A stretch of DNA of 64,000 nt from the NCBI RefSeq assembly GCF_003032475.1, contig NZ_CP028369.1:1736001-1800000 (forward strand), in the 5' to 3' direction. The notes under the pieces are model-generated. The model saw only the letters and a program-made list of their open reading frames with translations, was not told where the DNA came from and did not search any database. The DNA comes from Streptomyces sp. P3. Lineage in GTDB: Bacteria > Actinomycetota > Actinomycetes > Streptomycetales > Streptomycetaceae. A program made the translations under genes and the position numbers. Below are positions 1-64,000 of the stretch, piece by piece (the first letter of the stretch is position 1; each line of letters starts with the position of its first letter).

Positions 1-22
1 GGGAGCGCTCGGTGAGGCAGCA

Positions 23-403
23 GTGACGTCTCACGGTCCGGATCTAGGACCTAGGACCGTGGATCTAGGAGATATCCCTTCGGGGGGCGCAAGCGCCCAC
101 GCGCCTGACACCGTCTCGGCCAAGCAGCTCCTCGGCGAGTACGTCGCCGCGTGCAACCACCGCCCGCCAGATGCCTTCCTGAGCCATCTCGGCAAACAGG
201 TGCGCAAGCTGCTCGACGAGGGCATCGCCCCCGCACACCTCCGGGCCGCCCTCGAACGCCACCGGGTCAAGGGCCTGTCCCCGGGCGTCCTGCCCAGCCT
301 CGTCCACGAGGTCATGAACGCCTCATCACCCGCCACGCCCGTCGCCCATCGGGCGTGGACGAACCCCACCGACGTCGTCGCCGCCTACGGAGATGAGCTC
401 TGA
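23..403 (+). CDS. Hypothetical protein of mobile-element replication block, probably 5'-truncated by window edge
   Basis: The frame is open from the first base of the window, so GTG 23 may be internal and this may be the C-terminal part of a longer protein. The visible part has a low-complexity N-terminus and then a helical stretch (LLGEYVAACNHRPPDAFLSH and onward) of a kind I associate with the C-terminal tails of helix-turn-helix replication proteins on actinomycete plasmids and integrative elements. No catalytic motif is visible. Its stop TGA (401-403) overlaps the proposed CTG start of the next gene in a CTGA quartet, so the two are probably translationally coupled. The functional link to replication is inferred from context only. 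Confidence 0.5.
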   Translation: MTSHGPDLGPRTVDLGDIPSGGASAHAPDTVSAKQLLGEYVAACNHRPPDAFLSHLGKQVRKLLDEGIAPAHLRAALERHRVKGLSPGVLPSLVHEVMNASSPATPVAHRAWTNPTDVVAAYGDEL

Positions 404-1098
404 CCGCCACCCTCACCCGCGCACCCCAGCCCGTCGGCCAGATCGCCGACCGGCTCAACACGATCCTCGCCAACCGCGGCATCGACCCGACCACCGCTGC
501 CGCCCACGAGCCAGCGCCCGAGACCGTCACCGCCCTGGAACTCGCCGACGCCCGCATCCCCGCCCGCTATCACCGCGCCCTGGCCGACCACCCCCAGATC
601 ACCGCCTGGGCCGACCAGATCGCCCGCGCCGGACGCCCCGGCCCGACCGGACCCGGTATCGCCGAGGGCCCGTCGCTGCTGATCGCCGGCCCCACCGGCA
701 CCGGCAAAACCCACCAAGCGTACGGCGCCGTCCGGGCCCTCCTCACCCGAGGCGTCCGCCTTCGCTGGGAGGCCACCACCTCCGCCGACCTGCACGCACG
801 GCTCCGCCCCCGCGCCGGCCACGACGGTGAACGGGAACTGCAGACGCTGGCCCGCTGCCCACTGCTGCTCCTGGACGACCTAGGCGCGGCCAAGACCAGC
901 GAGTGGACCGAGGAGCTCACTTACCGGCTCGTCAACCACCGGTACGAGCACATGCTCCCCACCCTCATCACCACCAACCTCCCCACCGCCGAGCTCCGCA
1001 CCGCGCTCGGCGACCGCGTCGCCTCCCGCCTCGCCGAGATGACCGAACGCGTCATCCTCACCGGCCCCGACCGACGCCGCACCGCGCCCTCTGTCTGA
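400..1098 (+). CDS. DnaC/IstB-like AAA+ ATPase, CTG start
   Basis: A 232-residue ATPase with Walker A GPTGTGKTH near residue 97 and Walker B LLLLDDLGA near residue 156, followed by a sensor-like ITTNLP and a basic tail. This is the order seen in DnaC/IstB helicase-loader ATPases. The frame has no ATG, GTG or TTG before the ATPase core, and an in-frame TGA lies at 394-396. CTG 400 is the only plausible start: GGAG sits at 389-392, seven bases upstream, and CTG overlaps the previous stop as CTGA. Beside mobilisation genes it probably loads a replicative helicase for the element. A frameshift from the previous frame is the alternative explanation. Confidence 0.75.
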   Translation: MTATLTRAPQPVGQIADRLNTILANRGIDPTTAAAHEPAPETVTALELADARIPARYHRALADHPQITAWADQIARAGRPGPTGPGIAEGPSLLIAGPTGTGKTHQAYGAVRALLTRGVRLRWEATTSADLHARLRPRAGHDGERELQTLARCPLLLLDDLGAAKTSEWTEELTYRLVNHRYEHMLPTLITTNLPTAELRTALGDRVASRLAEMTERVILTGPDRRRTAPSV

Positions 1099-1187
1099 AC
1101 GGCCCGCGGTTCCTTCCCGTCCCACCACTTCACCCGCGCGGGCTTCCGCCTGCCCTCGAACGCGCGGGTCCCTTGGAGAGCCTCTGC

Positions 1188-2519
1188 ATGTCCCCTGGCA
1201 CCACCACGCTCATCAGCGCCAACGGCGTCGGCATGCCCGCCTTGCCGCACTGGTTCCCTGCGCCTGCTGCCATCGCGGCTCTGCTCGCCGTCGTACTGTC
1301 CGTCGCATGGTCCCTGCGGAAGTACCGGCGGAAGCCGAGCGCGGGACAGCGCCGTAGCACCGCCGCGATCCCGGTCGCCGCCGTCGCCGCGATCGGCTGC
1401 ACCGCCTACAGCGCGGACACCAGCTGGCGATTCGCCGCCGACTATCTCGACATGGGCAGCGCCGTCGAGCGCGCCGCGATGTTCGCCGCCGCCGAACTGG
1501 CGCTGTTCGCCACCGCGCTGATGGCGCGGGCGAACCTCAACGGCCCCAAGCAGGCGCCTGGGGTGCCCGGCACTCTCACATGGGTGATCACCTGCGTGCA
1601 GATCGTGCCCGCCTACGCCGAGTCCGGGCTGGTCGGCGGAACTGTGCGGGCCTTCGTCGGCCCGGTCCTGGCGGCAGTGCTCTGGCACCTGGCCATGGGC
1701 ATCGAACTGCGCCACCGCAGCCCGCAAGCAGACTCCCGCAGCCTGACCGCCCTCCTCACCCGACAGGCACGCGAACGGCTGCTGGCTCGTCTGGGGATTG
1801 CCGACCGGGACGCGGATGCCGCCCGGATCATCCGCGACCGCGCCCTCGACCGGGCCGTCACCCTGATCCTCCGGGCGGAGACCATGACACCCGGCAAACG
1901 CACCAAGTGGCGAGGCCGGCGCCTCACCCGCCGCCTGCACCAGGCTCTGGAGCAGGCTGATGTCGACCGCGACGAGCACCAGGACGAGCTGCTGTTGCGC
2001 AAACTCGCCACCCGTCGGCAGGTCGCTGCCCTGGCCTCCATGCCATTGCCCGCGCGTTGGCCCGAACCCTCCGCACGCACGAGGGGCGGCTCCGCGACCG
2101 CCCGCCCGCCCGCTACGGCAAGAGAGCGGGCAGAAATTTCGGGCCCCCCGCCCTCCAATGTCGCGGGCGATGACGCCACCGACCGGGCAGCCCGCCCCCT
2201 GCCCGAAAATCGCCCGCAACAGCCCGCCCGCACCACCGTCGACCCGGAACCAAAACCGGGCGAGAGGCCGCCGGGCAACGGCCCAGGCACCGCCCCGCGG
2301 GCGGAGTCGAAGCGCCCGAGCTCTAAACCGCGCGCGACACGGGACCTCCTCAACAAATACGCCCGTGACCTCTTCCGCAAGCACGGACGTCTCTCCCGCG
2401 ACCTGCTGGAGGAGGCCGTACGCAAGGACGGCTACAGCGTGGCCAGCGACACCGCAGGCGAGGTGGTCCGCACCGTCAAGGCCGAGCTGCCTACGGCGCC
2501 CGTCGACCACCCGCACTGA
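1188..2519 (+). CDS. DUF2637-like membrane protein (Spd/plasmid-spread type)
   Basis: ATG 1188 has GGAGAG at 1175-1180; a longer reading frame upstream is a shadow of the ATPase gene. The 443-residue product has about four hydrophobic segments (roughly residues 25-42, 57-72, 93-110 and 122-160), then a charged, arginine-rich cytoplasmic region and a proline-rich linker. The C-terminal about 60 residues (LLNKYARDLFRKHGRLSRDL and after) look like a winged-helix DNA-binding end. This layout matches DUF2637-containing proteins of Streptomyces plasmids and integrative elements, often annotated as spread (Spd) proteins. A role in conjugal spreading or in membrane anchoring of the element is inferred from family and neighbours. 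Confidence 0.65.
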   Translation: MSPGTTTLISANGVGMPALPHWFPAPAAIAALLAVVLSVAWSLRKYRRKPSAGQRRSTAAIPVAAVAAIGCTAYSADTSWRFAADYLDMGSAVERAAMFAAAELALFATALMARANLNGPKQAPGVPGTLTWVITCVQIVPAYAESGLVGGTVRAFVGPVLAAVLWHLAMGIELRHRSPQADSRSLTALLTRQARERLLARLGIADRDADAARIIRDRALDRAVTLILRAETMTPGKRTKWRGRRLTRRLHQALEQADVDRDEHQDELLLRKLATRRQVAALASMPLPARWPEPSARTRGGSATARPPATARERAEISGPPPSNVAGDDATDRAARPLPENRPQQPARTTVDPEPKPGERPPGNGPGTAPRAESKRPSSKPRATRDLLNKYARDLFRKHGRLSRDLLEEAVRKDGYSVASDTAGEVVRTVKAELPTAPVDHPH

Positions 2520-2552
2520 GACCACCCCCCAACGCCCAAGGAAAGCCACTCA

Positions 2553-3158
2553 ATGCACGAATCGCACCACGAACTCCCCACCTCCCAGGAGGAGATGATC
2601 ACCGACCCCGACAGCGCAGCAAGTTGTCGGATAAGGAGTCCTTATCCGGCCCCCGCCCTGGAGGGGGCGGAGGCGTCCGGCGCCGAGGCGGCACCGGAGT
2701 CGGCCGGCCCAGGGGGGCCAACCGGGACAGGGGGAGCCGAGTCGTCGTCGAGCATGCCGCAGCAGCAGTCTGCGCCGCGTCGCCGTCTGCGTGACAAGCA
2801 GCTGCGCGAGCGCCGCGTCCACCCTCGCTACAACGACGACGAGTTCGCCCTGATCGTGAATGCCGCTGCCCTGAGCGGCATGGCCCTTGGCGGCTACGTG
2901 GCCGAGTGCTCGCTCGCCGCCGCCCGCACCGACGACCCCACCGCAGCGGTCGCCGACTACCGCGCCATGGTCAAAGCGCTGATGGCCGCCAACGGGCAGC
3001 TCGGCATGATCGGCAACAACCTCAACCAGCTCGCCTGGCACCTCAACAAGGACGGTGCCTGGCCCCACCCCGACGCCGTCCAGCGGCTCCTGGAGCGCGT
3101 CGAGGCATCCATCGCCGAACTGGATACCGCCATCGCCCAGGTCACTGAAGGGCGGTGA
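2553..3158 (+). CDS. mobC: MobC-type relaxosome accessory protein
   Basis: The protein has 201 residues. ATG 2553 has AAGGAAAG about nine bases upstream. The first about 67 residues are acidic and low-complexity; the second half carries the MobC signature: a ribbon-helix-helix-like start (RVHPRYNDDEFALIVNAAAL), then GMALGGYVAECSL and the conserved IGNNLNQLAWHLNK. MobC proteins bind oriT and help the relaxase open the strands. The gene ends four bases before the relaxase GTG, so the pair is an operon. An inner ATG at 2754 would leave the palindrome at 2628-2648 outside the coding region, but it has no ribosome binding site. Confidence 0.88.
   Translation: MHESHHELPTSQEEMITDPDSAASCRIRSPYPAPALEGAEASGAEAAPESAGPGGPTGTGGAESSSSMPQQQSAPRRRLRDKQLRERRVHPRYNDDEFALIVNAAALSGMALGGYVAECSLAAARTDDPTAAVADYRAMVKALMAANGQLGMIGNNLNQLAWHLNKDGAWPHPDAVQRLLERVEASIAELDTAIAQVTEGR
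2628..2648. repeat. Perfect 10-bp inverted repeat, candidate oriT or MobC operator
   Basis: CGGATAAGGA (2628-2637) and TCCTTATCCG (2639-2648) form a perfect palindrome around one G. It is followed at about 2650-2670 by a GC-rich imperfect palindrome. It lies in the low-complexity 5' part of mobC, just ahead of the relaxase. Relaxase origins of transfer typically contain such an inverted repeat beside the nick site. The assignment rests on position and symmetry only. Confidence 0.45.
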
Positions 3159-3162
3159 GCGG

Positions 3163-4866
3163 GTGATACCCAAGATCATCCTGAGCGCGGGCCCGTATGC
3201 CACGCGCCGCACGATCGGCTACCTCTTCGGCAAGGGCCGGGCCAACGAACACGTCGACCCCCACCTGGTGGCCTCCTGGAACGGCTTCGCCCCCGACCCC
3301 GGCCGCAGCCCCCACCGCGATCCGAAGGACGCGATGGCCCAGCTCGTCGCCCAACTCGACCAGCCCGTGAAGATGCTGGGGGACAAGGCACCCAAGGACA
3401 CCGTGTGGCACTGCCCCGTCCGCGCCGCCCCCGAGGACCCGATCCTCACCGACGCCCAGTGGGCCGACATCGCCCGCCGGATCGTGGCGGCCGCAGGCAT
3501 CGCCCCCGAGGGGGACGAGCATGCCTGCCGCTGGGTGGCCGTCCGCCACGCCGACGACCACATCCACATCGCCGCCACCCTCGTACGCCAGGACGGACGA
3601 CGCCCCGAGCGCGGCTACGACCAGCGCGCCGTCCAACGCGAGGCCCGCAAGATCGAAATCGACTACGGGCTCAGGCAGTTGAAGCAGGGGGACGGCACCG
3701 GTGCCAAGCGCCCCACCAGCAAGGAACACTTCAAAGCCAAGCGCCTGGGTCAGGACGCCGCCACCCGCGACGTGCTACGTCTGCGGGTCCGCCGCGCGGT
3801 CGCCGCCGCGGCCGACGAAGCCGAGTTCTTCGCCCTGCTGGAAGCCACCGACGTGATCGTGCGCCTCAAGCTCGGCCCCTCCGGCGACGCGCTGGGCTGC
3901 AACTTCGCCCTGCCCGCAGACACCAACGACAAGGGCGAGCCGGTGTTCTACGCAGGCTCCACGCTCTCCCCCGACCTGTCCCTGCCCAAGATCCGCAAGA
4001 GCCTCGCCACCACCGGTTCCGAACCGGCCACCGCCCGGTCGGGCAACCCGTGGCACCAGGCCACCGCCGCCGCCGAACGCATCCCCCACCACCTCGCGCA
4101 CGACGACGACCGTGCCGCCCAGGGCCAGCTCGTTGCCCTGGGCACGACGCTGGACCTGCTGCCGGTCGCTGCTCCGGCCGCGCTGAGGACTGAACTCGAA
4201 CGCGCCGCAGCCGCCTTCGAGCGAGCCACCCGCTCCCGCATCACCGCCGATCTCGCCAGCACCCGCGCCCTACACCGCAGCGTCCAGGTGATCTGGCGCG
4301 ACCGCCCACAGGAGCGTGACGGCACGGGGCTGGCGATGCTCCTCGACGCCGTCCTCACCGCCGTGGCGTTCGCCGTGCACTGGCACCGCACCCACCAGCA
4401 CGCCCAACAGGAAGCCGCCGCCGCACAGGCACTCGTCCACCTGCAGATCGCGTACGGGCAGGTCGCCGAGCCGGTCCTGACGGGCCTCGCCCAACGCACC
4501 CCCAGTGACCAGACCAAGCGCCGCTTCGCCCATCACCTCCAGGAGGCGGTCCCGGAGCACGCCGAACGCATCCTCAACGACGCCTCCTGGGACGCGCTCG
4601 CCACCGTGCTCGCCGAGGCGGAAGCCGCCGGGCACAACGCGGTCACCGTCCTGGACCAAGCCCTCGGACAGCGCACGCTCGACGACGCCCACAGCCCGGC
4701 CCGCGCGCTGACCTGGCGCATACGGCGCCTCGGCGAGCGTCATGCCCCCGGCCCCCGCGCCCAAGCGGCCATGGCCGGCAACACCGCACAACGCCCCGGT
4801 ATCCCCGCAGCCCACCCCACGGCAGGTGTTCCGCTCCAGCAGCAGCCTCCCGCACGGCGGCGCTGA
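3163..4866 (+). CDS. mobA: Relaxase/mobilisation nuclease (MobA-like, MOBP type)
   Basis: GTG 3163 lies four bases after mobC, and the product has 567 residues. Near residue 128 is the histidine triad HADDHIH (HxDxHxH), the metal site of relaxase/mobilisation nuclease domains. The N-terminal region (IGYLFGKGRANEHVDPHLVA) fits the same family, with a tyrosine in the first 25 residues as candidate nucleophile. The C-terminal half is helical and alanine/arginine-rich without recognised motifs. The enzyme would nick oriT and pilot the strand in transfer. No TraB/FtsK or type IV secretion gene is present in the window, so the element looks mobilisable rather than self-transmissible from what is visible. 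Confidence 0.87.
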   Translation: MIPKIILSAGPYATRRTIGYLFGKGRANEHVDPHLVASWNGFAPDPGRSPHRDPKDAMAQLVAQLDQPVKMLGDKAPKDTVWHCPVRAAPEDPILTDAQWADIARRIVAAAGIAPEGDEHACRWVAVRHADDHIHIAATLVRQDGRRPERGYDQRAVQREARKIEIDYGLRQLKQGDGTGAKRPTSKEHFKAKRLGQDAATRDVLRLRVRRAVAAAADEAEFFALLEATDVIVRLKLGPSGDALGCNFALPADTNDKGEPVFYAGSTLSPDLSLPKIRKSLATTGSEPATARSGNPWHQATAAAERIPHHLAHDDDRAAQGQLVALGTTLDLLPVAAPAALRTELERAAAAFERATRSRITADLASTRALHRSVQVIWRDRPQERDGTGLAMLLDAVLTAVAFAVHWHRTHQHAQQEAAAAQALVHLQIAYGQVAEPVLTGLAQRTPSDQTKRRFAHHLQEAVPEHAERILNDASWDALATVLAEAEAAGHNAVTVLDQALGQRTLDDAHSPARALTWRIRRLGERHAPGPRAQAAMAGNTAQRPGIPAAHPTAGVPLQQQPPARRR

Positions 4867-4889
4867 CCCACGGCGCGCGGACTGTAGCC

Positions 4890-4922
4890 GACGATCCCCG
4901 GTTACCGAAACCGGGGATCGTC
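4890..4922 (+). terminator. Strong hairpin downstream of relaxase gene
   Basis: Perfect 14-bp stem: GACGATCCCCGGTT (4890-4903) pairs with 4909-4922 around a 5-nt loop. It begins 24 bases after the relaxase stop and ends 53 bases before the next start. No T-tract follows, which is common for actinomycete terminators. A regulatory or oriT-like role is possible. Confidence 0.6.
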
Positions 4923-4975
4923 CGGAGCATTTGTGCCCCACCCCCGACTCTCACTTCCCGGAAGGAACCCCCTGC

Positions 4976-5368
4976 ATGGCCCAGACCGACATCCGCCCCC
5001 GCGTCGTCATCCTCCTCGCCGACGTAGACCCCTCCCGCCGCGACGAACCCGGTCGCCTGTACCGCCGCGACGGCCGCCCCCTCACCGGTGCCGAGCACGA
5101 CCTGTTCGCCACCAGCACCTCGGACGAGATAGCCATGGCCGTCGCGCACGGGCTGCCTGATGAGGCCGACTGGATGAGCGAAGCCGACCTGGTCGCGAAG
5201 GCCCTCGTCAACCTGTACATGAAGTACGCGTACCAGCTGCCCGACGACTCCCTGGACAGCGTCTACGACCTCATGACCGACGAGGACTACGCCGAGTTCG
5301 AGCGTCTGACCGACCTCCAAATAGCCCTGTACGCACGCGAAGAACACGCCGAACTCGAAGAAGACTGA
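4976..5368 (+). CDS. Acidic hypothetical protein
   Basis: ATG 4976 has a strong GGAAGGAA sequence about ten bases upstream. The 130-residue product is strongly acidic, with a helical C-terminal half ending EEHAELEED. I do not recognise a family or catalytic motif. It is separated from the relaxase by a hairpin and so may be a separate transcription unit. Small acidic proteins on mobile elements are sometimes antirestriction or regulatory proteins, but nothing in the sequence shows that here. Confidence 0.7.
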   Translation: MAQTDIRPRVVILLADVDPSRRDEPGRLYRRDGRPLTGAEHDLFATSTSDEIAMAVAHGLPDEADWMSEADLVAKALVNLYMKYAYQLPDDSLDSVYDLMTDEDYAEFERLTDLQIALYAREEHAELEED

Positions 5369-5467
5369 CCGACGACACACCAGCGGGCGGCGGTTCAGGA
5401 CCACGCCCACCAGTCAGCGCCCTCAGCACCACGCACCCATCAACGTGGCCCCTGGCCCCACACATGT

Positions 5468-5502
5468 CGAAGGCCCGACCAGAAACACCGGCCGGGCCTT
5501 CG
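5468..5502. terminator. Bidirectional terminator between convergent genes
   Basis: Arms at 5468-5480 (CGAAGGCCCGACC) and 5490-5502 pair with one mismatch around a 9-nt loop. The hairpin lies between the stop of the plus-strand gene at 5368 and the stop of the minus-strand lipoprotein gene at 5517. Confidence 0.65.
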
Positions 5503-5516
5503 GCATGCACACGAAC

Positions 5517-6221
5517 TCACACGGTCACACGGGCTTTCGCCACCGCCTCCTCCACATGGGCATCGACCAGCGCGGGCGAACCCGAGACCACCGCAACCAC
5601 CATCCCCACACGAACAGCCGTCTGCTTAACGACCTGGCTACGTCCTCCTGCCGTGAAGGTAAGCAGTTGGCCCCACTGCTCGTCACCCAACCTCGGGGCG
5701 GGCACCTCGTGGGCGGTGACCGTGACGGCCGTGCTGTCGGCGAGGACCCGGTAGCTGGAGCAGGAGGTCATCGCCTCGAAGATCCGGCCCACGCCACTGG
5801 AGAGCTCGGCCGCGGTCCCGCTGTACAACTCCTCAGAGACCTCCGAGCCGGTACTGCTTGCGTAGGTGAAGGAGACCTTCGCCCTGCGCGGGAAGCCGAG
5901 GCTGCCGCCAGCCGCAGCGTCACCGCCGAGTTCGCTCACCGCGGGGCAGCCGGTCAACGTGACGTCATCGTGCCGACCGGGCTGCTCCGCCTTGCGGGCG
6001 TAGCCCTCGCCCAGGTCACCCTCGTCCAGAAGCCTCTTTGCCAGCGCGGCCGAGGACAACGGCCCCGCAGCCGGGGCGTTCCCGCCCTCCTGGCTTCCCG
6101 AAACGGAGGCGGAGGCGGAAGACATCGGGTCCGTGGCGCGGGCGCTGTCATTGGAGCAGGCCGTCAGGACCAGGACGGACACAGTGCCCAGGCAGAGCGC
6201 GGTCGTGGTGGGAAAACGCAT
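5517..6221 (-). CDS. Secreted lipoprotein, sensor-domain-like
   Basis: A 234-residue protein starting at ATG 6221 with a GGGGG ribosome site. It has a type II signal peptide with lipobox LTAC, so Cys21 would be lipidated. A Ser/Ala/Gly-rich linker follows, then a globular domain from about residue 55 with two cysteines (GCPAVSEL and TSCSSYRV) that could form a disulfide. The layout resembles the extracytoplasmic sensor-like lipoproteins common in actinomycetes (PknH-sensor-like). It would sit on the outer face of the membrane. The ligand is unknown. Confidence 0.75.
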   Translation of the reverse strand: MRFPTTTALCLGTVSVLVLTACSNDSARATDPMSSASASVSGSQEGGNAPAAGPLSSAALAKRLLDEGDLGEGYARKAEQPGRHDDVTLTGCPAVSELGGDAAAGGSLGFPRRAKVSFTYASSTGSEVSEELYSGTAAELSSGVGRIFEAMTSCSSYRVLADSTAVTVTAHEVPAPRLGDEQWGQLLTFTAGGRSQVVKQTAVRVGMVVAVVSGSPALVDAHVEEAVAKARVTV

Positions 6222-6319
6222 GTGGAACCCCCATGTTGGTGCGGAGCGAACGGTCTGACCAACCCGGCTCTCCGGTGCCGGCGATGTCGAGGGGAGGGGG
6301 AGAGGGGGTTTCGGAGGAG

Positions 6320-6778
6320 TCAGTGGCCGAGATGGCGCAGCCCGTCCTCAAGGGTGGGGTGCCAGTGGTCGGCCGGACCGGAGTGGCGGTTGTACCAGGC
6401 CGCGTCCAGCCTCGGCTCCCTAGCCGTATGACCGGCACGGCAGCGCAGCCACACCGAGTCGTCGCGCAGGCAGAGGACAACCCAGTGCCGGTACGCGCCG
6501 CACGCGTGACACTCGTGTACCTCGCCGTCGATGACGAGCGGCTGGTCCCAGCGCATCATGAACCCGACGACGTCCTGGCGGGACGGCGCCCGACATTCCG
6601 GCGGCAGGAAGTCTGGGTCCAGCGCAGCGTCTGCGGCGTCCTGGGCGGTCGCGGCGGCCGAGCCGGACGCATCGGGCCAGGGCACTTCGGTGTGCATCTG
6701 CAGCAGCACCTGGCCCGCACGCTGAGCGTCACGGAACTCACGGTCGGCGCAAACACGGCGTCGGAATATTCGGAACAT
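6320..6778 (-). CDS. Hypothetical protein with zinc-ribbon-like cysteines
   Basis: I place the start at ATG 6778 because AAGGAGAC lies four bases upstream; a longer frame to 6799 would place that site inside the gene. The product has 152 residues. HECHACG, then WLRCRAGH about 25 residues later, form a CxxC...C-x-x-H-like metal site. The C-terminus is rich in Trp and His (AAWYNRH, DHWHP). I do not recognise the family. It lies between a lipoprotein gene and a DUF317 gene, both on the same strand. Confidence 0.65.
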   Translation of the reverse strand: MFRIFRRRVCADREFRDAQRAGQVLLQMHTEVPWPDASGSAAATAQDAADAALDPDFLPPECRAPSRQDVVGFMMRWDQPLVIDGEVHECHACGAYRHWVVLCLRDDSVWLRCRAGHTAREPRLDAAWYNRHSGPADHWHPTLEDGLRHLGH

Positions 6779-6883
6779 ACGGGTCTCCTTCATTGCCATC
6801 CGGCGAGTCCGGGGAACAGCCCTCTCAGGGACATCGGCGCTCGGCGAGGAGCCGCACGCCAGCCACCCGTGGGGTGTGGGTCG

Positions 6884-7675
6884 TCAGCTGCGGCGGACGA
6901 CCATGAGCCGGCCCTCGGCGTCCTTGGGCAAAGTGCGGCGGGACACCACGGCCGGCGAGGCCAGCGAGGAGGCGAAGGCGGCGACCAGATCATTGGGGAC
7001 ACCGGCGCTGAAACTGGCGCACCACAGATACGGGGCGCCGAGAACGGGTTCCGTCCACGCCTGCCAGCCCATCAAGCCAGGGCGCGGATCGGCGTCCTGG
7101 ACGAGCGGCGGCTGCAGCCCCAGGGAGAAGGTGGCGGAGAACCCGGGGTCCATGGCGGTGGTGTGAGGACTGTCCAGGTCACGGACCCAGCCCTGGGCGC
7201 CAAGCGCGTTCAGGACTGTCTCGGGCCCCTCGTAGCCGATGTCGGGCGCCTCGCGGGTGTCGACCGCAACGAGGAGGTCGGCGAGTGCCTCATACGGGAT
7301 ACCGGCGGTGAAGTACGCGTTCCACGATGTCATCACGGAGTCGGCGTCCGGGCGGGCACTCAGTTGCCAGGCCACGGGCAGCCCGCCCAGTTCGAACGGG
7401 TAGGCCGCGAGGACCCACTCGGCACCGCACAGCCCGTCCGGGTCCACGTACAACAGGGTGTCGCGGGAGGTGGGCCACATGCGCCAGCCGAGACCGGTCA
7501 GGGCGGACCCGATCTGCTCGGCGAGTACGCCGTCGTCACCAGCCAGGTGCCGAGGGGTGACCCAGCACAACGGCTCCTGCGAGTCGGGGCTGAGGGGGTC
7601 GCTGGGGTGGTGCGGGTACAGGGGCGCCTCCGTGGGTTCGGGGGTGGGTGTTCTGGCGGGTGTGTACGTTGACAT
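6884..7675 (-). CDS. DUF317 domain protein
   Basis: The product has 263 residues from ATG 7675 (MSTYTPARTP). It contains two copies of the DUF317 pattern: PRHLAGDDG then GWRMWPTSRDTLLYVDPDG, followed by two segments ending in W-x-A-F/W-T/S-AGIP or GVP (FTAGIPYEALADL and FSAGVPNDLVAAF). DUF317 proteins are nearly confined to streptomycetes and often occur on their mobile elements. Their function is unknown. A longer frame to 7813 has no ribosome site and atypical sequence. Confidence 0.8.
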   Translation of the reverse strand: MSTYTPARTPTPEPTEAPLYPHHPSDPLSPDSQEPLCWVTPRHLAGDDGVLAEQIGSALTGLGWRMWPTSRDTLLYVDPDGLCGAEWVLAAYPFELGGLPVAWQLSARPDADSVMTSWNAYFTAGIPYEALADLLVAVDTREAPDIGYEGPETVLNALGAQGWVRDLDSPHTTAMDPGFSATFSLGLQPPLVQDADPRPGLMGWQAWTEPVLGAPYLWCASFSAGVPNDLVAAFASSLASPAVVSRRTLPKDAEGRLMVVRRS

Positions 7676-7874
7676 GGCTTGCGGCCGGGCACCAGTCATT
7701 TCCGGGGATTTCCTGTCTGCCAATGGCGAACTGTAAAGAAGGCGGACAAATTTGCCCTCGCGCGTAGGGGTCAACCCCTCGTTCTGCCTGAGTACGGAAG
7801 AGGCAGACGGCATGACGACGAGCGAGTAAACCGCGTTCCTTCATGCGTCTCTGGCTGCGCGCCCGTCTATTTGA

Positions 7875-7904
7875 TTGCTGCTGTCACTGCCCGCTCCGTA
7901 TCCT
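7875..7904 (+). promoter_or_regulatory. Candidate promoter of T-box leader
   Basis: TTGCTG (7875-7880) and TATCCT (7899-7904) are spaced by 18 bp and would start a transcript at about 7911, just ahead of the structured aspS leader. The match is modest, and the assignment depends on the position of the leader. Confidence 0.35.
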
Positions 7905-7911
7905 GCTGGGC

Positions 7912-8182
7912 AACGCGTTGACGGAGACGAGTATCCGCAGATCACGCGAGCAGAGAGAGCCGCTGGAAGCTGGGAAGGCGGTCTCGCGTCCCGTGGTGAA
8001 GACCCTCCTGAGCGCGGGGAGGAACGACCCCCGTCTGGTGGTCCAATGCCCCGCCGGCCAGCCCCCGTCACTGGGCCTGAACGAGGTCGTCACCATGTGG
8101 CGGCGAAAGTGCGGTGGTACCGCGAGTTGCCCTTCTCGCCCGCACTCCCAAGGGATCATGACGACGTCCTTCGGAGGACCGA
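7912..8182 (+). promoter_or_regulatory. T-box riboswitch controlling aminoacyl-tRNA synthetase translation
   Basis: The leader upstream of the synthetase holds the T-box core TGGTACCGCG at 8115-8124. It sits in the canonical antisequestrator fold: helix A1 AGTGCGG (8108-8114) with CCGCACT (8140-8146), and helix A2 GCGAG (8122-8126) with CTCGC (8135-8139). Downstream, GTCCT-TCGG-AGGAC (8166-8179) forms a tetraloop hairpin that buries the Shine-Dalgarno GGAGGA (8173-8178), four bases before ATG 8183. This implies translational control, as in actinobacterial T-boxes: uncharged tRNA stabilises the antisequestrator and frees the ribosome site. An upstream Stem I-like hairpin has ACGCGAG (about 7944) pairing with CTCGCGT (about 7983). 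I could not identify the specifier codon with confidence. Confidence 0.8.
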
Positions 8183-9493
8183 ATGATCCACAGCCGCGTA
8201 CCCGTTTCCGACCTGCGAGAACACGTTGGCCGTACCGTTTCCGTCTGCGGATGGGTGAACACACTCCGCCTGCAGCGCCACATGCAGTTCGTCATCGTGC
8301 GCGACCACACCGGCATGGTGCAGGTGGTCCACAAGCGCGACAACGGGCCGCTGGAGGCCCAACTCGAAGCTCTCACCCCCGAGTCCGCAGTCAAGATCTC
8401 AGGACGCGTCGTCGACGCAGCCCAGGTCAAGCTCGGTGGCCTCGAAATCGTCCCCGAGGCTGTCGAGGTTCTGAACCCGGCCGCGACGCCGCTGCCCATC
8501 GACGAGCACACAGGGCTGGAGCAGAGGATGGACTGGCGCTTCCTGGACGTGCGCCGCCGTCCTGCCACTCAGCTCCTGTTCGCCGTGCAGACCACACTGG
8601 AACAGGGCATGCGCGAGTACGCCTACGCCCAGTGCGCCACCGAGATGCACACCCCCAAGCTCATGGGCACCGCCTCGGAGTCCGGCGCTGAGGTCTTCGA
8701 GGTGGGCTACTTCGGCCGTAGCGCCTACCTGGCGCAGTCGCCGCAGTTCTACAAGCAGATGGCGATCGCGGCCGGCATCGACAAGGTCTTCGAGATCGGG
8801 CCGGTCTTCCGCGCGGAGCCGTCGTTCACCTCCCGGCACGCCACCGAGTTCACCGGCGTCGACGTGGAGTTGGCGTGGATCGACGGCGTCGAGGACGTGA
8901 TGGCGTTCGAGGAGCAGATGCTCGCCCATGCGATTGCCAAGGTCGCCGACGCGCACGGCGAGGCGATCGCCGAGCACTTCGGGGTCGAGGTCACCGTGCC
9001 CACGACGCCCTTCCCTCGCATCGCCATGGCCGACGCACAGGAGATCCTGCGTAAGGGTGGCTGGGACCCGGCAGGGGACAAGGAAGACCTGGACCCGGAA
9101 GGCGAGCGGAGCATCTCGGCCCACATCAAGGAGGCCACCGGGCACGAGTTCGTGTTCATCACGCACTACCCGGTCGGCATCCGGCCCTTCTACCACATGC
9201 GGGCTGCCGACGACCCGAGCGTGACCCTGAGCTTCGACCTGCTCTGGAAGGGCTTGGAGATCACCACCGGCGCGCAGCGCGAGCATCGGTCCGACGTGCT
9301 GCTGAAGCAGGCCGCGGAGAAGGGCATGAGCCCCGAGCCGATGCAGGACTACTTGAGCGCGTTCCGGTACGGATGCCCGCCCCATGGCGGCCTCGGCATG
9401 GGTCTCGGGCGGGTGCTGATGGTGATGCTCGGTCTGGACTCCATCCGCCAAGCCAGCTTCCTCTTCCGCGGGCCGAACCGGCTCACCCCGTAG
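8183..9493 (+). CDS. aspS: Aspartyl-tRNA synthetase, archaeal-type (AspS2-like)
   Basis: Class II synthetase of 436 residues, the length of archaeal/eukaryal-type AspRS. The bacterial enzyme is about 590 residues and carries a GAD insertion, which is absent here. It has an N-terminal OB-fold anticodon domain (residues 1-100), motif 2 VFRAEPSFTSRH near residue 210, and motif 3 GGLGMGLGRVLMVMLGL near 395-412. Streptomycetes already have a bacterial AspRS, so this is probably an accessory copy that charges tRNA-Asp and/or tRNA-Asn. T-box control and adjacent modifying enzymes suggest either self-resistance to an aminoacyl-adenylate-like inhibitor or supply of charged tRNA to a biosynthetic enzyme; both are inference. 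Confidence 0.88.
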   Translation: MIHSRVPVSDLREHVGRTVSVCGWVNTLRLQRHMQFVIVRDHTGMVQVVHKRDNGPLEAQLEALTPESAVKISGRVVDAAQVKLGGLEIVPEAVEVLNPAATPLPIDEHTGLEQRMDWRFLDVRRRPATQLLFAVQTTLEQGMREYAYAQCATEMHTPKLMGTASESGAEVFEVGYFGRSAYLAQSPQFYKQMAIAAGIDKVFEIGPVFRAEPSFTSRHATEFTGVDVELAWIDGVEDVMAFEEQMLAHAIAKVADAHGEAIAEHFGVEVTVPTTPFPRIAMADAQEILRKGGWDPAGDKEDLDPEGERSISAHIKEATGHEFVFITHYPVGIRPFYHMRAADDPSVTLSFDLLWKGLEITTGAQREHRSDVLLKQAAEKGMSPEPMQDYLSAFRYGCPPHGGLGMGLGRVLMVMLGLDSIRQASFLFRGPNRLTP

Positions 9494-9560
9494 CCAGCCG
9501 CACTGACAATCCGGGCTTGAGCAGCTTCCAGCGCCTCCTCTCAGCTGGCCAGTCCGCCCC

Positions 9561-9585
9561 GCCCCCGGCCTTCGGCCGGTGGGGC
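9561..9585 (+). terminator. Hairpin downstream of aspS
   Basis: CCGGCC (9565-9570) pairs with GGCCGG (9574-9579) around a 3-nt loop, extended by GCCC/GGGGC flanks. It lies 68 bases after the aspS stop and probably ends that transcript. The rest of the 9494-9784 gap shows no gene. Confidence 0.5.
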
Positions 9586-9784
9586 TCGGACGAACCGATC
9601 AGGACGCCCACCTCGTGCAGCCGCTCCAAACTCAGGCCGTAACGGGGTGGGCAGCCTGAGTAGAGTTCAGAAACGGCAGGACGGCGGTGGGTACCCTGCA
9701 GTCGGATTATGAAGTGGCTGGTGGCTACCGCCCGTACTTCGGCAAACAGGCGCCTCTCACCGCGCCACTGCTACGGTCGCGTCC

Positions 9785-10642
9785 ATGACGCTCTCGGTCT
9801 CCACGGGTCAGGCTGTCGACCTACGTGTACAGCCGGTTGACGAGGTTCTTGACCGCGTCGAGCGGTCTCTCCAAGTGGGGTTGCTCCCAGAGACGATGGT
9901 GCGTAAGCGCCGATCCGTGGGGGCCAGAACAGACCGCGACACCTGGGTTCGGATCGAGCGGCGCCTGCTCGACAAGATCTCCGACCAAGGGTGGAACGGG
10001 ACTGAGAGTGCCGCCCGCCTGAAGGGCATCGCCCAGCCCGAATGGCACGGAAGTGTCGTCTGGCGGGCCACGGACGGGCCGGTGATGTGGCGAGCCGACG
10101 AAACCGATCTCCTGCCAGGGGCTCCTGTCGGAAACGCCATCCTGAGTGAAGCCCCGGAGCTGCCGGACGACTGGTGGGGCGCACTGAACGCGTCGTTGGA
10201 CGCGCTGGCGAAACAGAGCACGAGGCGGGTCGCCACGCCGGACACCGAGACCGTCACCCAGGCCCTTGTCACCGAGTCTGTCCGTGGTGTTTTCTCCGGC
10301 GATTTCGATACGACCATCGAGCAGTGGGTGCCGGCCCACGCGGACTTGAACTGGGCCAACATGACGGCTCCGGCGTTCAGTCTCTTCGACTGGGAGGACT
10401 GGGGTAACGCGCCGCTGGGGCTGGACTCGGCCTCGCTGTGGGCGAGTTCCCTCGCTGTCCCGGCTCTGGCCGATCGCGTATGGCACGAGCGCCGGTCCGA
10501 CTTCGAGAGCCGGGACGGCAAGGTGATGACGCTGTTCGCCTGCTCGAAGATCCTCGGGCCGTACGCGCACCCGGAAGACCCTCGGCTGGAACCCGCCCGG
10601 CGCATGGCCGAGCAGGTCATCCAGGTGCTTCAGGCCGACTGA
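9785..10642 (+). CDS. Phosphotransferase of the APH/choline-kinase-like fold
   Basis: A 285-residue protein with the catalytic loop HADLNWANM (HxDxxxxN) near residue 185 and the Mg-binding aspartate FDWEDWG about 15 residues later. These two motifs define aminoglycoside phosphotransferase-like kinases. The N-terminal lobe is short and has no clear glycine loop. The substrate is unknown; candidates are a small metabolite made by the neighbouring enzymes or an antibiotic. It ends convergently with the aldo/keto reductase gene, overlapping it by 13 bp. No clear ribosome site precedes ATG 9785, so it may be leaderless. Confidence 0.75.
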   Translation: MTLSVSTGQAVDLRVQPVDEVLDRVERSLQVGLLPETMVRKRRSVGARTDRDTWVRIERRLLDKISDQGWNGTESAARLKGIAQPEWHGSVVWRATDGPVMWRADETDLLPGAPVGNAILSEAPELPDDWWGALNASLDALAKQSTRRVATPDTETVTQALVTESVRGVFSGDFDTTIEQWVPAHADLNWANMTAPAFSLFDWEDWGNAPLGLDSASLWASSLAVPALADRVWHERRSDFESRDGKVMTLFACSKILGPYAHPEDPRLEPARRMAEQVIQVLQAD

Positions 10643-11487
10643 TCGTGTGAACGGTCTCGCAGGAGACTCCGGTACTCCTGGACTGTTCGTTCCTCGACCT
10701 CGCCGACAAGGGCGCCGACGAGTTCGCCCAGATGGGCGGGCTCATCAGTGCCCACAGCCACAGTACCGACTCTCGGCAGGTGATAGGCGGCTATGAACGC
10801 CGCCTGCACACAGGAGAGTTGACGGCTGTCACCGAGGAAGACACGGGGATCGATCTTGGCCCACACCGAGTCGCTGGTGCTGCCGCCGAAGGGGCTCATG
10901 CCCCATACCTCGCTGGGGTCCAAGTCCCACGCCCTGATGAGGGCGTCCGCGGCATCCAGCGCTCTGACTCCGACCAGAAGGCCGGCGCGGACCATGAGGG
11001 TCGCCGGCCTCGGTACGGTCGGGCCGATCAGTCCCACCAGGGATGACGGTTCCCAGGACGCGATGCCCCAGGCGGCACACAGGCCCTTGCTCGTGGCGTC
11101 ATCGAGGGCAGCGCACGCTTCTGCCAGCACCTCCTGGCCATGCGAGCCGGCCTCGCGGAGCGAGTGTTCCGGATTGTGCAGGAACACCAGATCCGGCTCC
11201 TGCCCCAGGTCACCGGCCGCCTGTTCCACGGCCGCGTGCAACCGTATGGGGTCCAGGGAGTGCCCCGCCCCGCCCGGTCCCGGAAAGTAGCCCACCTTCG
11301 TGGAGACGCTGAACTTCGACAGCAGGTCTCCGGCCGTCTGCGCGAGGACCTGATGCGAACGGAAGCCGAGGTAGTTGGTGCTGGTGTCGAGTGTCGTGAC
11401 GCCGAGGTCGAGCGCCCCAGTCAGGACCCGGCGTTCGTGACGAGACCGGTGTAGCCCGAGAACAACTCGGGGGTCAGCACCGCGCAC
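10630..11487 (-). CDS. Aldo/keto reductase
   Basis: The frame encodes 285 residues from GTG 11487. The catalytic tetrad is recognisable: Asp and Tyr in TLDTSTNY (about residues 34-39), Lys in STKVGY (about 65) and His in FLHNPEH (about 104). It is an NAD(P)H-dependent oxidoreductase of the AKR superfamily. The start overlaps the end of the upstream JmjC gene by 67 bp, which suggests tight coupling in one minus-strand operon: peptide gene, JmjC oxygenase, AKR. The substrate is unknown. Confidence 0.82.
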   Translation of the reverse strand: MRGADPRVVLGLHRSRHERRVLTGALDLGVTTLDTSTNYLGFRSHQVLAQTAGDLLSKFSVSTKVGYFPGPGGAGHSLDPIRLHAAVEQAAGDLGQEPDLVFLHNPEHSLREAGSHGQEVLAEACAALDDATSKGLCAAWGIASWEPSSLVGLIGPTVPRPATLMVRAGLLVGVRALDAADALIRAWDLDPSEVWGMSPFGGSTSDSVWAKIDPRVFLGDSRQLSCVQAAFIAAYHLPRVGTVAVGTDEPAHLGELVGALVGEVEERTVQEYRSLLRDRSHDQSA

Positions 11488-12617
11488 AGCTCCTCCTTCA
11501 CCAGGATCTCAGCGACGTCCGTTACTTCGGCCCCGGCGACGGCCGCAGCCTGTTCCAGCTCGACCGGCTTGCCGCTGAGCAGCAGACGAAGTGCGGGCAG
11601 TGCCTTGGCCGCGAGGGTGAGCGTCTTGCCCGAGGCCACGATGTCGACGGTCTCTCCGTGCTCCTGGATCTGGGGCGGGAAATGGGTGGTGCACACCACG
11701 GCGTCGAGCGGCCCGAGTATGTCGAGGAACGGCACGTGCCGAGGCAGGGCCGTCGCCTGCCCGTACGTGTCCAGGAAGTCGGCCGGCGGTCGCTCGCTGA
11801 CCAGCTGGGCGGCGGCCTCGGTCAGGGCGTCGGTGCCGGTTCCGTGTCGGCGGTCGAGGTCGTGGCGGAAGATCTCGTGTTCGCGGCACCAGTCGGCCAG
11901 CCATGCGAGCCAGCTCGCCCCGGTGCGCTTGGTGATGCCGAACGTGACGTGAAGGCTCTTGCCGGAGCCGCTGCCGGTCCGTGTCGCCTGGTGCCAGTGG
12001 CCCCGCGGAATGTGCATGACGTCGCCGGTCCGCATCAGACCAGACCAGATGATCTCGTCGCTCGGCGTGCTGTTGGGGTCGGCGTCCCGGTACATCGGGA
12101 CCGCGCGGGAGGTCGCGCGGACCTCCCACTCCTTCTCACCCGCGAGCTGGACGATGACGACATCGTGGTCGTCCCAGTGCAGGGGGAAGCCGGAGGCGTC
12201 GTTCGTGGTCAGGTACGCGTTGACCTGGACTCGCTCGCGGGACCACCACTGCAGGGCCCGGCAGGCGACCTCCATCGTCGGATCGAAGACGTTGGCCTGG
12301 TCCATGATCACCGTCGCTCCTTCGCCCAAGAGCCTGCCCAGGCTGCGCATGTTGACCATGGAGATGCTCTGGCCGCGGGGGCTGACGCTGTCGGTGTAGT
12401 AAATGGCCGGGTGGACCTCCTCGCCCTTCTGGAAGCACCGGAACTGCGGGCGGTTCAGGCTCCTGCGCATCGCGATATCGAGCAGGCGGTTCGGGGTCAT
12501 GATGCGGGAGACGAGGGTGGCGTCGTCCATGCTCCCGCGGACGAAGTCCTTGCCCAGCTGCTCGGCCCCGCTCCAGCCGAGTGCTGCCTCGATGGCGCTG
12601 ATCAACCGGTGTTCCAT
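11421..12617 (-). CDS. JmjC/cupin-4 Fe(II)/2-oxoglutarate oxygenase
   Basis: ATG 12617 has GGAGGA nine bases upstream, and the product has 398 residues. The jelly-roll iron site is visible as HWDDHD (HxD, about residue 154) and a distal histidine in IPRGHWHQA (about 212). The downstream region resembles the dimerisation and winged-helix tail of JmjC ribosomal-protein hydroxylases (NO66/RoxA-like). Such enzymes hydroxylate amino-acid side chains in proteins or peptides. It follows a 55-residue peptide gene by 85 bases, so that peptide is an attractive candidate substrate, by inference. Confidence 0.8.
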   Translation of the reverse strand: MEHRLISAIEAALGWSGAEQLGKDFVRGSMDDATLVSRIMTPNRLLDIAMRRSLNRPQFRCFQKGEEVHPAIYYTDSVSPRGQSISMVNMRSLGRLLGEGATVIMDQANVFDPTMEVACRALQWWSRERVQVNAYLTTNDASGFPLHWDDHDVVIVQLAGEKEWEVRATSRAVPMYRDADPNSTPSDEIIWSGLMRTGDVMHIPRGHWHQATRTGSGSGKSLHVTFGITKRTGASWLAWLADWCREHEIFRHDLDRRHGTGTDALTEAAAQLVSERPPADFLDTYGQATALPRHVPFLDILGPLDAVVCTTHFPPQIQEHGETVDIVASGKTLTLAAKALPALRLLLSGKPVELEQAAAVAGAEVTDVAEILVKEELCAVLTPELFSGYTGLVTNAGS

Positions 12618-12702
12618 CGTGTGTCCTCCATGGGTTCGGCCACTGATGCGGACACAGCGGGGGCCGACGCGGCCGACCACGCCGGCCCCCACCGCTTGGT
12701 GC

Positions 12703-12870
12703 CTACTCGCTGTCGTGCAGGTTGCCGTCGCCACCCGGCCACGGCGCGTCGCCAGAACTGCCCTGGTTGTCCGACCGGAGGCTGTCGTAGCGGTCATGGA
12801 CGGCGGTCAGCTCTGTCACCGCCACCAGGAGGCCGCTCCGGGCCGGAGGCGGTGTCGTGGGCTCTGTCAC
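12703..12870 (-). CDS. 55-residue peptide, candidate RiPP precursor
   Basis: GTG 12870 has AAGGAG seven to eight bases upstream. The peptide has an N-terminal leader-like part containing the hydrophobic SGLLVAVTELTAVHDRYDS. Its C-terminal core is rich in Gly, Asp, Asn, Trp and His (GDAPWPGGDGNLHDSE). It sits directly upstream of, and co-directional with, the JmjC oxygenase and AKR genes. Size, composition and context fit a ribosomal peptide precursor. I know of no exact family match. No lanthipeptide, radical SAM or ATP-grasp enzyme is present nearby. Confidence 0.6.
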   Translation of the reverse strand: MTEPTTPPPARSGLLVAVTELTAVHDRYDSLRSDNQGSSGDAPWPGGDGNLHDSE

Positions 12871-13016
12871 CTCGTGCTCCTTCCTTTTCGGTTCTCCCGC
12901 TGGGAATCCGACGGGAGGTCGATGGCCGCCCCACGGCCGTGGGAGGAGGGGTTGCCGTGGGGCGGCGGTCATTGGGCGCGCGATGAGTGGCAGTCCGGCG
13001 CCAAGGGCAGGGCGGG

Positions 13017-13334
13017 TCAGTGGTGAATCGGCAGGCCGCCGATGTCCTCGCGCATATTGATCTCCAGAACGCGCTGGTCCAGCTCATACAGACAGGCACG
13101 GCAGGCGTAGAGGGCCGCGTGCATGCCGCTCGACCGGACGGGCCCGATCCACGTCACCTCGACGTCGTCACGTCCGCACCACAGCCAGCACTCGCCGCGC
13201 GCCTGCCACTCGTGGCGGTCCCATAGCGCGTAATCAGTGGGCTCCCTGGTGACGGGGTCGATGTCTCGGCGGGTGGGCCGGAAGACCACGTCGGGATCGG
13301 GAAGCGGATTCGCTCGTAAGGTGTGCCGCCCCAT
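13017..13334 (-). CDS. Hypothetical protein with CxxC-like motif
   Basis: The product has 105 residues from ATG 13334; GTG 13337 is equally possible. The stop of the upstream ATPase gene overlaps as TGATG, so the two are coupled. Four cysteines occur in the pattern CWLWC and CRAC, suggesting metal binding. I do not recognise the family. It probably forms a two-gene operon with the HATPase gene. Confidence 0.6.
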   Translation of the reverse strand: MGRHTLRANPLPDPDVVFRPTRRDIDPVTREPTDYALWDRHEWQARGECWLWCGRDDVEVTWIGPVRSSGMHAALYACRACLYELDQRVLEINMREDIGGLPIHH

Positions 13335-13825
13335 CACGCGACCACCAGAGTGAGCGACTCAGGCTCGGCTACCACGCCGTGCTTCGGCCGTAGCGCGAAT
13401 AATCTGCGCAGAACAGCGGCTCGGATGGCGGGCGCCGCCTTGGGAAGCGCGATCTCCGCCCATACGCGCTTTCCCTGGCCGACTGGCTCCCAGGCACACC
13501 GAGAAGCGAGAAACTCGACCAGTGCCAGGCCGCGCCCGCTCTCGTCGTCGGCCTGGGCACAACTCGTCTGTGGGGCACCGGGATTGGCATCGAGGACGTC
13601 GATCACCAGACGGCCGGGGCGGTGGTGCAGTGTGACAGTGACGGGCCCTTCCCCATGGACCACGGCGTTGCTGACGAGCTCGGAGGCGACGAGACGGATG
13701 GCGTCAGCCGTCTCGTCGTTCAACGGCACACCCCACGCACGCACCTTGTCGACGACCGTGCGCCGGGCGAGGGAGACTTCCCTTTCCTCACCCGCGAGGA
13801 CGAACCGATGGACGAGCGTGGGCAT
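13334..13825 (-). CDS. HATPase_c anti-sigma-like ATP-binding protein
   Basis: A 163-residue protein with a single histidine-kinase-like ATPase fold. N-box: ELVSNAVVHG near residue 50; G1 box: DVLDANPG near 77; G2-like: DESGRGLALVEFL near 95. This is the stand-alone RsbW/SpoIIAB-like family, very numerous in Streptomyces and often paired with XRE regulators, as here. Probable role is an anti-sigma or regulatory kinase. The divergent XRE regulator gene starts 252 bp away. Confidence 0.82.
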   Translation of the reverse strand: MPTLVHRFVLAGEEREVSLARRTVVDKVRAWGVPLNDETADAIRLVASELVSNAVVHGEGPVTVTLHHRPGRLVIDVLDANPGAPQTSCAQADDESGRGLALVEFLASRCAWEPVGQGKRVWAEIALPKAAPAIRAAVLRRLFALRPKHGVVAEPESLTLVVA

Positions 13826-14077
13826 GGCGGACGCCTCCGAGGAGTTGGAGAGCGGCTCCGTCCCCGACGGGGAAACAGGGGCGGAGCCGCCGATCTGAGA
13901 ACCGTTCCGGGAGCGGTCGCGATGTGCGGCTCCGTGGACGGCTGATATTCAGTCAACGGCTCCAGCCAGCAAGGCGGAACGTTTCTAGGGGGTTCCTCCT
14001 GGGGACGCCCTCCCCGTACGCGGCCACGCGAAGTAGCCTCCCCACTACGCCGCGAGGGGGATGACGGGAGTGATGAC

Positions 14078-15421
14078 ATGCCTGGTGAACCGTTGGCGGT
14101 CCACCCGCTGAGCTTCCTCCGGCAGACGCGTGGATGGGGCAAGGCCGAGTTCGCCCGACTCATGCAGGCGCACGGGCGGTCACTCGGAATCCCGCTCGCG
14201 ACCAACCGGACCACCGTATGGAAGTGGGAGCAGGGGCAGGAGCCGGATGCGGACGCCCAGCGCGTCCTCGCCGACCTGCTGCGCGTCCCGTACGAGCAGG
14301 CGCGCAAGGAAGGTTGGCCCCGATGGCTTCCGGTCTGGGAGGTCACGGGACTCACCGCCCCGTGGACCGAGGCCGGTACCGTTGAGGCGTTGTCCGAACT
14401 CGTCGGGAGTGGCCGCATGGATCGCCGGGGCTTTCTCACCATCACCGGCGCCGCCCTGACGGGCCTCGCGGCGAGCTGGGTGGACGCGCCGTCCGCCTTC
14501 GCGTCGGCCCTGGGCGGGGATCAGGTCACGGACACGATGGTCTCGACGATCGAGCAGCGCATCAGCACGCTCCGCACCCTCGATGACCAACTCGGCGGCG
14601 CTACGCTCCTGGAGCAGGCGCGCGGCGATCTCGCCCTTGTCACCGGCCTTTTGAGCACGGGGAGGTACACGGAGAACATTCGACTGCGCCTCTACACCCT
14701 GGCAGCCCGGGTGTCACACCTGACCGGCTGGATGGCCTACGACGCGGGGCTGCGGTCCGCCGGCCAGCGCTATTACGTCGGCGCCCTGCGCAGCGCCCGT
14801 ACCGCTGGCGACGACGCGTTCGGCGCCTTCATCCTCGCGGAGATGGGCGTCCACGTCTCCGAGGCCGGACGCACCGCAGAGCGCGTCGACCTCATCTCGA
14901 CCGCCATCGACAACGCCCCTCGCACGCTGTCGCCGTACACCCAGTCCTTCCTCTACCTGCACAAGGCCGAGGCGCTGTCCCGCGACGGCGACCACGCGAA
15001 GGCCGGAACAGCGCTCAACCGCGCCGTGTCCCACTGGGAGCGCCACACGACGGAGGAAAATCCGGACTGGCTCAACTGGTTCGGCGAGGCCCAGCTGAAG
15101 TCGACCGAGGGCAAGGTCCTGCTGCGATCCGGACAAGTGGAGCGCGCCACAGGCTCCCTGGAGACCTCCGTGAAGAGCGCGGCTCCCCGGGACAAGGCTG
15201 TACGCTCCAGCCGCCTGGCCGAGGCCCGGCTCGCCGGCGGTGACCTGGACGGGGCGCTCGACGCCGCGAACTACGGCACAGAACTCCTGGAGAGCAGTGT
15301 CAGTTCCGTACGGGCTCTGGACCGCCTGAAGGAGTTCTCCGCACACCTCGAACCGCGCAAGTCCGACCCCGCTGTCCGCGAGTTCCGCGAGCGCCTCCAG
15401 GCCGTGCCCGTCGCGGCGTGA
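14078..15421 (+). CDS. XRE-family regulator with TPR-like C-terminal region
   Basis: ATG 14078 has GGGAG seven bases upstream; the product is 447 residues. Residues 9-70 form a helix-turn-helix (RQTRGWGKAEFARLM, TTVWKWEQGQEPD). A DRRGFL segment near residue 113 opens a hydrophobic stretch that resembles a Tat motif, a recurrent feature of this actinomycete regulator family; it is unlikely to direct export. The rest is helical, TPR-like repeats. It is divergent from the HATPase gene and probably acts with it. The signal is unknown. Confidence 0.82.
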   Translation: MPGEPLAVHPLSFLRQTRGWGKAEFARLMQAHGRSLGIPLATNRTTVWKWEQGQEPDADAQRVLADLLRVPYEQARKEGWPRWLPVWEVTGLTAPWTEAGTVEALSELVGSGRMDRRGFLTITGAALTGLAASWVDAPSAFASALGGDQVTDTMVSTIEQRISTLRTLDDQLGGATLLEQARGDLALVTGLLSTGRYTENIRLRLYTLAARVSHLTGWMAYDAGLRSAGQRYYVGALRSARTAGDDAFGAFILAEMGVHVSEAGRTAERVDLISTAIDNAPRTLSPYTQSFLYLHKAEALSRDGDHAKAGTALNRAVSHWERHTTEENPDWLNWFGEAQLKSTEGKVLLRSGQVERATGSLETSVKSAAPRDKAVRSSRLAEARLAGGDLDGALDAANYGTELLESSVSSVRALDRLKEFSAHLEPRKSDPAVREFRERLQAVPVAA

Positions 15422-15484
15422 CCGTCATCTCTCGGACTTCGAAGCCGAGCCCACCCCCTCGAAGCGCGTAGTCCGAATGCCAGG

Positions 15485-16666
15485 ATGGAGGGCATGACGA
15501 CGATCCACGGTGAGGTCGCGGCTGGGTTCGAACCGGTGCGTGAGGCGTTCGCAGCGAACTTCGCCCAGCACGGGGACATCGGCGCGGCGGTGTGCGTGTA
15601 TCAGTACGGCCGACCGGTGGTGGACCTGTGGGGAGGCATCGCCGACCCCGAAACCGGTCGACCGTGGACGCGGGACACGCTGCAGCTCGTCTACTCTGCG
15701 ACCAAGGGGGCGACCGCGACCGCGGCACACATGCTGGCCGAGCGCGGCGCGCTGGACATGGACGCTCCGGTGGCGAAGTACTGGCCGGATTTCGCCGCGA
15801 ACGGCAAGGCAGACATCCCGGTGCGCTGGCTGCTATCCCACCAGGCTGGCTTGATCGCGCTGGACCAACCGGTCCCACTGAACGAGGCGTTGACCTGGCA
15901 CCCGATGGCGGCCGCGCTGGCCGCTCAGCGTCCCCAGTGGACTCCGGGCACGGCGCACGGCTACCACGGCCGTACCTGGGGCTGGCTGGTCGGCGAAGTG
16001 ATCCGCCGGGTGTCCGGCCAGACACCGGGCCGCTTCTTCGCCGACGAGATCGCCGCCCCCCTCGGACTGGACTTCTTCATCGGACTGCCGGCTCATGAAC
16101 GCGACCGGGTGAGCCGCATGGTGTACCAGCGCCCGGCTGTGGATCTCACTACCGTGCCCGTCGAGTCGGTTCCTGAGGAACTCCGCGAGCAGGTTGCCGC
16201 GTGGCGGGATCCGAAGTCGTTCAGCAACAGGGCGTACGCGGTCACCGACCCCGCCGCGATCGACTTCGACTCACCCGAGGTGCAGGGCGCAGAACTCCCC
16301 GCTTCTAACGGCATCGGCACCGCACACGGCCTGGCGCGCATGTACGCCGCGCTGATCGGCGAGGTGGACGGTACGCGCCTGGTTGCTCCGGAGACCCTGG
16401 AGTCAGCGACCAAGGAGCAGGCCAGAGGGAAGGACCAGGTGATGCTGATCCCGAGCCGATTCAGCACCGGATACATGTTGCCTACTGAGACCAACCCGAT
16501 GATTGGGGCAGGCTCTTTCGGCCACACGGGACGAGGCGGCTCGCTCGGCTTCGCCGACTTGGAGCACGGCGTTGCCTTCGGTTATGCGATGAACAACGTC
16601 ATCGGGGGAGCTGACGATATGCGTGCGCACGCGCTGGTAGACGCGGTGCGAAGGTCGCTCACCTAG
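15485..16666 (+). CDS. Serine hydrolase of class C beta-lactamase/esterase family
   Basis: The protein has 393 residues. The SxxK nucleophile motif SATK lies near residue 75, a YHG in the Tyr-motif position near 159, and HTGRGG near 341 replaces KTG. This pattern is usual for EstB-like esterases and DD-peptidase relatives rather than true AmpC enzymes. No signal peptide is visible, so the enzyme is probably cytoplasmic. The start may be ATG 15485 or 15494; neither has ideal ribosome-site spacing. Confidence 0.85.
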   Translation: MEGMTTIHGEVAAGFEPVREAFAANFAQHGDIGAAVCVYQYGRPVVDLWGGIADPETGRPWTRDTLQLVYSATKGATATAAHMLAERGALDMDAPVAKYWPDFAANGKADIPVRWLLSHQAGLIALDQPVPLNEALTWHPMAAALAAQRPQWTPGTAHGYHGRTWGWLVGEVIRRVSGQTPGRFFADEIAAPLGLDFFIGLPAHERDRVSRMVYQRPAVDLTTVPVESVPEELREQVAAWRDPKSFSNRAYAVTDPAAIDFDSPEVQGAELPASNGIGTAHGLARMYAALIGEVDGTRLVAPETLESATKEQARGKDQVMLIPSRFSTGYMLPTETNPMIGAGSFGHTGRGGSLGFADLEHGVAFGYAMNNVIGGADDMRAHALVDAVRRSLT

Positions 16667-16669
16667 GTG

Positions 16670-16876
16670 CGCGTTGTCTGGACAGCAGGTGCTATCCCCG
16701 CACGCATCCGAGCCAACCCGCTCGGCCACCAGGCCCAGGACGTGCGCCTGCTCCTCGTCCTCCAGACCATGCCGGACTGTGAACGCGTTGGCCCAGTCGG
16801 CGAGTGTTCCCCGTCGGTCCACGAGTGTGTTGTCGAGTTCGAGGAGAACCAGAGGGCGTCGCACATCTCGCACCAT
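16670..16876 (-). pseudogene. Truncated HAD-family phosphatase relic
   Basis: From ATG 16876 the frame encodes a HAD-like N-terminus (RPLVLLELDNTLVDRRG then LADWANAF and HGLEDEEQ). Homology fades after about 55 residues into sequence antisense to the serine hydrolase gene. The nucleophile position of motif I (DxDxT) reads ELDNT, so the first Asp is lost. Truncation plus loss of the catalytic residue mark it as a relic. The rest of 16877-17136 shows no gene. Confidence 0.6.
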
Positions 16877-17136
16877 AGTGCTGCAGCGTGTTAGTTCTTC
16901 GAGGTCAAGTCCCCTGTAGTGGCGTAATCGTGTCTTCTACGGCTGACTCGGCCGATCATGTGGCTTCTGCGGAGTCCCGCTTCGAGCCCGAAAATGTGTG
17001 GCAGCGCGCCCATGCAGCCGGGAGGCCCGGCTCCCGAAAGACACGTCACCGCTACTGATCCAGTCGAGGACGAGGACACACGCACCCCGAGGGTGGAAAA
17101 TGGGTCGTCCGGGACTCAGCGGGGGGAAAGACACGC

Positions 17137-19722
17137 GTGCACGCGCAGGAGACCACGTTCAACGAACTCGTCCAGGGCGAGAAGCAGTATCAAGTGCCGC
17201 TCTATCAGCGCACCTACAGCTGGCAGCGGGATGAGCTGCGGCAACTCTGGGACGATGTCCAGGAGTTGGTCGAGGAGCACTTGGAAGGACGACCCACCGC
17301 GGCGCACTTCCTCGGTTCCGTGGTGCTGGCCCCCGGCCGGATCACTGCCGGCGGCATGCAGCGTTGGCTCGTTGTCGACGGCCAGCAGCGGCTCACCACC
17401 CTCATGCTGGCCTTCACGGCGTTGCGCGACCGCCACCGGGAACGCGGCGCGGAGCAGAAGGCCGAGCGCATCCACGACCTTGTGCTCGTAAATAAATACC
17501 GGAGCGGCGACGACCACTACCGGCTTCTGCCCACGCAAGCGGACCGCGACTCCTTCACCGCCTGTGTCGAGAGCTCACCCAGGGCGGGCGGCCCAGGCAA
17601 CGTGGGCGCTGCCTACCGGTTCTTCCTGGGCGCCCTCGCAGAAGGCGAGGAAAACGCCGGTGAGACGTGGACGGACGCGGTGGAGACCGTGCTGAGCGGT
17701 CTGCTGTCGATCGTGGAGATCACCGCGTCGGAGGGCGACAACGTCTACCGAATCTTCGAGTCGATCAACAACACCGGGGTCGGACTCAGCCAGAGCGACC
17801 TCCTGCGCAACTACCTCTTCATGTGTCTGCCGACCCGGGGCGAGTCCGTCTACCAGAATCTGTGGCTGCCCATGCAGGAACGGCTGGGCCCTGCCAACCT
17901 CGAACTCCTCGTCTGGCTCGACCTGGTGGTGGCCGGCAACAGCCGGGCCAAGCAGAGCGAGATCTACCGGGACCAGAAGAAACGCCTGGAGCCTCTGAGC
18001 TCCGACGAAGCGGCCCTGGAGGCGGAGATCGCCTCCCTGGCCCGCCGGGCGGAACGTCTGATGCGGATCCTGGAACCCGAGAGAGAGCCCGACCCGGAAC
18101 TGCGCGAAGTACTGGAGAGGCTCTCCCGGTGGGGCGGTCAGACCCACTACCCGCTGGCACTCCATCTGCTCGACCGCGTGGACGACGGGCAAGCCACACC
18201 GCACCAGGCCGCCCGGGCACTGGTGTACGCCGAGAGCTACATGGTGCGGCGCCTGTTCACCGGGCACTCCACCACGGGCAGCAACCGGGTGTTCATGGAG
18301 ATGGCCAAGGAGATGGAGAAGGACGAGGACCCGGCCGAGGCCGTAAGCCGCTTCCTCTCGAAGAGCAAGACGGGTGCCCGCGTCTGGCCCGACGACGACG
18401 CTGTCCGCGAGGCAATCCGTACCCGCCCGTTCTACAAGGCGGGCCGCAGCAACCAGCGGTTCCAGGTGCTGCGCAGGCTGGAGGAAAGTCACGGAGCCAG
18501 CGAACCGGTCGACTACGCCAAGGCGCACCTGACCGTCGAGCATGTGCTGCCGCAGAGACCCGCACACCAATGGCTGGACCTGCTGGCCGAGGAGACCGAG
18601 GACGGACAGGGCCCCGAGGAACTCCACGCCCTACTGGTCCACACCCTCGGCAATTTGACTCTCTCGGCCGACAACGCGAAGCTCTCCAACCATCCGTTCC
18701 GCCGCAAGCAGGAGATCCTGGACTTCAGTTCCCTGCGGATGAACCAGGAGATCGCGGGGCGGGAGCGCTGGGGCAAGGCGGAGATCCTCGATCGTGCCGC
18801 CGCCCTCGCCGACCGGGTGGTGCGGTTGTGGCCCGGCCCCGTCGCGGGCACGGTCCCGGTGGACGACGAGTGGTCCGGCTGGAAAGAGCTGCGGGCCGCG
18901 CTTCTCGCCATGCCGGCCGGGACGTGGACGACGTACGGCGATGTCGCGGCGCTCATCGGCACCCACGCCGTCGCGGTCGGCCAGCATCTGGCATCCAAGG
19001 TGGGCCTGCACGGCGCCTACCGAGTGCTGACAGCAGACGGCCGCGTCGCGGCGGGCTTCAGGTGGCCGGACGGCCAGGACCTCGGTGATGTACGAACCCG
19101 TCTGGAGGCCGAGGGAGTTTCCTTCGACGCCCCGGGCCGAGCCCGCCGATCCCACCGCCTGACCACCTCCGACCTGGCGGCCCTGCTGGGCAAGGACGTC
19201 TCCGATGAGGCCGAGCCGACACCGCAGGCCGACGGAGATGAGCAGCTGTCGGCTGCCGGCCGGTTCGAAACGCAGCTGCGCGACAACCAGACCGAAGAGA
19301 CCGTCGACGGCGTCATGAACGCCCTGCGCTTCTGGGAGCAGCAGGGCGGTCATCTCGCCTACGGCCGAGCGAGCGAGACCAGTTGCTTCCCCACAGTGCG
19401 CTTCGGCAACGCCCCCGCTTCCCGAGAGCTGTGGCCCCTGGCTCTCTACCCGGTCTCCGGCACCGTCGAGGTCGTGTTCCAGTATCTGAAGAAGCGGCCC
19501 CCGTTCGATGACGAGCCGCTGCGGCGCGAGTTGATGAACCGCCTGAACGGGATCGATGGCATCGACCTGGCCGAGGCGAAACTGGACCTTCGCCCGTCCT
19601 TCGCGGTGGAGGTCTTCGCCGCGCACAGCGAGGAGATCTGCGCGGTGCTGGAGTGGTTCGCGCATACAGCGGCCCTGGCAGAGGCCCGCCGTATGGTGGA
19701 CGAGAACCCGGGCACTCCCTGA
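17137..19722 (+). CDS. GmrSD-type (DUF262/DUF1524) restriction enzyme fused to an alkyltransferase-like domain
   Basis: The protein has 861 residues from GTG 17137 with GGGGGGAAAG upstream. Residues 1-250 are the DUF262 GmrS NTPase: QVPLYQRTYSWQRDEL and the DGQQRLTTL signature near residue 82. The DUF1524 HNH-like GmrD nuclease follows, with LTVEHVLPQ near 468 and TLGNLTL near 505. Residues about 593-650 resemble the DNA-binding part of O6-alkylguanine transferase (TWTTYGDVAALIG, then GAYRVLTADG), but the PCHR cysteine is absent, as in alkyltransferase-like (ATL) proteins. A final domain of about 170 residues is unassigned. GmrSD enzymes cut glucosylated or otherwise modified phage DNA; the ATL domain could add base-lesion or modification sensing. 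Confidence 0.87.
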   Translation: MHAQETTFNELVQGEKQYQVPLYQRTYSWQRDELRQLWDDVQELVEEHLEGRPTAAHFLGSVVLAPGRITAGGMQRWLVVDGQQRLTTLMLAFTALRDRHRERGAEQKAERIHDLVLVNKYRSGDDHYRLLPTQADRDSFTACVESSPRAGGPGNVGAAYRFFLGALAEGEENAGETWTDAVETVLSGLLSIVEITASEGDNVYRIFESINNTGVGLSQSDLLRNYLFMCLPTRGESVYQNLWLPMQERLGPANLELLVWLDLVVAGNSRAKQSEIYRDQKKRLEPLSSDEAALEAEIASLARRAERLMRILEPEREPDPELREVLERLSRWGGQTHYPLALHLLDRVDDGQATPHQAARALVYAESYMVRRLFTGHSTTGSNRVFMEMAKEMEKDEDPAEAVSRFLSKSKTGARVWPDDDAVREAIRTRPFYKAGRSNQRFQVLRRLEESHGASEPVDYAKAHLTVEHVLPQRPAHQWLDLLAEETEDGQGPEELHALLVHTLGNLTLSADNAKLSNHPFRRKQEILDFSSLRMNQEIAGRERWGKAEILDRAAALADRVVRLWPGPVAGTVPVDDEWSGWKELRAALLAMPAGTWTTYGDVAALIGTHAVAVGQHLASKVGLHGAYRVLTADGRVAAGFRWPDGQDLGDVRTRLEAEGVSFDAPGRARRSHRLTTSDLAALLGKDVSDEAEPTPQADGDEQLSAAGRFETQLRDNQTEETVDGVMNALRFWEQQGGHLAYGRASETSCFPTVRFGNAPASRELWPLALYPVSGTVEVVFQYLKKRPPFDDEPLRRELMNRLNGIDGIDLAEAKLDLRPSFAVEVFAAHSEEICAVLEWFAHTAALAEARRMVDENPGTP

Positions 19723-19799
19723 CGCCCTCCGTGCCCCCGTTATGTTCTTCGCGGTCCTGCAAGAGGGCCGCTGGCCTCCGGGCCCGGCATGACTGTGTC

Positions 19800-19997
19800 C
19801 CCCTGTCGAACGGATGACCTGGGGGGTGGTGTCACCGGGCTCGGGAGGTGCCGTCGGAGACGCTGATGAGAGGTCCGGCCACCGCCCGGTCCGGCGCAAT
19901 GCCGGACAGCTCGCGGGCGGCAGGTCTGCATAACGTGGATGCGCGCGCACGACACCACTGCCGAGGCCGGCACGCTCAACACCCTGGAAAGGGCGCG
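19800..19997 (+). ncRNA. Candidate bridge RNA in IS110 left end
   Basis: The noncoding left end of an IS110-group element is where bridge RNA, which pairs with target and donor DNA, is encoded. This stretch has no convincing open frame but contains a perfect hairpin, GTCCGGC (19889-19895) with GCCGGAC (19901-19907) around GCAAT, and other GC-rich self-complementary segments. Assignment rests on family knowledge and position; loops were not matched to a target. Confidence 0.45.
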
Positions 19998-21215
19998 ATG
20001 TTCGACACCGAAGACGTGGGCGTGTTCCTCGGCCTGGACGTCGGAAAGAGTGCTCACCACGGCCACGGGCTCACCCCGGCCGGGAAGAAGGTCCTCGACA
20101 AGCAGCTGCCCAACAGCGAGCCGAAACTGCGGGCCGTCTTCGACAAACTCAAGGCCAAGTTCGGCACCGTCCTGGTGATCGTGGACCAGCCCGCCTCCAT
20201 CGGCGCCCTCCCGCTCACGGTCGCCCGGGACACCGGCTGCAAGGTCGCCTACCTGCCCGGACTCGCGATGCGGCGGATCGCCGACCTGTATCCGGGCGAG
20301 GCCAAGACCGACGCGAAGGACGCAGCCGTGATCGCGGACGCCGCCCGCACCATGCCGCACACCCTGCGCTCGCTGGAGCTCACCGACGAGATCACCGCCG
20401 AACTCACGGTTCTCGTCGGCTTCGACCAGGACCTCGCGGCCGAGGCCACCCGCACCTCCAACCGCATACGCGGCCTGCTCACCCAGTTCCACCCGTCGCT
20501 GGAGCGCGTCCTGGGCCCCCGCCTCGACCACCAGGCCGTCACCTGGCTGCTGGAGCGCTACGGCTCCCCGGCCGCACTGCGCAAAGCCGGCCGCCGCAGG
20601 CTCGTCGAGCTCATCCGGCCCAAGGCCCCACGCATGGCCCAGCGGCTGATCGACGATGTCTTCGAAGCGTTGGACGAGCAGACCGTCGTGGTCCCGGGCA
20701 CCGGCACCCTCGACATCGTCGTGCCCTCCCTGGCCCGCTCGCTCGCCGCTGTCCACGAACAGCGCCGGGCCCTGGAAGCCCAGATCAACGCCCTGCTGGA
20801 GGCCCACCCTCTTTCCCCGGTCCTGACGTCGATGCCCGGCGTCGGCGTCAGGACCGCCGCCGTCCTGCTGGTCACCGTCGGCGACGGCACCAGCTTCCCC
20901 ACCGCCGCCCACCTCGCCTCCTACGCCGGCCTCGCCCCGACAACGAAGTCGTCCGGCACCTCGATCCACGGCGAACACGCACCCCGAGGCGGCAACCGCC
21001 AGCTCAAACGCGCCATGTTCCTGTCCGCCTTCGCCTGCATGAACGCCGACCCCGCCTCCCGCACCTACTACGACAAGCAACGCAACCGCGGCAAGACCCA
21101 CACCCAGGCCCTCCTCCGCCTCGCCCGCCAACGCATCAGCGTCCTGTTCGCCATGCTCCGCGACGGCACCTTCTACGAATCCCGCACACCCGCGGACGTC
21201 GAGCTCGCCGCATGA
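19998..21215 (+). CDS. IS110-family transposase (DEDD recombinase)
   Basis: The start is ATG 19998 with GGAAAGG upstream; the product is 405 residues. The N-terminal RuvC-like DEDD domain shows GLDVGKSAHH, VDQPASIG and KTDAKDAAVIAD. The C-terminal transposase_20 part has SMPGVGVRTAAVLL, then YAGLAPTTKSSGTSIHGEHA with the candidate catalytic serine, and RGGNRQLKRAMFLSAFAC. The gene looks intact. This family excises and inserts by a circular intermediate guided by bridge RNA. Confidence 0.93.
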   Translation: MFDTEDVGVFLGLDVGKSAHHGHGLTPAGKKVLDKQLPNSEPKLRAVFDKLKAKFGTVLVIVDQPASIGALPLTVARDTGCKVAYLPGLAMRRIADLYPGEAKTDAKDAAVIADAARTMPHTLRSLELTDEITAELTVLVGFDQDLAAEATRTSNRIRGLLTQFHPSLERVLGPRLDHQAVTWLLERYGSPAALRKAGRRRLVELIRPKAPRMAQRLIDDVFEALDEQTVVVPGTGTLDIVVPSLARSLAAVHEQRRALEAQINALLEAHPLSPVLTSMPGVGVRTAAVLLVTVGDGTSFPTAAHLASYAGLAPTTKSSGTSIHGEHAPRGGNRQLKRAMFLSAFACMNADPASRTYYDKQRNRGKTHTQALLRLARQRISVLFAMLRDGTFYESRTPADVELAA

Positions 21216-21311
21216 CCCCAGCAAGACCGAATCACCCCAAAACCGACAGGGGCGCCTTGACGAAGGACATAGAGGCACCCCCCCCCCAGTGGAGTGGGGG
21301 GCTACGGCACT

Positions 21312-21348
21312 CTGCTGGCCCCACGCACGTCACACATGGGGCCAGCAG
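21312..21348 (-). terminator. Terminator of the RelE-UvrD gene
   Basis: Perfect 12-bp arms, CTGCTGGCCCCA (21312-21323) and TGGGGCCAGCAG (21337-21348), with a 13-nt loop. It lies 26 bases beyond the stop of the minus-strand helicase gene and marks the 3' end of the long DISARM-side transcription unit. Confidence 0.7.
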
Positions 21349-21373
21349 TCATGGCTTGCGGGACCTATGAACA

Positions 21374-23521
21374 CTACGGACGCGGGTTGACGACCGGCGC
21401 TAGGAATGGGCTCGGCGTCCCGTGCCAGGACACCCGCAGCGCCTCGCGCGCCCGCGTGCACGCCACGAATAGCAGGTTCAACTCGCCGTTCAGGTCCTCC
21501 TGGTGCTGCTGGGCGTCGACCTCGACCGCGGTGACGGCCGACTTCATCGGCACGGTGCCGTCATTCACCCCGGCGACGGCGACGCAGCGGAACTCCAGCC
21601 CCTTCATCCGGTGCATGGTGCCGATCCGGACACCGGCGCCACCGCGCCCGGCGCCGAGCACGCATGCGGCGAGGCCGACCTGCTCCAGAGCTTGGGCGAT
21701 GTCCCGCCCTAGCTGAACGTAGCGCACCGCCACCCCGATGTCCTCGGCCTGCACCCCTGCGCCGGTCCAGTCCCGCACACGGGCCACCAGCGCCTGGATT
21801 TCCTCAGGCTTCGTGGCATACCCGGCCGTCTCCGGTCGCTCTCCGTGCATGGTGGAGCGATACCCCGCCAGCGTCTCGTTCCCGCCGTCCATGTCGTCCG
21901 GCTCCTCACCGGTGAGCAGCGAGGCGGACCAGGCCAGGATCTCCTGTGTGGTGCGGTAGTTGATTCGGAGTCGGTGCGAGCGGCCGACGACCTGGATGCC
22001 GAGCGAGCGCAGCGACACCCGGTTCCCGTAGATCCGCTGGTAGGTGTCCCCGGCGAGAAACAGATCGTCCTGACCGGGAGCAACTAGGGCCCGCAGGAAC
22101 CGCCACTGCGCGGGCGGGTCTTGCGCCTCGTCGATCACGACATGGTGGTACGGCCGCTGTTCCCGGCCGTCCAGGACACGTGCCGCCTCCGCACACACCT
22201 GAAGGAACGTCCACTCGCCCGCCTGGCGCAACTGCTCCTCGAAAGCGGAGACGGCCCGCCACACCTGAAGGCGTTTCAGCGGTGGGAGCGCGGTGCCGCG
22301 GCCGGTGCGCGGCGCCTTCAGGTACTCCTCCGGTTCGGTCAGGGCCTGGGCGAGGACGATCTGACGCCACTCCTGGTCGAGGAAGACGTCCGTGAAGTCG
22401 ATCCCCAGCCGCTGCGCGATGCTCGTCCAGCGGGCGGTGATCTCCTTCTGGTCGAAGACCAGTTTCAGCGGGGCGCCTCCGCGCTCCGCCCGCACGATCT
22501 CGTTGGCCAGGGCGTCGACGTTGACCACCCGGATCCTCGCCCGGACTTCCTCTTCCTCGACCAGCAGCGTCAGACAGCGCTCCAGTTCGGCCGCGAGATC
22601 CCTGGTGAAAGTGGTGAGCAGAACGCACCCGTCGGGGGCGCCCTCGGGTAGTTGCCGGGCCAGGTGGTACGCCCGGTGCAGGGCGACCACCGTCTTCCCC
22701 GTGCCCGGCCCGCCGGTGACGCGGGCCGGCCCGGCGTAGCCCTCGTGGTACGCCACTCGGTACTGGCTGGGGTGCAGGAAGACCCGCCAGGCGTCGAACG
22801 GCCGCTCCAGGATTCCCTGCAGCTCGACGGGGCCCGACACGAGCGCGACCCGGCCACGGGAACGGGCCATCGCGGTGCCCAGCTCGTCACCGTCGTCGGC
22901 CGCGGGGGTCCGCGCGGCGGTCCGGGCGTACGCCTGCACCAGTTCCCGGTCGATCGCCTCGGGCTTCATGCCGGTCGCGAGCCCCAGCAGTACGTCGTAC
23001 TGATGCTCCGGCAGCACCTTGTGCAGTGCCTCCAGATGATCCTCGTCCGGGATCAGCCGGATGATCGGCAGAATCTCCTCGTCCACACCGAGACTGCGCA
23101 GCACCTTGTCCGGGTAGTCGGAGGCGGGGAACAGACGGGTCGGTTCCTCGGCGGCCAGCGCACGCAGCCCCGCCGTGGCCCGTTCCAGGGCCACGTCGTT
23201 GCGTATCTCGATGCCTTGCGTCGCCTCGTTCACCGACGCGCGGTGCTTGGCGGCCCAGTCGTTGGCCTTGTCATGGGGAAGGACCTTGAGCAGCAGATAA
23301 CTGTCGCCCGACTCGCCCTTGAGGACGACGCCGCGCCAGAAGCCCGTAATGCGGATGGTCCGAAGCCGTGGATCTTTCTGGTGAGTCAGCTTCTCCAGGT
23401 GTAGCCCAGTGTGCGTGGCTGTCGCGAACTTCTCGAACACCTCGAAGACCCGCTTCTGGACCGGTTTCTCCAACGCCGCGAACTCCAACAGGAAGTCCCG
23501 GTGCATCCCCAGCGTCGCCAT
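21374..23521 (-). CDS. UvrD/Rep-like helicase with N-terminal RelE-like domain
   Basis: ATG 23521 has GGAGGGG ten or so bases upstream; the product is 715 residues. Residues 1-100 resemble a RelE/ParE fold (LHLEKLTH, RTIRITGFWRGVVL, LLLKVLPHDKANDWAAKH). The superfamily 1 helicase follows: Walker A TGGPGTGKTVVAL near 266, DEAQDPP near 460, NYRTTQEI near 520, and GTMHRMKGLEF with a late VACTRARE. UvrD-like helicases with a RelE-like N-terminus are known in actinomycetes. It is the last gene of the minus-strand run that includes drmA, drmB and drmC, so it may be a DISARM accessory or, with the upstream nuclease-like gene, a separate defence pair. Confidence 0.85.
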   Translation of the reverse strand: MATLGMHRDFLLEFAALEKPVQKRVFEVFEKFATATHTGLHLEKLTHQKDPRLRTIRITGFWRGVVLKGESGDSYLLLKVLPHDKANDWAAKHRASVNEATQGIEIRNDVALERATAGLRALAAEEPTRLFPASDYPDKVLRSLGVDEEILPIIRLIPDEDHLEALHKVLPEHQYDVLLGLATGMKPEAIDRELVQAYARTAARTPAADDGDELGTAMARSRGRVALVSGPVELQGILERPFDAWRVFLHPSQYRVAYHEGYAGPARVTGGPGTGKTVVALHRAYHLARQLPEGAPDGCVLLTTFTRDLAAELERCLTLLVEEEEVRARIRVVNVDALANEIVRAERGGAPLKLVFDQKEITARWTSIAQRLGIDFTDVFLDQEWRQIVLAQALTEPEEYLKAPRTGRGTALPPLKRLQVWRAVSAFEEQLRQAGEWTFLQVCAEAARVLDGREQRPYHHVVIDEAQDPPAQWRFLRALVAPGQDDLFLAGDTYQRIYGNRVSLRSLGIQVVGRSHRLRINYRTTQEILAWSASLLTGEEPDDMDGGNETLAGYRSTMHGERPETAGYATKPEEIQALVARVRDWTGAGVQAEDIGVAVRYVQLGRDIAQALEQVGLAACVLGAGRGGAGVRIGTMHRMKGLEFRCVAVAGVNDGTVPMKSAVTAVEVDAQQHQEDLNGELNLLFVACTRAREALRVSWHGTPSPFLAPVVNPRP

Positions 23522-23637
23522 CCCGCGCCCCTCCAGAAGAGTACGATCACCTTACTGACCGGCTCCGATTCGCGAGACCGGTCCGTACGTGCCAAGGCAG
23601 CCGGATCGCCTCGATCGCCGTCCGTCTGCGGCGCGGG

Positions 23638-24990
23638 TCAGTTGACTCGGCGGTTGCCGGGTGGAACCTCACTCCGATGCATCCCCACGACGACGGAGCC
23701 CGGCCCGCTGGCGGACAGGCTCTCGCGTATCAGGTCGATGACGTAGTCCCAGCCGGTGCCGCGCGTGCCGATCCATCCGTCCCTGAGCAGCGTGGTGAAG
23801 GTGGTGTTGTTCAGGTACCGGGGAACCGACTCCTCGACGATGCGTGTCCCGCCGGACGGCCCGTCGGCTTCGGGGCGTTGAAGCAGTTCCTGGAAGTGCT
23901 CCCGCGTCAGATACATGCCGGGGATGAGAGCGGCGGAGTTCATCATGAAGGGCGTGGTTCGGCACAGTTTGACCATGCTGGGCGTGGGGACCAGGCGTGG
24001 ATCCCCCAGCGTCGTCGGCCCCTCCTGGCTGGTCCGAGCCCACTCGTCCTCGGCCTTGCACTCGTCGTCGACGGTCTCCATCCGCTTCAACTCCCGCTCG
24101 CCGGTGGCGTCGTGCCAGTACACCCAGCCGGGCCCGCTCTGACGCATCCGCTTGTACTGGACCATGGCCACGCTTCGGGCGTGCTCGTTCACGTAGATCA
24201 TGTCGACGCCCATGACGGTCTCGGCGTTCGTGCGGTTGGCGTTGTACACGAACAGCCGATGGTGGGATTCGGAGCTGCGGCGATAGATCCGCCAGCCGAC
24301 CTGCACGGCGTCTTCGCCCTCCATGCCAGGGAAGCGCAGGTAGTCGTGGACGATCTGCTGGTCCTCGATCTGCCGGAGGTCGGGCATCCCTTCGATGAAG
24401 GGGACGGATCGGGAGCGAGGATCGTCCCCGCTGAGCGGCTGCTGCCACGCTTCGAGTGGATCGCGGTCCGCGCCGAACGTCTCCATGACGGTGCCCATCG
24501 CGTCCTTCTCAAAGCTCCGCTGTTCTCCTTCGCGACCTGTAGGAGGATTGGCCCCCAGGCTGTTCTCCAGGCCATCCAGCGTCTCGTTCAGTTCCGGCCG
24601 CAGATGCCGGATGGCAGCGAGCAGGTTGTCGCCGGCCGCGGGAGACAAACGACCGTCGTCCTTGAGGAATCGGCGGCTGGCCCCCATCGCGCCCTCAAGG
24701 TCGACGAGCGGCAGCGGAACCCGGAGTGCGGTGAAGTCGCGGGCGAGCAGGGCGCGTTCGTAGGTACCCGACCGCCTGCCTGGGAAGACGCCGCCCACCC
24801 CGATGATCCTGCGCTGCTCATAGCGGGCGTGACGGTCCGTGAAAAAGGCGAGGCACCAGACGCGCGGCTTTCTCCAGTCTTTGTATGGATACGCGAAGGT
24901 CCGCTCACCGCGGGTCAGCCATGCCGGAGGCTTTTCGGGGAGCCGCTCCGTCATCAGCGCAGTGCTGTGCACCAGAGCGACGGCGACCAT
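23638..24990 (-). CDS. Putative Mrr-like nuclease of unknown family
   Basis: ATG 24990 has AGGAGGT six bases upstream, and the product is 450 residues. I do not recognise the family as a whole. One stretch near residues 265-285 (GVDMIYVNEHARSVAMVQYK) has the spacing of the Mrr-type PD-(D/E)xK motif, D-x(n)-QxK, which would make it a nuclease. The N-terminal half contains AFFTDRHARYEQRRIIGVG. It lies between drmC (122 bp upstream) and the RelE-UvrD helicase (116 bp downstream), all on the same strand. The nuclease call is a motif-level inference. Confidence 0.6.
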   Translation of the reverse strand: MVAVALVHSTALMTERLPEKPPAWLTRGERTFAYPYKDWRKPRVWCLAFFTDRHARYEQRRIIGVGGVFPGRRSGTYERALLARDFTALRVPLPLVDLEGAMGASRRFLKDDGRLSPAAGDNLLAAIRHLRPELNETLDGLENSLGANPPTGREGEQRSFEKDAMGTVMETFGADRDPLEAWQQPLSGDDPRSRSVPFIEGMPDLRQIEDQQIVHDYLRFPGMEGEDAVQVGWRIYRRSSESHHRLFVYNANRTNAETVMGVDMIYVNEHARSVAMVQYKRMRQSGPGWVYWHDATGERELKRMETVDDECKAEDEWARTSQEGPTTLGDPRLVPTPSMVKLCRTTPFMMNSAALIPGMYLTREHFQELLQRPEADGPSGGTRIVEESVPRYLNNTTFTTLLRDGWIGTRGTGWDYVIDLIRESLSASGPGSVVVGMHRSEVPPGNRRVN

Positions 24991-25112
24991 TTGTGACCTC
25001 CTGCATCATGTGAAACCGGAGGCTCAATTGTTGGCCAGGTTCCGGCCGTCAGGGCTAAGTGGCCGTCAACCGGCCATGCAAATGGCGATGATTCGACGGT
25101 GACGGGACTTCA

Positions 25113-25880
25113 TCAGGCACCTGGCCACCGCGCGAGAACCCCTCGGCGCTGCAACTCCCTTATGTGTTCCGCCATCCGTCCCGGCATGGGACCGCCGTTC
25201 AGCAGCACGCCCGCCTCGATGTTGCGCTCGGCGCCGGCCGCCGTGAGGTTGGCGCTGGAAAGAAAGAGGATCCGGTCGTCGGCCACCGCCAGCTTCGCGT
25301 GCAACCGGCTTCCGGGAGTGGGGCGTTGACCCGACGGCCAGTGCCAGAGCCGCAGGCCCGGTACGCGGGAGAAGGCATCGGCCGGCTCACGCCCGGAGAG
25401 TAGCCCGCCCGCGCCTTCCAGCGTCTCCACGACGATGTCCACTGTGACGCCCCGGGCCACAGCCTCGAACAGCGCTGCCGTCAGCGGTGCGTACGAGCGG
25501 GCCGAGTAGGTCACGGCGACGAGCCGGTGCTCTGCGGCGCCGACCACCTCCGTAAGCACCTGGGCGGTAGCGCGGCTGGGTGTCCCAGGCGTGGAAGGGC
25601 CGCTCCACACCGCACGGGCCTCGGTGTCCTCGCGCTGCCGGGTCCAGGCCGCCGCGTAACCCCGCAGATACGCCGCTGTCTCCGCCGAGGGAACGCCGTC
25701 CTCCGTCATCGACGCCAGCAACGCCGACACGGCTTCCAGCGCGGCCGGCGTCTGAAGCCTGCCGCGGATGTACGCAGGGGAGCGGCCCTGGGAGAGGAGC
25801 GTGGCCAGCGCCTTAGTCCGTGTGGGCCCGAGCGACGCGGCGGCCATCGCTGCCGCCGCCTCGAAGCGTCTGCGGCTCAC
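25113..25880 (-). CDS. drmC: DrmC, phospholipase D-like protein of DISARM
   Basis: GTG 25880, 13 bases after the drmB stop, opens a 255-residue frame. The C-terminal half carries one phospholipase D motif, RLHAKLAVADDRILFLSSAN (HxK...D...SAN) near residue 193, typical of DrmC. The N-terminal half is helical. DrmC is a core DISARM component, although it was reported as dispensable for defence in the Bacillus system. The position directly after drmA and drmB confirms the identity. Confidence 0.88.
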   Translation of the reverse strand: MSRRRFEAAAAMAAASLGPTRTKALATLLSQGRSPAYIRGRLQTPAALEAVSALLASMTEDGVPSAETAAYLRGYAAAWTRQREDTEARAVWSGPSTPGTPSRATAQVLTEVVGAAEHRLVAVTYSARSYAPLTAALFEAVARGVTVDIVVETLEGAGGLLSGREPADAFSRVPGLRLWHWPSGQRPTPGSRLHAKLAVADDRILFLSSANLTAAGAERNIEAGVLLNGGPMPGRMAEHIRELQRRGVLARWPGA

Positions 25881-25893
25881 CTGGTCGATCCGC

Positions 25894-27828
25894 TCACCCG
25901 AAGTCCGAGATGAGGGCCAGCGTCTTCGGGTCGCCTGCCAGGTGGGTGATGAACCGCCGGTCCAGGAATCGGTTGCCGCGCTCGCACGTCGTCTCGGACA
26001 CGAACAAGCAGGAGTGGCAGGCGGCACCGTGCAGGAAGTCCTCCGGCGCCTTGGGAAGACGCTCGCCGCACAGCGGGTCCGAGGAGCACCGCCCCGCCTT
26101 GTACAGCGCCGTCCGTACGATCCTGGCCATCCGGTTCTCCCCGGTACTCGGGTCCTGATCGGCGAGGGAGACCAGCCCGCCGAGCGTGCCCTCCGAGTCC
26201 GGGACGGCCGTGTAGATGAGGATGCCGGTCCGCCGTTCCTCGGCGTCGCCGCTGTAGATCCGCTCGGCCAGGCTCGCCGAGTTGTAGCCGCACTCCATCG
26301 CGATGGTGCGGATGAGCAGGTGGGAGAGCGTGTGCAGGGCGATGTAGCGACTGCCTGGCCAGCCTTGCATCAGGTCGGAGCCATCCTGGATACGTTCCGA
26401 CCTGCGGTGCTCACGGAACCGGCCGAAAGCCGCGGCGTGTGCGGCGAGAGCGTCGCTCGACGCGACCCGCTGCTCCCACTGCTCGATCAGGTGATCGTCC
26501 ACCCTCAGAAACAGCCCCTCGCCACGCACCTCACTGGCTGGCACCCAGTCGCGTTCGCGCCGCCCCAGGTCGACGCGGGTGACCAGGCCGGGGTCCTCGG
26601 GATCGGGGGCGTCCAGCCGGGTGAAGCCGATGAGGGCCCGCACCTCGCGTAGCCGCTCCACCTGCCGCACCTGGGAGAAGACGGTGGACAGCGGCCCACT
26701 GAGCGAGGCGTCCACGAGCGCGAAGTCCTCGGTCGGATCGGCGGTCTTCGCCGCGGACAACACCTGCCACTCGGGGGTCAGCAGGTCCGGAGGGCCCGGC
26801 GGCTGCTCGGTCTCGGCCGCATCACCCGACAGGGCCGAGCGGTAGGCGGAGATGGCCTGCCAGACCTGTTCGGGCTCGTAATCGCGAAGGTAGCGGTGGT
26901 GCTTCGACTTCTTGGCGAACATGGCGATCTCCGCCTCGTCCTCGAAGTCCTCTAGATCCGGCCAGCGTTCCTCGACGAGCTTGCGCAGCGAGTCGGTCCC
27001 GGTGTCAGGCAGTGCCAGTGCGCTGAGCGTCACGGGGAACCACTGGTTAGACGCGCCCACGACCAGCAGATACGGCGTCTCGTCACAGGTGTCGTAGACG
27101 CCGTCGAACTGAGGGTGCCGGCCACGGCAGCGGGGCAGGTTCTCGCGGCCCTTGTCGCCCATCGCGTCCCGGATGTTGCGTTTGGCCTTCTTGCACACGA
27201 GGCATTCGAGGGAGACGTTGGCCGCGAGGTTGCCGCCGTTGTCGCGCATCCGCAGCGTCGGGTACGTCGTGTCGGGGCAGGCACGCCCCTCGTGCACGAA
27301 CTCCGTGTAGGGGAACTCGTCGAGGTGGCCCTTGGTGCAGGCGAGCGCGAAGCGGGCGGCCACGGCGAGGGGCTTGCGGCCCTTCTTCTTCCGGTAGCAG
27401 TTCTCGTGGTAGAACCGCGCCTCGTCAGGGCGGCGGGCGTTGTTGTTCTCGAACCCCCACTTGCCCGAGCCCAGGGAGGCCAGCTCATTGCACGCCGTGC
27501 AGCGCAGCCACTGCGGAAAGGGGGTTACGGGCACACCGATCCGTGCCGCGTTCCCCTTCGGGTCGGTGTCCGTGCCGGGGATCCACGGGGCGGCGCGCAG
27601 TTCGCCCACCTGGTTCGGGCCGTAGCGTCGCAGGGCCCGGTTGACGGCCCCGCGGAGCCGGGGCTCCTCGATTACCGGATCGGGCACACCGGCGTAACTC
27701 CAGTGGTCGAGGCCCTTGACCATGACGGAGAAGTTGGGCAGGTCGACGAGGGCGCCGACGCCGCCGGTGAACATGAGGTGGCTCGGCCGTACCGCCCCCA
27801 CCCGCCTGAAGTATCCGCCGCCGCTCAT
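25894..27828 (-). CDS. drmB: DrmB, DUF1998 protein of DISARM
   Basis: ATG 27828 overlaps the drmA stop by four bases (ATGA); the product has 644 residues. Several cysteine clusters suggest zinc sites: RCTACNEL near 100, LECLVCKK near 200, and CGERL with HGAACHSCLFVSETTCERG near 600. The DUF1998 region includes TLSHLLIRTIAMECGYNSAS near 510. DrmB forms the DrmAB complex with the DrmA helicase, which inspects incoming DNA and is a core of all DISARM types. Confidence 0.92.
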   Translation of the reverse strand: MSGGGYFRRVGAVRPSHLMFTGGVGALVDLPNFSVMVKGLDHWSYAGVPDPVIEEPRLRGAVNRALRRYGPNQVGELRAAPWIPGTDTDPKGNAARIGVPVTPFPQWLRCTACNELASLGSGKWGFENNNARRPDEARFYHENCYRKKKGRKPLAVAARFALACTKGHLDEFPYTEFVHEGRACPDTTYPTLRMRDNGGNLAANVSLECLVCKKAKRNIRDAMGDKGRENLPRCRGRHPQFDGVYDTCDETPYLLVVGASNQWFPVTLSALALPDTGTDSLRKLVEERWPDLEDFEDEAEIAMFAKKSKHHRYLRDYEPEQVWQAISAYRSALSGDAAETEQPPGPPDLLTPEWQVLSAAKTADPTEDFALVDASLSGPLSTVFSQVRQVERLREVRALIGFTRLDAPDPEDPGLVTRVDLGRRERDWVPASEVRGEGLFLRVDDHLIEQWEQRVASSDALAAHAAAFGRFREHRRSERIQDGSDLMQGWPGSRYIALHTLSHLLIRTIAMECGYNSASLAERIYSGDAEERRTGILIYTAVPDSEGTLGGLVSLADQDPSTGENRMARIVRTALYKAGRCSSDPLCGERLPKAPEDFLHGAACHSCLFVSETTCERGNRFLDRRFITHLAGDPKTLALISDFG

Positions 27829-30800
27829 GACCGCCGCCCCCTGGCCGTGCCGTTGTCGTCGCCGTTCCCGTCCGCGTCCGGCGCCTCGCCGAGTTCGTCG
27901 CCGCTCGCCGTATCCGGGCCGTCGCCGTTCTCCTCGGGGGGGCCGAACTCCCAAGCAGTGCCGGCCGGGGCCGACAGCACGGTGTCGGCGGACAACAGCA
28001 TGTTGATCTCATTCTCCGTTTCGCGCATCGACTGCGGGACGGTGAGCACGTCCCATCCGCTGCCGTCCGCGTTGCGCAGCAGGCCCAGCACCGTCTGCTT
28101 CTGCCGGGTCTGGCCCCGGTAGCCGAGCCGGCCCTGCTCACCCTTCTTGGCCGTCCAGGCGTCACGCAGGGCGTCGATGCGCTCGGCGAGGTAGCCGCGC
28201 GCCCGGTCCCCGTCCACGGCCTCCGCGCGCTCCAGCAGTCGTCGCTCGACGTCCCGCACACGCGGATCGTCGAGGTCCACGCCCCCCGCATCCACGTTGT
28301 CGGAGAACTCGTCGCACGCCTGCCGCACGGCGGAGACATACGTGGCGGTGGTGCCCCGGTCGAGCGCCCGGCGCGTGAACGGAGTCACCGACAGCGCCTC
28401 GACCTGCCGGTAGAACGTCGCGTGGTAGTGCTCGAAGTCCTCGAAGTGGGCTAGGTCGCGGGGCCGCGCCCAGTTGTAGAGCGTGATCACGATGCCGGGC
28501 CGCTTGGCCTGACGTCCGACACGGGAGGACGCCTGAATGTACTCGGCGGTGTTCTTCGGCTGCCCGGTAACGACCATCAGGCCGAAGCGGGAGACGTCGA
28601 CACCCACCTGCAGCATCGACGTGGCCAGCACGTGGTCGACCGGCCTGCGGTGCAGCGGGGCGGGCAGTACTCGCGGCTCACGGGCCCTCCCCGCATCCCG
28701 GAGCTCGTCGACAATCGCCTTCTTGCGCACCGACGTGTCGTGCTCCGGGTTGAACCCGATCTCCAGCCGCTTGAGGGTGGCGCTGATCTCCGCCGACGAG
28801 ATACGGGAGGTCAGCTCCTGGAGGTTGAGCATGTCGGTGTCGCGCAGCAGCCGGTTGGCGATGCCCCGGCGGCGTCCGTTGGCCCGCAGCCGGCTCGGCA
28901 CGTCGTCGTCCAGGACCCGCCGCATACCGGCGAGTTCCTTGGTCGCGTTGAAGTACCCGACCACCGTCATGTACGGATCGGCGGGAGCGCCGTAGAGGTC
29001 GAACATGTGCTGCCCGGCGAGCAGGAGGATCTCTGCGACACGGATCTCGGCAGCCTTCATACGCACCCCGTGCGCGCAGACGCCGTAGTAACGCCGCCCA
29101 GGGTTGTCACGGGTGACGTCGACCTGTTGGGAAAAGAAGGTGTCGCCGACGTCGACCACCTGCGGCGGGAAGATCGCCAGGTCCCGGGCGAACACGCCCA
29201 GCACCTGCGCACGGGCGTTGCGAGTGGTGGCTGTCGACGCGACGATCTTCGGCCCGGTGTCCCGGAGCTGCCCGTGTGCATCCTTCGCCCGCCAGGTGCA
29301 CAACTGGTCAACAGCTGACTCGAACAGCCCCACTGTGGTGCCCAACGCCCCGGAGATCAGGTGCAGCTCGTCCTGGATGATGAGATCCGGAGGCCGCAGC
29401 CGCCGCGGCATAGGCCGGCTGGTCACGGCCTTGTGCCAGTCCTTGGCGTTATGCCGGGACCCGCATCCGATCTCCTCGTCGAGGTCGTCGTGGCGGTAGC
29501 CATGCCGATCGCAGTAGGCACTCACGCGCCCGAACAACATTCCCGCATAACCGCGCCACGGCAGCTGGGCGAGCTTGTCCACGGTCGCGATCAGCAGGCT
29601 CGGCACCAGCCGGTAGATCTCCTCGTCGACCGTGAGGATCGGCAGCCCCTCGCCCCGCGCTCGCATCCGGGAGAACGGACACGGCTCCGCGTCCTCGCCG
29701 CGCGGGCAGTACACGATGACGCGCCGCCGTACATCATCAGGCGCCACGTCCCGCCACGCGCGCAGTTCCTCGCCGCACCACGGGCAGGACAGCACCTGGA
29801 GGACGTTCGCGTGCCGTCCCGAGGCGGACTCGTTGGCCTCGGCGATCTGCTGCGCAGCGTCCCCATACCAGTTCGGCGAGACACCGGCACCGACCCACAG
29901 CCCGATACGGAACGGCCTGCTGCCCCAGACCTCCTCGTCCTCCCTGCGGAGCACCTCCGTCGCACACACCAGGGCGGAGGCCCGTTGGAACTGCTGGGCC
30001 GTCAGCAACCGCAGCGTGTAACGCATCAGTACAGCGACGCCGTCCCGCCCCTCACGGGCGTCCTCCCCCTCCCCGACGGCCTTCTGGAGCCGCCGGATAG
30101 CGAACGTGTAGGCCGTGAGACCGAGATACGCCTCCGTCTTGCCGCCACCGGTCGGGAAGAACAGGAGGTCAACCGTGGCAGTGCTGTCCGCCCTGCGCTC
30201 CTTGTGCACGGGGTCGGTCAGGGAGCACAGGTTGAGGAGCACGAACGCCAGCTGGAAGGGGTACCAGCTTGCGGCCACCGCGCCGCGTCCGTCGACCTCG
30301 GCGTAGGCCGCCGCGTATGTGGGCGGCTTTTCACCGCCCTCGGCCCGCAGCGCGGCCGTCGCCGTGGCCCGACGCTGCATGGCCATGGCCCGGTTGGCGA
30401 AACGGAACGCCCGTAGCGCGTCGCGGTCGGTGTGCAGCAGCTCGATGCCGAGGGCGATCCGGCCGCACGCATCGCGGGCCTCGTCGACCGCCCGCAGCGC
30501 GGTGGTCCGCAGTTCGCCCGACAGCGACTCCGCCTTGGCGGCCTGCTGTTGCAACCAGCCGTCGTAGCCGTCGGCCAACGGCTGCAGGGCCTTCAGCAGT
30601 TCGTCGCGCCGCTCCCAGACGGCCAGTTCGGCGAGCTCGTCCATGCTCACCTCAAGACCGGCGAGCAGCGGTTGCCGAGCCGAATTCGGCGCGACCGTGG
30701 CCGGCACGTCTTTCACCGGCAGCCAGGTCGTCTCCAACCTGACCGCGCGCCGCCCCTTCGGCAGGACACTCGCGTGCACGGCGACGTTCCGTCCATGCGC

Positions 30801-31670
30801 GTGCTTCAACTCCTGCCGGTACAGCAGCCGCAGATGCTGTTCCTCGGGGTTCTCCAGGATGTGGCCGGGCTCGTCGTCGGACAACGGGTCGTCGATCGGC
30901 AGGAAGACGCTTGACTGCCCGTCGAAGGAGGTAACTTCCAACTTCGTCTGGAACAGCCACTGCCCGTCCCGCAGTTCACGGGACTCCTCCAGCGCGTTGA
31001 TCAGCGACACGTCGACGAAGCGCAGGTTGTTCGCGCCGTCGACCGTGCCGGGGCGCTCCCGCACGTGCACGTCGAGCCGGATGCAGGGGAGGTCCGGGCC
31101 GGTGTCGTCGACGCCCTCCAGAACCTTGCGGACGGTGCCCGGCGAGTCGACATGAATGTCCACCGCGTACCGGATGGGCTCGCGCGACCACGCCCGCACA
31201 GCCCGGCCGTCGTCGGTCTTACTGTCGCTCTGCCTGTATCGGCCCCAGGACGCGACAACGCTGAGAATGCCCACATCGGCCGGCACCAGGAAGCTCAGCC
31301 CCATGGACGACGCCCACAGCCGTCCGGCGGCCTGTGGGGTGAGTCGCTCTGCGAGCTCAGGGTCCCGCCCGTCCCCCTGAGCGCTGACCTCGGTCTCCGC
31401 CTGGCCCGCCGCGACGTTCACGGGCGCGTCGGTCGGTGCGGGCCGGGGCCCAAGTAGCCCAACGAGGTAGCGGTCACGGGGCCCCGCACTGTGCGGCGCC
31501 AGCGCCTCGGTCTCGTCCGCCCACGGTCCCAGTAGATCCCGTGAGATCAGATCACCGAGCTCCTCCCGGACGTCGTACGACGTCCCTGACCGGAAGGTCT
31601 GCGGGACCTCGTCCACGGGGTGGGGAACGCCCGGCTCTGGAACGGGGGCGTTCTGTGGTGACGACGGCAT
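27825..31670 (-). CDS. drmA: DrmA, large helicase of DISARM
   Basis: The product has 1281 residues from ATG 31670, with GGAGGG eight bases upstream. It is a superfamily 2 helicase: Walker A FFPTGGGKTEAYL near residue 507, IIQDELHLISG (DExH-like) near 762, STATTRNA near 812, and motif VI SSRVGRQAKRPG near 1050. A cysteine-rich insertion (SCPWCGEEL, CPRGEDAEPCPF) lies between motifs I and II. DrmA is the DISARM signature gene. Here it opens the drmABC operon and is separated from drmMI by the recombinase gene and the inversion cassette. Confidence 0.93.
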   Translation of the reverse strand: MPSSPQNAPVPEPGVPHPVDEVPQTFRSGTSYDVREELGDLISRDLLGPWADETEALAPHSAGPRDRYLVGLLGPRPAPTDAPVNVAAGQAETEVSAQGDGRDPELAERLTPQAAGRLWASSMGLSFLVPADVGILSVVASWGRYRQSDSKTDDGRAVRAWSREPIRYAVDIHVDSPGTVRKVLEGVDDTGPDLPCIRLDVHVRERPGTVDGANNLRFVDVSLINALEESRELRDGQWLFQTKLEVTSFDGQSSVFLPIDDPLSDDEPGHILENPEEQHLRLLYRQELKHAHGRNVAVHASVLPKGRRAVRLETTWLPVKDVPATVAPNSARQPLLAGLEVSMDELAELAVWERRDELLKALQPLADGYDGWLQQQAAKAESLSGELRTTALRAVDEARDACGRIALGIELLHTDRDALRAFRFANRAMAMQRRATATAALRAEGGEKPPTYAAAYAEVDGRGAVAASWYPFQLAFVLLNLCSLTDPVHKERRADSTATVDLLFFPTGGGKTEAYLGLTAYTFAIRRLQKAVGEGEDAREGRDGVAVLMRYTLRLLTAQQFQRASALVCATEVLRREDEEVWGSRPFRIGLWVGAGVSPNWYGDAAQQIAEANESASGRHANVLQVLSCPWCGEELRAWRDVAPDDVRRRVIVYCPRGEDAEPCPFSRMRARGEGLPILTVDEEIYRLVPSLLIATVDKLAQLPWRGYAGMLFGRVSAYCDRHGYRHDDLDEEIGCGSRHNAKDWHKAVTSRPMPRRLRPPDLIIQDELHLISGALGTTVGLFESAVDQLCTWRAKDAHGQLRDTGPKIVASTATTRNARAQVLGVFARDLAIFPPQVVDVGDTFFSQQVDVTRDNPGRRYYGVCAHGVRMKAAEIRVAEILLLAGQHMFDLYGAPADPYMTVVGYFNATKELAGMRRVLDDDVPSRLRANGRRRGIANRLLRDTDMLNLQELTSRISSAEISATLKRLEIGFNPEHDTSVRKKAIVDELRDAGRAREPRVLPAPLHRRPVDHVLATSMLQVGVDVSRFGLMVVTGQPKNTAEYIQASSRVGRQAKRPGIVITLYNWARPRDLAHFEDFEHYHATFYRQVEALSVTPFTRRALDRGTTATYVSAVRQACDEFSDNVDAGGVDLDDPRVRDVERRLLERAEAVDGDRARGYLAERIDALRDAWTAKKGEQGRLGYRGQTRQKQTVLGLLRNADGSGWDVLTVPQSMRETENEINMLLSADTVLSAPAGTAWEFGPPEENGDGPDTASGDELGEAPDADGNGDDNGTARGRRS

Positions 31671-31858
31671 GCGCGTATCCCTCCCTGGGTGCGGACCGGC
31701 ACCCGCGAATAACGATAGGGGGACCCACTGACATTGGTGGGGTCACGGTGAGCCGCACAGGGCCGTGCCGGTTCGGCAACGACCCAAAGCCGCCGCGAGG
31801 GCCCAGCTGGCTTCGTGGACCCGCCGAGCTACCGCAAGCCCCGCGGTGGGACACCACT

Positions 31859-32722
31859 TCAGCCTCGGGCTTCATGGCGGCACGACAGGCATTGGTGCGA
31901 GCTTGTTCTCCGCCCCTTCGGCCGTGATGCGCCCGGGTCAGCTCCTGGAAGATCAAGCACAACCACGTGAACACGGTCGTCCGCGACGGCCGCGTACCCA
32001 GCTGTGGTCGCTGGAGACGCGTGACGCATCAGGCGTTGCGTCATGAGAAGGTCTCTGCCGGAAGAGCGGTAGACCATCGTTCCGTATCGGTGTCTCAGCT
32101 GGTGGTAGCGCATTCGGATGCCGATCTTTGCAGCGATCCCGGCGACAGTTCGGGAGACGGATTCGGCACGCGTTCCTTCCCAGAATCTGCCACTTCCCGT
32201 CAGGTCGAGTGCCTTCATGACGACCGGTGGCACAGGGATGGTGTCCGTGCGTCCACCCTTGCCTGTCACGCGGAGTATCGCTGTGCCGTCATCGAGAGTT
32301 GATAGGTCTTCCCTGGCAAGTTTGGCCGTTTCGTGCGCGCGGAGGCCGCAGAAGGCCCCTAGCAGGACCCAGGTCTTGTGCGCTCCACGTGTGCCTGCGG
32401 TAAGCCGCTTGAGTTCATCTTCTGGGAGCGGATGAGGTGTTGACCGGGGTGCTGCGGGCTTGCGTATGCCCTCTATGAGGTCCACTCCCAGCCACTTTCC
32501 AAACGCCTGGAGATGGTTTAGGTAGGTTCTGCGCGACCATGGGCGTAAAGGGCGTACGGCGAAGTACGCGATGACGTGATCGACCTTGAGCTGGCCTGCG
32601 GTTACGCCGGCAGAGCGGGCTATGGCCTTGATGCAACGTACTCGGGCTCCGATGGTGTTGGTCGAGTAGCCGTCCGCCCGCTGAGCCTCAGTGAACTTGT
32701 CGAGTGTCATAGGGAACGTCAT
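31859..32722 (-). CDS. Tyrosine recombinase, candidate invertase of the drmMI switch
   Basis: The product has 287 residues from ATG 32722. Catalytic residues are in order: Arg in FCGLRAHETAKL near 127, Lys in VTGKGGRTDTIP near 152, HQLRHRYGT near 208, and LMRHASPATTAGYAAV near 230-243 with the nucleophile Tyr. An N-terminal SAM-like core-binding domain covers about residues 1-90. It resembles small XerC/D-like recombinases, not an element integrase. It sits immediately outside the left 266-bp inverted repeat (92 bp gap), between drmMI and drmA, so it is the obvious enzyme for inverting 32815-34850. Dedicated activity is inferred. Confidence 0.85.
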   Translation of the reverse strand: MTFPMTLDKFTEAQRADGYSTNTIGARVRCIKAIARSAGVTAGQLKVDHVIAYFAVRPLRPWSRRTYLNHLQAFGKWLGVDLIEGIRKPAAPRSTPHPLPEDELKRLTAGTRGAHKTWVLLGAFCGLRAHETAKLAREDLSTLDDGTAILRVTGKGGRTDTIPVPPVVMKALDLTGSGRFWEGTRAESVSRTVAGIAAKIGIRMRYHQLRHRYGTMVYRSSGRDLLMTQRLMRHASPATTAGYAAVADDRVHVVVLDLPGADPGASRPKGRRTSSHQCLSCRHEARG

Positions 32723-32814
32723 GTGCCTGGTTGTGGAGCGCTTACCGTGACGCGATGAGTTTGGCGAGATCCGCCCCTAAATCGTCCTGACCTGCGCTCT
32801 TGGCAACCGGCGAT

Positions 32815-33080
32815 CGTCTGGTAGCGAACAAGGGCCAGTCGTTCCAGGGGTCCAACGTGCTGGGGAAGGGCTTCATCGTCACCCCTGAACAGGCCCACGA
32901 CCTCATCCAACGCGACCCTCGCAACAAGGACGTCCTCTTCCCCTACCTCAACGGCGAGGACCTCAACTCCCGCCCAGACTGCTCAGCCAGCCGCTGGGTG
33001 ATCAACTTCCATGACTGGAGCGAGGAACGGGCCCGGGGATACCCCGAAGTATTCGCCATCGTCGAAAGAGACGTGAAACC
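32815..33080 (+). repeat. Left 266-bp inverted repeat
   Basis: Identical, in reverse complement, to 34585-34850 except at position 32913 (C; the partner, 34752, reads as T in this sense). It encodes about 89 residues, from RLVANKGQSFQGSNVLGKGF to IVERDVKP. It begins at CGTCTGG and ends at GTGAAACC; matching stops abruptly on both sides. A GAAC-N11-GTTC dyad (32826-32844) inside it is one possible crossover site, weakly supported. Confidence 0.95.
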
Positions 33081-33837
33081 CGAACGGCTCAAGAACACCA
33101 ACCGTCAACGTCGCGAGATCTGGTGGCGGTTCACCCGTCCTGCAATGGATCTTTACCGTGCCATCTCTAACTTGGACCGTGTTCTGGTGGTAGCGCTTGT
33201 CAGTCGAACCGTCATGCCAGCTCGTGTACCCAGCCGCCAAGTCCTCTCTCATAAATTGGGAGTCTTCGCTACGGCCGAGGATAGCGACCTCGCCCTACTT
33301 TCGAGTTCATTCCACTCGATTTGGGCATGGCGCAATTCATCAACAATGAAGGCGGATCTCAATTACTCTCCGTCCGATGTTTACGAGACATTCCCTCGAT
33401 CTGTCACCACTGTCGAAGTCCGAAGCAATGGGGGAATTCTCGACAGGTTGAGATTTGATGTGATGATTGACAGAAGTATAGGACTCACAAAGCTATACAA
33501 CATGGTCCATGACCCTGCAGCGAAGGATAGTGACATCGAGTCTCTGCGCGAGAGTCACCGGAAGATCGATCAGTCTGTACTCGAGTCCTACAATTGGCAA
33601 GATATCGACCTCGCTCACGATTTCTATCCAAATCGACAGGGTACGCGATTCACGGTCGCACCATCGGCTCAGATTGAAATCCTAGACAGGCTTCTTGAGC
33701 TTAATCATGCTCAGCATGAAAATAACTCACCACAAAATTCCCCTCACGCAATGGATCGGCATGCCATTGCGGCCGGATCGGCAGTTCATGGTCAGGAACA
33801 TCTAACTCCGGTGCGCGACGGGGATACCCTGTTCTGA
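33081..33837 (+). pseudogene. Silent alternative C-terminal cassette of drmMI
   Basis: The open frame runs from inside the left repeat to TGA 33837 without a plausible start of its own, and encodes about 252 residues after the repeat. It aligns along its length with the expressed DrmMI tail: LYRAISNLDRVLVVALVSRT versus LYRAIADLDRVLVVARVSRT, then a WAW block, a Y-x-PSD-x-x-ETFP block, GLTKLYN, RFTVAP, EILDRLLELNH and a shared GDTLF end. The intervening sequence diverges strongly. This is what alternative target-recognition domains look like. It is a stored cassette rather than a dead gene. Confidence 0.87.
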
Positions 33838-33865
33838 CATACTTCTCAGAACAGGGTATCCCCGT
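33818..33865. terminator. Shared bidirectional terminator at the centre of the switch
   Basis: Perfect 20-bp arms (33818-33837 and 33846-33865) around an 8-nt loop. Each arm encodes the common GDTLF end and includes the TGA stop of one cassette. The hairpin is symmetrical, so it would end the drmMI transcript equally well in both orientations. Confidence 0.75.
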
Positions 33866-36800
33866 GGAGTGCGACGACTCCTTCGCTGTCGCGCATCAGT
33901 GATTGCTCCAGTCGTTCACGGCTTGCCGCATCTGTTTCTCGATTGAATCGCGTGTGGTTGAGCTCAAGGAGTCTGTCCAGGATCTCATTTTGCGCAACTG
34001 GAGCGACAGTGAAGCGGACCCCATTGCGGGTTTCGTGGAATCCATGACCGAGGTCAAGGTCGCCCCATTCGTAAGCTTCAACAACCGCCTCATCGACAGC
34101 TTTATGGCACTCACGGAGCTTATTTATGTCACTAGCAGAAACCTGTGGATCATTGACCAGGTTATAAAGTTTCGTGAGGCCGCATTCTCGGTTCCGCATG
34201 ATTACAGTGCGATTTTCACTCAGGTTCTTTCCGGGAGATTCCAAGAGAGGGAGATGTTGCGGCATGGGAAATGTTTCAAAGCAATCGGACGGAGTGTACT
34301 GAAGGTCAGATTTCAAAGTCGCCGAATATTTCCATGCCCATAGTACGTGAATACTTGAGTTCAGCAGGGCCATTACATCAACACGGTCACTAGCAAAGAG
34401 AACGATCTTCTCGTTCAATACCTGACCCGTGGGCACGATGGTCGCCATGGCCGTTCGGCTCACCCGTGCTACCACCAGGACACGATCGAGATCCGCAATC
34501 GCCCTGTAGAGCTCAGGACGGCTTCTTTCGTAGAGCCACCAGCGCTCTCGGGCATTCTTGCTGTGTGTAACGCGAAGGCGGATCGGTTTCACGTCTCTTT
34601 CGACGATGGCGAATACTTCGGGGTATCCCCGGGCCCGTTCCTCGCTCCAGTCATGGAAGTTGATCACCCAGCGGCTGGCTGAGCAGTCTGGGCGGGAGTT
34701 GAGGTCCTCGCCGTTGAGGTAGGGGAAGAGGACGTCCTTGTTGCGAGGGTCACGTTGGATGAGGTCGTGGGCCTGTTCAGGGGTGACGATGAAGCCCTTC
34801 CCCAGCACGTTGGACCCCTGGAACGACTGGCCCTTGTTCGCTACCAGACGGTACGGCCGCCCCGAAACCCGAGACCGCGGATCAAGCGACGAAGTGATAC
34901 CCCGGACCGCGACGCCGTCCAGCACCCGAGTGGCTTCCGCACCCAAACCCGGCTTGGTGGTCCACACAGCGCAGTACTCCAGCGCCGCAGACCGCGAAGG
35001 CCAGCGAGCGCTCTTTACTGCTCGGCGTACCTCGATGCCGTCGTCGAGTAGCTGGTCAAGGCCGACCTCCCTAGTGTCGCCCTGGGCAAGGGTGTTGGTA
35101 GCGATCAGGCCCGTCTGGCCGCGCTCGCTGAGCAACTGGTGGGCCCGGAGCTCGAAGTATGCGACGAGGTCCGCGCTACCTCGCTGCCCTCGCCCCAGCC
35201 CAAGCACGAGGTACTCGCGGTATGCCTGCCCGAGCGCCCCCGTCAGTTTCTGGCCGCCGAGGAAAGGAGGGTTGCCGATGATGGCATCGAAGCCGCTCTG
35301 GTCCGGCTCGAAGACCTCGGGGAAGACGAGAGGCCAGTGCACGGGGAGGCGAACGAAGCCGTCTGTGGGGAGATCCTTGCTCAGCCAGTCCAGAGCTCGC
35401 CTCCGCGCGTCGTGAATCACGGGGTCGGAGTCCCGGACCGACTCCGAGGCGACCATGCCGGCCAGCTCCGCAGCCTGGATGTAGGTAGCACTCTGCAATG
35501 AGTCCCCGCCACCCGCTGAGGCGAGACCAGCCCCCGTCGTGAGGTCGCCGATCAGCCGCAGGCGTTGCAGGTGTTCGTTGGTGGCCGCGAGCAGGCGCCG
35601 CTTCTCATCCAGGTCGGCAATGGTGTCGCTCTGGATTCCGGCGATGGCCTGCCGGTTGTCTGCCGCGCCGTGGACGCGAGCACGCGCACGCTCGGTCCAC
35701 CCCTCCTCGAAGGCTCCCCGGTGGAGTTTGCGGCCCGCCTTCGGATCGAGATGAACGCTCTCGATCTGCTCCAGGTTGGCGATACCCAACAGCGAGTCCC
35801 CCGCCACCAACCGGTCGTCCAGAAACGTGAACGGTCGTCCCGGGTCCATGGAGATCAGCCACAGCGACAGCTTGGCCATCTCCACCGCCATGGGATTGAT
35901 GTCCACCCCGTACAGGCAGTGTTCGATGATCAGGCGCCGGGCGCGGACCATTACCGGGTCGCTCTCCGCGTCCGCCGCCGTCATCGCGCCCGCTTGGTCG
36001 CGGTGGCTTCCACGGAACGCTAGGGCCTCCTCGTCCTCTGCCTCGACCCAGGCGTCGACCAGACGGTCCGCAAGGTACCGGCAGGCGGCCACCAGGAAGG
36101 CGGCCGAACCCATCGCGATGTCGGCGACCTTGAGCTTCAGGATGTCGTCCGCGCCGATGAGCTTCCACTGCTTGTCGTCCGCCGTCTGGAGCGGGCCCGG
36201 ACGGTAGACGAGTGGCTCCAGTGCTCCCACTGCGACCTGCTGGGCCAGGACACGCGGCGTGTAGTGGGTGCCGGTGTTCTTGCGGAGGCGGGACTCTGTG
36301 ACGTACAAGCCGTCTTCCGGGATCACCACCGGCAGACCGCGAAGGTCGTCGCGGAGGAGGCCGTGGAAGGGGAGGATTCGCTCGGCCAGGTCGCGGTCGT
36401 TCTCAGTGACCGCGAGCAGGCGGTGGGTCGCCTTGCCCCGCACCTGGTCGTCTCCAGGGGCGAGCAGCTTCTCCATCTTCGACGCCGCAGCTGGCGGCCT
36501 GGGGTCCTTCAAGTGCTCGTACAGTTTCTTCGACAGGCCAGGGAGATCGGGCTTCTGACCGGAGACGGCGCGTGCGCCCACTCCGAACGGGGCAGCCAGT
36601 TCCTCCAGTTCGGTCAGGCTCACCTCGTGTTCCAACCCGGGCTTGCCGATGAGCCCGAGCACGGTGTCCTGGGCGCGCTTGCCGTCGTACGAGAGGAGGC
36701 CCTCGTAGACGTAGCCGATCTGCTCGACGTCGAGGGCGCGGAAGGTCAGCCGGCGCCGCTCCCTGTTGACGACGACGAACTGCACCGAGTCGAGGACGTG

Positions 36801-38156
36801 TAGGACGGTGCGGTCGTCGATCGGGAGGAGGGAGGTGTGGCCGTCAGCGGCCCGCGTGGCGTCGTCGCCCGTGGCGTCCGCGCCCTCCGGGACTGCCTCC
36901 AACCAGGGGAAGCGCTTCGGGTCGAAGATCGAGCCGTCATACGCGGGCAATGTGAGCAGCGGGTGGTCCACTCCGCCGTGGACGGCGTGGAAGAGGGCGA
37001 TCAGCCGGTGCCAGGCGGCGGTGGTGTGGTCCAGGGAGTCCTCGCCGTCCGCGCGGCGGCGTTTGTCCAGCGTCTCGTACAGCCGGCCAGCCGAGTACGC
37101 GTCCGCATAAAGCTCGTTGTCCGCGGGCAGCAGGCCCCGTTCCTCGGCGAAGAGGAGGAAAACGACGCGCATCATGACCGCAACGGCGCCCCGGTAGACC
37201 TCGCTCGCCGGTACGCCTGACAATCCCTTGCCGCCGCGTTTGACCATCCGGGCCTCGGCGCGGCCGATGGAGTCCACCAGGAGTTCGACGGCTTGACGGA
37301 CCTGGATGCCGAGCGCCTCGGTGACGTCTTCCTGACCGTCCAGGCTCTCGCGCAGCAGCGCAGGGAGCAGTTCGTCCACCGGGCGTCCGAAGAACCGACC
37401 GCGGCGGAGGAGGGACACCCAGGCGCGGACCGCCACCAGGTCGGCCGCCTCATTCCAGGCGATGGTGTCGAAGGTGGCGCTCGTCGTGACGCCGCCGGGG
37501 GGTGCCCAGACCAGGGACCACCAACGGCCGTCGGTGACCAGGCCCAGCTCGACGCCATGGTGGCGCAGGACGTGGGCGAGCCGGTCGACTCCGCTCGCCG
37601 CCCAGGAGTCGTCCTTGATACGGCGGGTCGGCACGGTGTCGGGCGGGAGGACCAGGCCGAGGATCGGTACATGCTGGGCGGTGCCAGCAGTATCCGGTTC
37701 GGCGGTGGGGTCGGTTCCGGGACGGACGAGGGCGAAGTCGGGGCGGACGGTGGTGTCGGACCCGGGCGGGCTGACGGCGAACCGGTCCAGCAGCGTGTCG
37801 TCCTCGGCCAGGCTTTCGCCGTTGTCGCCGAACTGTCCGGCGCCCTCGCGCAGATGCAGGGCGTCGTCCCATTCCAGCAGGGCGCGCAGCTGGAAGTCGA
37901 TCCAGTTGAGGCGGCCGGCGCCCTTGCGGTCGTCCTGCCAGATGCCGTGGTGGAGGCGGATGTCGGCGCGGCGCCCGCTGGGCACGCCTTCCAGCTGTGG
38001 CCAGCTGCGCAGCAGGACCGGCAGGGTGAGGAACGGGCCGGACACCTCGACGAGGTTCAGCCAGTCCAGGTGCTGCTGCTTGCCGTCGGACGCCTTCGCG
38101 GCACGGATTGCGGCGGCGGAGGGGCGGCGGCTTCCGGAGCGCGGCGCGGAGCTCAT
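33846..38156 (-). CDS. drmMI: DrmMI, adenine-specific DNA methyltransferase of class 1 DISARM (PglX-like)
   Basis: The product is 1436 residues; its ATG 38156 overlaps the drmD stop by one base (TGATG). It belongs to the Eco57I/PglX group of N6-adenine methyltransferases. The SAM motif region is VADIAMGSAAFLVAAC near residue 679, and the catalytic motif IV is GNPPFLGGQ near 959. Residues about 1103-1190 are encoded in the right inverted repeat, and 1191-1436 form the exchangeable C-terminus (target-recognition region). It should methylate host DNA so DISARM ignores it. An alternative C-terminus is stored at 33081-33837, so the encoded specificity is likely switchable. Confidence 0.92.
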   Translation of the reverse strand: MSSAPRSGSRRPSAAAIRAAKASDGKQQHLDWLNLVEVSGPFLTLPVLLRSWPQLEGVPSGRRADIRLHHGIWQDDRKGAGRLNWIDFQLRALLEWDDALHLREGAGQFGDNGESLAEDDTLLDRFAVSPPGSDTTVRPDFALVRPGTDPTAEPDTAGTAQHVPILGLVLPPDTVPTRRIKDDSWAASGVDRLAHVLRHHGVELGLVTDGRWWSLVWAPPGGVTTSATFDTIAWNEAADLVAVRAWVSLLRRGRFFGRPVDELLPALLRESLDGQEDVTEALGIQVRQAVELLVDSIGRAEARMVKRGGKGLSGVPASEVYRGAVAVMMRVVFLLFAEERGLLPADNELYADAYSAGRLYETLDKRRRADGEDSLDHTTAAWHRLIALFHAVHGGVDHPLLTLPAYDGSIFDPKRFPWLEAVPEGADATGDDATRAADGHTSLLPIDDRTVLHVLDSVQFVVVNRERRRLTFRALDVEQIGYVYEGLLSYDGKRAQDTVLGLIGKPGLEHEVSLTELEELAAPFGVGARAVSGQKPDLPGLSKKLYEHLKDPRPPAAASKMEKLLAPGDDQVRGKATHRLLAVTENDRDLAERILPFHGLLRDDLRGLPVVIPEDGLYVTESRLRKNTGTHYTPRVLAQQVAVGALEPLVYRPGPLQTADDKQWKLIGADDILKLKVADIAMGSAAFLVAACRYLADRLVDAWVEAEDEEALAFRGSHRDQAGAMTAADAESDPVMVRARRLIIEHCLYGVDINPMAVEMAKLSLWLISMDPGRPFTFLDDRLVAGDSLLGIANLEQIESVHLDPKAGRKLHRGAFEEGWTERARARVHGAADNRQAIAGIQSDTIADLDEKRRLLAATNEHLQRLRLIGDLTTGAGLASAGGGDSLQSATYIQAAELAGMVASESVRDSDPVIHDARRRALDWLSKDLPTDGFVRLPVHWPLVFPEVFEPDQSGFDAIIGNPPFLGGQKLTGALGQAYREYLVLGLGRGQRGSADLVAYFELRAHQLLSERGQTGLIATNTLAQGDTREVGLDQLLDDGIEVRRAVKSARWPSRSAALEYCAVWTTKPGLGAEATRVLDGVAVRGITSSLDPRSRVSGRPYRLVANKGQSFQGSNVLGKGFIVTPEQAHDLIQRDPRNKDVLFPYLNGEDLNSRPDCSASRWVINFHDWSEERARGYPEVFAIVERDVKPIRLRVTHSKNARERWWLYERSRPELYRAIADLDRVLVVARVSRTAMATIVPTGQVLNEKIVLFASDRVDVMALLNSSIHVLWAWKYSATLKSDLQYTPSDCFETFPMPQHLPLLESPGKNLSENRTVIMRNRECGLTKLYNLVNDPQVSASDINKLRECHKAVDEAVVEAYEWGDLDLGHGFHETRNGVRFTVAPVAQNEILDRLLELNHTRFNRETDAASRERLEQSLMRDSEGVVALHGDTLF
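34585..34850 (-). repeat. Right 266-bp inverted repeat inside drmMI
   Basis: Reverse-complement copy of 32815-33080 with one difference in 266 positions (34752). It lies inside drmMI, covering codons of residues about 1103-1190. Near-perfect identity in DNA where the flanking cassettes have diverged suggests frequent gene conversion or recombination between the copies. Confidence 0.95.
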
Positions 38157-41100
38157 CAGTATGCCTCCTTGGCGGGGATGACGAAGACGACGGCGACGGG
38201 GAAGAGATGGTCCTGCGGCTCGCGGTAGCGGGCGGCGATCGCGGCGAGTTCGCGCTCGCGCTCGTCCTCCACGCCGTCGAGCCGGGCCCGCCAGCGCTTG
38301 CGGTCGTCGGCGAGCTGGCGGCGTTCGTCGGGATCCTTCAGCTCGTCCAGGCCGAAGAGCGTGTCCATCCCGCCCGTCGGGGAGGCCGCCGTAGCGGAGG
38401 AGGTCTCGCCGAGCCGGTTCCGCAGAGTGCGCTGGAGACGGTCGAGGGTGGCGTTGATGCGCTGCTCCTCATCGGCCTGGCGCTCGGCCAGCCGGTCCAT
38501 CAGGGACACCTTGCGTTCCTTGCCGCGCGCGTCGACGGACTGGGTGAGGCCCTCGTACGTCTTCGGCCAGCTCTGCTGGAGCCGGTGGAGCAGGCGCTCC
38601 TTGGCGGGGCGGCCCTCGGTGAGCGCGCGGTCCAGGATCGAGGCGACCGCCTCCACTCCGCGCAGCCGACGCTGCCAGCCGTTGTCGCCGAGCCAGCCAC
38701 CCGCGTGCAGGATCTCCTCATGGAGGCGCTGCCCGTCCGTGCCGACCAGCACGAAGCGGGCGTACGCGCCGACGAACGTGGTCTCCAGGGCGGGGTCGTC
38801 GCTGACGACGGCCGTGATCCGGCGCAGGTCGACGTTGTCCGCGTTCCAGACGGCCGCGCGCAGCAGCCGCGTCGACATGGCTACCAGCGGATGGTTCAGA
38901 TGGGCCAGCACGATGTCGGGGCGCCCCGAAGCTGCTCGCGCATCGAATGTGACCGGGCGAAGGACGTCGGGGCGGAGCTTGTCGGGCAGGCCGCGGGTGG
39001 CGCGCTCCCACGAGCCGGTCAGCGGTGGCACGGTGTACAGGCCCTGCCGGAAGTCGTCCTCGGACGGCGCGTTCTCGTCGAGGCACGGTACGAGGGGCTG
39101 CTGGCGGGCCAGGTTCAGCGCAGTATTCACCACGCGGGCGACCCGATCCGGGGTGATGCCGAGTTCCACGGTCGTCTGCTTCAGCTGGGTGCTGAGCCGC
39201 CGCACCTGGTCGGTGACGTTCTGTTCGGCGTCCACCTTGCCGCCTGTGGGACGACCCTTGATCTTCTTCGCTCGGGCGTGCTCGATGTCGAAGTCGCTGA
39301 GCTGGCCCGTCATCCGCAGCTGTACCTTCTCAGCGAGTACGGCGTTGACCTCGCCGAGGTCCTCCTCCATCTGCGCGACCTTCCGCGCGATGCGGGCGAG
39401 GAACTCCAGGTCGGCCTCGTACACGTCCGTCCTGGCCTTGTCCCAGGCGGCGCCGACGAAGTGCATGATCTGCGGGTTGTATCGCTGGCCGTAGCGATCG
39501 ATGCGGCCGATGCGCTGTTCGAGCTTGTTGGGGTTGAACGGGATGTCGTAGTTGATCAAATGTCGACAATGATCTTGGAGGTCAATTCCCTCGCTTGCGG
39601 CGTCAGTAGCGACGAGGATGCGTACCGTGCCCTCGGGGCTGGTGGGCTGTTCCTGGAAGGCGAGCCGGATCTGCTCACGCTCTTCGGCATTCTTCCCGCC
39701 GTGGAGGGTGAGGACGCGGCCCTCCTGGGCCAGGCCCTCCTGGGCCAGGCCCTCCTGCTGGAGCAGGTTCAACAGCCAGTCTTGGGTGTCGCGGTACTCG
39801 GTGAACACAACGACCCGCTCGTTCCCCCAGTTCCCGCCGGTGAGGCAGATGGCCTTGAGGGTCTTGACGAGCTCCTTGGCCTTGGCGTCAGGGGACGCCT
39901 GGTGGGCCTGGCCCCAGCGGGCCATCCGCTCCAGCAGCTCGGCCTCTTCCTCGGAAGATCCCGGGGTGACCGTGGCGGCGCGGGTGATCGCGTCGTGCTC
40001 GGCCTCGGCCAGCTCCTCGTCGTCGAGCTCGGCGGCGTAATCCTCGTACTGCGTGATCCACAGCGGGGTCTCGACCGGGGCCGGAACCTCCTTTTTTCCG
40101 CCTGACTTCGCCTTGGCGCGTACCGATTCGAGGTGGACACCGACGGTGTGCGCGAAGGCGGCGGGAGAGGAGAACAGCCGCTTCTTCAGCAGCAGGGTGA
40201 CCAGGTCGACGGCCTTCCGGCCGCCGCGCCGGTCGGGGGTGACCCGCTTCTTGCGCAGTTCTGCGTAGCGAGTGAGGAGGGCGTGGATCTCGCGCTCGGT
40301 GTCGGGGTACTCGACAGGCAGCGCCTTCGACTCGCGGACGTGGAAGCGGGGGTTGCCTTCCTCGTCGGTCACGGAGGTCTTCAGACGTCGTACGACGGTG
40401 TCGTCGAGGGCGGCCTTGTCCGGCTCGCCGCCGCGGAAGAAGCGCTGGTTGTCGATCAGCTCCAGCAGAGCCGTGTACGACTCCTGGTAGCCGTTGTGCG
40501 GGGTGGCGGAGAGGAAGAGCCTGTGCTCGAAATGGGGGGCCAGGCGCCGGATCAGCTTGGTCTGCTGGGAGTCGACGGCGTAGATCTGCTTGGGCGCGCT
40601 CGGGGCGACATGGTGTGCCTCGTCCAGGATCAGCAGATCGAAGGTACGGCGCCCGGGGCGTCCCGGCAGCTCCGTCGACCCTCCCGGGGGTAGCACCTCG
40701 TCGATAAGCCGCTGCGCCTTGGGCGTGCGCAACCAGGGGAGGCTGACGATGGTCAAGGGGAACACTCGGAACGGGTTGGCGGCGCTGCTGTGCGTGCGGC
40801 GCAGTTCGGCGCAGCAGGCAGAGTCGACCACGGTGAAGTCGAGGCCGAACTTGTCGGCCATCTCGTCGCGCCACTTGAGGGTGAGCCCCGCTGGGCAGAC
40901 AACCATGACGCGATGGGCCCGGCCGCGCAGCCGCAGCTCCTCGGCGACCAGTCCGGCCTCCACGGTCTTACCGAGGCCGACATCGTCGGCGAGCAGCAGA
41001 TTGACGCGGGGGGCGCCGACGGCGCGAGCGACCGGTTCCAGCTGGTACGGCTCGATGGCCACCCCTGACCGGAAGGGGGCCTGGAGCGTCTTCACGTCAG

Positions 41101-41419
41101 CGGAAGCGACGGCGGACCAGCGGACGGCGTCGAGGAAGGCCGCGAGCTGCTCCGGCTGGTCGAACGCTCCGGTGGAGGCGTCGGGAAGGGAGCCGGCGGG
41201 GAGGACGCGGCGCCCCGGCTCGACCTCCCATATCACGGAGAGGGTGTCGCCGTAGCGGCCATCGGCAACAGACTGTAGATGCACCACAGTGACATCGCCG
41301 GCCGGGGCGGCTTCGACTCCGGACACCACCCAGTTCTGGCCGCGCACCTGGACGAGAGCATTCTCCTTCGGCGGCGCGACGATTGCGGAGGCTTCGGAAG
41401 TACGGGTGGTTCCGGGCAT
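38156..41419 (-). CDS. drmD: DrmD, SNF2-family helicase of class 1 DISARM
   Basis: I choose ATG 41419 because GGAGG lies eight bases upstream; a frame to 41440 exists. The product has 1087 residues. SNF2/RapA-like motifs are in order: LADDVGLGKTVEAGL near 145, LILDEAHHVAP near 267, FLSATPHNGY near 295, and QRIGRIDRYGQRY near 640. DrmD is the class 1 marker of DISARM and is thought to act with DrmMI. A 15-bp tandem repeat (39719-39748 and a partial third copy) encodes EGLAQEGLAQEG. The gene is coupled to drmMI through the overlapping stop/start. Confidence 0.92.
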   Translation of the reverse strand: MPGTTRTSEASAIVAPPKENALVQVRGQNWVVSGVEAAPAGDVTVVHLQSVADGRYGDTLSVIWEVEPGRRVLPAGSLPDASTGAFDQPEQLAAFLDAVRWSAVASADVKTLQAPFRSGVAIEPYQLEPVARAVGAPRVNLLLADDVGLGKTVEAGLVAEELRLRGRAHRVMVVCPAGLTLKWRDEMADKFGLDFTVVDSACCAELRRTHSSAANPFRVFPLTIVSLPWLRTPKAQRLIDEVLPPGGSTELPGRPGRRTFDLLILDEAHHVAPSAPKQIYAVDSQQTKLIRRLAPHFEHRLFLSATPHNGYQESYTALLELIDNQRFFRGGEPDKAALDDTVVRRLKTSVTDEEGNPRFHVRESKALPVEYPDTEREIHALLTRYAELRKKRVTPDRRGGRKAVDLVTLLLKKRLFSSPAAFAHTVGVHLESVRAKAKSGGKKEVPAPVETPLWITQYEDYAAELDDEELAEAEHDAITRAATVTPGSSEEEAELLERMARWGQAHQASPDAKAKELVKTLKAICLTGGNWGNERVVVFTEYRDTQDWLLNLLQQEGLAQEGLAQEGRVLTLHGGKNAEEREQIRLAFQEQPTSPEGTVRILVATDAASEGIDLQDHCRHLINYDIPFNPNKLEQRIGRIDRYGQRYNPQIMHFVGAAWDKARTDVYEADLEFLARIARKVAQMEEDLGEVNAVLAEKVQLRMTGQLSDFDIEHARAKKIKGRPTGGKVDAEQNVTDQVRRLSTQLKQTTVELGITPDRVARVVNTALNLARQQPLVPCLDENAPSEDDFRQGLYTVPPLTGSWERATRGLPDKLRPDVLRPVTFDARAASGRPDIVLAHLNHPLVAMSTRLLRAAVWNADNVDLRRITAVVSDDPALETTFVGAYARFVLVGTDGQRLHEEILHAGGWLGDNGWQRRLRGVEAVASILDRALTEGRPAKERLLHRLQQSWPKTYEGLTQSVDARGKERKVSLMDRLAERQADEEQRINATLDRLQRTLRNRLGETSSATAASPTGGMDTLFGLDELKDPDERRQLADDRKRWRARLDGVEDERERELAAIAARYREPQDHLFPVAVVFVIPAKEAY

Positions 41420-41549
41420 GCGGACATCCTCCACTATCACTATGGGCGAGACGGCGGTGCCTACCGGAGTGCCTCATACTGACGAGCGATTCGTGCGTTG
41501 ACCTAGATCACATACTTTCTCTCCTGGTTGTGGACGGGGCGTCGGCGGG

Positions 41550-43205
41550 TCACTGCGGGAGGCGGAGCGCGCGGGTCAGTCTGCCCAGGCGGCTGACCAG
41601 ACGCTCCACCTCGGCATGGGCGGGATGGTCGGGAGGCAGCGCGGTCCGTTGGTCGTCGGCGAGGTGGCGCAGAGCCTCCAGGGCTTCACCAGCCGAGCCT
41701 GAGCCCGCCAGGAGGGTGGCGATGTCCCGGCGGGTCTCCAACACCTCCGGATCCAGCAGGGGAAGCACCTCCTTCTGGAGATCGAGTGCCTCGCGAAGCT
41801 CCAGGAGGGCGGCGGAGTTGTGCCCGAGCCGGCCAAGGCAGCGGGCCGCCATCACCCGGCAAGCCGCGAGGTCCGCGTCCGGCGCGGAACGGGTCGACAC
41901 GAGGGTTTCCGCGAGCTCCAGGCAGCCCTCGCGTGCCGCTTGCAGTTCCTGCCCTTCGAACTGCAACCGGAGGATGGCCAGTCGGCGGGAGACGACCTCC
42001 GGATGGGAGGAGTCGAAACGGGGCAGCACCTCGTTGAGATCCCTGCCCAGCAGCTCCAGTGCCTGTGACAACCGTCCCTCTGCCGCAAGACGTTGCGCGC
42101 GCTCGCGCAGGTCCGCCGACTCCGCGGGCGACCCGGCCCCGGAGGTGGACGGCGGTTGCGCTGGCTGAACGGAAGGTTGTGCAGTTGCGAGCGGGGCCGG
42201 GGCGTGCTCCGGAACGGATGCGTGCGCTTTGTCCGAAGGAGGATCGTTCGGAAGGTCGCTGCCATCGTGCGGCAGGCGCGCGGTGGCCTTGCCGGGCCTC
42301 GGCGTTCCGCCGCGGGCGGCCTTCGGCACCGCCTGCTCGGCCCAGGGCGCGAGGGTCTCCCGGACTTCGGCTGCGTCCGCCGGCCGGTCCTCCGGGCGCT
42401 TCGCAAGTAAGCGGGAGACCAGGTAGCACAGTTCGGCTGGTGCGTCGTCACGCAGCCGTTCCAGTGGTACTGGAGTATCGGCGATGTGCTGGACCACCAG
42501 GGCCAGTGGCTCGTCGGCCGTGAACGGCGGTCGTCCGCCCAGTATCTCGTACAGCACGCACCCCAGTGCGTACAGATCACTGAGGGGAGTGGCCGCCTGC
42601 CCCTTGCCTTGCTCTGGAGAGATGAAGCCCGGAGTACCGGCCACCATGCCGGCGTCGGTCAACCGTGGCCCGTCCGGTGGTTGCAGGGCGGTGGCGATAC
42701 CGAAATCCAGGACGCGTACCGTGCCATCTGTCGTGAGCATCACGTTGCGGGGCGTCAGATCCCGGTGGACGAAGCCGCGTCCGTGAGCTTGAACCAGCAC
42801 GGAGCACACCTGGGCGCCCACTGCGGCGGCCCACTCCACGGGAAAGGGTCCGCGCTGGGCCACCAACCGGTCCAGCGTGTGTCCGTACACGCGCTGCATG
42901 ACCAGATAGAGCCGACTCGCTCGATGGGTGCCTGCATCATGGATGACCGGTACGTACGGATGCTCCAGCTTGGCCATCAGTCGCGCTTCTCTGGTGAAAC
43001 GGACGACGGCGGGGTCCTGCGGATCGAGCCTGCGCGGCGTCTTGGAGACAGCCGTCCGTGGCGTCAGCAGTTTCACCGCCACAGACCGGTCCAGCCGCTG
43101 ATCGTACGCCGCCCACACCTCGCCCATGCCACCTCTGCCGAGCAGCTCCGCCAGCTCGTAGCGGCCGTCGATCAGTTCGCCCCTCGTCAGGTGATGGTCC
43201 CTCAT
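41550..43205 (-). CDS. Serine/threonine protein kinase with TPR-like C-terminal region
   Basis: ATG 43205 has GGGGAAG upstream; the product is 551 residues. Kinase domain residues 10-275: glycine loop LLGRGGMGEVW near 20, VAVKLL near 45, catalytic HRDLTPRN near 146 (Thr replaces the usual Lys of HRDLKPxN), DFG near 166, then GTPGFISPEQ. A Pro/Ala linker follows, then helical repeats from about 400. No transmembrane segment is evident, so it is soluble. It is upstream of and co-directional with drmD (130 bp). Pgl/BREX-related islands can carry kinases such as PglW, but kinase involvement in DISARM is not established. Confidence 0.88.
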   Translation of the reverse strand: MRDHHLTRGELIDGRYELAELLGRGGMGEVWAAYDQRLDRSVAVKLLTPRTAVSKTPRRLDPQDPAVVRFTREARLMAKLEHPYVPVIHDAGTHRASRLYLVMQRVYGHTLDRLVAQRGPFPVEWAAAVGAQVCSVLVQAHGRGFVHRDLTPRNVMLTTDGTVRVLDFGIATALQPPDGPRLTDAGMVAGTPGFISPEQGKGQAATPLSDLYALGCVLYEILGGRPPFTADEPLALVVQHIADTPVPLERLRDDAPAELCYLVSRLLAKRPEDRPADAAEVRETLAPWAEQAVPKAARGGTPRPGKATARLPHDGSDLPNDPPSDKAHASVPEHAPAPLATAQPSVQPAQPPSTSGAGSPAESADLRERAQRLAAEGRLSQALELLGRDLNEVLPRFDSSHPEVVSRRLAILRLQFEGQELQAAREGCLELAETLVSTRSAPDADLAACRVMAARCLGRLGHNSAALLELREALDLQKEVLPLLDPEVLETRRDIATLLAGSGSAGEALEALRHLADDQRTALPPDHPAHAEVERLVSRLGRLTRALRLPQ

Positions 43206-43799
43206 CGTCTTCCCCGCGCCCTTTTGTCGCCCCGGGTTGCCGGTGGTCGCGGAGAGGCCGAGCCATACGGGGCCTCCCCAAGGTGTGTACGCACCCGGTC
43301 CGTCCCGAACCGTCACGGTGGGTGCATGGTCGCTGACGATCCTAGGTCAGCACGAGAGGACCGGGGAGCGGACGAGTAAACCGAAAGTCTCGAAGCTACC
43401 GAATCCTTCACCAGCGCCCTGCCCCACGAGAGTTCCCTGCCCTCAGGAGCGGTATACGACTCACGGTGCTACGCCTCAAGGGGACGGGACAGAGTGCTGG
43501 GGACTTTCACAGACGCGCCGCACGCACGGGTTCGGGGCAGGTCGCGGGCTGGCGAGATTGGCCCTTGCGTCGTGTGCCCTGTTGTCCGTGCTCTCTACAG
43601 TGCGGCTCCTGACCACGTATCAAATCGGGAACCTCCGGCTGTCCGCTCCAGACGACACCAGTCGCCTGAAGGCCGCTTGCGATCCAGGTCCGGTCACAAG
43701 TCGTCATCCGGCACACGGGCAGTCGGCGCACGGGGTGGCCACGCCAGCATGGATTACACGGTCGTGCACGAGAACACGGTGCAGCGAGAGGTGAAGCCC
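43206..43799. other. Intergenic region between divergent kinase and zinc-protein genes
   Basis: This 594-bp stretch lies between divergently transcribed genes and must hold both promoters, but I find no convincing -35/-10 pair. Short open frames in it lack ribosome sites and coding-like composition. An in-frame ATG at 43749 could extend the downstream gene by 17 codons. Confidence 0.4.
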
Positions 43800-44552
43800 A
43801 TGGCCAAGCTCACGGAGGAGCAAAAGCGGCAACGAGCCGCCAAGCGTGCTCTGCGCTCAGCCCTCGAAGCCGAAGCGGATGACCGGCGGCGCCGTGAGCG
43901 GGATGAGCAGTGGGAGCGAGAAGGTACACGCCTCAGCTGGGCGGAGTACGTGGCCGGTGAGCCCTGCCGCGGTTGCGGGCTGCCCATGACGGATGAGCTG
44001 GGGAGCTGGCCACCCCTCATGAAGTTGTCCGAGGCGGAGAAGCGCGAATACGAGGAAGCCAACCAGAAGTTCCGCCAGCGGCACACCGACTGCCGGGCCG
44101 CCCGGTGGACCGTCAGCGGTTCTCGGGTAACGCACTGCTGTTTCTGTTGCCCGCCACCGCCGATGGGGCCGAAGCAGGTGGAGAAGCTCGCCAGGCTGTT
44201 CGCTTCCTGGCCCTCACGAGAGGAACGCAAGAAGGACCTCGATAGTTGGGATCTCACTCTCCGTTGCGACCACGTGGTGCCTTACATTCAGCATCGCGAG
44301 AACACCCGCGTCTCCGCCCGCGTCGTCGACTGCCCAGAGTGCGGAGAGCGTCGCGGCGTAGTGAGCAGTGAGCGGGTAGGGCCCGCATATCGCGATGATG
44401 GGACCATCCGTGAGCGGGCGGCAGCTGATCGAGAGCGGCTCGCCCAAGAACTGGCAGCCGCCGAGGCGAAGTTGACCCGTCAGCAGAAGAACGCGGCGTC
44501 AACCCAACGGCGCATCGCCGAGCTCCAGGAAGAGCTCGGCAGTGAGTCTTGA
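43800..44552 (+). CDS. Hypothetical zinc-binding protein
   Basis: ATG 43800 has GAGAGG about nine bases upstream. The product is 250 residues: a charged helical N-terminus, three cysteine clusters (PCRGCGLP near 53, HCCFCCPPP near 105, DCPECGERRG near 177), an intervening LRCDHVVPYIQH, and a C-terminal coiled coil (AAADRERLAQELAAAEAKLT). Multiple zinc knuckles plus a coiled coil suggest nucleic-acid binding or a nuclease relative, but I do not recognise the family. It ends 28 bp from the convergent toxin gene. Confidence 0.7.
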   Translation: MAKLTEEQKRQRAAKRALRSALEAEADDRRRRERDEQWEREGTRLSWAEYVAGEPCRGCGLPMTDELGSWPPLMKLSEAEKREYEEANQKFRQRHTDCRAARWTVSGSRVTHCCFCCPPPPMGPKQVEKLARLFASWPSREERKKDLDSWDLTLRCDHVVPYIQHRENTRVSARVVDCPECGERRGVVSSERVGPAYRDDGTIRERAAADRERLAQELAAAEAKLTRQQKNAASTQRRIAELQEELGSES

Positions 44553-44579
44553 TGAGACGAAACACAGGCGGCGATGCTG

Positions 44580-45050
44580 TCAGGACTCAGCGGCCGAATC
44601 ACGCCCCGGCCAGTGCTTCGGCGGGGCGACGGCTGGGTCCGTGATCTGAAGACGCTTCTGCCGGGTCGGGTCGATCGACGTCAGAGAGACGAGACGCTGG
44701 CCGTCAGCTGCTTCGAGTTCGGACAGGGCATGAGGAAGGGCCGCGCAGACAGTGGCGATTGCCGTGCCCAGACCCACCAGGCCACCATGCTTGTTGTTCT
44801 GGCGGTACTCAATGCGATGCAGGCCCGACTGTGCGATGGCCGCCACTTCGAGTGGCCGACTGAGCTGCTTGGTGTCGTTGGTGATGACGACCTCGAAGCC
44901 GTCGGCCTTGGCCTTGGCGTACAGCTCGATGTCCTTCGTGCCCGTCCAGCCCTTGAGGTCGTGGACGTGGACGACTTCATGTGCCTTCAGCAGGATGTGC
45001 ACAATCTCGGCCATGGGGCGGGGCACGTTCTCGTCGAGCAGCAGTTTCAA
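44580..45050 (-). CDS. PIN-like toxin (DUF5615/VapC45 type)
   Basis: The start is TTG 45050, overlapping the upstream stop by four bases (TTGA). The product is 156 residues and begins KLLLDENVPRPMAEIV, continues DLKGWTGTKDIELYAKAK, then GFEVVITNDTKQLSRP. This is the pattern of DUF5615-like PIN nucleases: an N-terminal Asp-Glu-Asn, a central acidic residue and a TxD. An RNase toxin role is inferred from the family and from the coupled DUF433 gene upstream. Confidence 0.75.
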   Translation of the reverse strand: MKLLLDENVPRPMAEIVHILLKAHEVVHVHDLKGWTGTKDIELYAKAKADGFEVVITNDTKQLSRPLEVAAIAQSGLHRIEYRQNNKHGGLVGLGTAIATVCAALPHALSELEAADGQRLVSLTSIDPTRQKRLQITDPAVAPPKHWPGRDSAAES

Positions 45051-45691
45051 GCAACGACCTGCCGGGGCTCGCTGCTGCCATAGCTGTCGACGTACTCACT
45101 GAAGTCGGCGGCGTCCCGGGCGGCCTCGGCCGTCACGCCTGGGTAGAACTCACCGATCTGGTCCGGCGGGATGCCGTCTCTTACGAGGGCGGCGACATCT
45201 GACGCCGGGATCCTGGTGCCTTGGATAACCGGTTCTCCGCCGCGGACCGACTCGTCGACCGCGACGTGCTCACGGGGGGTGAGCAGAGCTGGAATGCTGC
45301 GGCCGTCCTTATAGAAGGGCGCGAGAACATCCACCATCTGGTGGATGACCACGTTGCCACCCTTGATCAGGTCTACGGCGTGGTCGGGCTCGGCCAGATA
45401 GATCGTGTCCGGGCCCGCGACGAGTTTGTACGAGGAGAGGTGCTCCGACTCGCCGAGGTCTTCTCGAAGCGTGTTCAGCGCACGGCGGATCTTCTGCAAC
45501 GAAGCCTCTTCGCGCAGCTGCACACAGATGCGGAGTGCGACAACGTCGCGGAACGAGTAGAGGATCGGCCTCTCGCTGGAGATCTCGGGCACGAGCACGG
45601 CGCCCTTGGGTCCGGAGGCTCGGCGCCAGTGGGACAGCTGGCGCAGAGTCGCGCCGGAAAGAGCCGCGGCGAGTTTAGGTTCGTACGACAC
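45047..45691 (-). CDS. DUF433 antitoxin with N-terminal MerR-like domain
   Basis: GTG 45691 has GGAGG nine bases upstream; the product is 214 residues. The N-terminal 75 residues look like a MerR-type helix-turn-helix (GATLRQLSHWRRA, then YSFRDVVALRICVQLR). The C-terminal part is DUF433: GGEPVIQGTRIPASDVAALV and IGEFYPGVTAEAARDAADF. DUF433 proteins pair with DUF5615-like PIN toxins, as here by a 4-base overlap. It probably neutralises the toxin and represses the operon. Confidence 0.8.
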   Translation of the reverse strand: MSYEPKLAAALSGATLRQLSHWRRASGPKGAVLVPEISSERPILYSFRDVVALRICVQLREEASLQKIRRALNTLREDLGESEHLSSYKLVAGPDTIYLAEPDHAVDLIKGGNVVIHQMVDVLAPFYKDGRSIPALLTPREHVAVDESVRGGEPVIQGTRIPASDVAALVRDGIPPDQIGEFYPGVTAEAARDAADFSEYVDSYGSSEPRQVVA

Positions 45692-45924
45692 CGCGTGCCT
45701 CCTTCCGTCTTCCGCCCCCATCGATATCGGCCTGAACGTACCCCATTCTCCTGGAGGCCACTCGGCACAGAAACCGAAGGGCCCATTCAGGGTGAGCCGG
45801 GGACGCCGGACACCCCCTTGCCGCACACGCCGCTGCAACGGGAATCGCCACAGGCCGGCACACGTCCGTGGCATTTTCGGCCACTCACCGGCGGCGCCCG
45901 TATGCGCCGCGTAACCTCACGGGC

Positions 45925-47559
45925 ATGGGGGCATCAGCATCTGGTGCAGGTCAGGACGCCGACGAGGAGGCGCGGCGGCGGCTGAACGCGTACACGTACC
46001 TCAGCGCGCCCGAGCGGCTGGAGCACGTCGCGATCATGCGGGTCTTCTGCGGAACGCTGCTGGCGGATCTCGCCGTCCCGGACATCATGGCGAAACTGCG
46101 CCAGGCCGGTGGTTCCGCCGCAGGACTCGACGCCGACACCCTCACGGTCCGACTGGAACAGCTGGTCCAGTGGGGAAACCTGCTCCGCAGCAGCCACACG
46201 GTGAACGCGTCCAGCATCAGCGAGTACCAGCGATCACGCTCGCGCTACCAGCTGTCGAAACTGGGCGAACGTATCCAGCGGGACGCCGACGGGGTTCTGG
46301 CCGAAGCCGACGCCGCCCGTGAGGTGAGCAACGAACTGCTGGCGCTGGTCGAGCGCGGGCTACGGGAGCTGGCCGACCTCGTGACCGCGCCGGGCGGTGT
46401 CGAGCCGCAGGACGGACTGGAGCGGATCAGCACGCTGTTCGTGCAGTTCACCGAGTTCGCGGACTCCATACGCGACTTCTACGCCTACCTCGGCCAGGTG
46501 CTGTCCCGATACGACCTGGACAGCGCCGAGTACCAGGGCTTCAAGGAGCTGCTCCTGGACTACGTAGAGGCGATCACGGAGGATGTGGCGTTCCGCGCGC
46601 CCCGGATCTCGGCGGCGTTGGACACTCTGTGGCCGCACATCCCGGCTCTGCTGGAGCGGCTGGACTCCCACGTCCAGGGGCTCACCGGGCTTTCGGCACA
46701 GGGGCAGGCGCAGGGCGAAAGCCGCCCCGAGGTCCGGATCCAGCGCAGCCGGGGCCGCGAATTCGCGGACTGGGAGGGCCTGCGCGGCTGGTTCAGCAAT
46801 ACCGACGGTCAGGGCAGCCAGGTCGACCAGCTACGCGATGCCACCCTGCGCGCGTTGCAGTCGCTGCTCGCCAACGCCAAGCGGATGCTGCGGTCGGCCA
46901 CCGGGGAGATGTCCCGGCGCAAGGATCTGCTGCGGCTGGCCCGCTGGTTCGACGAAGCGGCGCCGCGGGACGCGCACGACATCGCCGTCGCCGCCTTCGG
47001 GCTGTACGGCGCCCGCCATCTGAGCATACCTCCGGCCACCGACGAGGTGGTGCCCGCCTACACGAGCTGGTGGACCGGCCCGGTGGTCGAGGTACCGGTG
47101 GCCCTGCGGGAGAGAGGCAGCCGCGCCCAGCGGGGCCGGGCCTCCGCGGTGGAGGACCACTCCGCGCAGAAGCAGCTGCTGAGGGAGGCCGCACGGCAGC
47201 GGGCAGCGGCTAGAGCAGCGGCGGCGGACGAACTGCGCAGCGCATCCGGCCGGTTCGCCGAGGTACGCCTCACGTCAGCGGCACTCAGCCTGCTCCTGGA
47301 GCTGCTGGCCGCAGCGCTCGGAAACGCACAGCTCAGCAGGCCCGTCAGCACGGACGGGGAGAGGACGGCGGGGTTCGAGCTCGACTCGGCCAGCAGTGAA
47401 GACGCCGAACTGCGTATCCGCCTCACCGTGCGCCGGACGGCGGGCATGCGAACGGTGCTGTACTCGGCCGACGGCGACCTGTTGCTGGACGACCTGGAGC
47501 TGGACATCGGTCGCACCTCCGCCGCGGTCGACGGCGAAGCGGAGGCGAGCGTGTCATGA
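45925..47559 (+). CDS. jetA: JetA of type III Wadjet (DUF2397)
   Basis: The start is taken at ATG 45925 (544 residues); no ribosome site precedes it, and TAACCT at 45912-45917 could be a -10 box giving a leaderless or near-leaderless message. The sequence matches the DUF2397 (TIGR02677) pattern: an N-terminal winged-helix kleisin-like part (LNAYTYLSAPERLEHVAIMR), long helices with RSRYQLSKLGERI and FYAYLGQVLSRYDL, and a C-terminal domain. JetA is the kleisin of the SMC-like Wadjet complex, which detects and cuts circular plasmid DNA. It overlaps jetB by ATGA. Confidence 0.88.
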   Translation: MGASASGAGQDADEEARRRLNAYTYLSAPERLEHVAIMRVFCGTLLADLAVPDIMAKLRQAGGSAAGLDADTLTVRLEQLVQWGNLLRSSHTVNASSISEYQRSRSRYQLSKLGERIQRDADGVLAEADAAREVSNELLALVERGLRELADLVTAPGGVEPQDGLERISTLFVQFTEFADSIRDFYAYLGQVLSRYDLDSAEYQGFKELLLDYVEAITEDVAFRAPRISAALDTLWPHIPALLERLDSHVQGLTGLSAQGQAQGESRPEVRIQRSRGREFADWEGLRGWFSNTDGQGSQVDQLRDATLRALQSLLANAKRMLRSATGEMSRRKDLLRLARWFDEAAPRDAHDIAVAAFGLYGARHLSIPPATDEVVPAYTSWWTGPVVEVPVALRERGSRAQRGRASAVEDHSAQKQLLREAARQRAAARAAAADELRSASGRFAEVRLTSAALSLLLELLAAALGNAQLSRPVSTDGERTAGFELDSASSEDAELRIRLTVRRTAGMRTVLYSADGDLLLDDLELDIGRTSAAVDGEAEASVS

Positions 47560-48881
47560 CCCTCCCCTCGACTCACGACGTAGCCCTGGCAGCCGAGCGC
47601 CGCACCGCCGCCCGACTGCTGCTCGCCCACCCGCTGATCGCATCGGACGGCCCCCACGCCGACCTCTTCCCGCTGATCCGCAGGCACGCCGACTGGCTGG
47701 GCAAACGGTTCCAGCTGGTGCTCGGCTACCGCCTGCTGGTCGACAGCTCCTACGCCCGGCTGTTCAAGGCGGGGCTGGGGGCGGGTTCGGGTCATCGCCT
47801 GGAGCGCTCCACCGGCACCCCGTTCACCCCGCACACGTACGCCTGCCTCGCGCTGGCCCTGTCCGTGCTGGTGACCGCGCCCGGGCAGATGCTGTTGTCA
47901 CACCTGGTCGCCGATATCAGGGCCGCCGCGGCCGACGCCGGGATCGAGTTGGAGGAAACGGGGCGGGCGGCCGGGAAGCGGACCCTGGTCGCGGCTCTGC
48001 GCCAGCTCGTCGACTGGGGCGTGCTCATCGAGACCGAGGGCCATGTGGCCGCGCTTGCGCAGGAGGCGGGCGGAGAAGCCCTGATCACGATAGATCGGGA
48101 GCTGGCGCGCGTGGTTGTCGCCGGCCCGCTCTCCCAGGCCCGGGACGGCGCCGATCTGGTCCGGCGTGCAGCGGACCCGGGCTTCGGCGGGCCACGCACC
48201 TATGTGCGCCGGATGCTCGTCGAGACACCCGTCGTCCACCTCGATGAGCTGACCGACGCCGAGCGTGACTGGTTGCGCACCAGGCAGCGCCGGGAGGCCC
48301 AGGCTTTCTCCGAACTCCTGGGTCTGGAGATGGAGATCCGTGCCGAGGGTGTGGCGCTGGTGGACCCCGAGGAGGAGCTCACGGATCTGCACCTGCCGGG
48401 CACCGGGACCGTCGCACAGGCCGCGCTGCTGCTGGCGGAACGGCTCGTGGAACGGCTTCGGCCGCAGGAGCCGGGGCATCCGGCGACCGGTGGGACGCTC
48501 GTCATCGGGGTGGCTGTCCCGGACGGCCTGGTGGATGAGGTGCTGGCCGAGCTGATCGCCGAGTATGGGCAGCGCAGCAACTGGCAGCGCGGCTACCTGG
48601 AGGACCTTCCCTCTCTGCGGGAGGCCGTACTGGACCTGCTGGTTCGCATGCGGCTGATGGCCTGCGCGGGCCGGCTGCGCGCCGCGGGCGAAGGACTGCC
48701 GGAGGGGTACGTCGAAGAGGCGTCGCAAGGACGCACGGTGACCGATGTCCATGGCGCACGGCCCGGCGGCGACGGCTGGGTGCTGCTGGCAGCAGCGGCC
48801 CGCTACGCCACCCAGGTCACGGTGCGCCCGGCCACCGCAGCCGGCAAAGGCACGGACGTTCAAGAGGAGTTGCCGCTATGA
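47556..48881 (+). CDS. jetB: JetB of type III Wadjet (DUF2398)
   Basis: The protein has 441 residues and overlaps both neighbours by four bases (ATGA at 47556 and at 48878). It matches DUF2398 (TIGR02678): AAERRTAARLLLAHPLI near the start, HADWLGKRFQLVLGYRLLVD, TYACLALALSVL, and late RGYLEDLPSLREAVLDLLVR. In Wadjet, JetB is the KITE-type winged-helix subunit that binds kleisin JetA and the SMC heads. Identification rests on the conserved gene order as well as on sequence. Confidence 0.88.
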   Translation: MTLPSTHDVALAAERRTAARLLLAHPLIASDGPHADLFPLIRRHADWLGKRFQLVLGYRLLVDSSYARLFKAGLGAGSGHRLERSTGTPFTPHTYACLALALSVLVTAPGQMLLSHLVADIRAAAADAGIELEETGRAAGKRTLVAALRQLVDWGVLIETEGHVAALAQEAGGEALITIDRELARVVVAGPLSQARDGADLVRRAADPGFGGPRTYVRRMLVETPVVHLDELTDAERDWLRTRQRREAQAFSELLGLEMEIRAEGVALVDPEEELTDLHLPGTGTVAQAALLLAERLVERLRPQEPGHPATGGTLVIGVAVPDGLVDEVLAELIAEYGQRSNWQRGYLEDLPSLREAVLDLLVRMRLMACAGRLRAAGEGLPEGYVEEASQGRTVTDVHGARPGGDGWVLLAAAARYATQVTVRPATAAGKGTDVQEELPL

Positions 48882-51800
48882 CCACCGACGCGCGTGGCCT
48901 CGTTCCGCTGCCGCGTTCCGGCGCTGCGACAGCCGCCGGCCCCGCAACGACCAGCGGCACCCGCTTCCGGCTGCACCGGGCGGGCATCCAGAACGTCTGG
49001 CAGTACGACGAGCAGGAGTTCTCCTTCGGCGACGGACGACTGCTCCTTCGCGGCAAGAACGGCGCGGGCAAGTCCAAGGCCCTGGAGATGCTGCTTCCGT
49101 ACCTTCTGGACGGCGACTCCCGGGCACTGGACGCGACCGGCACCGGCCGGACCACGCTTGCCTGGCTGATGCTGGACGGGTTCGAGCAGACCAACCGTCT
49201 CGGGTACCTGTGGGTGGAGTTCCGGGGCACGGCCGACGACGGCGGTCACCGCCACCTGACGCTCGGTGCTGCCATCCGCGCCTCGAAGTCCACGCAGAAG
49301 GCGCTGCCGACGTTCTTCGTCACCCGGCTGCGGATCGGTGAGGACCTGCACCTGGTCGAGGCCGGTAAGCCGCTGCCGGTCGACCGGCTCAAGGAGATCG
49401 TCGGCTCCGACAACACGACCGACCGTGCGGTCCAGCACCGTGCGCGTGTGGCCCGGGAACTGTTCGGCATCACCGACACGACGCGCTACCGCAACCTCAC
49501 CCAGCTCCTCCACCGGCTGCGGCGCCCGACGGTCGGCGACCGGATCGAACACGGGGGTCTGGTCTCCCTGCTGAGCGAGACCCTGCCGGGGCTCGACGAG
49601 GACGTGGTCGAGAAGGTGGCGCGCAACCTCCACGACCTCGACGCCGTACGGGACGAACTCGGCCGCCTGGAACGCACCGACGCGGCCCTGCGCACGTTCC
49701 TCACCAGTTACCGCGGCTACCTGGCCGGCGTCCTGCGCACCTCCGCCCAGAGAGTGAGCCACGAGCTGGGCGTCCTCGCACAGCGGCGCCGGGCAGCCGG
49801 AGACGCCGCACAGCGGACGAGCGACCTGAGGACGCAGGAGGAGGAGTCGGAGGGCCGACTGGAGACCCTGCGCGACGAGGAACAGAACGCCCGGACCGAC
49901 CTGGCCGCCCTGCACGCCAGTCACGCTTACCGCAGCCTGCGCGAGCTGTCGGAGCGCCGCGGCACGGTGGAGGCGTTACACACCGCCGCCGCGGCCGCCT
50001 TCACCACCCTGCGCAACGCCCACGACGCGGAGGAGGGCTCGGCGGAGCGGCTGGCCGAAGGCGTCGAACACCTCGGAAGCCGACTGGCCGAGCTGGGAAC
50101 CGAACACCGGGAGCTGCTGACGCAGGCGGAGAAGGCAGGGCTTCCCACCGGCCATCTCGGCGAGGCGGTGGCTCTGCCGCGCACGGTTCTCGCCCAGGCC
50201 ACCGAGACCGAGCTGACGACTCCGGACGGGGAGACGCGTACCGTACGGCACCGGTCGGTGGCCCGTGTGGACACGGTCACGGCGCAGGAAGGACTGCGGT
50301 CCTGGCAGACCCAGTTGGAGGACGCCGAGGCGGTCGCGAGAAACCGGGCCCGGATGGTTCAGGAGGTGACCCGCCTCATCTCACGGGCGGACGAGGCCCG
50401 GGCCGCGGCGGCTCAGGCCGATGGCGAGCGGGAACGGCTGGAGGGCGAGGCGGAAGAGGCCGCCGGCCATGTCGAGGGCAGCCGTGAGAAGGTCGCTGAG
50501 GAGAGCGGCGCCTACTCCCGCCAAGTCGCCGAGTGGGCGGCGCGCACTCAGACTGCACTGGGCCCCGACTGCCCGTCCCTGGACGCCGTCCACACCACCG
50601 TCGGCCACGAGACCTCTACCGACGCGCCGTTCGCGGACCGCACGCTGCCGCCCGACATCGACGACCAGGCGTGGCGAACCGCTCAGGCCGCGCTCGAACC
50701 GTACGGCGAGGAACTCACCGGACGCCGGGACGCCCTGGCACTCGGCGTCAACCGGCTCGGCGAGGAACTCGACCACCTGGCGGAGCAGAAGCAGGACTGG
50801 GAGCAACGTACCGACCCCGAGCCGCCGGCCCCGCACCATCGCGCCGCCGCGAGGACGCCGGGCAGTGGAGCCCCTTTCTACCGGCTCGTGGACTTCGTGG
50901 ACGGCGTGGCTCCGGCCGACCGAGCCGGTCTGGAAGGGGCGCTGGAGGCGAGCGGAATCCTGGACGCGTGGGTGAGTGCGGACGGCGTCCTTCTCGATCC
51001 ACGCACCCGGGACACCCTTCTCCAGCCGGGTCCCGTGCTGTCCGACGGGCCGACTCTCGCCTCGGCCCTGCGCCCAGCCCCTGAACCGGATTGCGGCGTC
51101 ACCTCCGAGCAGGTGGGGGGTCTCCTGGCCACCATCGCACTCGCATCGGCACAGGAGACCTCCGCGCACAACGCGGTTTCCTACGACGGCAGTTGGCGTC
51201 TGGGCGTACTCCGTGGTCGTCACGACAAGGGCGACACCGAGTACGTGGGGGCCGCCGTACGCGCCGAGACTCGGCGGCGCATCCTCGCCGAGCTGGAGGA
51301 GCGGATCGCGCGGACTCAGCAGCGGCTGGCCGATGTCCGCGAGGAGCTCGCCGCAGTCGATGCCATGCGTCGGGCTCTCACGCTCACGGAACGGGACTTC
51401 CCCAGGGCACGGAATCTCGCGGACGCCTGGAGCAGGACCGAATCAGCCGAGCGGACCCTGCGCGACCTGACCGCCAAGGCAACCCGGGCTGCGCGGCTGG
51501 CCGAGGAGACACGCGCTCTCGCGGTATCGGCGCGGACCGAGGCGGATGCCACCGCGACTGCCCACGACCTGCCCGGCGACTCCTCCTCCCTGGACCGTGT
51601 GCGCACCGCACTGGCTGGTCTGCTCAGCGGTATCGGGCATCTACGCAGGGCCGTCAGCGGCACGGGCGAGCGGCTCGGTACGAACCAGGCCGATGCCGAC
51701 AGGTACGGACGCGCCCAAGAGGATCGCCTGGCCGCGGACGAAAGCTACCGGCTCCACCTCGCCGGGCTGCGCACGGCTGAGCAGGACCTGCGCACCCGCG

Positions 51801-53134
51801 AGGAGGCCATCGGGTCGTCCGAGGAGGAAATCCTCTCCCGTGAGCAGGACGCCAAGCAACGCATCACGAACGCCGTCCAAGCGCTCCCCGCGGCACAACG
51901 AGCTCGCGACGATTTCCACGACCTGCGCGTACGCGCGGAAGAGGACGAGAAACGCCTGCGCGGGACCCTGACGGACCAGGAGACGGCGGTCATCGACACC
52001 GGCAGCGCTCTTCGGGGTGCTCTCGGCCGACCGGAGGTGGTGCTCGGCGCCGGCCTCGACCGCTCCTCGCTGCCCGATTACGTGTCGGACGATCCCGGCG
52101 CGGACGTGCGCAGCCGTCTGCGAGCACTGCGGGCCCTCGCCGAGGCCGTGGAACAGGCCCTCGGCCGCCCGAAGGGCGAGGTGTCGGACAGCACCCTGCT
52201 CAACCGGCACACCGATCTGCGCGACCAACTGGCCGGCGGATTTGACGCGCAGCTGGAGGAGCGCGACGGGGTCAAGGTGTGCCGCCTGGTCGACGACCAC
52301 GGGTCCCATGACGTCGCAGCCGTGGGCGAGCGGATCGCGGTCCAGGCGGCGGAGGCCCGGGGACGGCTCACCGAGCGCGAACGCGAAGTGTTCCAGCGGT
52401 TCCTGACCGGTGAGCTCGGCGACCACCTCTCGGCGCAGGTCATCACCGCGGCGAACCTGGTCGCAGCTCTCAACGACACCCTGAAGACCGTACGCACATC
52501 CCACGGCCTCGGTGTCGAGCTGCTGTGGAAGCTGGACGAGGACGTGGACGCGGATGTGCGCGCGGCAGTAGAGCTGCTGCGCAGTCCGTCGAGCCTCAGG
52601 ACGCGCGACCAGACCGAGCAGCTGCGCGAGGTGCTGCAACGCCGGATCGAGGACGCCCGCCGTGCCGACCCATCAGCCGGTTACGCCGCCCATCTGCGGA
52701 CCGCGCTGGACTACCGCGACTGGTTCCGCTTCCACACCTTCGTGGTCGAGGAAGCGGCTCCGGGCCGCCGTCGGAAACTGACCGGCCGGACCGGTCTCAG
52801 CCAAGGCGAACAACGGGTCCTCTCCTACCTCGTGCTCTTCGCCGCAGCAGCTGCCCACTTCACCAGCCTCGCCGAGTCGGCACCGCATGCGCCACGCCTG
52901 ATCCTCCTGGACGACGCCTTCGCGAAGGTCGACGAACCCACCCATGGCCGGCTGGGCCGTATCCTCGTCGACCTCGATCTCGACTTCGTCCTCACCAGCG
53001 AGCGGCTCATGGGCAATTGGCCCGAGGTCCCATCCCTGCACATTTACGAGTGCCTCCGTGATCCCCACGTACGCGGGGTGGCCACCCTCCACTACACCTG
53101 GAACGGTCGGCACCGGCGTCTGGTGTCCGTATGA
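48878..53134 (+). CDS. jetC: JetC of type III Wadjet, SMC-like ATPase
   Basis: The product is 1418 residues and matches the TIGR02680 SMC-like family. The N-terminal head has Walker A LRGKNGAGKSKALEM near residue 58. Two long coiled-coil blocks follow, with many RLEx and EEE heptads and a hinge-like domain around residues 640-800. The C-terminal head has signature SQGEQRVLSYLV near 1306 and Walker B LILLDDAFAKVD near 1341. It is the ATP-driven DNA-extruding motor of Wadjet. Confidence 0.92.
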   Translation: MTTDARGLVPLPRSGAATAAGPATTSGTRFRLHRAGIQNVWQYDEQEFSFGDGRLLLRGKNGAGKSKALEMLLPYLLDGDSRALDATGTGRTTLAWLMLDGFEQTNRLGYLWVEFRGTADDGGHRHLTLGAAIRASKSTQKALPTFFVTRLRIGEDLHLVEAGKPLPVDRLKEIVGSDNTTDRAVQHRARVARELFGITDTTRYRNLTQLLHRLRRPTVGDRIEHGGLVSLLSETLPGLDEDVVEKVARNLHDLDAVRDELGRLERTDAALRTFLTSYRGYLAGVLRTSAQRVSHELGVLAQRRRAAGDAAQRTSDLRTQEEESEGRLETLRDEEQNARTDLAALHASHAYRSLRELSERRGTVEALHTAAAAAFTTLRNAHDAEEGSAERLAEGVEHLGSRLAELGTEHRELLTQAEKAGLPTGHLGEAVALPRTVLAQATETELTTPDGETRTVRHRSVARVDTVTAQEGLRSWQTQLEDAEAVARNRARMVQEVTRLISRADEARAAAAQADGERERLEGEAEEAAGHVEGSREKVAEESGAYSRQVAEWAARTQTALGPDCPSLDAVHTTVGHETSTDAPFADRTLPPDIDDQAWRTAQAALEPYGEELTGRRDALALGVNRLGEELDHLAEQKQDWEQRTDPEPPAPHHRAAARTPGSGAPFYRLVDFVDGVAPADRAGLEGALEASGILDAWVSADGVLLDPRTRDTLLQPGPVLSDGPTLASALRPAPEPDCGVTSEQVGGLLATIALASAQETSAHNAVSYDGSWRLGVLRGRHDKGDTEYVGAAVRAETRRRILAELEERIARTQQRLADVREELAAVDAMRRALTLTERDFPRARNLADAWSRTESAERTLRDLTAKATRAARLAEETRALAVSARTEADATATAHDLPGDSSSLDRVRTALAGLLSGIGHLRRAVSGTGERLGTNQADADRYGRAQEDRLAADESYRLHLAGLRTAEQDLRTREEAIGSSEEEILSREQDAKQRITNAVQALPAAQRARDDFHDLRVRAEEDEKRLRGTLTDQETAVIDTGSALRGALGRPEVVLGAGLDRSSLPDYVSDDPGADVRSRLRALRALAEAVEQALGRPKGEVSDSTLLNRHTDLRDQLAGGFDAQLEERDGVKVCRLVDDHGSHDVAAVGERIAVQAAEARGRLTEREREVFQRFLTGELGDHLSAQVITAANLVAALNDTLKTVRTSHGLGVELLWKLDEDVDADVRAAVELLRSPSSLRTRDQTEQLREVLQRRIEDARRADPSAGYAAHLRTALDYRDWFRFHTFVVEEAAPGRRRKLTGRTGLSQGEQRVLSYLVLFAAAAAHFTSLAESAPHAPRLILLDDAFAKVDEPTHGRLGRILVDLDLDFVLTSERLMGNWPEVPSLHIYECLRDPHVRGVATLHYTWNGRHRRLVSV

Positions 53135-54402
53135 GCGGGCTGCCCGCCGCAACGCGTGACTGGCTGGCGGGACCTGGACTCACCCGACTCTGGCAGGGGG
53201 CACGCAAACGCCTGGAGAGCAACGGCGTACAGGCCACGGGGTCGCTCCGGCTGACCGCGATGAACGCCCAGGAACGCAACGACCTGTCTCTCCTGCTGGG
53301 CAAACCCCTCACAGGTGCCGCCGTGACCATACGGCTCGACGTGCTCGACGCACGGCTACGCGCCTCGGCCGCCGGACTCGGCCTCAGACAGACCCTGGAG
53401 GAACTCGGCCCGCCACTCACCGACCGCCGTGCCGCCCGCGCGGACGTTGCGGCACGGCGGGAACAGGTGTGGTCGTCCCTCGCTTCGTCACTGGACACCT
53501 CCCCGCTCGCCGACCAGGAATGGCCCCGGCAGTGGTACGACCTGCTGCGCCGTACCGGCGTTCCGAAGGGAGTGACGCCCGAAGCAGCGATATGGACACT
53601 CCAGCAAGCGGTCCAAGTCCTCACCACTCTCCTCGGACCCGAGCGGGGCAGCACACTCGGCCGAGGAGAACTCGCCGCCATGGCGACCGGCTCCGCGCAC
53701 GGCCTGGACGACGGCACCTGGCTCGCACGTCTCGTCCAACGCGGCGTCGCCCTCGCCCACGGCACTGAGTTCCCCGACGACGCGGCCGGTCGACGAGCTC
53801 TGTGGCGGCTGGTGTCCGTCACTCCGGACGAGGTTTCCAGCACGGTCCTGACGTACGGGCTGCGGCCCGACGGCGAGGGCTGGCAGGAGCGCGCCCTACG
53901 GGAGCGGGCCGACCATCACGCCGAAGTTCACGTCACACCGCGCGACCTGCATGACCTTCGGCTGCAACTGCCCGCCGGAACGCTGATCCACATCTGTGAG
54001 AATCCGCGCGTGGTTGAAGCCGCGGCGGACGCGGCCTGCGTCCAGCCCCTCGTATGCACGTCCGGCAGCGCCGCCACCGTGGTCTTCACGCTTCTCGACG
54101 CCCTCGCCGCGACGGGTTGCCGCTTCGCGTACCACGGCGACTTCGACTGGCCGGGGATCGCTCTCGCCAACCGGGTCATCCGCCGCTACGAAGCCCGGCC
54201 GTGGCGCATGGGCACCGCGGATTACGAGCACCTGGCCGCTCGCAGTCAGGCCGAGGGCATCCCTCAACTGGCGCTCGACGGCCCGCCGGTCGACGCGGAC
54301 TGGGACTCGGATCTCGCCCCTGCCATGACCGCCCTCGGCGTCGCGCTCCATGAGGAGGCCACGCTCGACCTCTTGGTGGCCGACCTTTCACGCCTGGCGT
54401 AG
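53131..54402 (+). CDS. jetD: JetD of type III Wadjet, Toprim nuclease (DUF2399/DUF3323)
   Basis: The product is 423 residues, with ATG 53131 overlapping the jetC stop. The C-terminal Toprim domain shows the catalytic Glu in HICENPRVVEAAA near 290 and the DxD of YHGDFDWPGIALAN near 335, the same active site as topoisomerase VI A. The N-terminal part is the arm that binds the SMC complex (LTAMNAQERNDLSLLLGK). JetD cleaves DNA once JetABC recognises a small circular molecule. It completes an intact jetABCD operon. Confidence 0.92.
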   Translation: MSGLPAATRDWLAGPGLTRLWQGARKRLESNGVQATGSLRLTAMNAQERNDLSLLLGKPLTGAAVTIRLDVLDARLRASAAGLGLRQTLEELGPPLTDRRAARADVAARREQVWSSLASSLDTSPLADQEWPRQWYDLLRRTGVPKGVTPEAAIWTLQQAVQVLTTLLGPERGSTLGRGELAAMATGSAHGLDDGTWLARLVQRGVALAHGTEFPDDAAGRRALWRLVSVTPDEVSSTVLTYGLRPDGEGWQERALRERADHHAEVHVTPRDLHDLRLQLPAGTLIHICENPRVVEAAADAACVQPLVCTSGSAATVVFTLLDALAATGCRFAYHGDFDWPGIALANRVIRRYEARPWRMGTADYEHLAARSQAEGIPQLALDGPPVDADWDSDLAPAMTALGVALHEEATLDLLVADLSRLA

Positions 54403-54613
54403 AGACATCGACACCATGCCGGACTCCGGGAGCCAAGCTGCTCTGAAGTCCCCGGCCTGGGTCGGTTCCCGACTCGGGCACCGCTCCGGAGTCGGAAGCA
54501 AGTCCGGACCCAGCCAACTGCCGGGGCCGTAACCTCGACCAACTCCGCTGGATTACTGGGGTTGACGTGTGAAAATGCTGGTCCGACCCGTGCCCGTGCC
54601 CACTGGAGATGAC

Positions 54614-57316
54614 GTGACTATCGCGTACCTTGTGGCAGCGCCAGACCGGCAGCAGGCGCCGCTCAAGACTCTGGCTCACGTCGAGTTCCAACTGCGAGTG
54701 CTGGGGCTGCTCTGTGCCGCTGCGACCGGAAAACCTTCCTCTTTGACTACACCGGGATCCCTCGATGTCTGGTCCCGCTACATCCTGCTACGGCGTAGTT
54801 CTCTGAGATGTGACATCTGTGAATCCGCCGCGCTTGACGTCGCCGACAGCATCAACACCGAGGTCGCTAAAGACACCTCGATCCGCCGAATGCGCAACCA
54901 GGTGTTCCATGGCGGCCCGGATCCGGAAAACGTAGACCTCGATGCACTCCATCAGGTTGTCTCAGCCAACGCGGACCACATCGTGGCGATCTATGCACAC
55001 GGGCACGTCACCGAGCTGGAGCCGTTCTTCATTCCCATCAACGGTGAGCTCGCCGCCCTGCACGATTACTCCGAGGGATCCGCAACCTATTGGCCCCGCC
55101 ACGGGCACGCGACCGATGTCACGCGGTCGGAGATCCTTGAGGCGCTCCAGAAGCTGGGGCCGCAGCGCGGCGACCGGCTTCTGGAGAGCTTCGCGCTGGA
55201 CATCCAGAAGGATCTGGACGGTTTCGCCGCACGGGAGTCAATCCAGACTCTCGTCGCCCCGCCCGAGCCAATCGTGGTGCGCTGGGACCTACGCACGTCC
55301 GGTGGCACAATCCGGCGCGTCGACCGGTTCGAGCTGAATGCTGATCACGCCCGGGTCTGGCATTCCGAGTCGGGCACAAAGCCGTACAAGGCGTTCCTAG
55401 CAGACATCTGCAATTGGGAGCTCCTCAAGGAACGGCTCCTGGAGGAGCTCGAGGAGCAGGTAACGGAAGAGAGTCTGATCAGGGAGGAGCTATTCCCGGA
55501 TCTCAAGCAGCATGTCCCCGATGTGTCTGCGCGGGTCTGTGTCGCAGATGGTCCGTTCGGAGATGGCAGCGACGTCACCATCACTCAAGCGTGTAAGCGG
55601 ATCGCCGCCCGGACCGGCATCTACAGCTCGTACACGAACCTCATCACGCTCACCGGCGAGGCCGGATCAGGCAAAACGCATAGCCTGCTGCAGTTTGCTC
55701 GGGAGTCACTCGCTCGTGGCGGGGAGCTCGCCCCCATTTCGATCTACATCTCGTCGAGCGGGAAGAGTGCAAACAGCCTCGACACGCTTCTCGACGCCAG
55801 TATGGGGCGTACGTTGATTCTCAACTCGCGTTCCGTGCTGGCGCTGTGCCGCGCGGGTCTGGCGATTCTGGTGATCGACGGCTTCGACGAGTTGCTCGGC
55901 TTCCGTACCTACGACAACCCACTGAGCGGTCTGAGACCGATCCTGGACGCACTGCGCGGCCGGGGAACAGTGATCCTGTCTGCGCGGTCAAGCTACTCTG
56001 AAGCCCGCCTCCGTCAGGACCTGGAACTTCACGCTTCGATGGACTGGCCGCCATATGTGACGACGCTTGAGCTCCTGCCATGGCGGCCGGAACAACTGCG
56101 GGAACTCACCCACAGACTCCCTGTCGAGGAGGCCCGGGCCAAGATGTCCCCGGAGATTCGGCAGATGTTGACTACACCGTTCTTCTGTCTGGCCTTCGCG
56201 GTCTGGGCACGGACCGATAAGTCGCTGGAGTTCTTGCAGTTTGTCGTCGAGACCTACCTACAGCGCGAACGGCGCAAGCAGCCTGGCCAGGCCGGCGTCG
56301 AACTCTTCAGCTCGGGAGTGCTTGCCGACATCTTCTCCGAGGTTGCGGAAATGATCGCCCGGAACGCGGTTGCGGAAGTCTCGGAAGACGATCTTGAGTT
56401 GGCAGCGTCACAAGCTCTGGACCGTGACCTCACGAAAGAGGAGAAGCGTCGGCTGATCGCGTTGTGCGGAATGAGCGCCGAATGGGCGGAGAATGAACTC
56501 TCGTTCAAGTTCACCCACCTCGCCATCGCCGAGCAGTTCCTCGCCCGGCAGGTTGCCCGGCTGCCGCTCGACCAGGCAGCCTCCCTGTTGTTCAGCGTTG
56601 CCATCTCGGGGCTCTGCGCGCAGCTGATCGTCTCTATTTGGCGAACGGAGCGTGGCAACATGCCGACCGAACTGATCGCCGCACTCCAGGAAAAGGTGAC
56701 CGCCGCCGAGCCCTACGACCAGCGTCTACCTGGGGCGATCAGTCTCGGCGAGCTGTGGGCGAAGGTTCACGGAACCGGTGACGGCCCTCGCTCCGTGCGG
56801 CGGATCACGGTCGAGTCTCTAGAGCTCGGTGGTTCCGGCCGGGTTTCACTCGAGGAGGCGCATGTCCAAAACCTGACCGTGGGGCCAGATATTGAGCTTC
56901 GGCTGGCCTCCAGCCGCGTCGATCGACTGGATCTGTCGAAGTCGACAGGCGTCGCCCTGGTGGGAGACTCCTACAAGCAGGTGCTCGAGTTGCTGACGCA
57001 AGACGAGTTGGCGGTTGGGCAGTCGAGGATCAAACACGCGCTCGGGCTGGCTGACGAAGTTACCGAAGACATCACCGAGATCGACAGCTACTTCAAGTCG
57101 AACATCGCCCTCGCCAGGGGGCCAATCATTGTGAACTCGCGTGATTTCGCGCCCGACGACAACCGGCTCAACTGGGTTCGAGAATACGGTCTCGACGCTT
57201 GGCAGGGCTTCGTCCGCAGGATGCAGGAGGAAGGAAAAATCACCCTTGAGAAGGTGAATGCGAGTGGGCGCCTGAAAGTGCGACTGCGCCTGACGGAGGC
57301 ATTCGACGAGCAGTGA
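54614..57316 (+). CDS. NACHT-type STAND NTPase, candidate defence protein
   Basis: I choose GTG 54614, which has GGAG five bases upstream; a frame to 54569 is also possible. The product is 900 residues. The NTPase core has Walker A LTGEAGSGKTHSLLQF near 349 and Walker B AILVIDGFDELLGF near 419, followed by RGTVILSARSSY, all typical of NACHT. The N-terminal 330 residues contain a helical part (LAHVEFQLRVLG) and no recognised effector. The C-terminal region has no clear repeats; a beta-helix-like stretch (RRITVESLELGGSGRVSLEE) is visible near 735. Bacterial NACHT proteins act in antiphage defence, and its place after Wadjet fits that. The effector is unknown. Confidence 0.8.
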   Translation: MTIAYLVAAPDRQQAPLKTLAHVEFQLRVLGLLCAAATGKPSSLTTPGSLDVWSRYILLRRSSLRCDICESAALDVADSINTEVAKDTSIRRMRNQVFHGGPDPENVDLDALHQVVSANADHIVAIYAHGHVTELEPFFIPINGELAALHDYSEGSATYWPRHGHATDVTRSEILEALQKLGPQRGDRLLESFALDIQKDLDGFAARESIQTLVAPPEPIVVRWDLRTSGGTIRRVDRFELNADHARVWHSESGTKPYKAFLADICNWELLKERLLEELEEQVTEESLIREELFPDLKQHVPDVSARVCVADGPFGDGSDVTITQACKRIAARTGIYSSYTNLITLTGEAGSGKTHSLLQFARESLARGGELAPISIYISSSGKSANSLDTLLDASMGRTLILNSRSVLALCRAGLAILVIDGFDELLGFRTYDNPLSGLRPILDALRGRGTVILSARSSYSEARLRQDLELHASMDWPPYVTTLELLPWRPEQLRELTHRLPVEEARAKMSPEIRQMLTTPFFCLAFAVWARTDKSLEFLQFVVETYLQRERRKQPGQAGVELFSSGVLADIFSEVAEMIARNAVAEVSEDDLELAASQALDRDLTKEEKRRLIALCGMSAEWAENELSFKFTHLAIAEQFLARQVARLPLDQAASLLFSVAISGLCAQLIVSIWRTERGNMPTELIAALQEKVTAAEPYDQRLPGAISLGELWAKVHGTGDGPRSVRRITVESLELGGSGRVSLEEAHVQNLTVGPDIELRLASSRVDRLDLSKSTGVALVGDSYKQVLELLTQDELAVGQSRIKHALGLADEVTEDITEIDSYFKSNIALARGPIIVNSRDFAPDDNRLNWVREYGLDAWQGFVRRMQEEGKITLEKVNASGRLKVRLRLTEAFDEQ

Positions 57317-57640
57317 CGCGGACAGACCCGCCACCGTGCTGGCAGGCGACAGGTCACTTCGGCGGGGCAGCGATCTCCGCTCGACAGGCGTTGTATCACC
57401 GAGAACCCAGAAGACCTCAACTCGGCCGTCGACTCGGTGGCATCCGTCGTCACCATCCTGCAGGGACTCACTACTCCTGTGGTTGCGCTACACGGCTGAA
57501 CCACGTTCGTGCAGGACCCTGGGAGCGATCTGGGAGCCAACCCGCTCTCCAAGCCCCTTCGACACCAACCAACACCGCCCCACACCAACACCCTGACCAG
57601 GCAAAACAGCAAACCAACCGCTGAAGATCACGACCGACCC
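57317..57640. other. Intergenic region before the tRNA fragment
   Basis: No convincing gene in 324 bp. Composition shifts to an A/C-rich run near 57550-57630 on the left side of the tRNA-like sequence. It is the expected right end of an integrated element. Confidence 0.4.
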
Positions 57641-57686
57641 TCATTCGGGACGAAGAGGTCGTGGGTTCAAATCCCGCCACCCCGAC
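57641..57686 (+). repeat. 3' fragment of tRNA-Pro(CGG), probable attachment-site scar
   Basis: TTCGGGA (57644-57650) forms an anticodon loop with CGG, followed by the 3' stem CGAAG, the T-arm GTGGG-TTCAAAT-CCCGC (57661-57677), and CACCCCG plus discriminator A (57678-57685), as in actinomycete tRNA-Pro. Everything 5' of the anticodon loop is missing, so it is not a functional gene. Integrases of actinomycete elements commonly use the 3' half of tRNA-Pro genes, leaving exactly such a copy. Confidence 0.8.
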
Positions 57687-57701
57687 AGCTGAATAGCAGA
57701 T

Positions 57702-57736
57702 CAGAGGGCCCTTACCGAGTCGGTATGGGCCCTCTG
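57702..57736. terminator. Hairpin between att fragment and integrase relic
   Basis: Perfect arms CAGAGGGCCC (57702-57711) and GGGCCCTCTG (57727-57736); the loop has a further ACCGA-like pairing. It lies downstream of the minus-strand integrase relic and fits its original terminator. Confidence 0.6.
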
Positions 57737-57780
57737 GCGTTGCTGCGTTTCTCACTGCGTGACTATCGATTCCTGCGCGC

Positions 57781-58041
57781 TTACGACTGCTGCGGAGTGC
57801 TCCCGAGGATGCCATCCATGACCACGGCACCGGTCTGGATCATGGGCCGGCTCTGGTTCCGGTAGCACTCTTCCGTCACAGCCGTACCGGAGTGCCCGAC
57901 GAGCCGGGAGATCTCTTCCAGCGGCACGCCGCGGTCGGAGAGCAGGACACGAAGCTGTGCCGGAGCTCCCGCGGCGTCCACTCGTCTCCGTTGATCAGGC
58001 AGCAGACTCACCCGCACGGCGTTCGTCTCGGTCACGTGCAC
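57781..58041 (-). pseudogene. C-terminal relic of a tyrosine integrase
   Basis: The frame ends with LLSDRGVPLEEISRLVGHSG, then TAVTEECYRNQSRPMIQTGA, the last part of actinomycete phage/element integrases, with GHSG (box II His) and the Tyr of CYRNQ. The catalytic HxxR segment just upstream is lost to a frame disruption (reads RVDAAGAPAQLR), and no N-terminal or central domain remains. It lies 95 bp from the tRNA-Pro fragment, where an element integrase normally sits. Confidence 0.75.
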
Positions 58042-58259
58042 CTTGGCCGGAGCACAGGGTCAGACGAAGGCCCCCCATGTCCTGCACCCCCCGGTGAGCG
58101 ACTCAGTACGAGACACCGTTCGGGGCCGGAAGAAATAGAACAAGTTAGGACCTGTCGCGGAAGTGCAGGTCGCAGCTACTCATTGAGCGACGGCTGTTGA
58201 CGGGCCATTCCGTCCGCCGTCTGTACAACGAGAGGGTGTGCGCTGGGCAACCGACAGCT

Positions 58260-58403
58260 CTAGGGGGTCGGCATCCCGAACAGGAGGACGGTCACCAGTA
58301 TGGTCACCGGAATAGCCAGGACCACGGCCAGCCCGGCAAGGCAGCCCCAGACAGTCAGTCGAGCACTGGTTCTCATGTAGTCATCGCTCTTCGGCACGCC
58401 CAT
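58260..58403 (-). CDS. Small predicted membrane protein
   Basis: From ATG 58403 the product is 47 residues with one hydrophobic segment (LAGLAVVLAIPVTILVTVLL) near residues 21-40. A longer frame to 58490 exists. No ribosome site is clear and no family is recognised. The 58042-58259 stretch beyond it shows nothing. It may be non-coding. Confidence 0.3.
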   Translation of the reverse strand: MGVPKSDDYMRTSARLTVWGCLAGLAVVLAIPVTILVTVLLFGMPTP

Positions 58404-58476
58404 ATCCAACAGTGAGAACTCCGACTCTCTACCTACAGAGGCACGTAGCCCCAGGACTGCCATGTGAAAGTGCAGG

Positions 58477-58690
58477 TCACAGCCACTCATTGAGGGCTGC
58501 GATCAACACGGTCGCTTCGTAGCGAACGGCGAGCCTGTCATGGCTGGTGGCCACGGCCCGGTGACGCTTGAGGCGATTGATCCCGCACTCAACCGCGTGC
58601 CGCTGCCTGTAGTCGTCCCGGTCGGACTTCGGCGAACGGCCGCCGCGGGACCCGCGCTTCTGCCGGTTGCGGACGCGGTCTGCGGCTACC
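58477..58690 (-). pseudogene. C-terminal relic of an IS5-type transposase
   Basis: The frame reads [20 protein letters not shown], then [20 protein letters not shown] and [17 protein letters not shown]. This is the end of IS5-family DDE transposases, including the catalytic Glu of the Y-(2)-R-(3)-E motif. Upstream parts of the gene are missing or out of frame. It is a degenerate insertion sequence near the right edge of the accessory region. Confidence 0.75.
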
Positions 58691-58875
58691 GGATTGTCCG
58701 GTCTTCCGCTTCCCGAGCACACCGTGCGAGCACGGTGGATCGACGGAGAACAACCGACCCGCGAACGATGGCGCCACATGGTGACGACGCGTCGCAATCA
58801 ACTCGCCACGACCCGTTGGGCGTTCCGCACATGCGCAGATCGCTGGTCGACGAGACGCGACTACGATCGCCGGTC

Positions 58876-59772
58876 ATGGACTGGCTGGAGCGCACCGCAA
58901 GGCTGAGGCAGTGGACCAGAAGCGGGACCCGCGCGCCGCACAAGCCGTTGCTGTTGCTGTACGCCCTCGGTCGGTTCCAGCAGGATGCCGTCGGCGAACT
59001 GCGGTACAGCGCGGTGGAGGAAGATCTGCAGCGGCTCCTGACCGAGTACGGTCCGCCGAACAGGACGACTCCGGCCTACCCGTTCCACCACCTGGTGAGC
59101 GACGGCGTGTGGGAGGTGTGCACCGACCGCGGACCGGGCAGCCCCGGCAGCGGGGTGCGTGAGTTGCGGGCCGCGGGGGCCGTTGGGCGGCTGGCGCCGG
59201 AGCTGCGGGCGGCGCTGCGGCGTGAGCCGGCGTTGCTCGGCCGGATGGCGCGAGTCCTGCTCGACCTGCACTTCCCGCCTTCGCTCCACGGCGACCTGTG
59301 CGAATTCGTCGGCCTGGGGCTGGAGCCGGCGGAGTCCGGAGAGCTCTCGGCCGCCGTGCGAAGGCGACGGGATCCGCGGATGCGGGAGCGGGTCCTGACG
59401 GCATACGAGTACCGGTGCGCCTTCTGCGGCTACGACGGCAGGATCGGCGCGGTGCCAGTCGGGCTGGAGGCGGCGCATGTGCGCTGGTGGGCGTTGGACG
59501 GCCCGGACACCGTCGACAACGGACTGTGCCTGTGTTCGCTGCACCACAAACTCTTCGACAAGGGCGTCCTCGGTGTCGGTGACGGCCACCGCGTCCTGGT
59601 CTCCCAGCGCTTCGTCGGCCACAGCCCCGCCGCCCGCGAGCACGTCATCGCGCTCGCCGGCCGGCCACTCATCGGCCCCCAACCGGGCGCCCAGCCCGTC
59701 GCCACGACCCACCGCTCCTGGCACATCAGCCAGGTCTTCCACGGCAGCCCACGCCCTGCCACGGCCGCCTGA
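58876..59772 (+). CDS. SBD-HNH restriction endonuclease for phosphorothioated DNA (ScoMcrA-like)
   Basis: ATG 58876 opens a 298-residue protein. The N-terminal half resembles the sulfur-binding domain: HKPLLLLYALGRFQQ near residue 22, and PAYPFHHLVSDGVWEV near 70, where the YPF-x-x-L-x-x-x-G-x-W pattern contacts phosphorothioate. The C-terminal half is an HNH nuclease: CAFCGYDG near 178, LEAAHVRWW near 196, DNGLCLCSLHHKLFD near 214. Such type IV enzymes cut DNA carrying Dnd modification. No dnd genes are visible here, as expected for a host that excludes modified DNA. Confidence 0.85.
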   Translation: MDWLERTARLRQWTRSGTRAPHKPLLLLYALGRFQQDAVGELRYSAVEEDLQRLLTEYGPPNRTTPAYPFHHLVSDGVWEVCTDRGPGSPGSGVRELRAAGAVGRLAPELRAALRREPALLGRMARVLLDLHFPPSLHGDLCEFVGLGLEPAESGELSAAVRRRRDPRMRERVLTAYEYRCAFCGYDGRIGAVPVGLEAAHVRWWALDGPDTVDNGLCLCSLHHKLFDKGVLGVGDGHRVLVSQRFVGHSPAAREHVIALAGRPLIGPQPGAQPVATTHRSWHISQVFHGSPRPATAA

Positions 59773-59833
59773 ACATCGAATCGTCGGCCGCGCCTGGCCG
59801 CGCCTGCGGGCAGCGCAACGCCGGAGGGGCTGC

Positions 59834-60280
59834 GTGAAGGAGCGAGTCGGTGAGCACGGGCAGAGGCGGCTCCGGGTCTTCGTCCTGGGCTGTGAAGCCC
59901 TCTCCCTGGCAGTGCGCGGTGATCGGAAGATGATCGCCCGGCTCGACCTCGCGGCGCGAGGGGAGGCCGAAGTGGTGACGTCGCCGATGGCCCTGGTCGA
60001 GGCGTATGACGGCAGAACGACCGAACAGCGCTGGGACTGGGTGCTGTCCCGGCTCCAGGTCGTCGGCATCGGGAAGGACGAGGCCCGCCGGGCACGCCGG
60101 CTCCTGACCGACGCCGAGCTGCACGGCCACAAGTACGCGGTCGACGCCGTGCTCGCCGCGATCGCGCGACAGCAGAAGGGACGGGTCACCGTTCACCTCG
60201 GACGTCGACGACCTGGACGAGCTGGTCGAGTCCGGTGCGACGGATCTTGGCTTCCTGTTGGGCGGTGCGGCCGTTGGTGA
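59834..60280 (+). pseudogene. Decayed PIN-domain gene
   Basis: The frame encodes a PIN-like domain (EVVTSPMALVEAYDG, HGHKYAVDAVLAAIARQQKG), but the first active-site aspartate is replaced by glycine (VFVLGCEAL where VLDCEAL is expected). After GRVTV the natural PIN end TSDVDDLDELVE continues in another reading frame, so a frameshift lies near 60195. The 3' end overlaps the convergent HAD relic. It is probably a non-functional toxin or ribonuclease gene. Confidence 0.6.
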
Positions 60281-60596
60281 CGATCACGCAGGTCCAGTCG
60301 GCGGCCCGTGCTCTGCCGAGGGCCTCGCGGGAGACGTCGGCCAGTACGACGCGATCGGCAGCGCCACGGTCGAGCAGGGCGTGGACGGCCGTGGTGGGCA
60401 CCCTGTCCCGGTACCGGTCGGTCATGGCCGCTGCGACCTCGTGGCGGGCGGTACCGCCGCCGGCGTCGAGATCCATCACCCAGGTGAGGTCGGTGTCGGG
60501 CAGGCAGTGCTCGGTGAGGAATGCGGTGACGGCGTCACGGAAGGCGGCGTCGCGGTCGACCAGGGTGTTGCCGAGGTCCAGCATCAGCAACGGCAT
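60186..60596 (-). pseudogene. Truncated HAD-family hydrolase
   Basis: From ATG 60596 the frame gives MPLLMLDLGNTLVDRD, a HAD motif I in which the second Asp of DxD is Gly, then WTCVIVTNGR (motif II T/S). The protein stops after 136 residues, at the point where HAD enzymes should continue to the motif III Lys and the motif IV acidic residues. Truncation, the damaged motif I and overlap with the PIN relic mark it as decayed. Confidence 0.6.
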
Positions 60597-60773
60597 GATC
60601 GGCAGTAGATCACTGGCGATGCCCTCGCCGCCGCCCCGGTGCAGGTCGAACGCACCGGGCGCGACCCGGCACGGCTCCTGAGGTAAGCGGTCGGCCAGCG
60701 TGCGCCGGACGACGCGAACTCGCCGGCGCGCGTGCCGGTCTGGCGCATCGAGCGGCTCGCCGCCCGCCCCGTC

Positions 60774-60836
60774 GAGCCCGCCCCGCACCCGGTGGGCGAG
60801 CCCGCCCCGCACCCGGTGAGCGAGCCCGCCCCGCAC
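60774..60836. repeat. 24-bp tandem repeat, 2.6 copies
   Basis: A unit beginning GAGCCCGCCCCGCACCCGGT recurs at 60774, 60798 and 60822 (the last partial). It lies in the 323-bp gap 60597-60919 between the HAD relic and the MFS gene, where I see no gene. An open frame on the plus strand would encode EPAPHPV repeats but has no support as a gene. Confidence 0.7.
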
Positions 60837-60919
60837 GAGCCCGCAGCAGCAGGGCGCGAGATCGCTGTCGCGCGGCAGGCGGCGGCAGGGGGCGGCCGAA
60901 GAGCGGAGCCCGGCGAGGG

Positions 60920-62188
60920 TCAGGGTGTCACCGGTGCGTCCACTTCGTCGCGGGCCGACGGGATGTCGCGGATCCGGCGCAGACGGGAGCAGACGAGCCA
61001 CAGCACCCCGCTGGTCATGCCCACCCCTGCGAACAGCAGCCCGCCGCGGACGCCCAGCCACTCGCCGAGTGCACCGCCGACCACACCACCGACCGGAATG
61101 ATCCCCCAGATGAGGAACCTGACGCTGGCGTTCATCCGTCCCAGCAGGTGGTCCGGGCACATCGCCTGCCGGAAACTGACCTGCGCGACGTTGTACACCA
61201 CGAGACCGAACGCGGCGGTGAACCAGGGTACGGCGAAGAACAGCATGCGCCACCCCGGACCGGCGAGCGGGATGAGGAGCACCGTCGGGATGGTCGCCAG
61301 GTAGGCGAGCCAGATCACGCGGACCTGGCCCAGGCGTCCCGCGAGGGCGCCCGCCAGGGTGGCCCCGAGTACGCCGCCGACCCCGCCGACGGTCATGAAG
61401 GCCCCCGCTGCGGCCTCGGAGAGGCCGACGTCGTGGACGAGCAGCAGGAGTATCAGAGGTGCCTGGACGGCGTAGAAGAAGTTGTACGTGGCTGCCGACC
61501 CCACGACGGCGCGCATGAGGGGGTTCTTGAGGACGAAGGACAGGCCGCTCCTGATCTCCTCGCGCATCCTTGCCGTCGGCTTCCGCAAGGGCTCCGCCTC
61601 CGGCTTGCGGATGCGCAGCAGCAGGAGGAAGGAGGCGACGTAGCTCACGGCCTGTATCGAGACCGCCGCTGCCGCTCCCACCTGGGCGAGCGCCCCGGCC
61701 GCAGCCGGTCCGGCCATCTGTGAGGCGGAATTCGTACTCTCCAACTTCGAGTTGCCCTCGACGAGCCGATCACGTCCGACCACCGCAGGTATGTAGGCCT
61801 GATAGGCGATCTCGTAGAAGGTGCGCGCCGCACCGAGCAGCAGGGCCACCACGAGGAGTACGGGGAAGGTGAGCCGGTCCAGCAGCGCAGCGCACGCCAG
61901 GATCACCATCAGCACGGCACGGCTGAGGTCGCACACGATCAGGACGGGCCGGCGCCGCATACGGTCGATCCAGGCCCCCGCGGGCAGGCCGAGTACCAGG
62001 TACGAGAGGCCGAGGCCGGCCTGGAGCAAGCCCATCTGCAGGGGTGAGGCTGCCAGCGTGGTGACCGCGATCAGGGGGAGTGCGGTGCGGCTGACGGAGG
62101 TACCGAGCATGCTCAGGCTCTGTGAGGACCACAGGAGCCGGAACTCCGGCAGTCTGGTGACGCGCGCCTCGTTGCCCACCGTGCTCAC
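60920..62188 (-). CDS. MFS transporter
   Basis: GTG 62188 overlaps the TldE-like stop by four bases (GTGA). The product is 422 residues with about twelve hydrophobic segments in two halves; between TM2 and TM3 is AGAWIDRMRRRPVLI (the MFS loop 2-3 motif). The central loop (RIRKPEAEPLRKPTARMREE) is charged. It resembles the enterobactin-exporter/macrolide-efflux-like MFS group. The substrate is unknown. It follows tldE and tldD as one operon. Confidence 0.87.
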   Translation of the reverse strand: MSTVGNEARVTRLPEFRLLWSSQSLSMLGTSVSRTALPLIAVTTLAASPLQMGLLQAGLGLSYLVLGLPAGAWIDRMRRRPVLIVCDLSRAVLMVILACAALLDRLTFPVLLVVALLLGAARTFYEIAYQAYIPAVVGRDRLVEGNSKLESTNSASQMAGPAAAGALAQVGAAAAVSIQAVSYVASFLLLLRIRKPEAEPLRKPTARMREEIRSGLSFVLKNPLMRAVVGSAATYNFFYAVQAPLILLLLVHDVGLSEAAAGAFMTVGGVGGVLGATLAGALAGRLGQVRVIWLAYLATIPTVLLIPLAGPGWRMLFFAVPWFTAAFGLVVYNVAQVSFRQAMCPDHLLGRMNASVRFLIWGIIPVGGVVGGALGEWLGVRGGLLFAGVGMTSGVLWLVCSRLRRIRDIPSARDEVDAPVTP

Positions 62189-63546
62189 CGCCCAACGGTG
62201 AGGCCGCGGACCCACAGGCCGGGACAGGCGACGAACGACGTGTGCGAACGGTTGGTGCGCACGGTCCCGTTGTGGCCCTCGATCTGCCGCAACAGGTCGA
62301 AGACGTTGCCCGCCACGGTGATGTTCCCGGCGTTGTGGCGTGTGCCGTCCGGGTCTTCCAGCAACGCGTTCGCACCGATGGAGAAGTCGCCGGTGATGCC
62401 GTTGGAGGTGTGCACCCCGTTCGCCTGCACCACTCTCAGAAGACGGCGGCCCGGCCGGGGGACATCGCCAAGGGCGCGGCCCACTCGCAGCGAGAGATGG
62501 CTGGGCTGGACCCTCGGCATCTCCCCCGCCGCTCCCCGCCAGCCGGAGCCCGCCCGGCCTGCTCCCGCGGACCGGGTGCTGTGCCGGTGGCCGAGGAAGG
62601 CACGCAGCCGTCCGTCCCGGACCAGTTCCACGGCTTTGGTGGGGGTTCCTTCGTCGTCCCAGGGCGCGGCGAGCGGGTACTCGGCGGAGGTGGGGTCGTC
62701 GACGAGGTCGACGCCGTCGGCGCAGACGGACTCTCCCCATCTCCCTGCCAGCGGCGACCTTCCCTCGACCGCGGTGTCCCACTGGAAGGCCGGGAGCACG
62801 AGGGAAAGCAGCTTCACCGCCACCCAGCCGGTGAGCAGGACGTCGTCGTGTTCCCATACGTCCGCGGGTGGTCCGGCGAGCACGGCAGCCAGGGCACAGA
62901 TCTCCGGCAGGTCCACATCGGCCGCCCGCGCGAGGACGTCCTCCGCCGCGCTTCCGTACATCTGGTGGGCCACGAAGCCGGTGCCGGACGCACTGGCGGT
63001 CACCCGGGCCTGGAGTTGAACGAGACCGGTGCGGTAGCCGCGTGGCTCGTGACCGGGCCGTCCGAGTCGTACGGTGCTCCGCTCGGCCTTCACCCTGAGC
63101 TCGATGTCCAGTCCGGGGGCCGCCGTGCTGAGCTCACGCACGGCATGCACCGTCTTCTCGTCGAGAGCGGGGCTCGTCTTCTCGTCGCGAGCGGGGCTCG
63201 TCCTGTCGTCGAGAGCGGGGCTCGTCGCCGCTCTCGCTGTTCCGGGAGGTGCCGGAGGGTCGGCGGCGGGGGGCGGGGGGAGCCTGCCGGGCAGTGCGCG
63301 GGCGACCTCCAGCGCACTCCGCACCAACGAGGGGTCGTCGGAGTCGGGCAGAGCCCGCACGGCGTACCCTTCGCCGCCGTCCCGCCACACCGTCACGGCG
63401 GTTACGCCGGACTCGACGTCGCTGCGCCGTTCGACGGCACCACCACGGCAGACGACCTCTTCGGTCTCCCGGTGAGCGGTCCACACCTCGCAGTCGGCCG
63501 CCTGCCTCGCGGCCTCGGCGATCAGTGCCCGGATGCCGTCACTCAC
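62185..63546 (-). CDS. tldE: TldE/PmbA-like metalloprotease homologue
   Basis: GTG 63546 has GGAGGA upstream and overlaps the TldD stop by four bases. The product is 453 residues of the TldD/PmbA family: VICRGG-like VVCRGGAVERRSDVESG near 33, DDEGTPTKAVELVRDG near 295, and the C-terminal NGVHTSNGITGDFSIGANALL typical of TldE. TldE lacks the HExxH metal site carried by TldD and forms a heterodimer with it, acting on peptides. A run of near-identical SPALDEKT-like repeats lies near residues 115-135. Confidence 0.85.
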   Translation of the reverse strand: MSDGIRALIAEAARQAADCEVWTAHRETEEVVCRGGAVERRSDVESGVTAVTVWRDGGEGYAVRALPDSDDPSLVRSALEVARALPGRLPPPPAADPPAPPGTARAATSPALDDRTSPARDEKTSPALDEKTVHAVRELSTAAPGLDIELRVKAERSTVRLGRPGHEPRGYRTGLVQLQARVTASASGTGFVAHQMYGSAAEDVLARAADVDLPEICALAAVLAGPPADVWEHDDVLLTGWVAVKLLSLVLPAFQWDTAVEGRSPLAGRWGESVCADGVDLVDDPTSAEYPLAAPWDDEGTPTKAVELVRDGRLRAFLGHRHSTRSAGAGRAGSGWRGAAGEMPRVQPSHLSLRVGRALGDVPRPGRRLLRVVQANGVHTSNGITGDFSIGANALLEDPDGTRHNAGNITVAGNVFDLLRQIEGHNGTVRTNRSHTSFVACPGLWVRGLTVGR

Positions 63547-64000
63547 TCTGTTCCTCCTACGAGCAGGGACCCGACCCGCACCGTGGGTCCGATGACGCCG
63601 ACGGGCACCCACTGCCCGAACTTCCCGCATTTGGCTGCCCCGACGGTCACGTCGTCCGCCACCGCGTCGATGCCCCGCAGGACGTCCGTGCCGAGCCCGG
63701 CGATGGTCGTCTCCCGGACGGGGTCGGTGATCCTGCCGTTCTCGATCAGCCATCCGTTGGTCACGCGGAACGTGAACTCGCCCGTGGCCTCGACGACTTC
63801 ACCGCCACCCACATGCTCGGCGTAGATACCGAAGGGGGTGTCGGCGATGATCTCGTCGACGGTGGACGTCCCTGCCGCGAGGCAGGTGTTGGTCATCCGG
63901 GGCAGCGGCGGCTGCTGCACGGTGCCGCACCGCCCGTTCCCGCTGGGCTGCGTACCGAGTCTGGAGGCCGAGTCCTGGTCCGTCAGGTAGGCCCTGAGCC
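63543..64000 (-). CDS. tldD: TldD-like metalloprotease, C-terminal part (cut by window edge)
   Basis: The frame runs off the window at 64000. The visible 151 residues have the TldD C-terminus: GNGRCG, PLPRMTNTCLAAG, IIADTPFGIYAEHVGGGEV, FTFRVTNGWLIENGRITDPV and TIAGLGTDVL. The HExxH site would lie upstream, outside the window. With TldE it would form the heterodimeric protease that processes peptides (for example microcin maturation in enterobacteria). Confidence 0.87.
   Translation of the reverse strand, partial: LRAYLTDQDSASRLGTQPSGNGRCGTVQQPPLPRMTNTCLAAGTSTVDEIIADTPFGIYAEHVGGGEVVEATGEFTFRVTNGWLIENGRITDPVRETTIAGLGTDVLRGIDAVADDVTVGAAKCGKFGQWVPVGVIGPTVRVGSLLVGGTE

Follow-up and report, generated by a model that had tools for sequence, protein, structure and literature searches.

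An inverted repeat pair in a DISARM operon

The window, i.e., the whole 64-kb stretch of DNA that was analyzed, carries a class 1 DISARM operon consisting of drmD, drmMI, drmA, drmB and drmC. Class 1 DISARM is defined by the presence of drmMI and drmD together with drmA, drmB and drmC. All five genes are on the minus strand between positions 25113 and 41440 and are arranged in order in one operon-like run. An earlier note on this DNA had placed a switch in a DISARM context, and PADLOC and NCBIfam recover the five-gene set in order. The interval from drmMI to drmA contains a second, silent drmMI tail and the gene of a tyrosine recombinase. The features are as follows.

25113–26027, minus strand: drmC (PADLOC DrmC, E 1.2e-109)
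25894–27954, minus strand: drmB (PADLOC DrmB, E 3e-65; Pfam MZB)
27825–31670, minus strand: drmA, helicase (NCBIfam DISARM_DrmAS, 1,383 bits, cut-off 950)
31859–32722, minus strand: tyrosine recombinase, 287 aa, likely invertase (Pfam PF00589; relatives in all ten switch loci)
32815–32823, plus strand: CGTCTGGTA, likely crossover block on the recombinase side, deduced from its place at the outer edge of the arm
32815–33080, plus strand: left repeat arm, on the recombinase side, which begins the silent tail (266 bp, one mismatch with the right arm)
32815–33837, plus strand: silent alternative 3' end of drmMI with an MmeI-type recognition domain (open frame; Pfam MmeI_TRD; expressed form in P0006)
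33818–33865, no strand: perfect stem of 20 bp (33818–33837/33846–33865) formed by the identical tail ends, stop codons included (repeat search)
33846–34584, minus strand: unique part of the tail presently joined to drmMI (Pfam MmeI_TRD; same tail in P0001)
33846–38156, minus strand: drmMI, DISARM adenine methyltransferase, 1,436 aa (PADLOC DrmMI, 1,724.8 bits)
34585–34850, minus strand: right repeat arm, within drmMI at residues 1103–1191 (266 bp, one mismatch with the left arm)
34842–34850, minus strand: CGTCTGGTA, likely crossover block on the gene side, deduced likewise from the outer edge of the arm; it encodes Arg-Leu-Val 1103–1105
38156–41440, minus strand: drmD, SNF2-like helicase (NCBIfam DISARM_DrmD, 1,339 bits, cut-off 610)

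The two arms are separated by 1,504 bp and bound an invertible segment of 2,036 bp. They align without gaps, and in the 9.85-Mb genome the only matches to the repeat are these two arms. A near-perfect inverted repeat of 266 bp is beyond chance. A gap-free repeat of this length could also recombine without a recombinase. Through the arms, either of two recognition tails can be joined in frame to the constant part of drmMI. The silent tail can be read without interruption across the left repeat as far as the stop codon at 33837, and inversion of the segment in silico yields a DrmMI of 1,442 aa, as compared with 1,436 aa in the present form. The earlier note had described two 266-bp repeats differing at one base, two alternative drmMI 3' ends of which one is joined and one silent, and a full-length enzyme from either orientation. 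The coordinates and the single mismatch are reproduced, both frames are open through the repeats, and both products are full length. It had also placed a tyrosine recombinase gene 92 bp outside the left repeat; the protein passes PF00589, and the coordinates give the same distance between its start codon and the repeat.

Alignment of the recombinases shows an open frame with no internal stop in all ten switch loci (the window and the nine further loci below). The motifs GLRAHE, GKGG, HQLRH, MRHAS and GYAAV, which hold the catalytic R, K, HxxR, H and Y, are unchanged in all ten. An apparent interruption of the Streptomyces tuirus recombinase by a TGA was rejected upon translation, as the TGA is the end of the gene and is found at the same place in Streptomyces sp. 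LBL. The adjacent recombinase likely flips the segment.

The two DrmMI tails

Both window tails have a Pfam MmeI_TRD match, and they are 49% identical over the last 235 aa. The G+C content of the unique tail sequences is 0.52–0.53, compared with 0.69 for the drmMI body. The MmeI structure 5hr4 is the sole sequence match in the PDB and is also the top fold match for models of both tails. As modeled, both tails adopt an MmeI-like recognition-domain fold.

The first variable stretch of the tails, V1, is inside the repeat and is aligned with the MmeI loop that reads base 2. The second, V2, covers most of the remaining mapped MmeI contact positions. At V1 and around residue 751, the correspondence with MmeI may be off by one or two residues. 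The two window tails have an identical V1, and V2 alone differs. Positions that correspond to bases 1, 3, 4 and 5 differ between these tails, and both keep the K-D pair at base 6. At a set of residues that occur in strict pairs, one tail has R/E and the other L/H. The alignment put the column of MmeI residue 751 in the wrong place, and the R/L/Q residue was then taken from its own motif, a reading that left 4 of 55 rows and 51 of 187 proteins unparsed.

Across the loci, tails differ at mapped contact positions in all seven pairs compared, the pairs being partly non-independent. At locus L010 the base-6 pair switches from K-D to E-R between tails. A comparison of 55 pairs of close relatives, for which parsing succeeded in 11 of 15 close-clade sequences, shows heads that are 95.6% identical and V2 tails that are 51.8% identical. 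Judged from these residues, exchange of the tails would alter which sequence DrmMI marks as self.

Switch loci in other genomes and the likely crossover block

Nine further loci have the repeat together with a relative of the window recombinase, and both tails are readable in seven of them. A survey of 80 drmMI loci shows a recombinase relative beside drmMI in exactly the six that have the full repeat, which bears out the link between recombinase and switch that had been proposed. In two more genomes the drmMI contig ends inside the repeat and the recombinase relative is on another contig. There is neither a switch nor a recombinase relative at 71 of the 80 loci; most DISARM loci manage without the switch. 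The switch label requires at least five changes on the drmMI tree, and therefore repeat and recombinase have been gained or lost together, repeatedly.

The genes drmD, drmMI and drmA are all found in the window, L003, BV286, SID3212, S. tuirus and LBL. Within the stretch fetched, drmA was not found behind the switch in L009, L010, L066 and G224, and complete DISARM is therefore shown for only six of the ten switch loci. The assemblies of BV286 and SID3212 break in the repeat, and a stretch of N lies between the arms of L009. Tails were sought in these three genomes and were found in SID3212, with none in the examined sequence of BV286 and L009. Several candidates were set aside. G002 and G283 have distant recombinase relatives (36% and 33%) with no adjacent inverted repeat that pairs with a methyltransferase. 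In L036 an inverted repeat separates two drmMI genes of opposite orientation, with no recombinase relative, and the inverted repeats of L012, L067 and L072 are outside drmMI.

A comparison of S. tuirus and LBL shows that the flanks are collinear at 92.8–93.0% and that the segment between them is inverted. In this pair 1,892 bp align in reverse at 89.9%, and the segment identity is 89.5% when inverted versus 65.5% as it stands. The tails cross-match at 84% and 89%, while the other pairings give 49–55%. V1 moved along with the inverted segment. A second case is provided by two database DrmMI proteins, P0001 and P0006, which have 6 differences before residue 1225 and 113 after it. P0001 ends in the active tail of the window and P0006 in its silent tail. 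Immediately inward of the arm the two proteins have a stretch in common that is unlike both window tails there, which shows exchange between the copies. Both orientations occur in these two cases between species or strains, each orientation coming from a different one. The recombinase-linked DrmMI inversion switch put forward in the earlier note thus gains support from opposite orientations in two related species and from both products as separate proteins in close relatives.

Repeat arms are 98.5–100% identical within a locus and 80–95% identical between loci (8 of 10 loci measured, with BV286 and G224 left out). Of the ten loci compared, nine have the block CGNCTGGT at the outer edge of both arms (18 of 18 arms), and its free base is equal in both arms of each of the nine. 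The core block CGNCTGGT is absent from G224, which has a recombinase relative and in which the common sequence is limited to 41 bp at the inner arm end. The whole repeat was considered as the recombination site and rejected. V1, a part of the repeat, is unlike in the two arms at seven of nine loci (BV286, L003, SID3212, L010, L066, S. tuirus and LBL), and it moved with the segment that is inverted between S. tuirus and LBL; for these reasons the outer-edge block is preferred. Most likely, the crossover takes place within CGNCTGGT, on the outer edge of each repeat. In the 64-kb window the sequence CGNCTGGTA is found at the two arms and nowhere else, one copy on each strand; this frequency is about that expected by chance for eight fixed bases and is therefore not used as evidence.

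A probable switch of DISARM specificity and its alternatives

These comparisons indicate, with a probability of roughly 85%, that the window DISARM carries an inversion switch which exchanges the target-recognition tail of DrmMI, likely by means of the adjacent tyrosine recombinase. In the proposed mechanism the recombinase would cross over at CGNCTGGT, on the outer edge of each repeat, and all of the sequence from there inward, up to the two convergent stop codons, would trade places. The swapped part would comprise V1 and V2 in seven of nine loci and effectively V2 alone in the window. The rest of the repeat would represent the conserved part of the recognition domain, the two copies of which may be kept alike by recombination. 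Exchange of the DrmMI tail would then change the sequence marked as self by DISARM. A weak prediction is that both forms methylate motifs with mA-G at the end and that these motifs differ at one or more of bases 1, 3 and 4.

The segment might instead invert by general homologous recombination of the long repeats, with the recombinase otherwise employed or only historically linked. Long arms that are nearly identical within each locus would suit this, as would the G224 arms, which share 41 bp but not the core. It is nevertheless quite improbable, since a recombinase relative accompanies every full repeat seen and is absent from the other 71 loci, the recombinase frame is open in all ten, the short outer-edge block is kept in 9 of 10 loci even beside a differing V1, and V1 went with the segment in S. 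tuirus/LBL. The silent tail might also serve mainly as a reservoir for gene conversion into drmMI over evolutionary time, whole-segment inversion being rare and not a switch of growing cells. The concerted evolution of the arms and the exchange evident just inside the arm of P0001/P0006 are consistent with such a role, but the clean inversion of the whole segment that distinguishes S. tuirus from LBL, the clean tail exchange between P0001 and P0006, and the retention of a dedicated recombinase make it unlikely as the main one.

A real inversion with both forms recognizing the same sequence, and some other property altered, e.g., protein stability or expression, is very doubtful. The shared V1 and base-6 K-D pair of the window tails are in its favor; opposed to it are the low identity of these tails, their differences at positions mapped to four bases, their different members of the paired residue set, and the K-D to E-R change in L010. 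An artefact, whether an assembly error or a decayed duplicate beside a relict integrase, has next to no likelihood. The assembly breaks in BV286 and SID3212 and the run of N in L009 could suggest one, but the genome of the window is one contig, both tails are open in loci of seven other genomes, and the silent tail of the window is the active tail of P0006.

The window DrmMI is not a PglX; the best PglX model scores 33.8 bits, far below the cut-off of 500. Phase variation of Pgl in Streptomyces coelicolor is an on/off repeat-tract mechanism. In this type 2 BREX system it is the methyltransferase gene pglX that varies (PMC9122589), i.e., a methyltransferase gene of a defense system in the same genus as the window, but the part of that source seen names no inversion. 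The earlier note had stated that comparable switches are known for hsdS and for BREX PglX, and the PglX part holds by way of passages on Lactobacillus rhamnosus and by these only (PMC7513527). They describe a defense-system adenine methyltransferase with a second partial copy and an adjacent site-specific recombinase, as in the window, and PglX like DrmMI is a single-chain enzyme with its own recognition domain. The defense system is a different one, and neither a tail-to-tail invertible segment nor a crossover block is described in those passages. Invertible hsdS genes are known in type I restriction-modification systems, e.g., in Streptococcus pneumoniae (PMC4948785, PMC4190663, PMC7394358), and a tyrosine recombinase can drive hsdS inversion (PMC7096588). 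There too inversion exchanges target recognition domains and thus the methylated motif, a motif change that is predicted for DrmMI. In hsdS a separate specificity subunit is varied, whereas in the window it is a single-chain DISARM methyltransferase with the putative crossover block inside the reading frame. MmeI, a type IIL restriction-modification enzyme (5hr4; PMC4833311), shares the recognition-domain fold and sequence family of the window tails; as far as the portion of the source seen goes, it is an invariable enzyme without inversion, in contrast to the switch proposed for DrmMI, and it cuts DNA as well. Serratia DISARM also has a DrmMI-type adenine methyltransferase, with a reported motif of ACAC(mA)G, and unlike in the window no switch is mentioned in the part of that source seen (PMC9142583). 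Among the literature matches listed for DISARM, BREX, inversion and phase variation, a scope outside of which lie bioRxiv preprints and most subscription papers, there is no description of inversion in DISARM; such absence is not proof. Inversion-switched specificity is already known from hsdS, and its occurrence in DISARM appears, from the sources as seen, to be new.

On balance it is fairly probable that DISARM can be phase-variable, in that a dedicated recombinase would rewrite the self-mark of the whole chromosome by an in-frame flip of the DrmMI tail. Alternation within one population, giving a mixed methylome, and an advantage over phages that carry the current mark, both put forward in the earlier note, may be further features of the switch. 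V1 and V2 would be exchanged together in most loci, and additional combinations could arise by exchange within the shared sequence that separates them. Should the flip take place in growing cells, DISARM has to tolerate a chromosome still lacking the new mark. Such tolerance, if true, would argue that methylation is not the only self test of DISARM. The switch makes it testable how far DISARM relies on methylation to spare its own DNA, as strains locked in either form would differ in one enzyme tail only. The locked forms would reveal any harm from a mismatch of mark and enzyme, as well as cross-form restriction of phage. The switch loci also provide pairs of naturally occurring DrmMI specificities on a common scaffold, of use for the recognition code of DrmMI and the MmeI fold. 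If the switch is true, DISARM joins the defense systems whose specificity is switchable by DNA inversion.

Two 3' ends of drmMI and their neighbourhood

The DISARM genes of the window lie on the minus strand in the order drmD, drmMI, drmA, drmB, drmC. The recombinase gene and a second, silent drmMI 3' end are located between drmMI and drmA.

DISARM operon and proposed switch in the window
25113–26027, minus strand: drmC (PADLOC)
25894–27954, minus strand: drmB (PADLOC)
27825–31670, minus strand: drmA (above NCBIfam cut-off)
31859–32722, minus strand: tyrosine recombinase gene
32815–33080 and 34585–34850: repeat arms, 266 bp each, one base different
up to 33837, plus strand: second, silent drmMI 3' end
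33846–38156, minus strand: drmMI, DISARM adenine methyltransferase (PADLOC)
38156–41440, minus strand: drmD (above NCBIfam cut-off)

The earlier note described two 266-bp inverted repeats with a single differing base, and comparison of the repeats bears this out; beyond these two arms the repeat has no matches in the 9.85-Mb genome. Its claim that either orientation gives a full-length enzyme also holds, as inversion of the segment in silico yields a DrmMI of 1,442 aa, compared with 1,436 aa at present. The two tails both have the target-recognition domain of MmeI, a type IIL restriction-modification enzyme, and are 49% identical over the last 235 residues. The G+C content is 0.52–0.53 in the unique tails (positions 33081–34584) versus 0.69 in the drmMI body, which suggests that the recognition tails derive from other genomes. 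The convergent tails share the same terminal 20 bp, and a perfect hairpin (33818–33865) encloses both stop codons.

Among solved structures, Gp33 (5vfz), the integrase of mycobacteriophage Brujita, is closest to the recombinase. Recombinase relatives are uncommon. At E<=1e-60 they are found only in its own genome and in genome G224 among 395 relatives, at E<=1e-40 only in its own genome among 396 of the phylum, and at E<=1e-20 in 4 of 392 of the genus, two of these being only 33–36% identical. The window's own genome has a single match. It also encodes a second DrmMI-like protein (G000:C1:3920694–3923723, plus strand) with 42% identity to the constant part, or head, of the window DrmMI. Adjoining DISARM on the opposite strand is a type II Wadjet-like set, JetA2, JetB2, JetC2 and JetD2 (PADLOC; 45868–54402, plus strand). 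A kinase-like protein whose top PADLOC matches are PD-T4-6 is directly upstream of drmD (41550–43316, minus strand), and a UvrD-type helicase with GajB-like PADLOC matches is at 21374–23521 (minus strand).

Inversion between relatives and the outer-edge core

The switch loci of S. tuirus and Streptomyces sp. LBL are collinear over 6,865 bp (92.8%) and 5,973 bp (93.0%), and a 1,892-bp stretch aligns in reverse (89.9%). The core-to-core segment is 1,876 bp in both, with 89.5% identity when inverted and 65.5% as they stand. Two database proteins with heads nearly identical to that of the window, P0001 from Streptomyces sp. FT1 (98.7%) and P0006 from unclassified Streptomyces (98.4%), have 6 differences from each other before residue 1225 and 113 after it. 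P0001 ends in the window's active tail and P0006 in its silent tail; therefore, the tail that is silent in the window is the joined tail in a close relative. The exception is a stretch just inside the repeat, about 40 residues long, which is alike in the two proteins and unlike both window tails. Mean identities among 11 close relatives that could be parsed (55 pairs) are 95.6% for heads, 93.1% for the shared arm and 51.8% for the tails at the second variable stretch (V2). As judged from these sequences, both arrangements of the inversion exist and both are complete.

The candidate crossover site was read from an alignment of both arms plus flanks. Gene-side and recombinase-side sequences converge at one point, CGNCTGGT, in all 18 arms of nine loci. 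CGNCTGGTA is present in 17 of the 18, the recombinase-side arm of BV286 having GTT. This core codes for Arg-Leu-Val. One base in it is free: it varies between loci (T, A or G) but is identical between the two arms of each locus, and of the 30 bases outside the core 4 to 14 agree between arms. In the heads, 5% of all valine codons are GTA, yet this codon is found at the core in 9 of 9 gene-side arms. The first variable stretch (V1) sits just inside the core and is of a QGSN or an IGSY type, often with about 12 extra residues. Seven of the nine loci have unlike V1 forms in their two arms, and for five of them the arms agree around the core over a run of only 8–13 bp. In S. tuirus/LBL V1 moved together with the inverted segment, which puts the crossover there at the outer edge of the repeat. 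We infer that the outer-edge core is the crossover site of the switch. The inner arm parts are 98.5–100% identical within a locus (8 of 8 loci measured) and 80–95% between loci, as expected if recombination keeps both copies alike.

The CGNCTGGT core was not found in the arms of G224, which has a variant switch (L093, 10651–12263) whose exact repeat spans 41 bp at the inner arm end. Its tails share a 359-bp stretch that is 94% identical, so the difference lies mainly in the recognition segment.

Occurrence of the proposed switch

Within the genus, 33 of 392 genomes contain a drmMI relative at E<=1e-100. Scanning of genome contigs for drmMI relatives retained 80 loci, six of which (L003, L009, L010, L066, L080, L081) have an inverted repeat in the drmMI 3' part with a recombinase relative behind it. 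Both tails are readable in all of these six but L009, where a run of N separates the arms. In two more genomes, three loci (L004 of BV286; L005 and L006 of SID3212, identical across 11,620 bases) lie on contigs that end in or just past the repeat, and each genome has the recombinase on another contig. That of SID3212 contains both tails, with the repeat at the contig end. That of BV286 starts at the same point of the repeat where the drmMI contig ends; the BV286 tails were not found in the sequence examined. At E 1e-3 a recombinase relative was absent from the remaining 71 loci, some of which have short downstream sequence. Adding the window and G224 gives ten switch loci, both tails being readable in eight. 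drmA was not found in the fetched stretch of four (L009, L010, L066, G224). At least five changes of switch label are needed on a FastTree tree built from 82 drmMI heads, the position of L080/L081 being flagged as a long-branch join.

In the nearest switch-less relatives (L007, L008, L012, L056) drmMI and drmA are 3 to 7 kb apart, with other sequence filling the gap. Locus L036 (8001–19539; inverted similarity 65–77%, without a recombinase relative) and genome G121 (C85:169735–181771) each have two drmMI-like genes, which lie on opposite strands. Such pairs are possibly a stable variant of this idea that relies on two enzymes.

Predicted specificity and proposed mechanism

AlphaFold2 models of the C-terminal 497 residues of the window protein (mean pLDDT 83.2) and of the silent tail (87.5) both have MmeI bound to DNA (5hr4) as first PDB match. 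The residues that read each base in MmeI, as named in PMC4833311, were transferred to the DrmMI tails by alignment. V1 falls on the MmeI base-2 loop, give or take one or two residues. All 7 pairs of swapped tails show a difference at one mapped contact position or more; the pairs are not independent, since two are S. tuirus/LBL tails and two are the window's. The residue pair of the base-3 region, parsed in 51 of 55 rows, is R with E in 25, L with H in 21 and Q with Q or N in 5; parsed in 136 of 187 proteins, it is L/H in 73, R/E in 54, Q/H in 3, Q/N in 3, Q/Q in 2 and I/H in 1. In the window it is R/E in the active form and L/H in the silent form.

A K-D pair, which PMC4833311 reports to specify G:C at base 6 in MmeI, is present in both window tails. 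A predicted motif ending in mA-G would fit this pair in both tails, by analogy with the Serratia DISARM motif ACAC(mA)G reported in PMC9142583. One tail of L010 has K-D and the other E-R, and these are predicted to read G versus C at base 6. Exchange of tails is predicted to alter the motif of DrmMI.

A phage benefit of the switch should not be assumed, because in Serratia, as reported in PMC9142583, methylated DNA lowers the ATPase rate of DrmAB and phages without DISARM target sequences can still be restricted. Compared with known inversion specificity switches, the host system here is DISARM, the varied enzyme is single-chain and MmeI-like, the tails lie tail-to-tail with the recombinase outside, and the candidate crossover block is within the reading frame, directly ahead of V1. 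No description of such a switch in DISARM was found among the best matches in the literature on DISARM, BREX, inversion and phase variation. In the proposed mechanism the recombinase, as putative agent, would bind both outer-edge sites, with strand exchange at the candidate core. The segment would turn and bring the other tail into frame with the constant DrmMI head. After the flip, new DNA is predicted to be marked at another motif.
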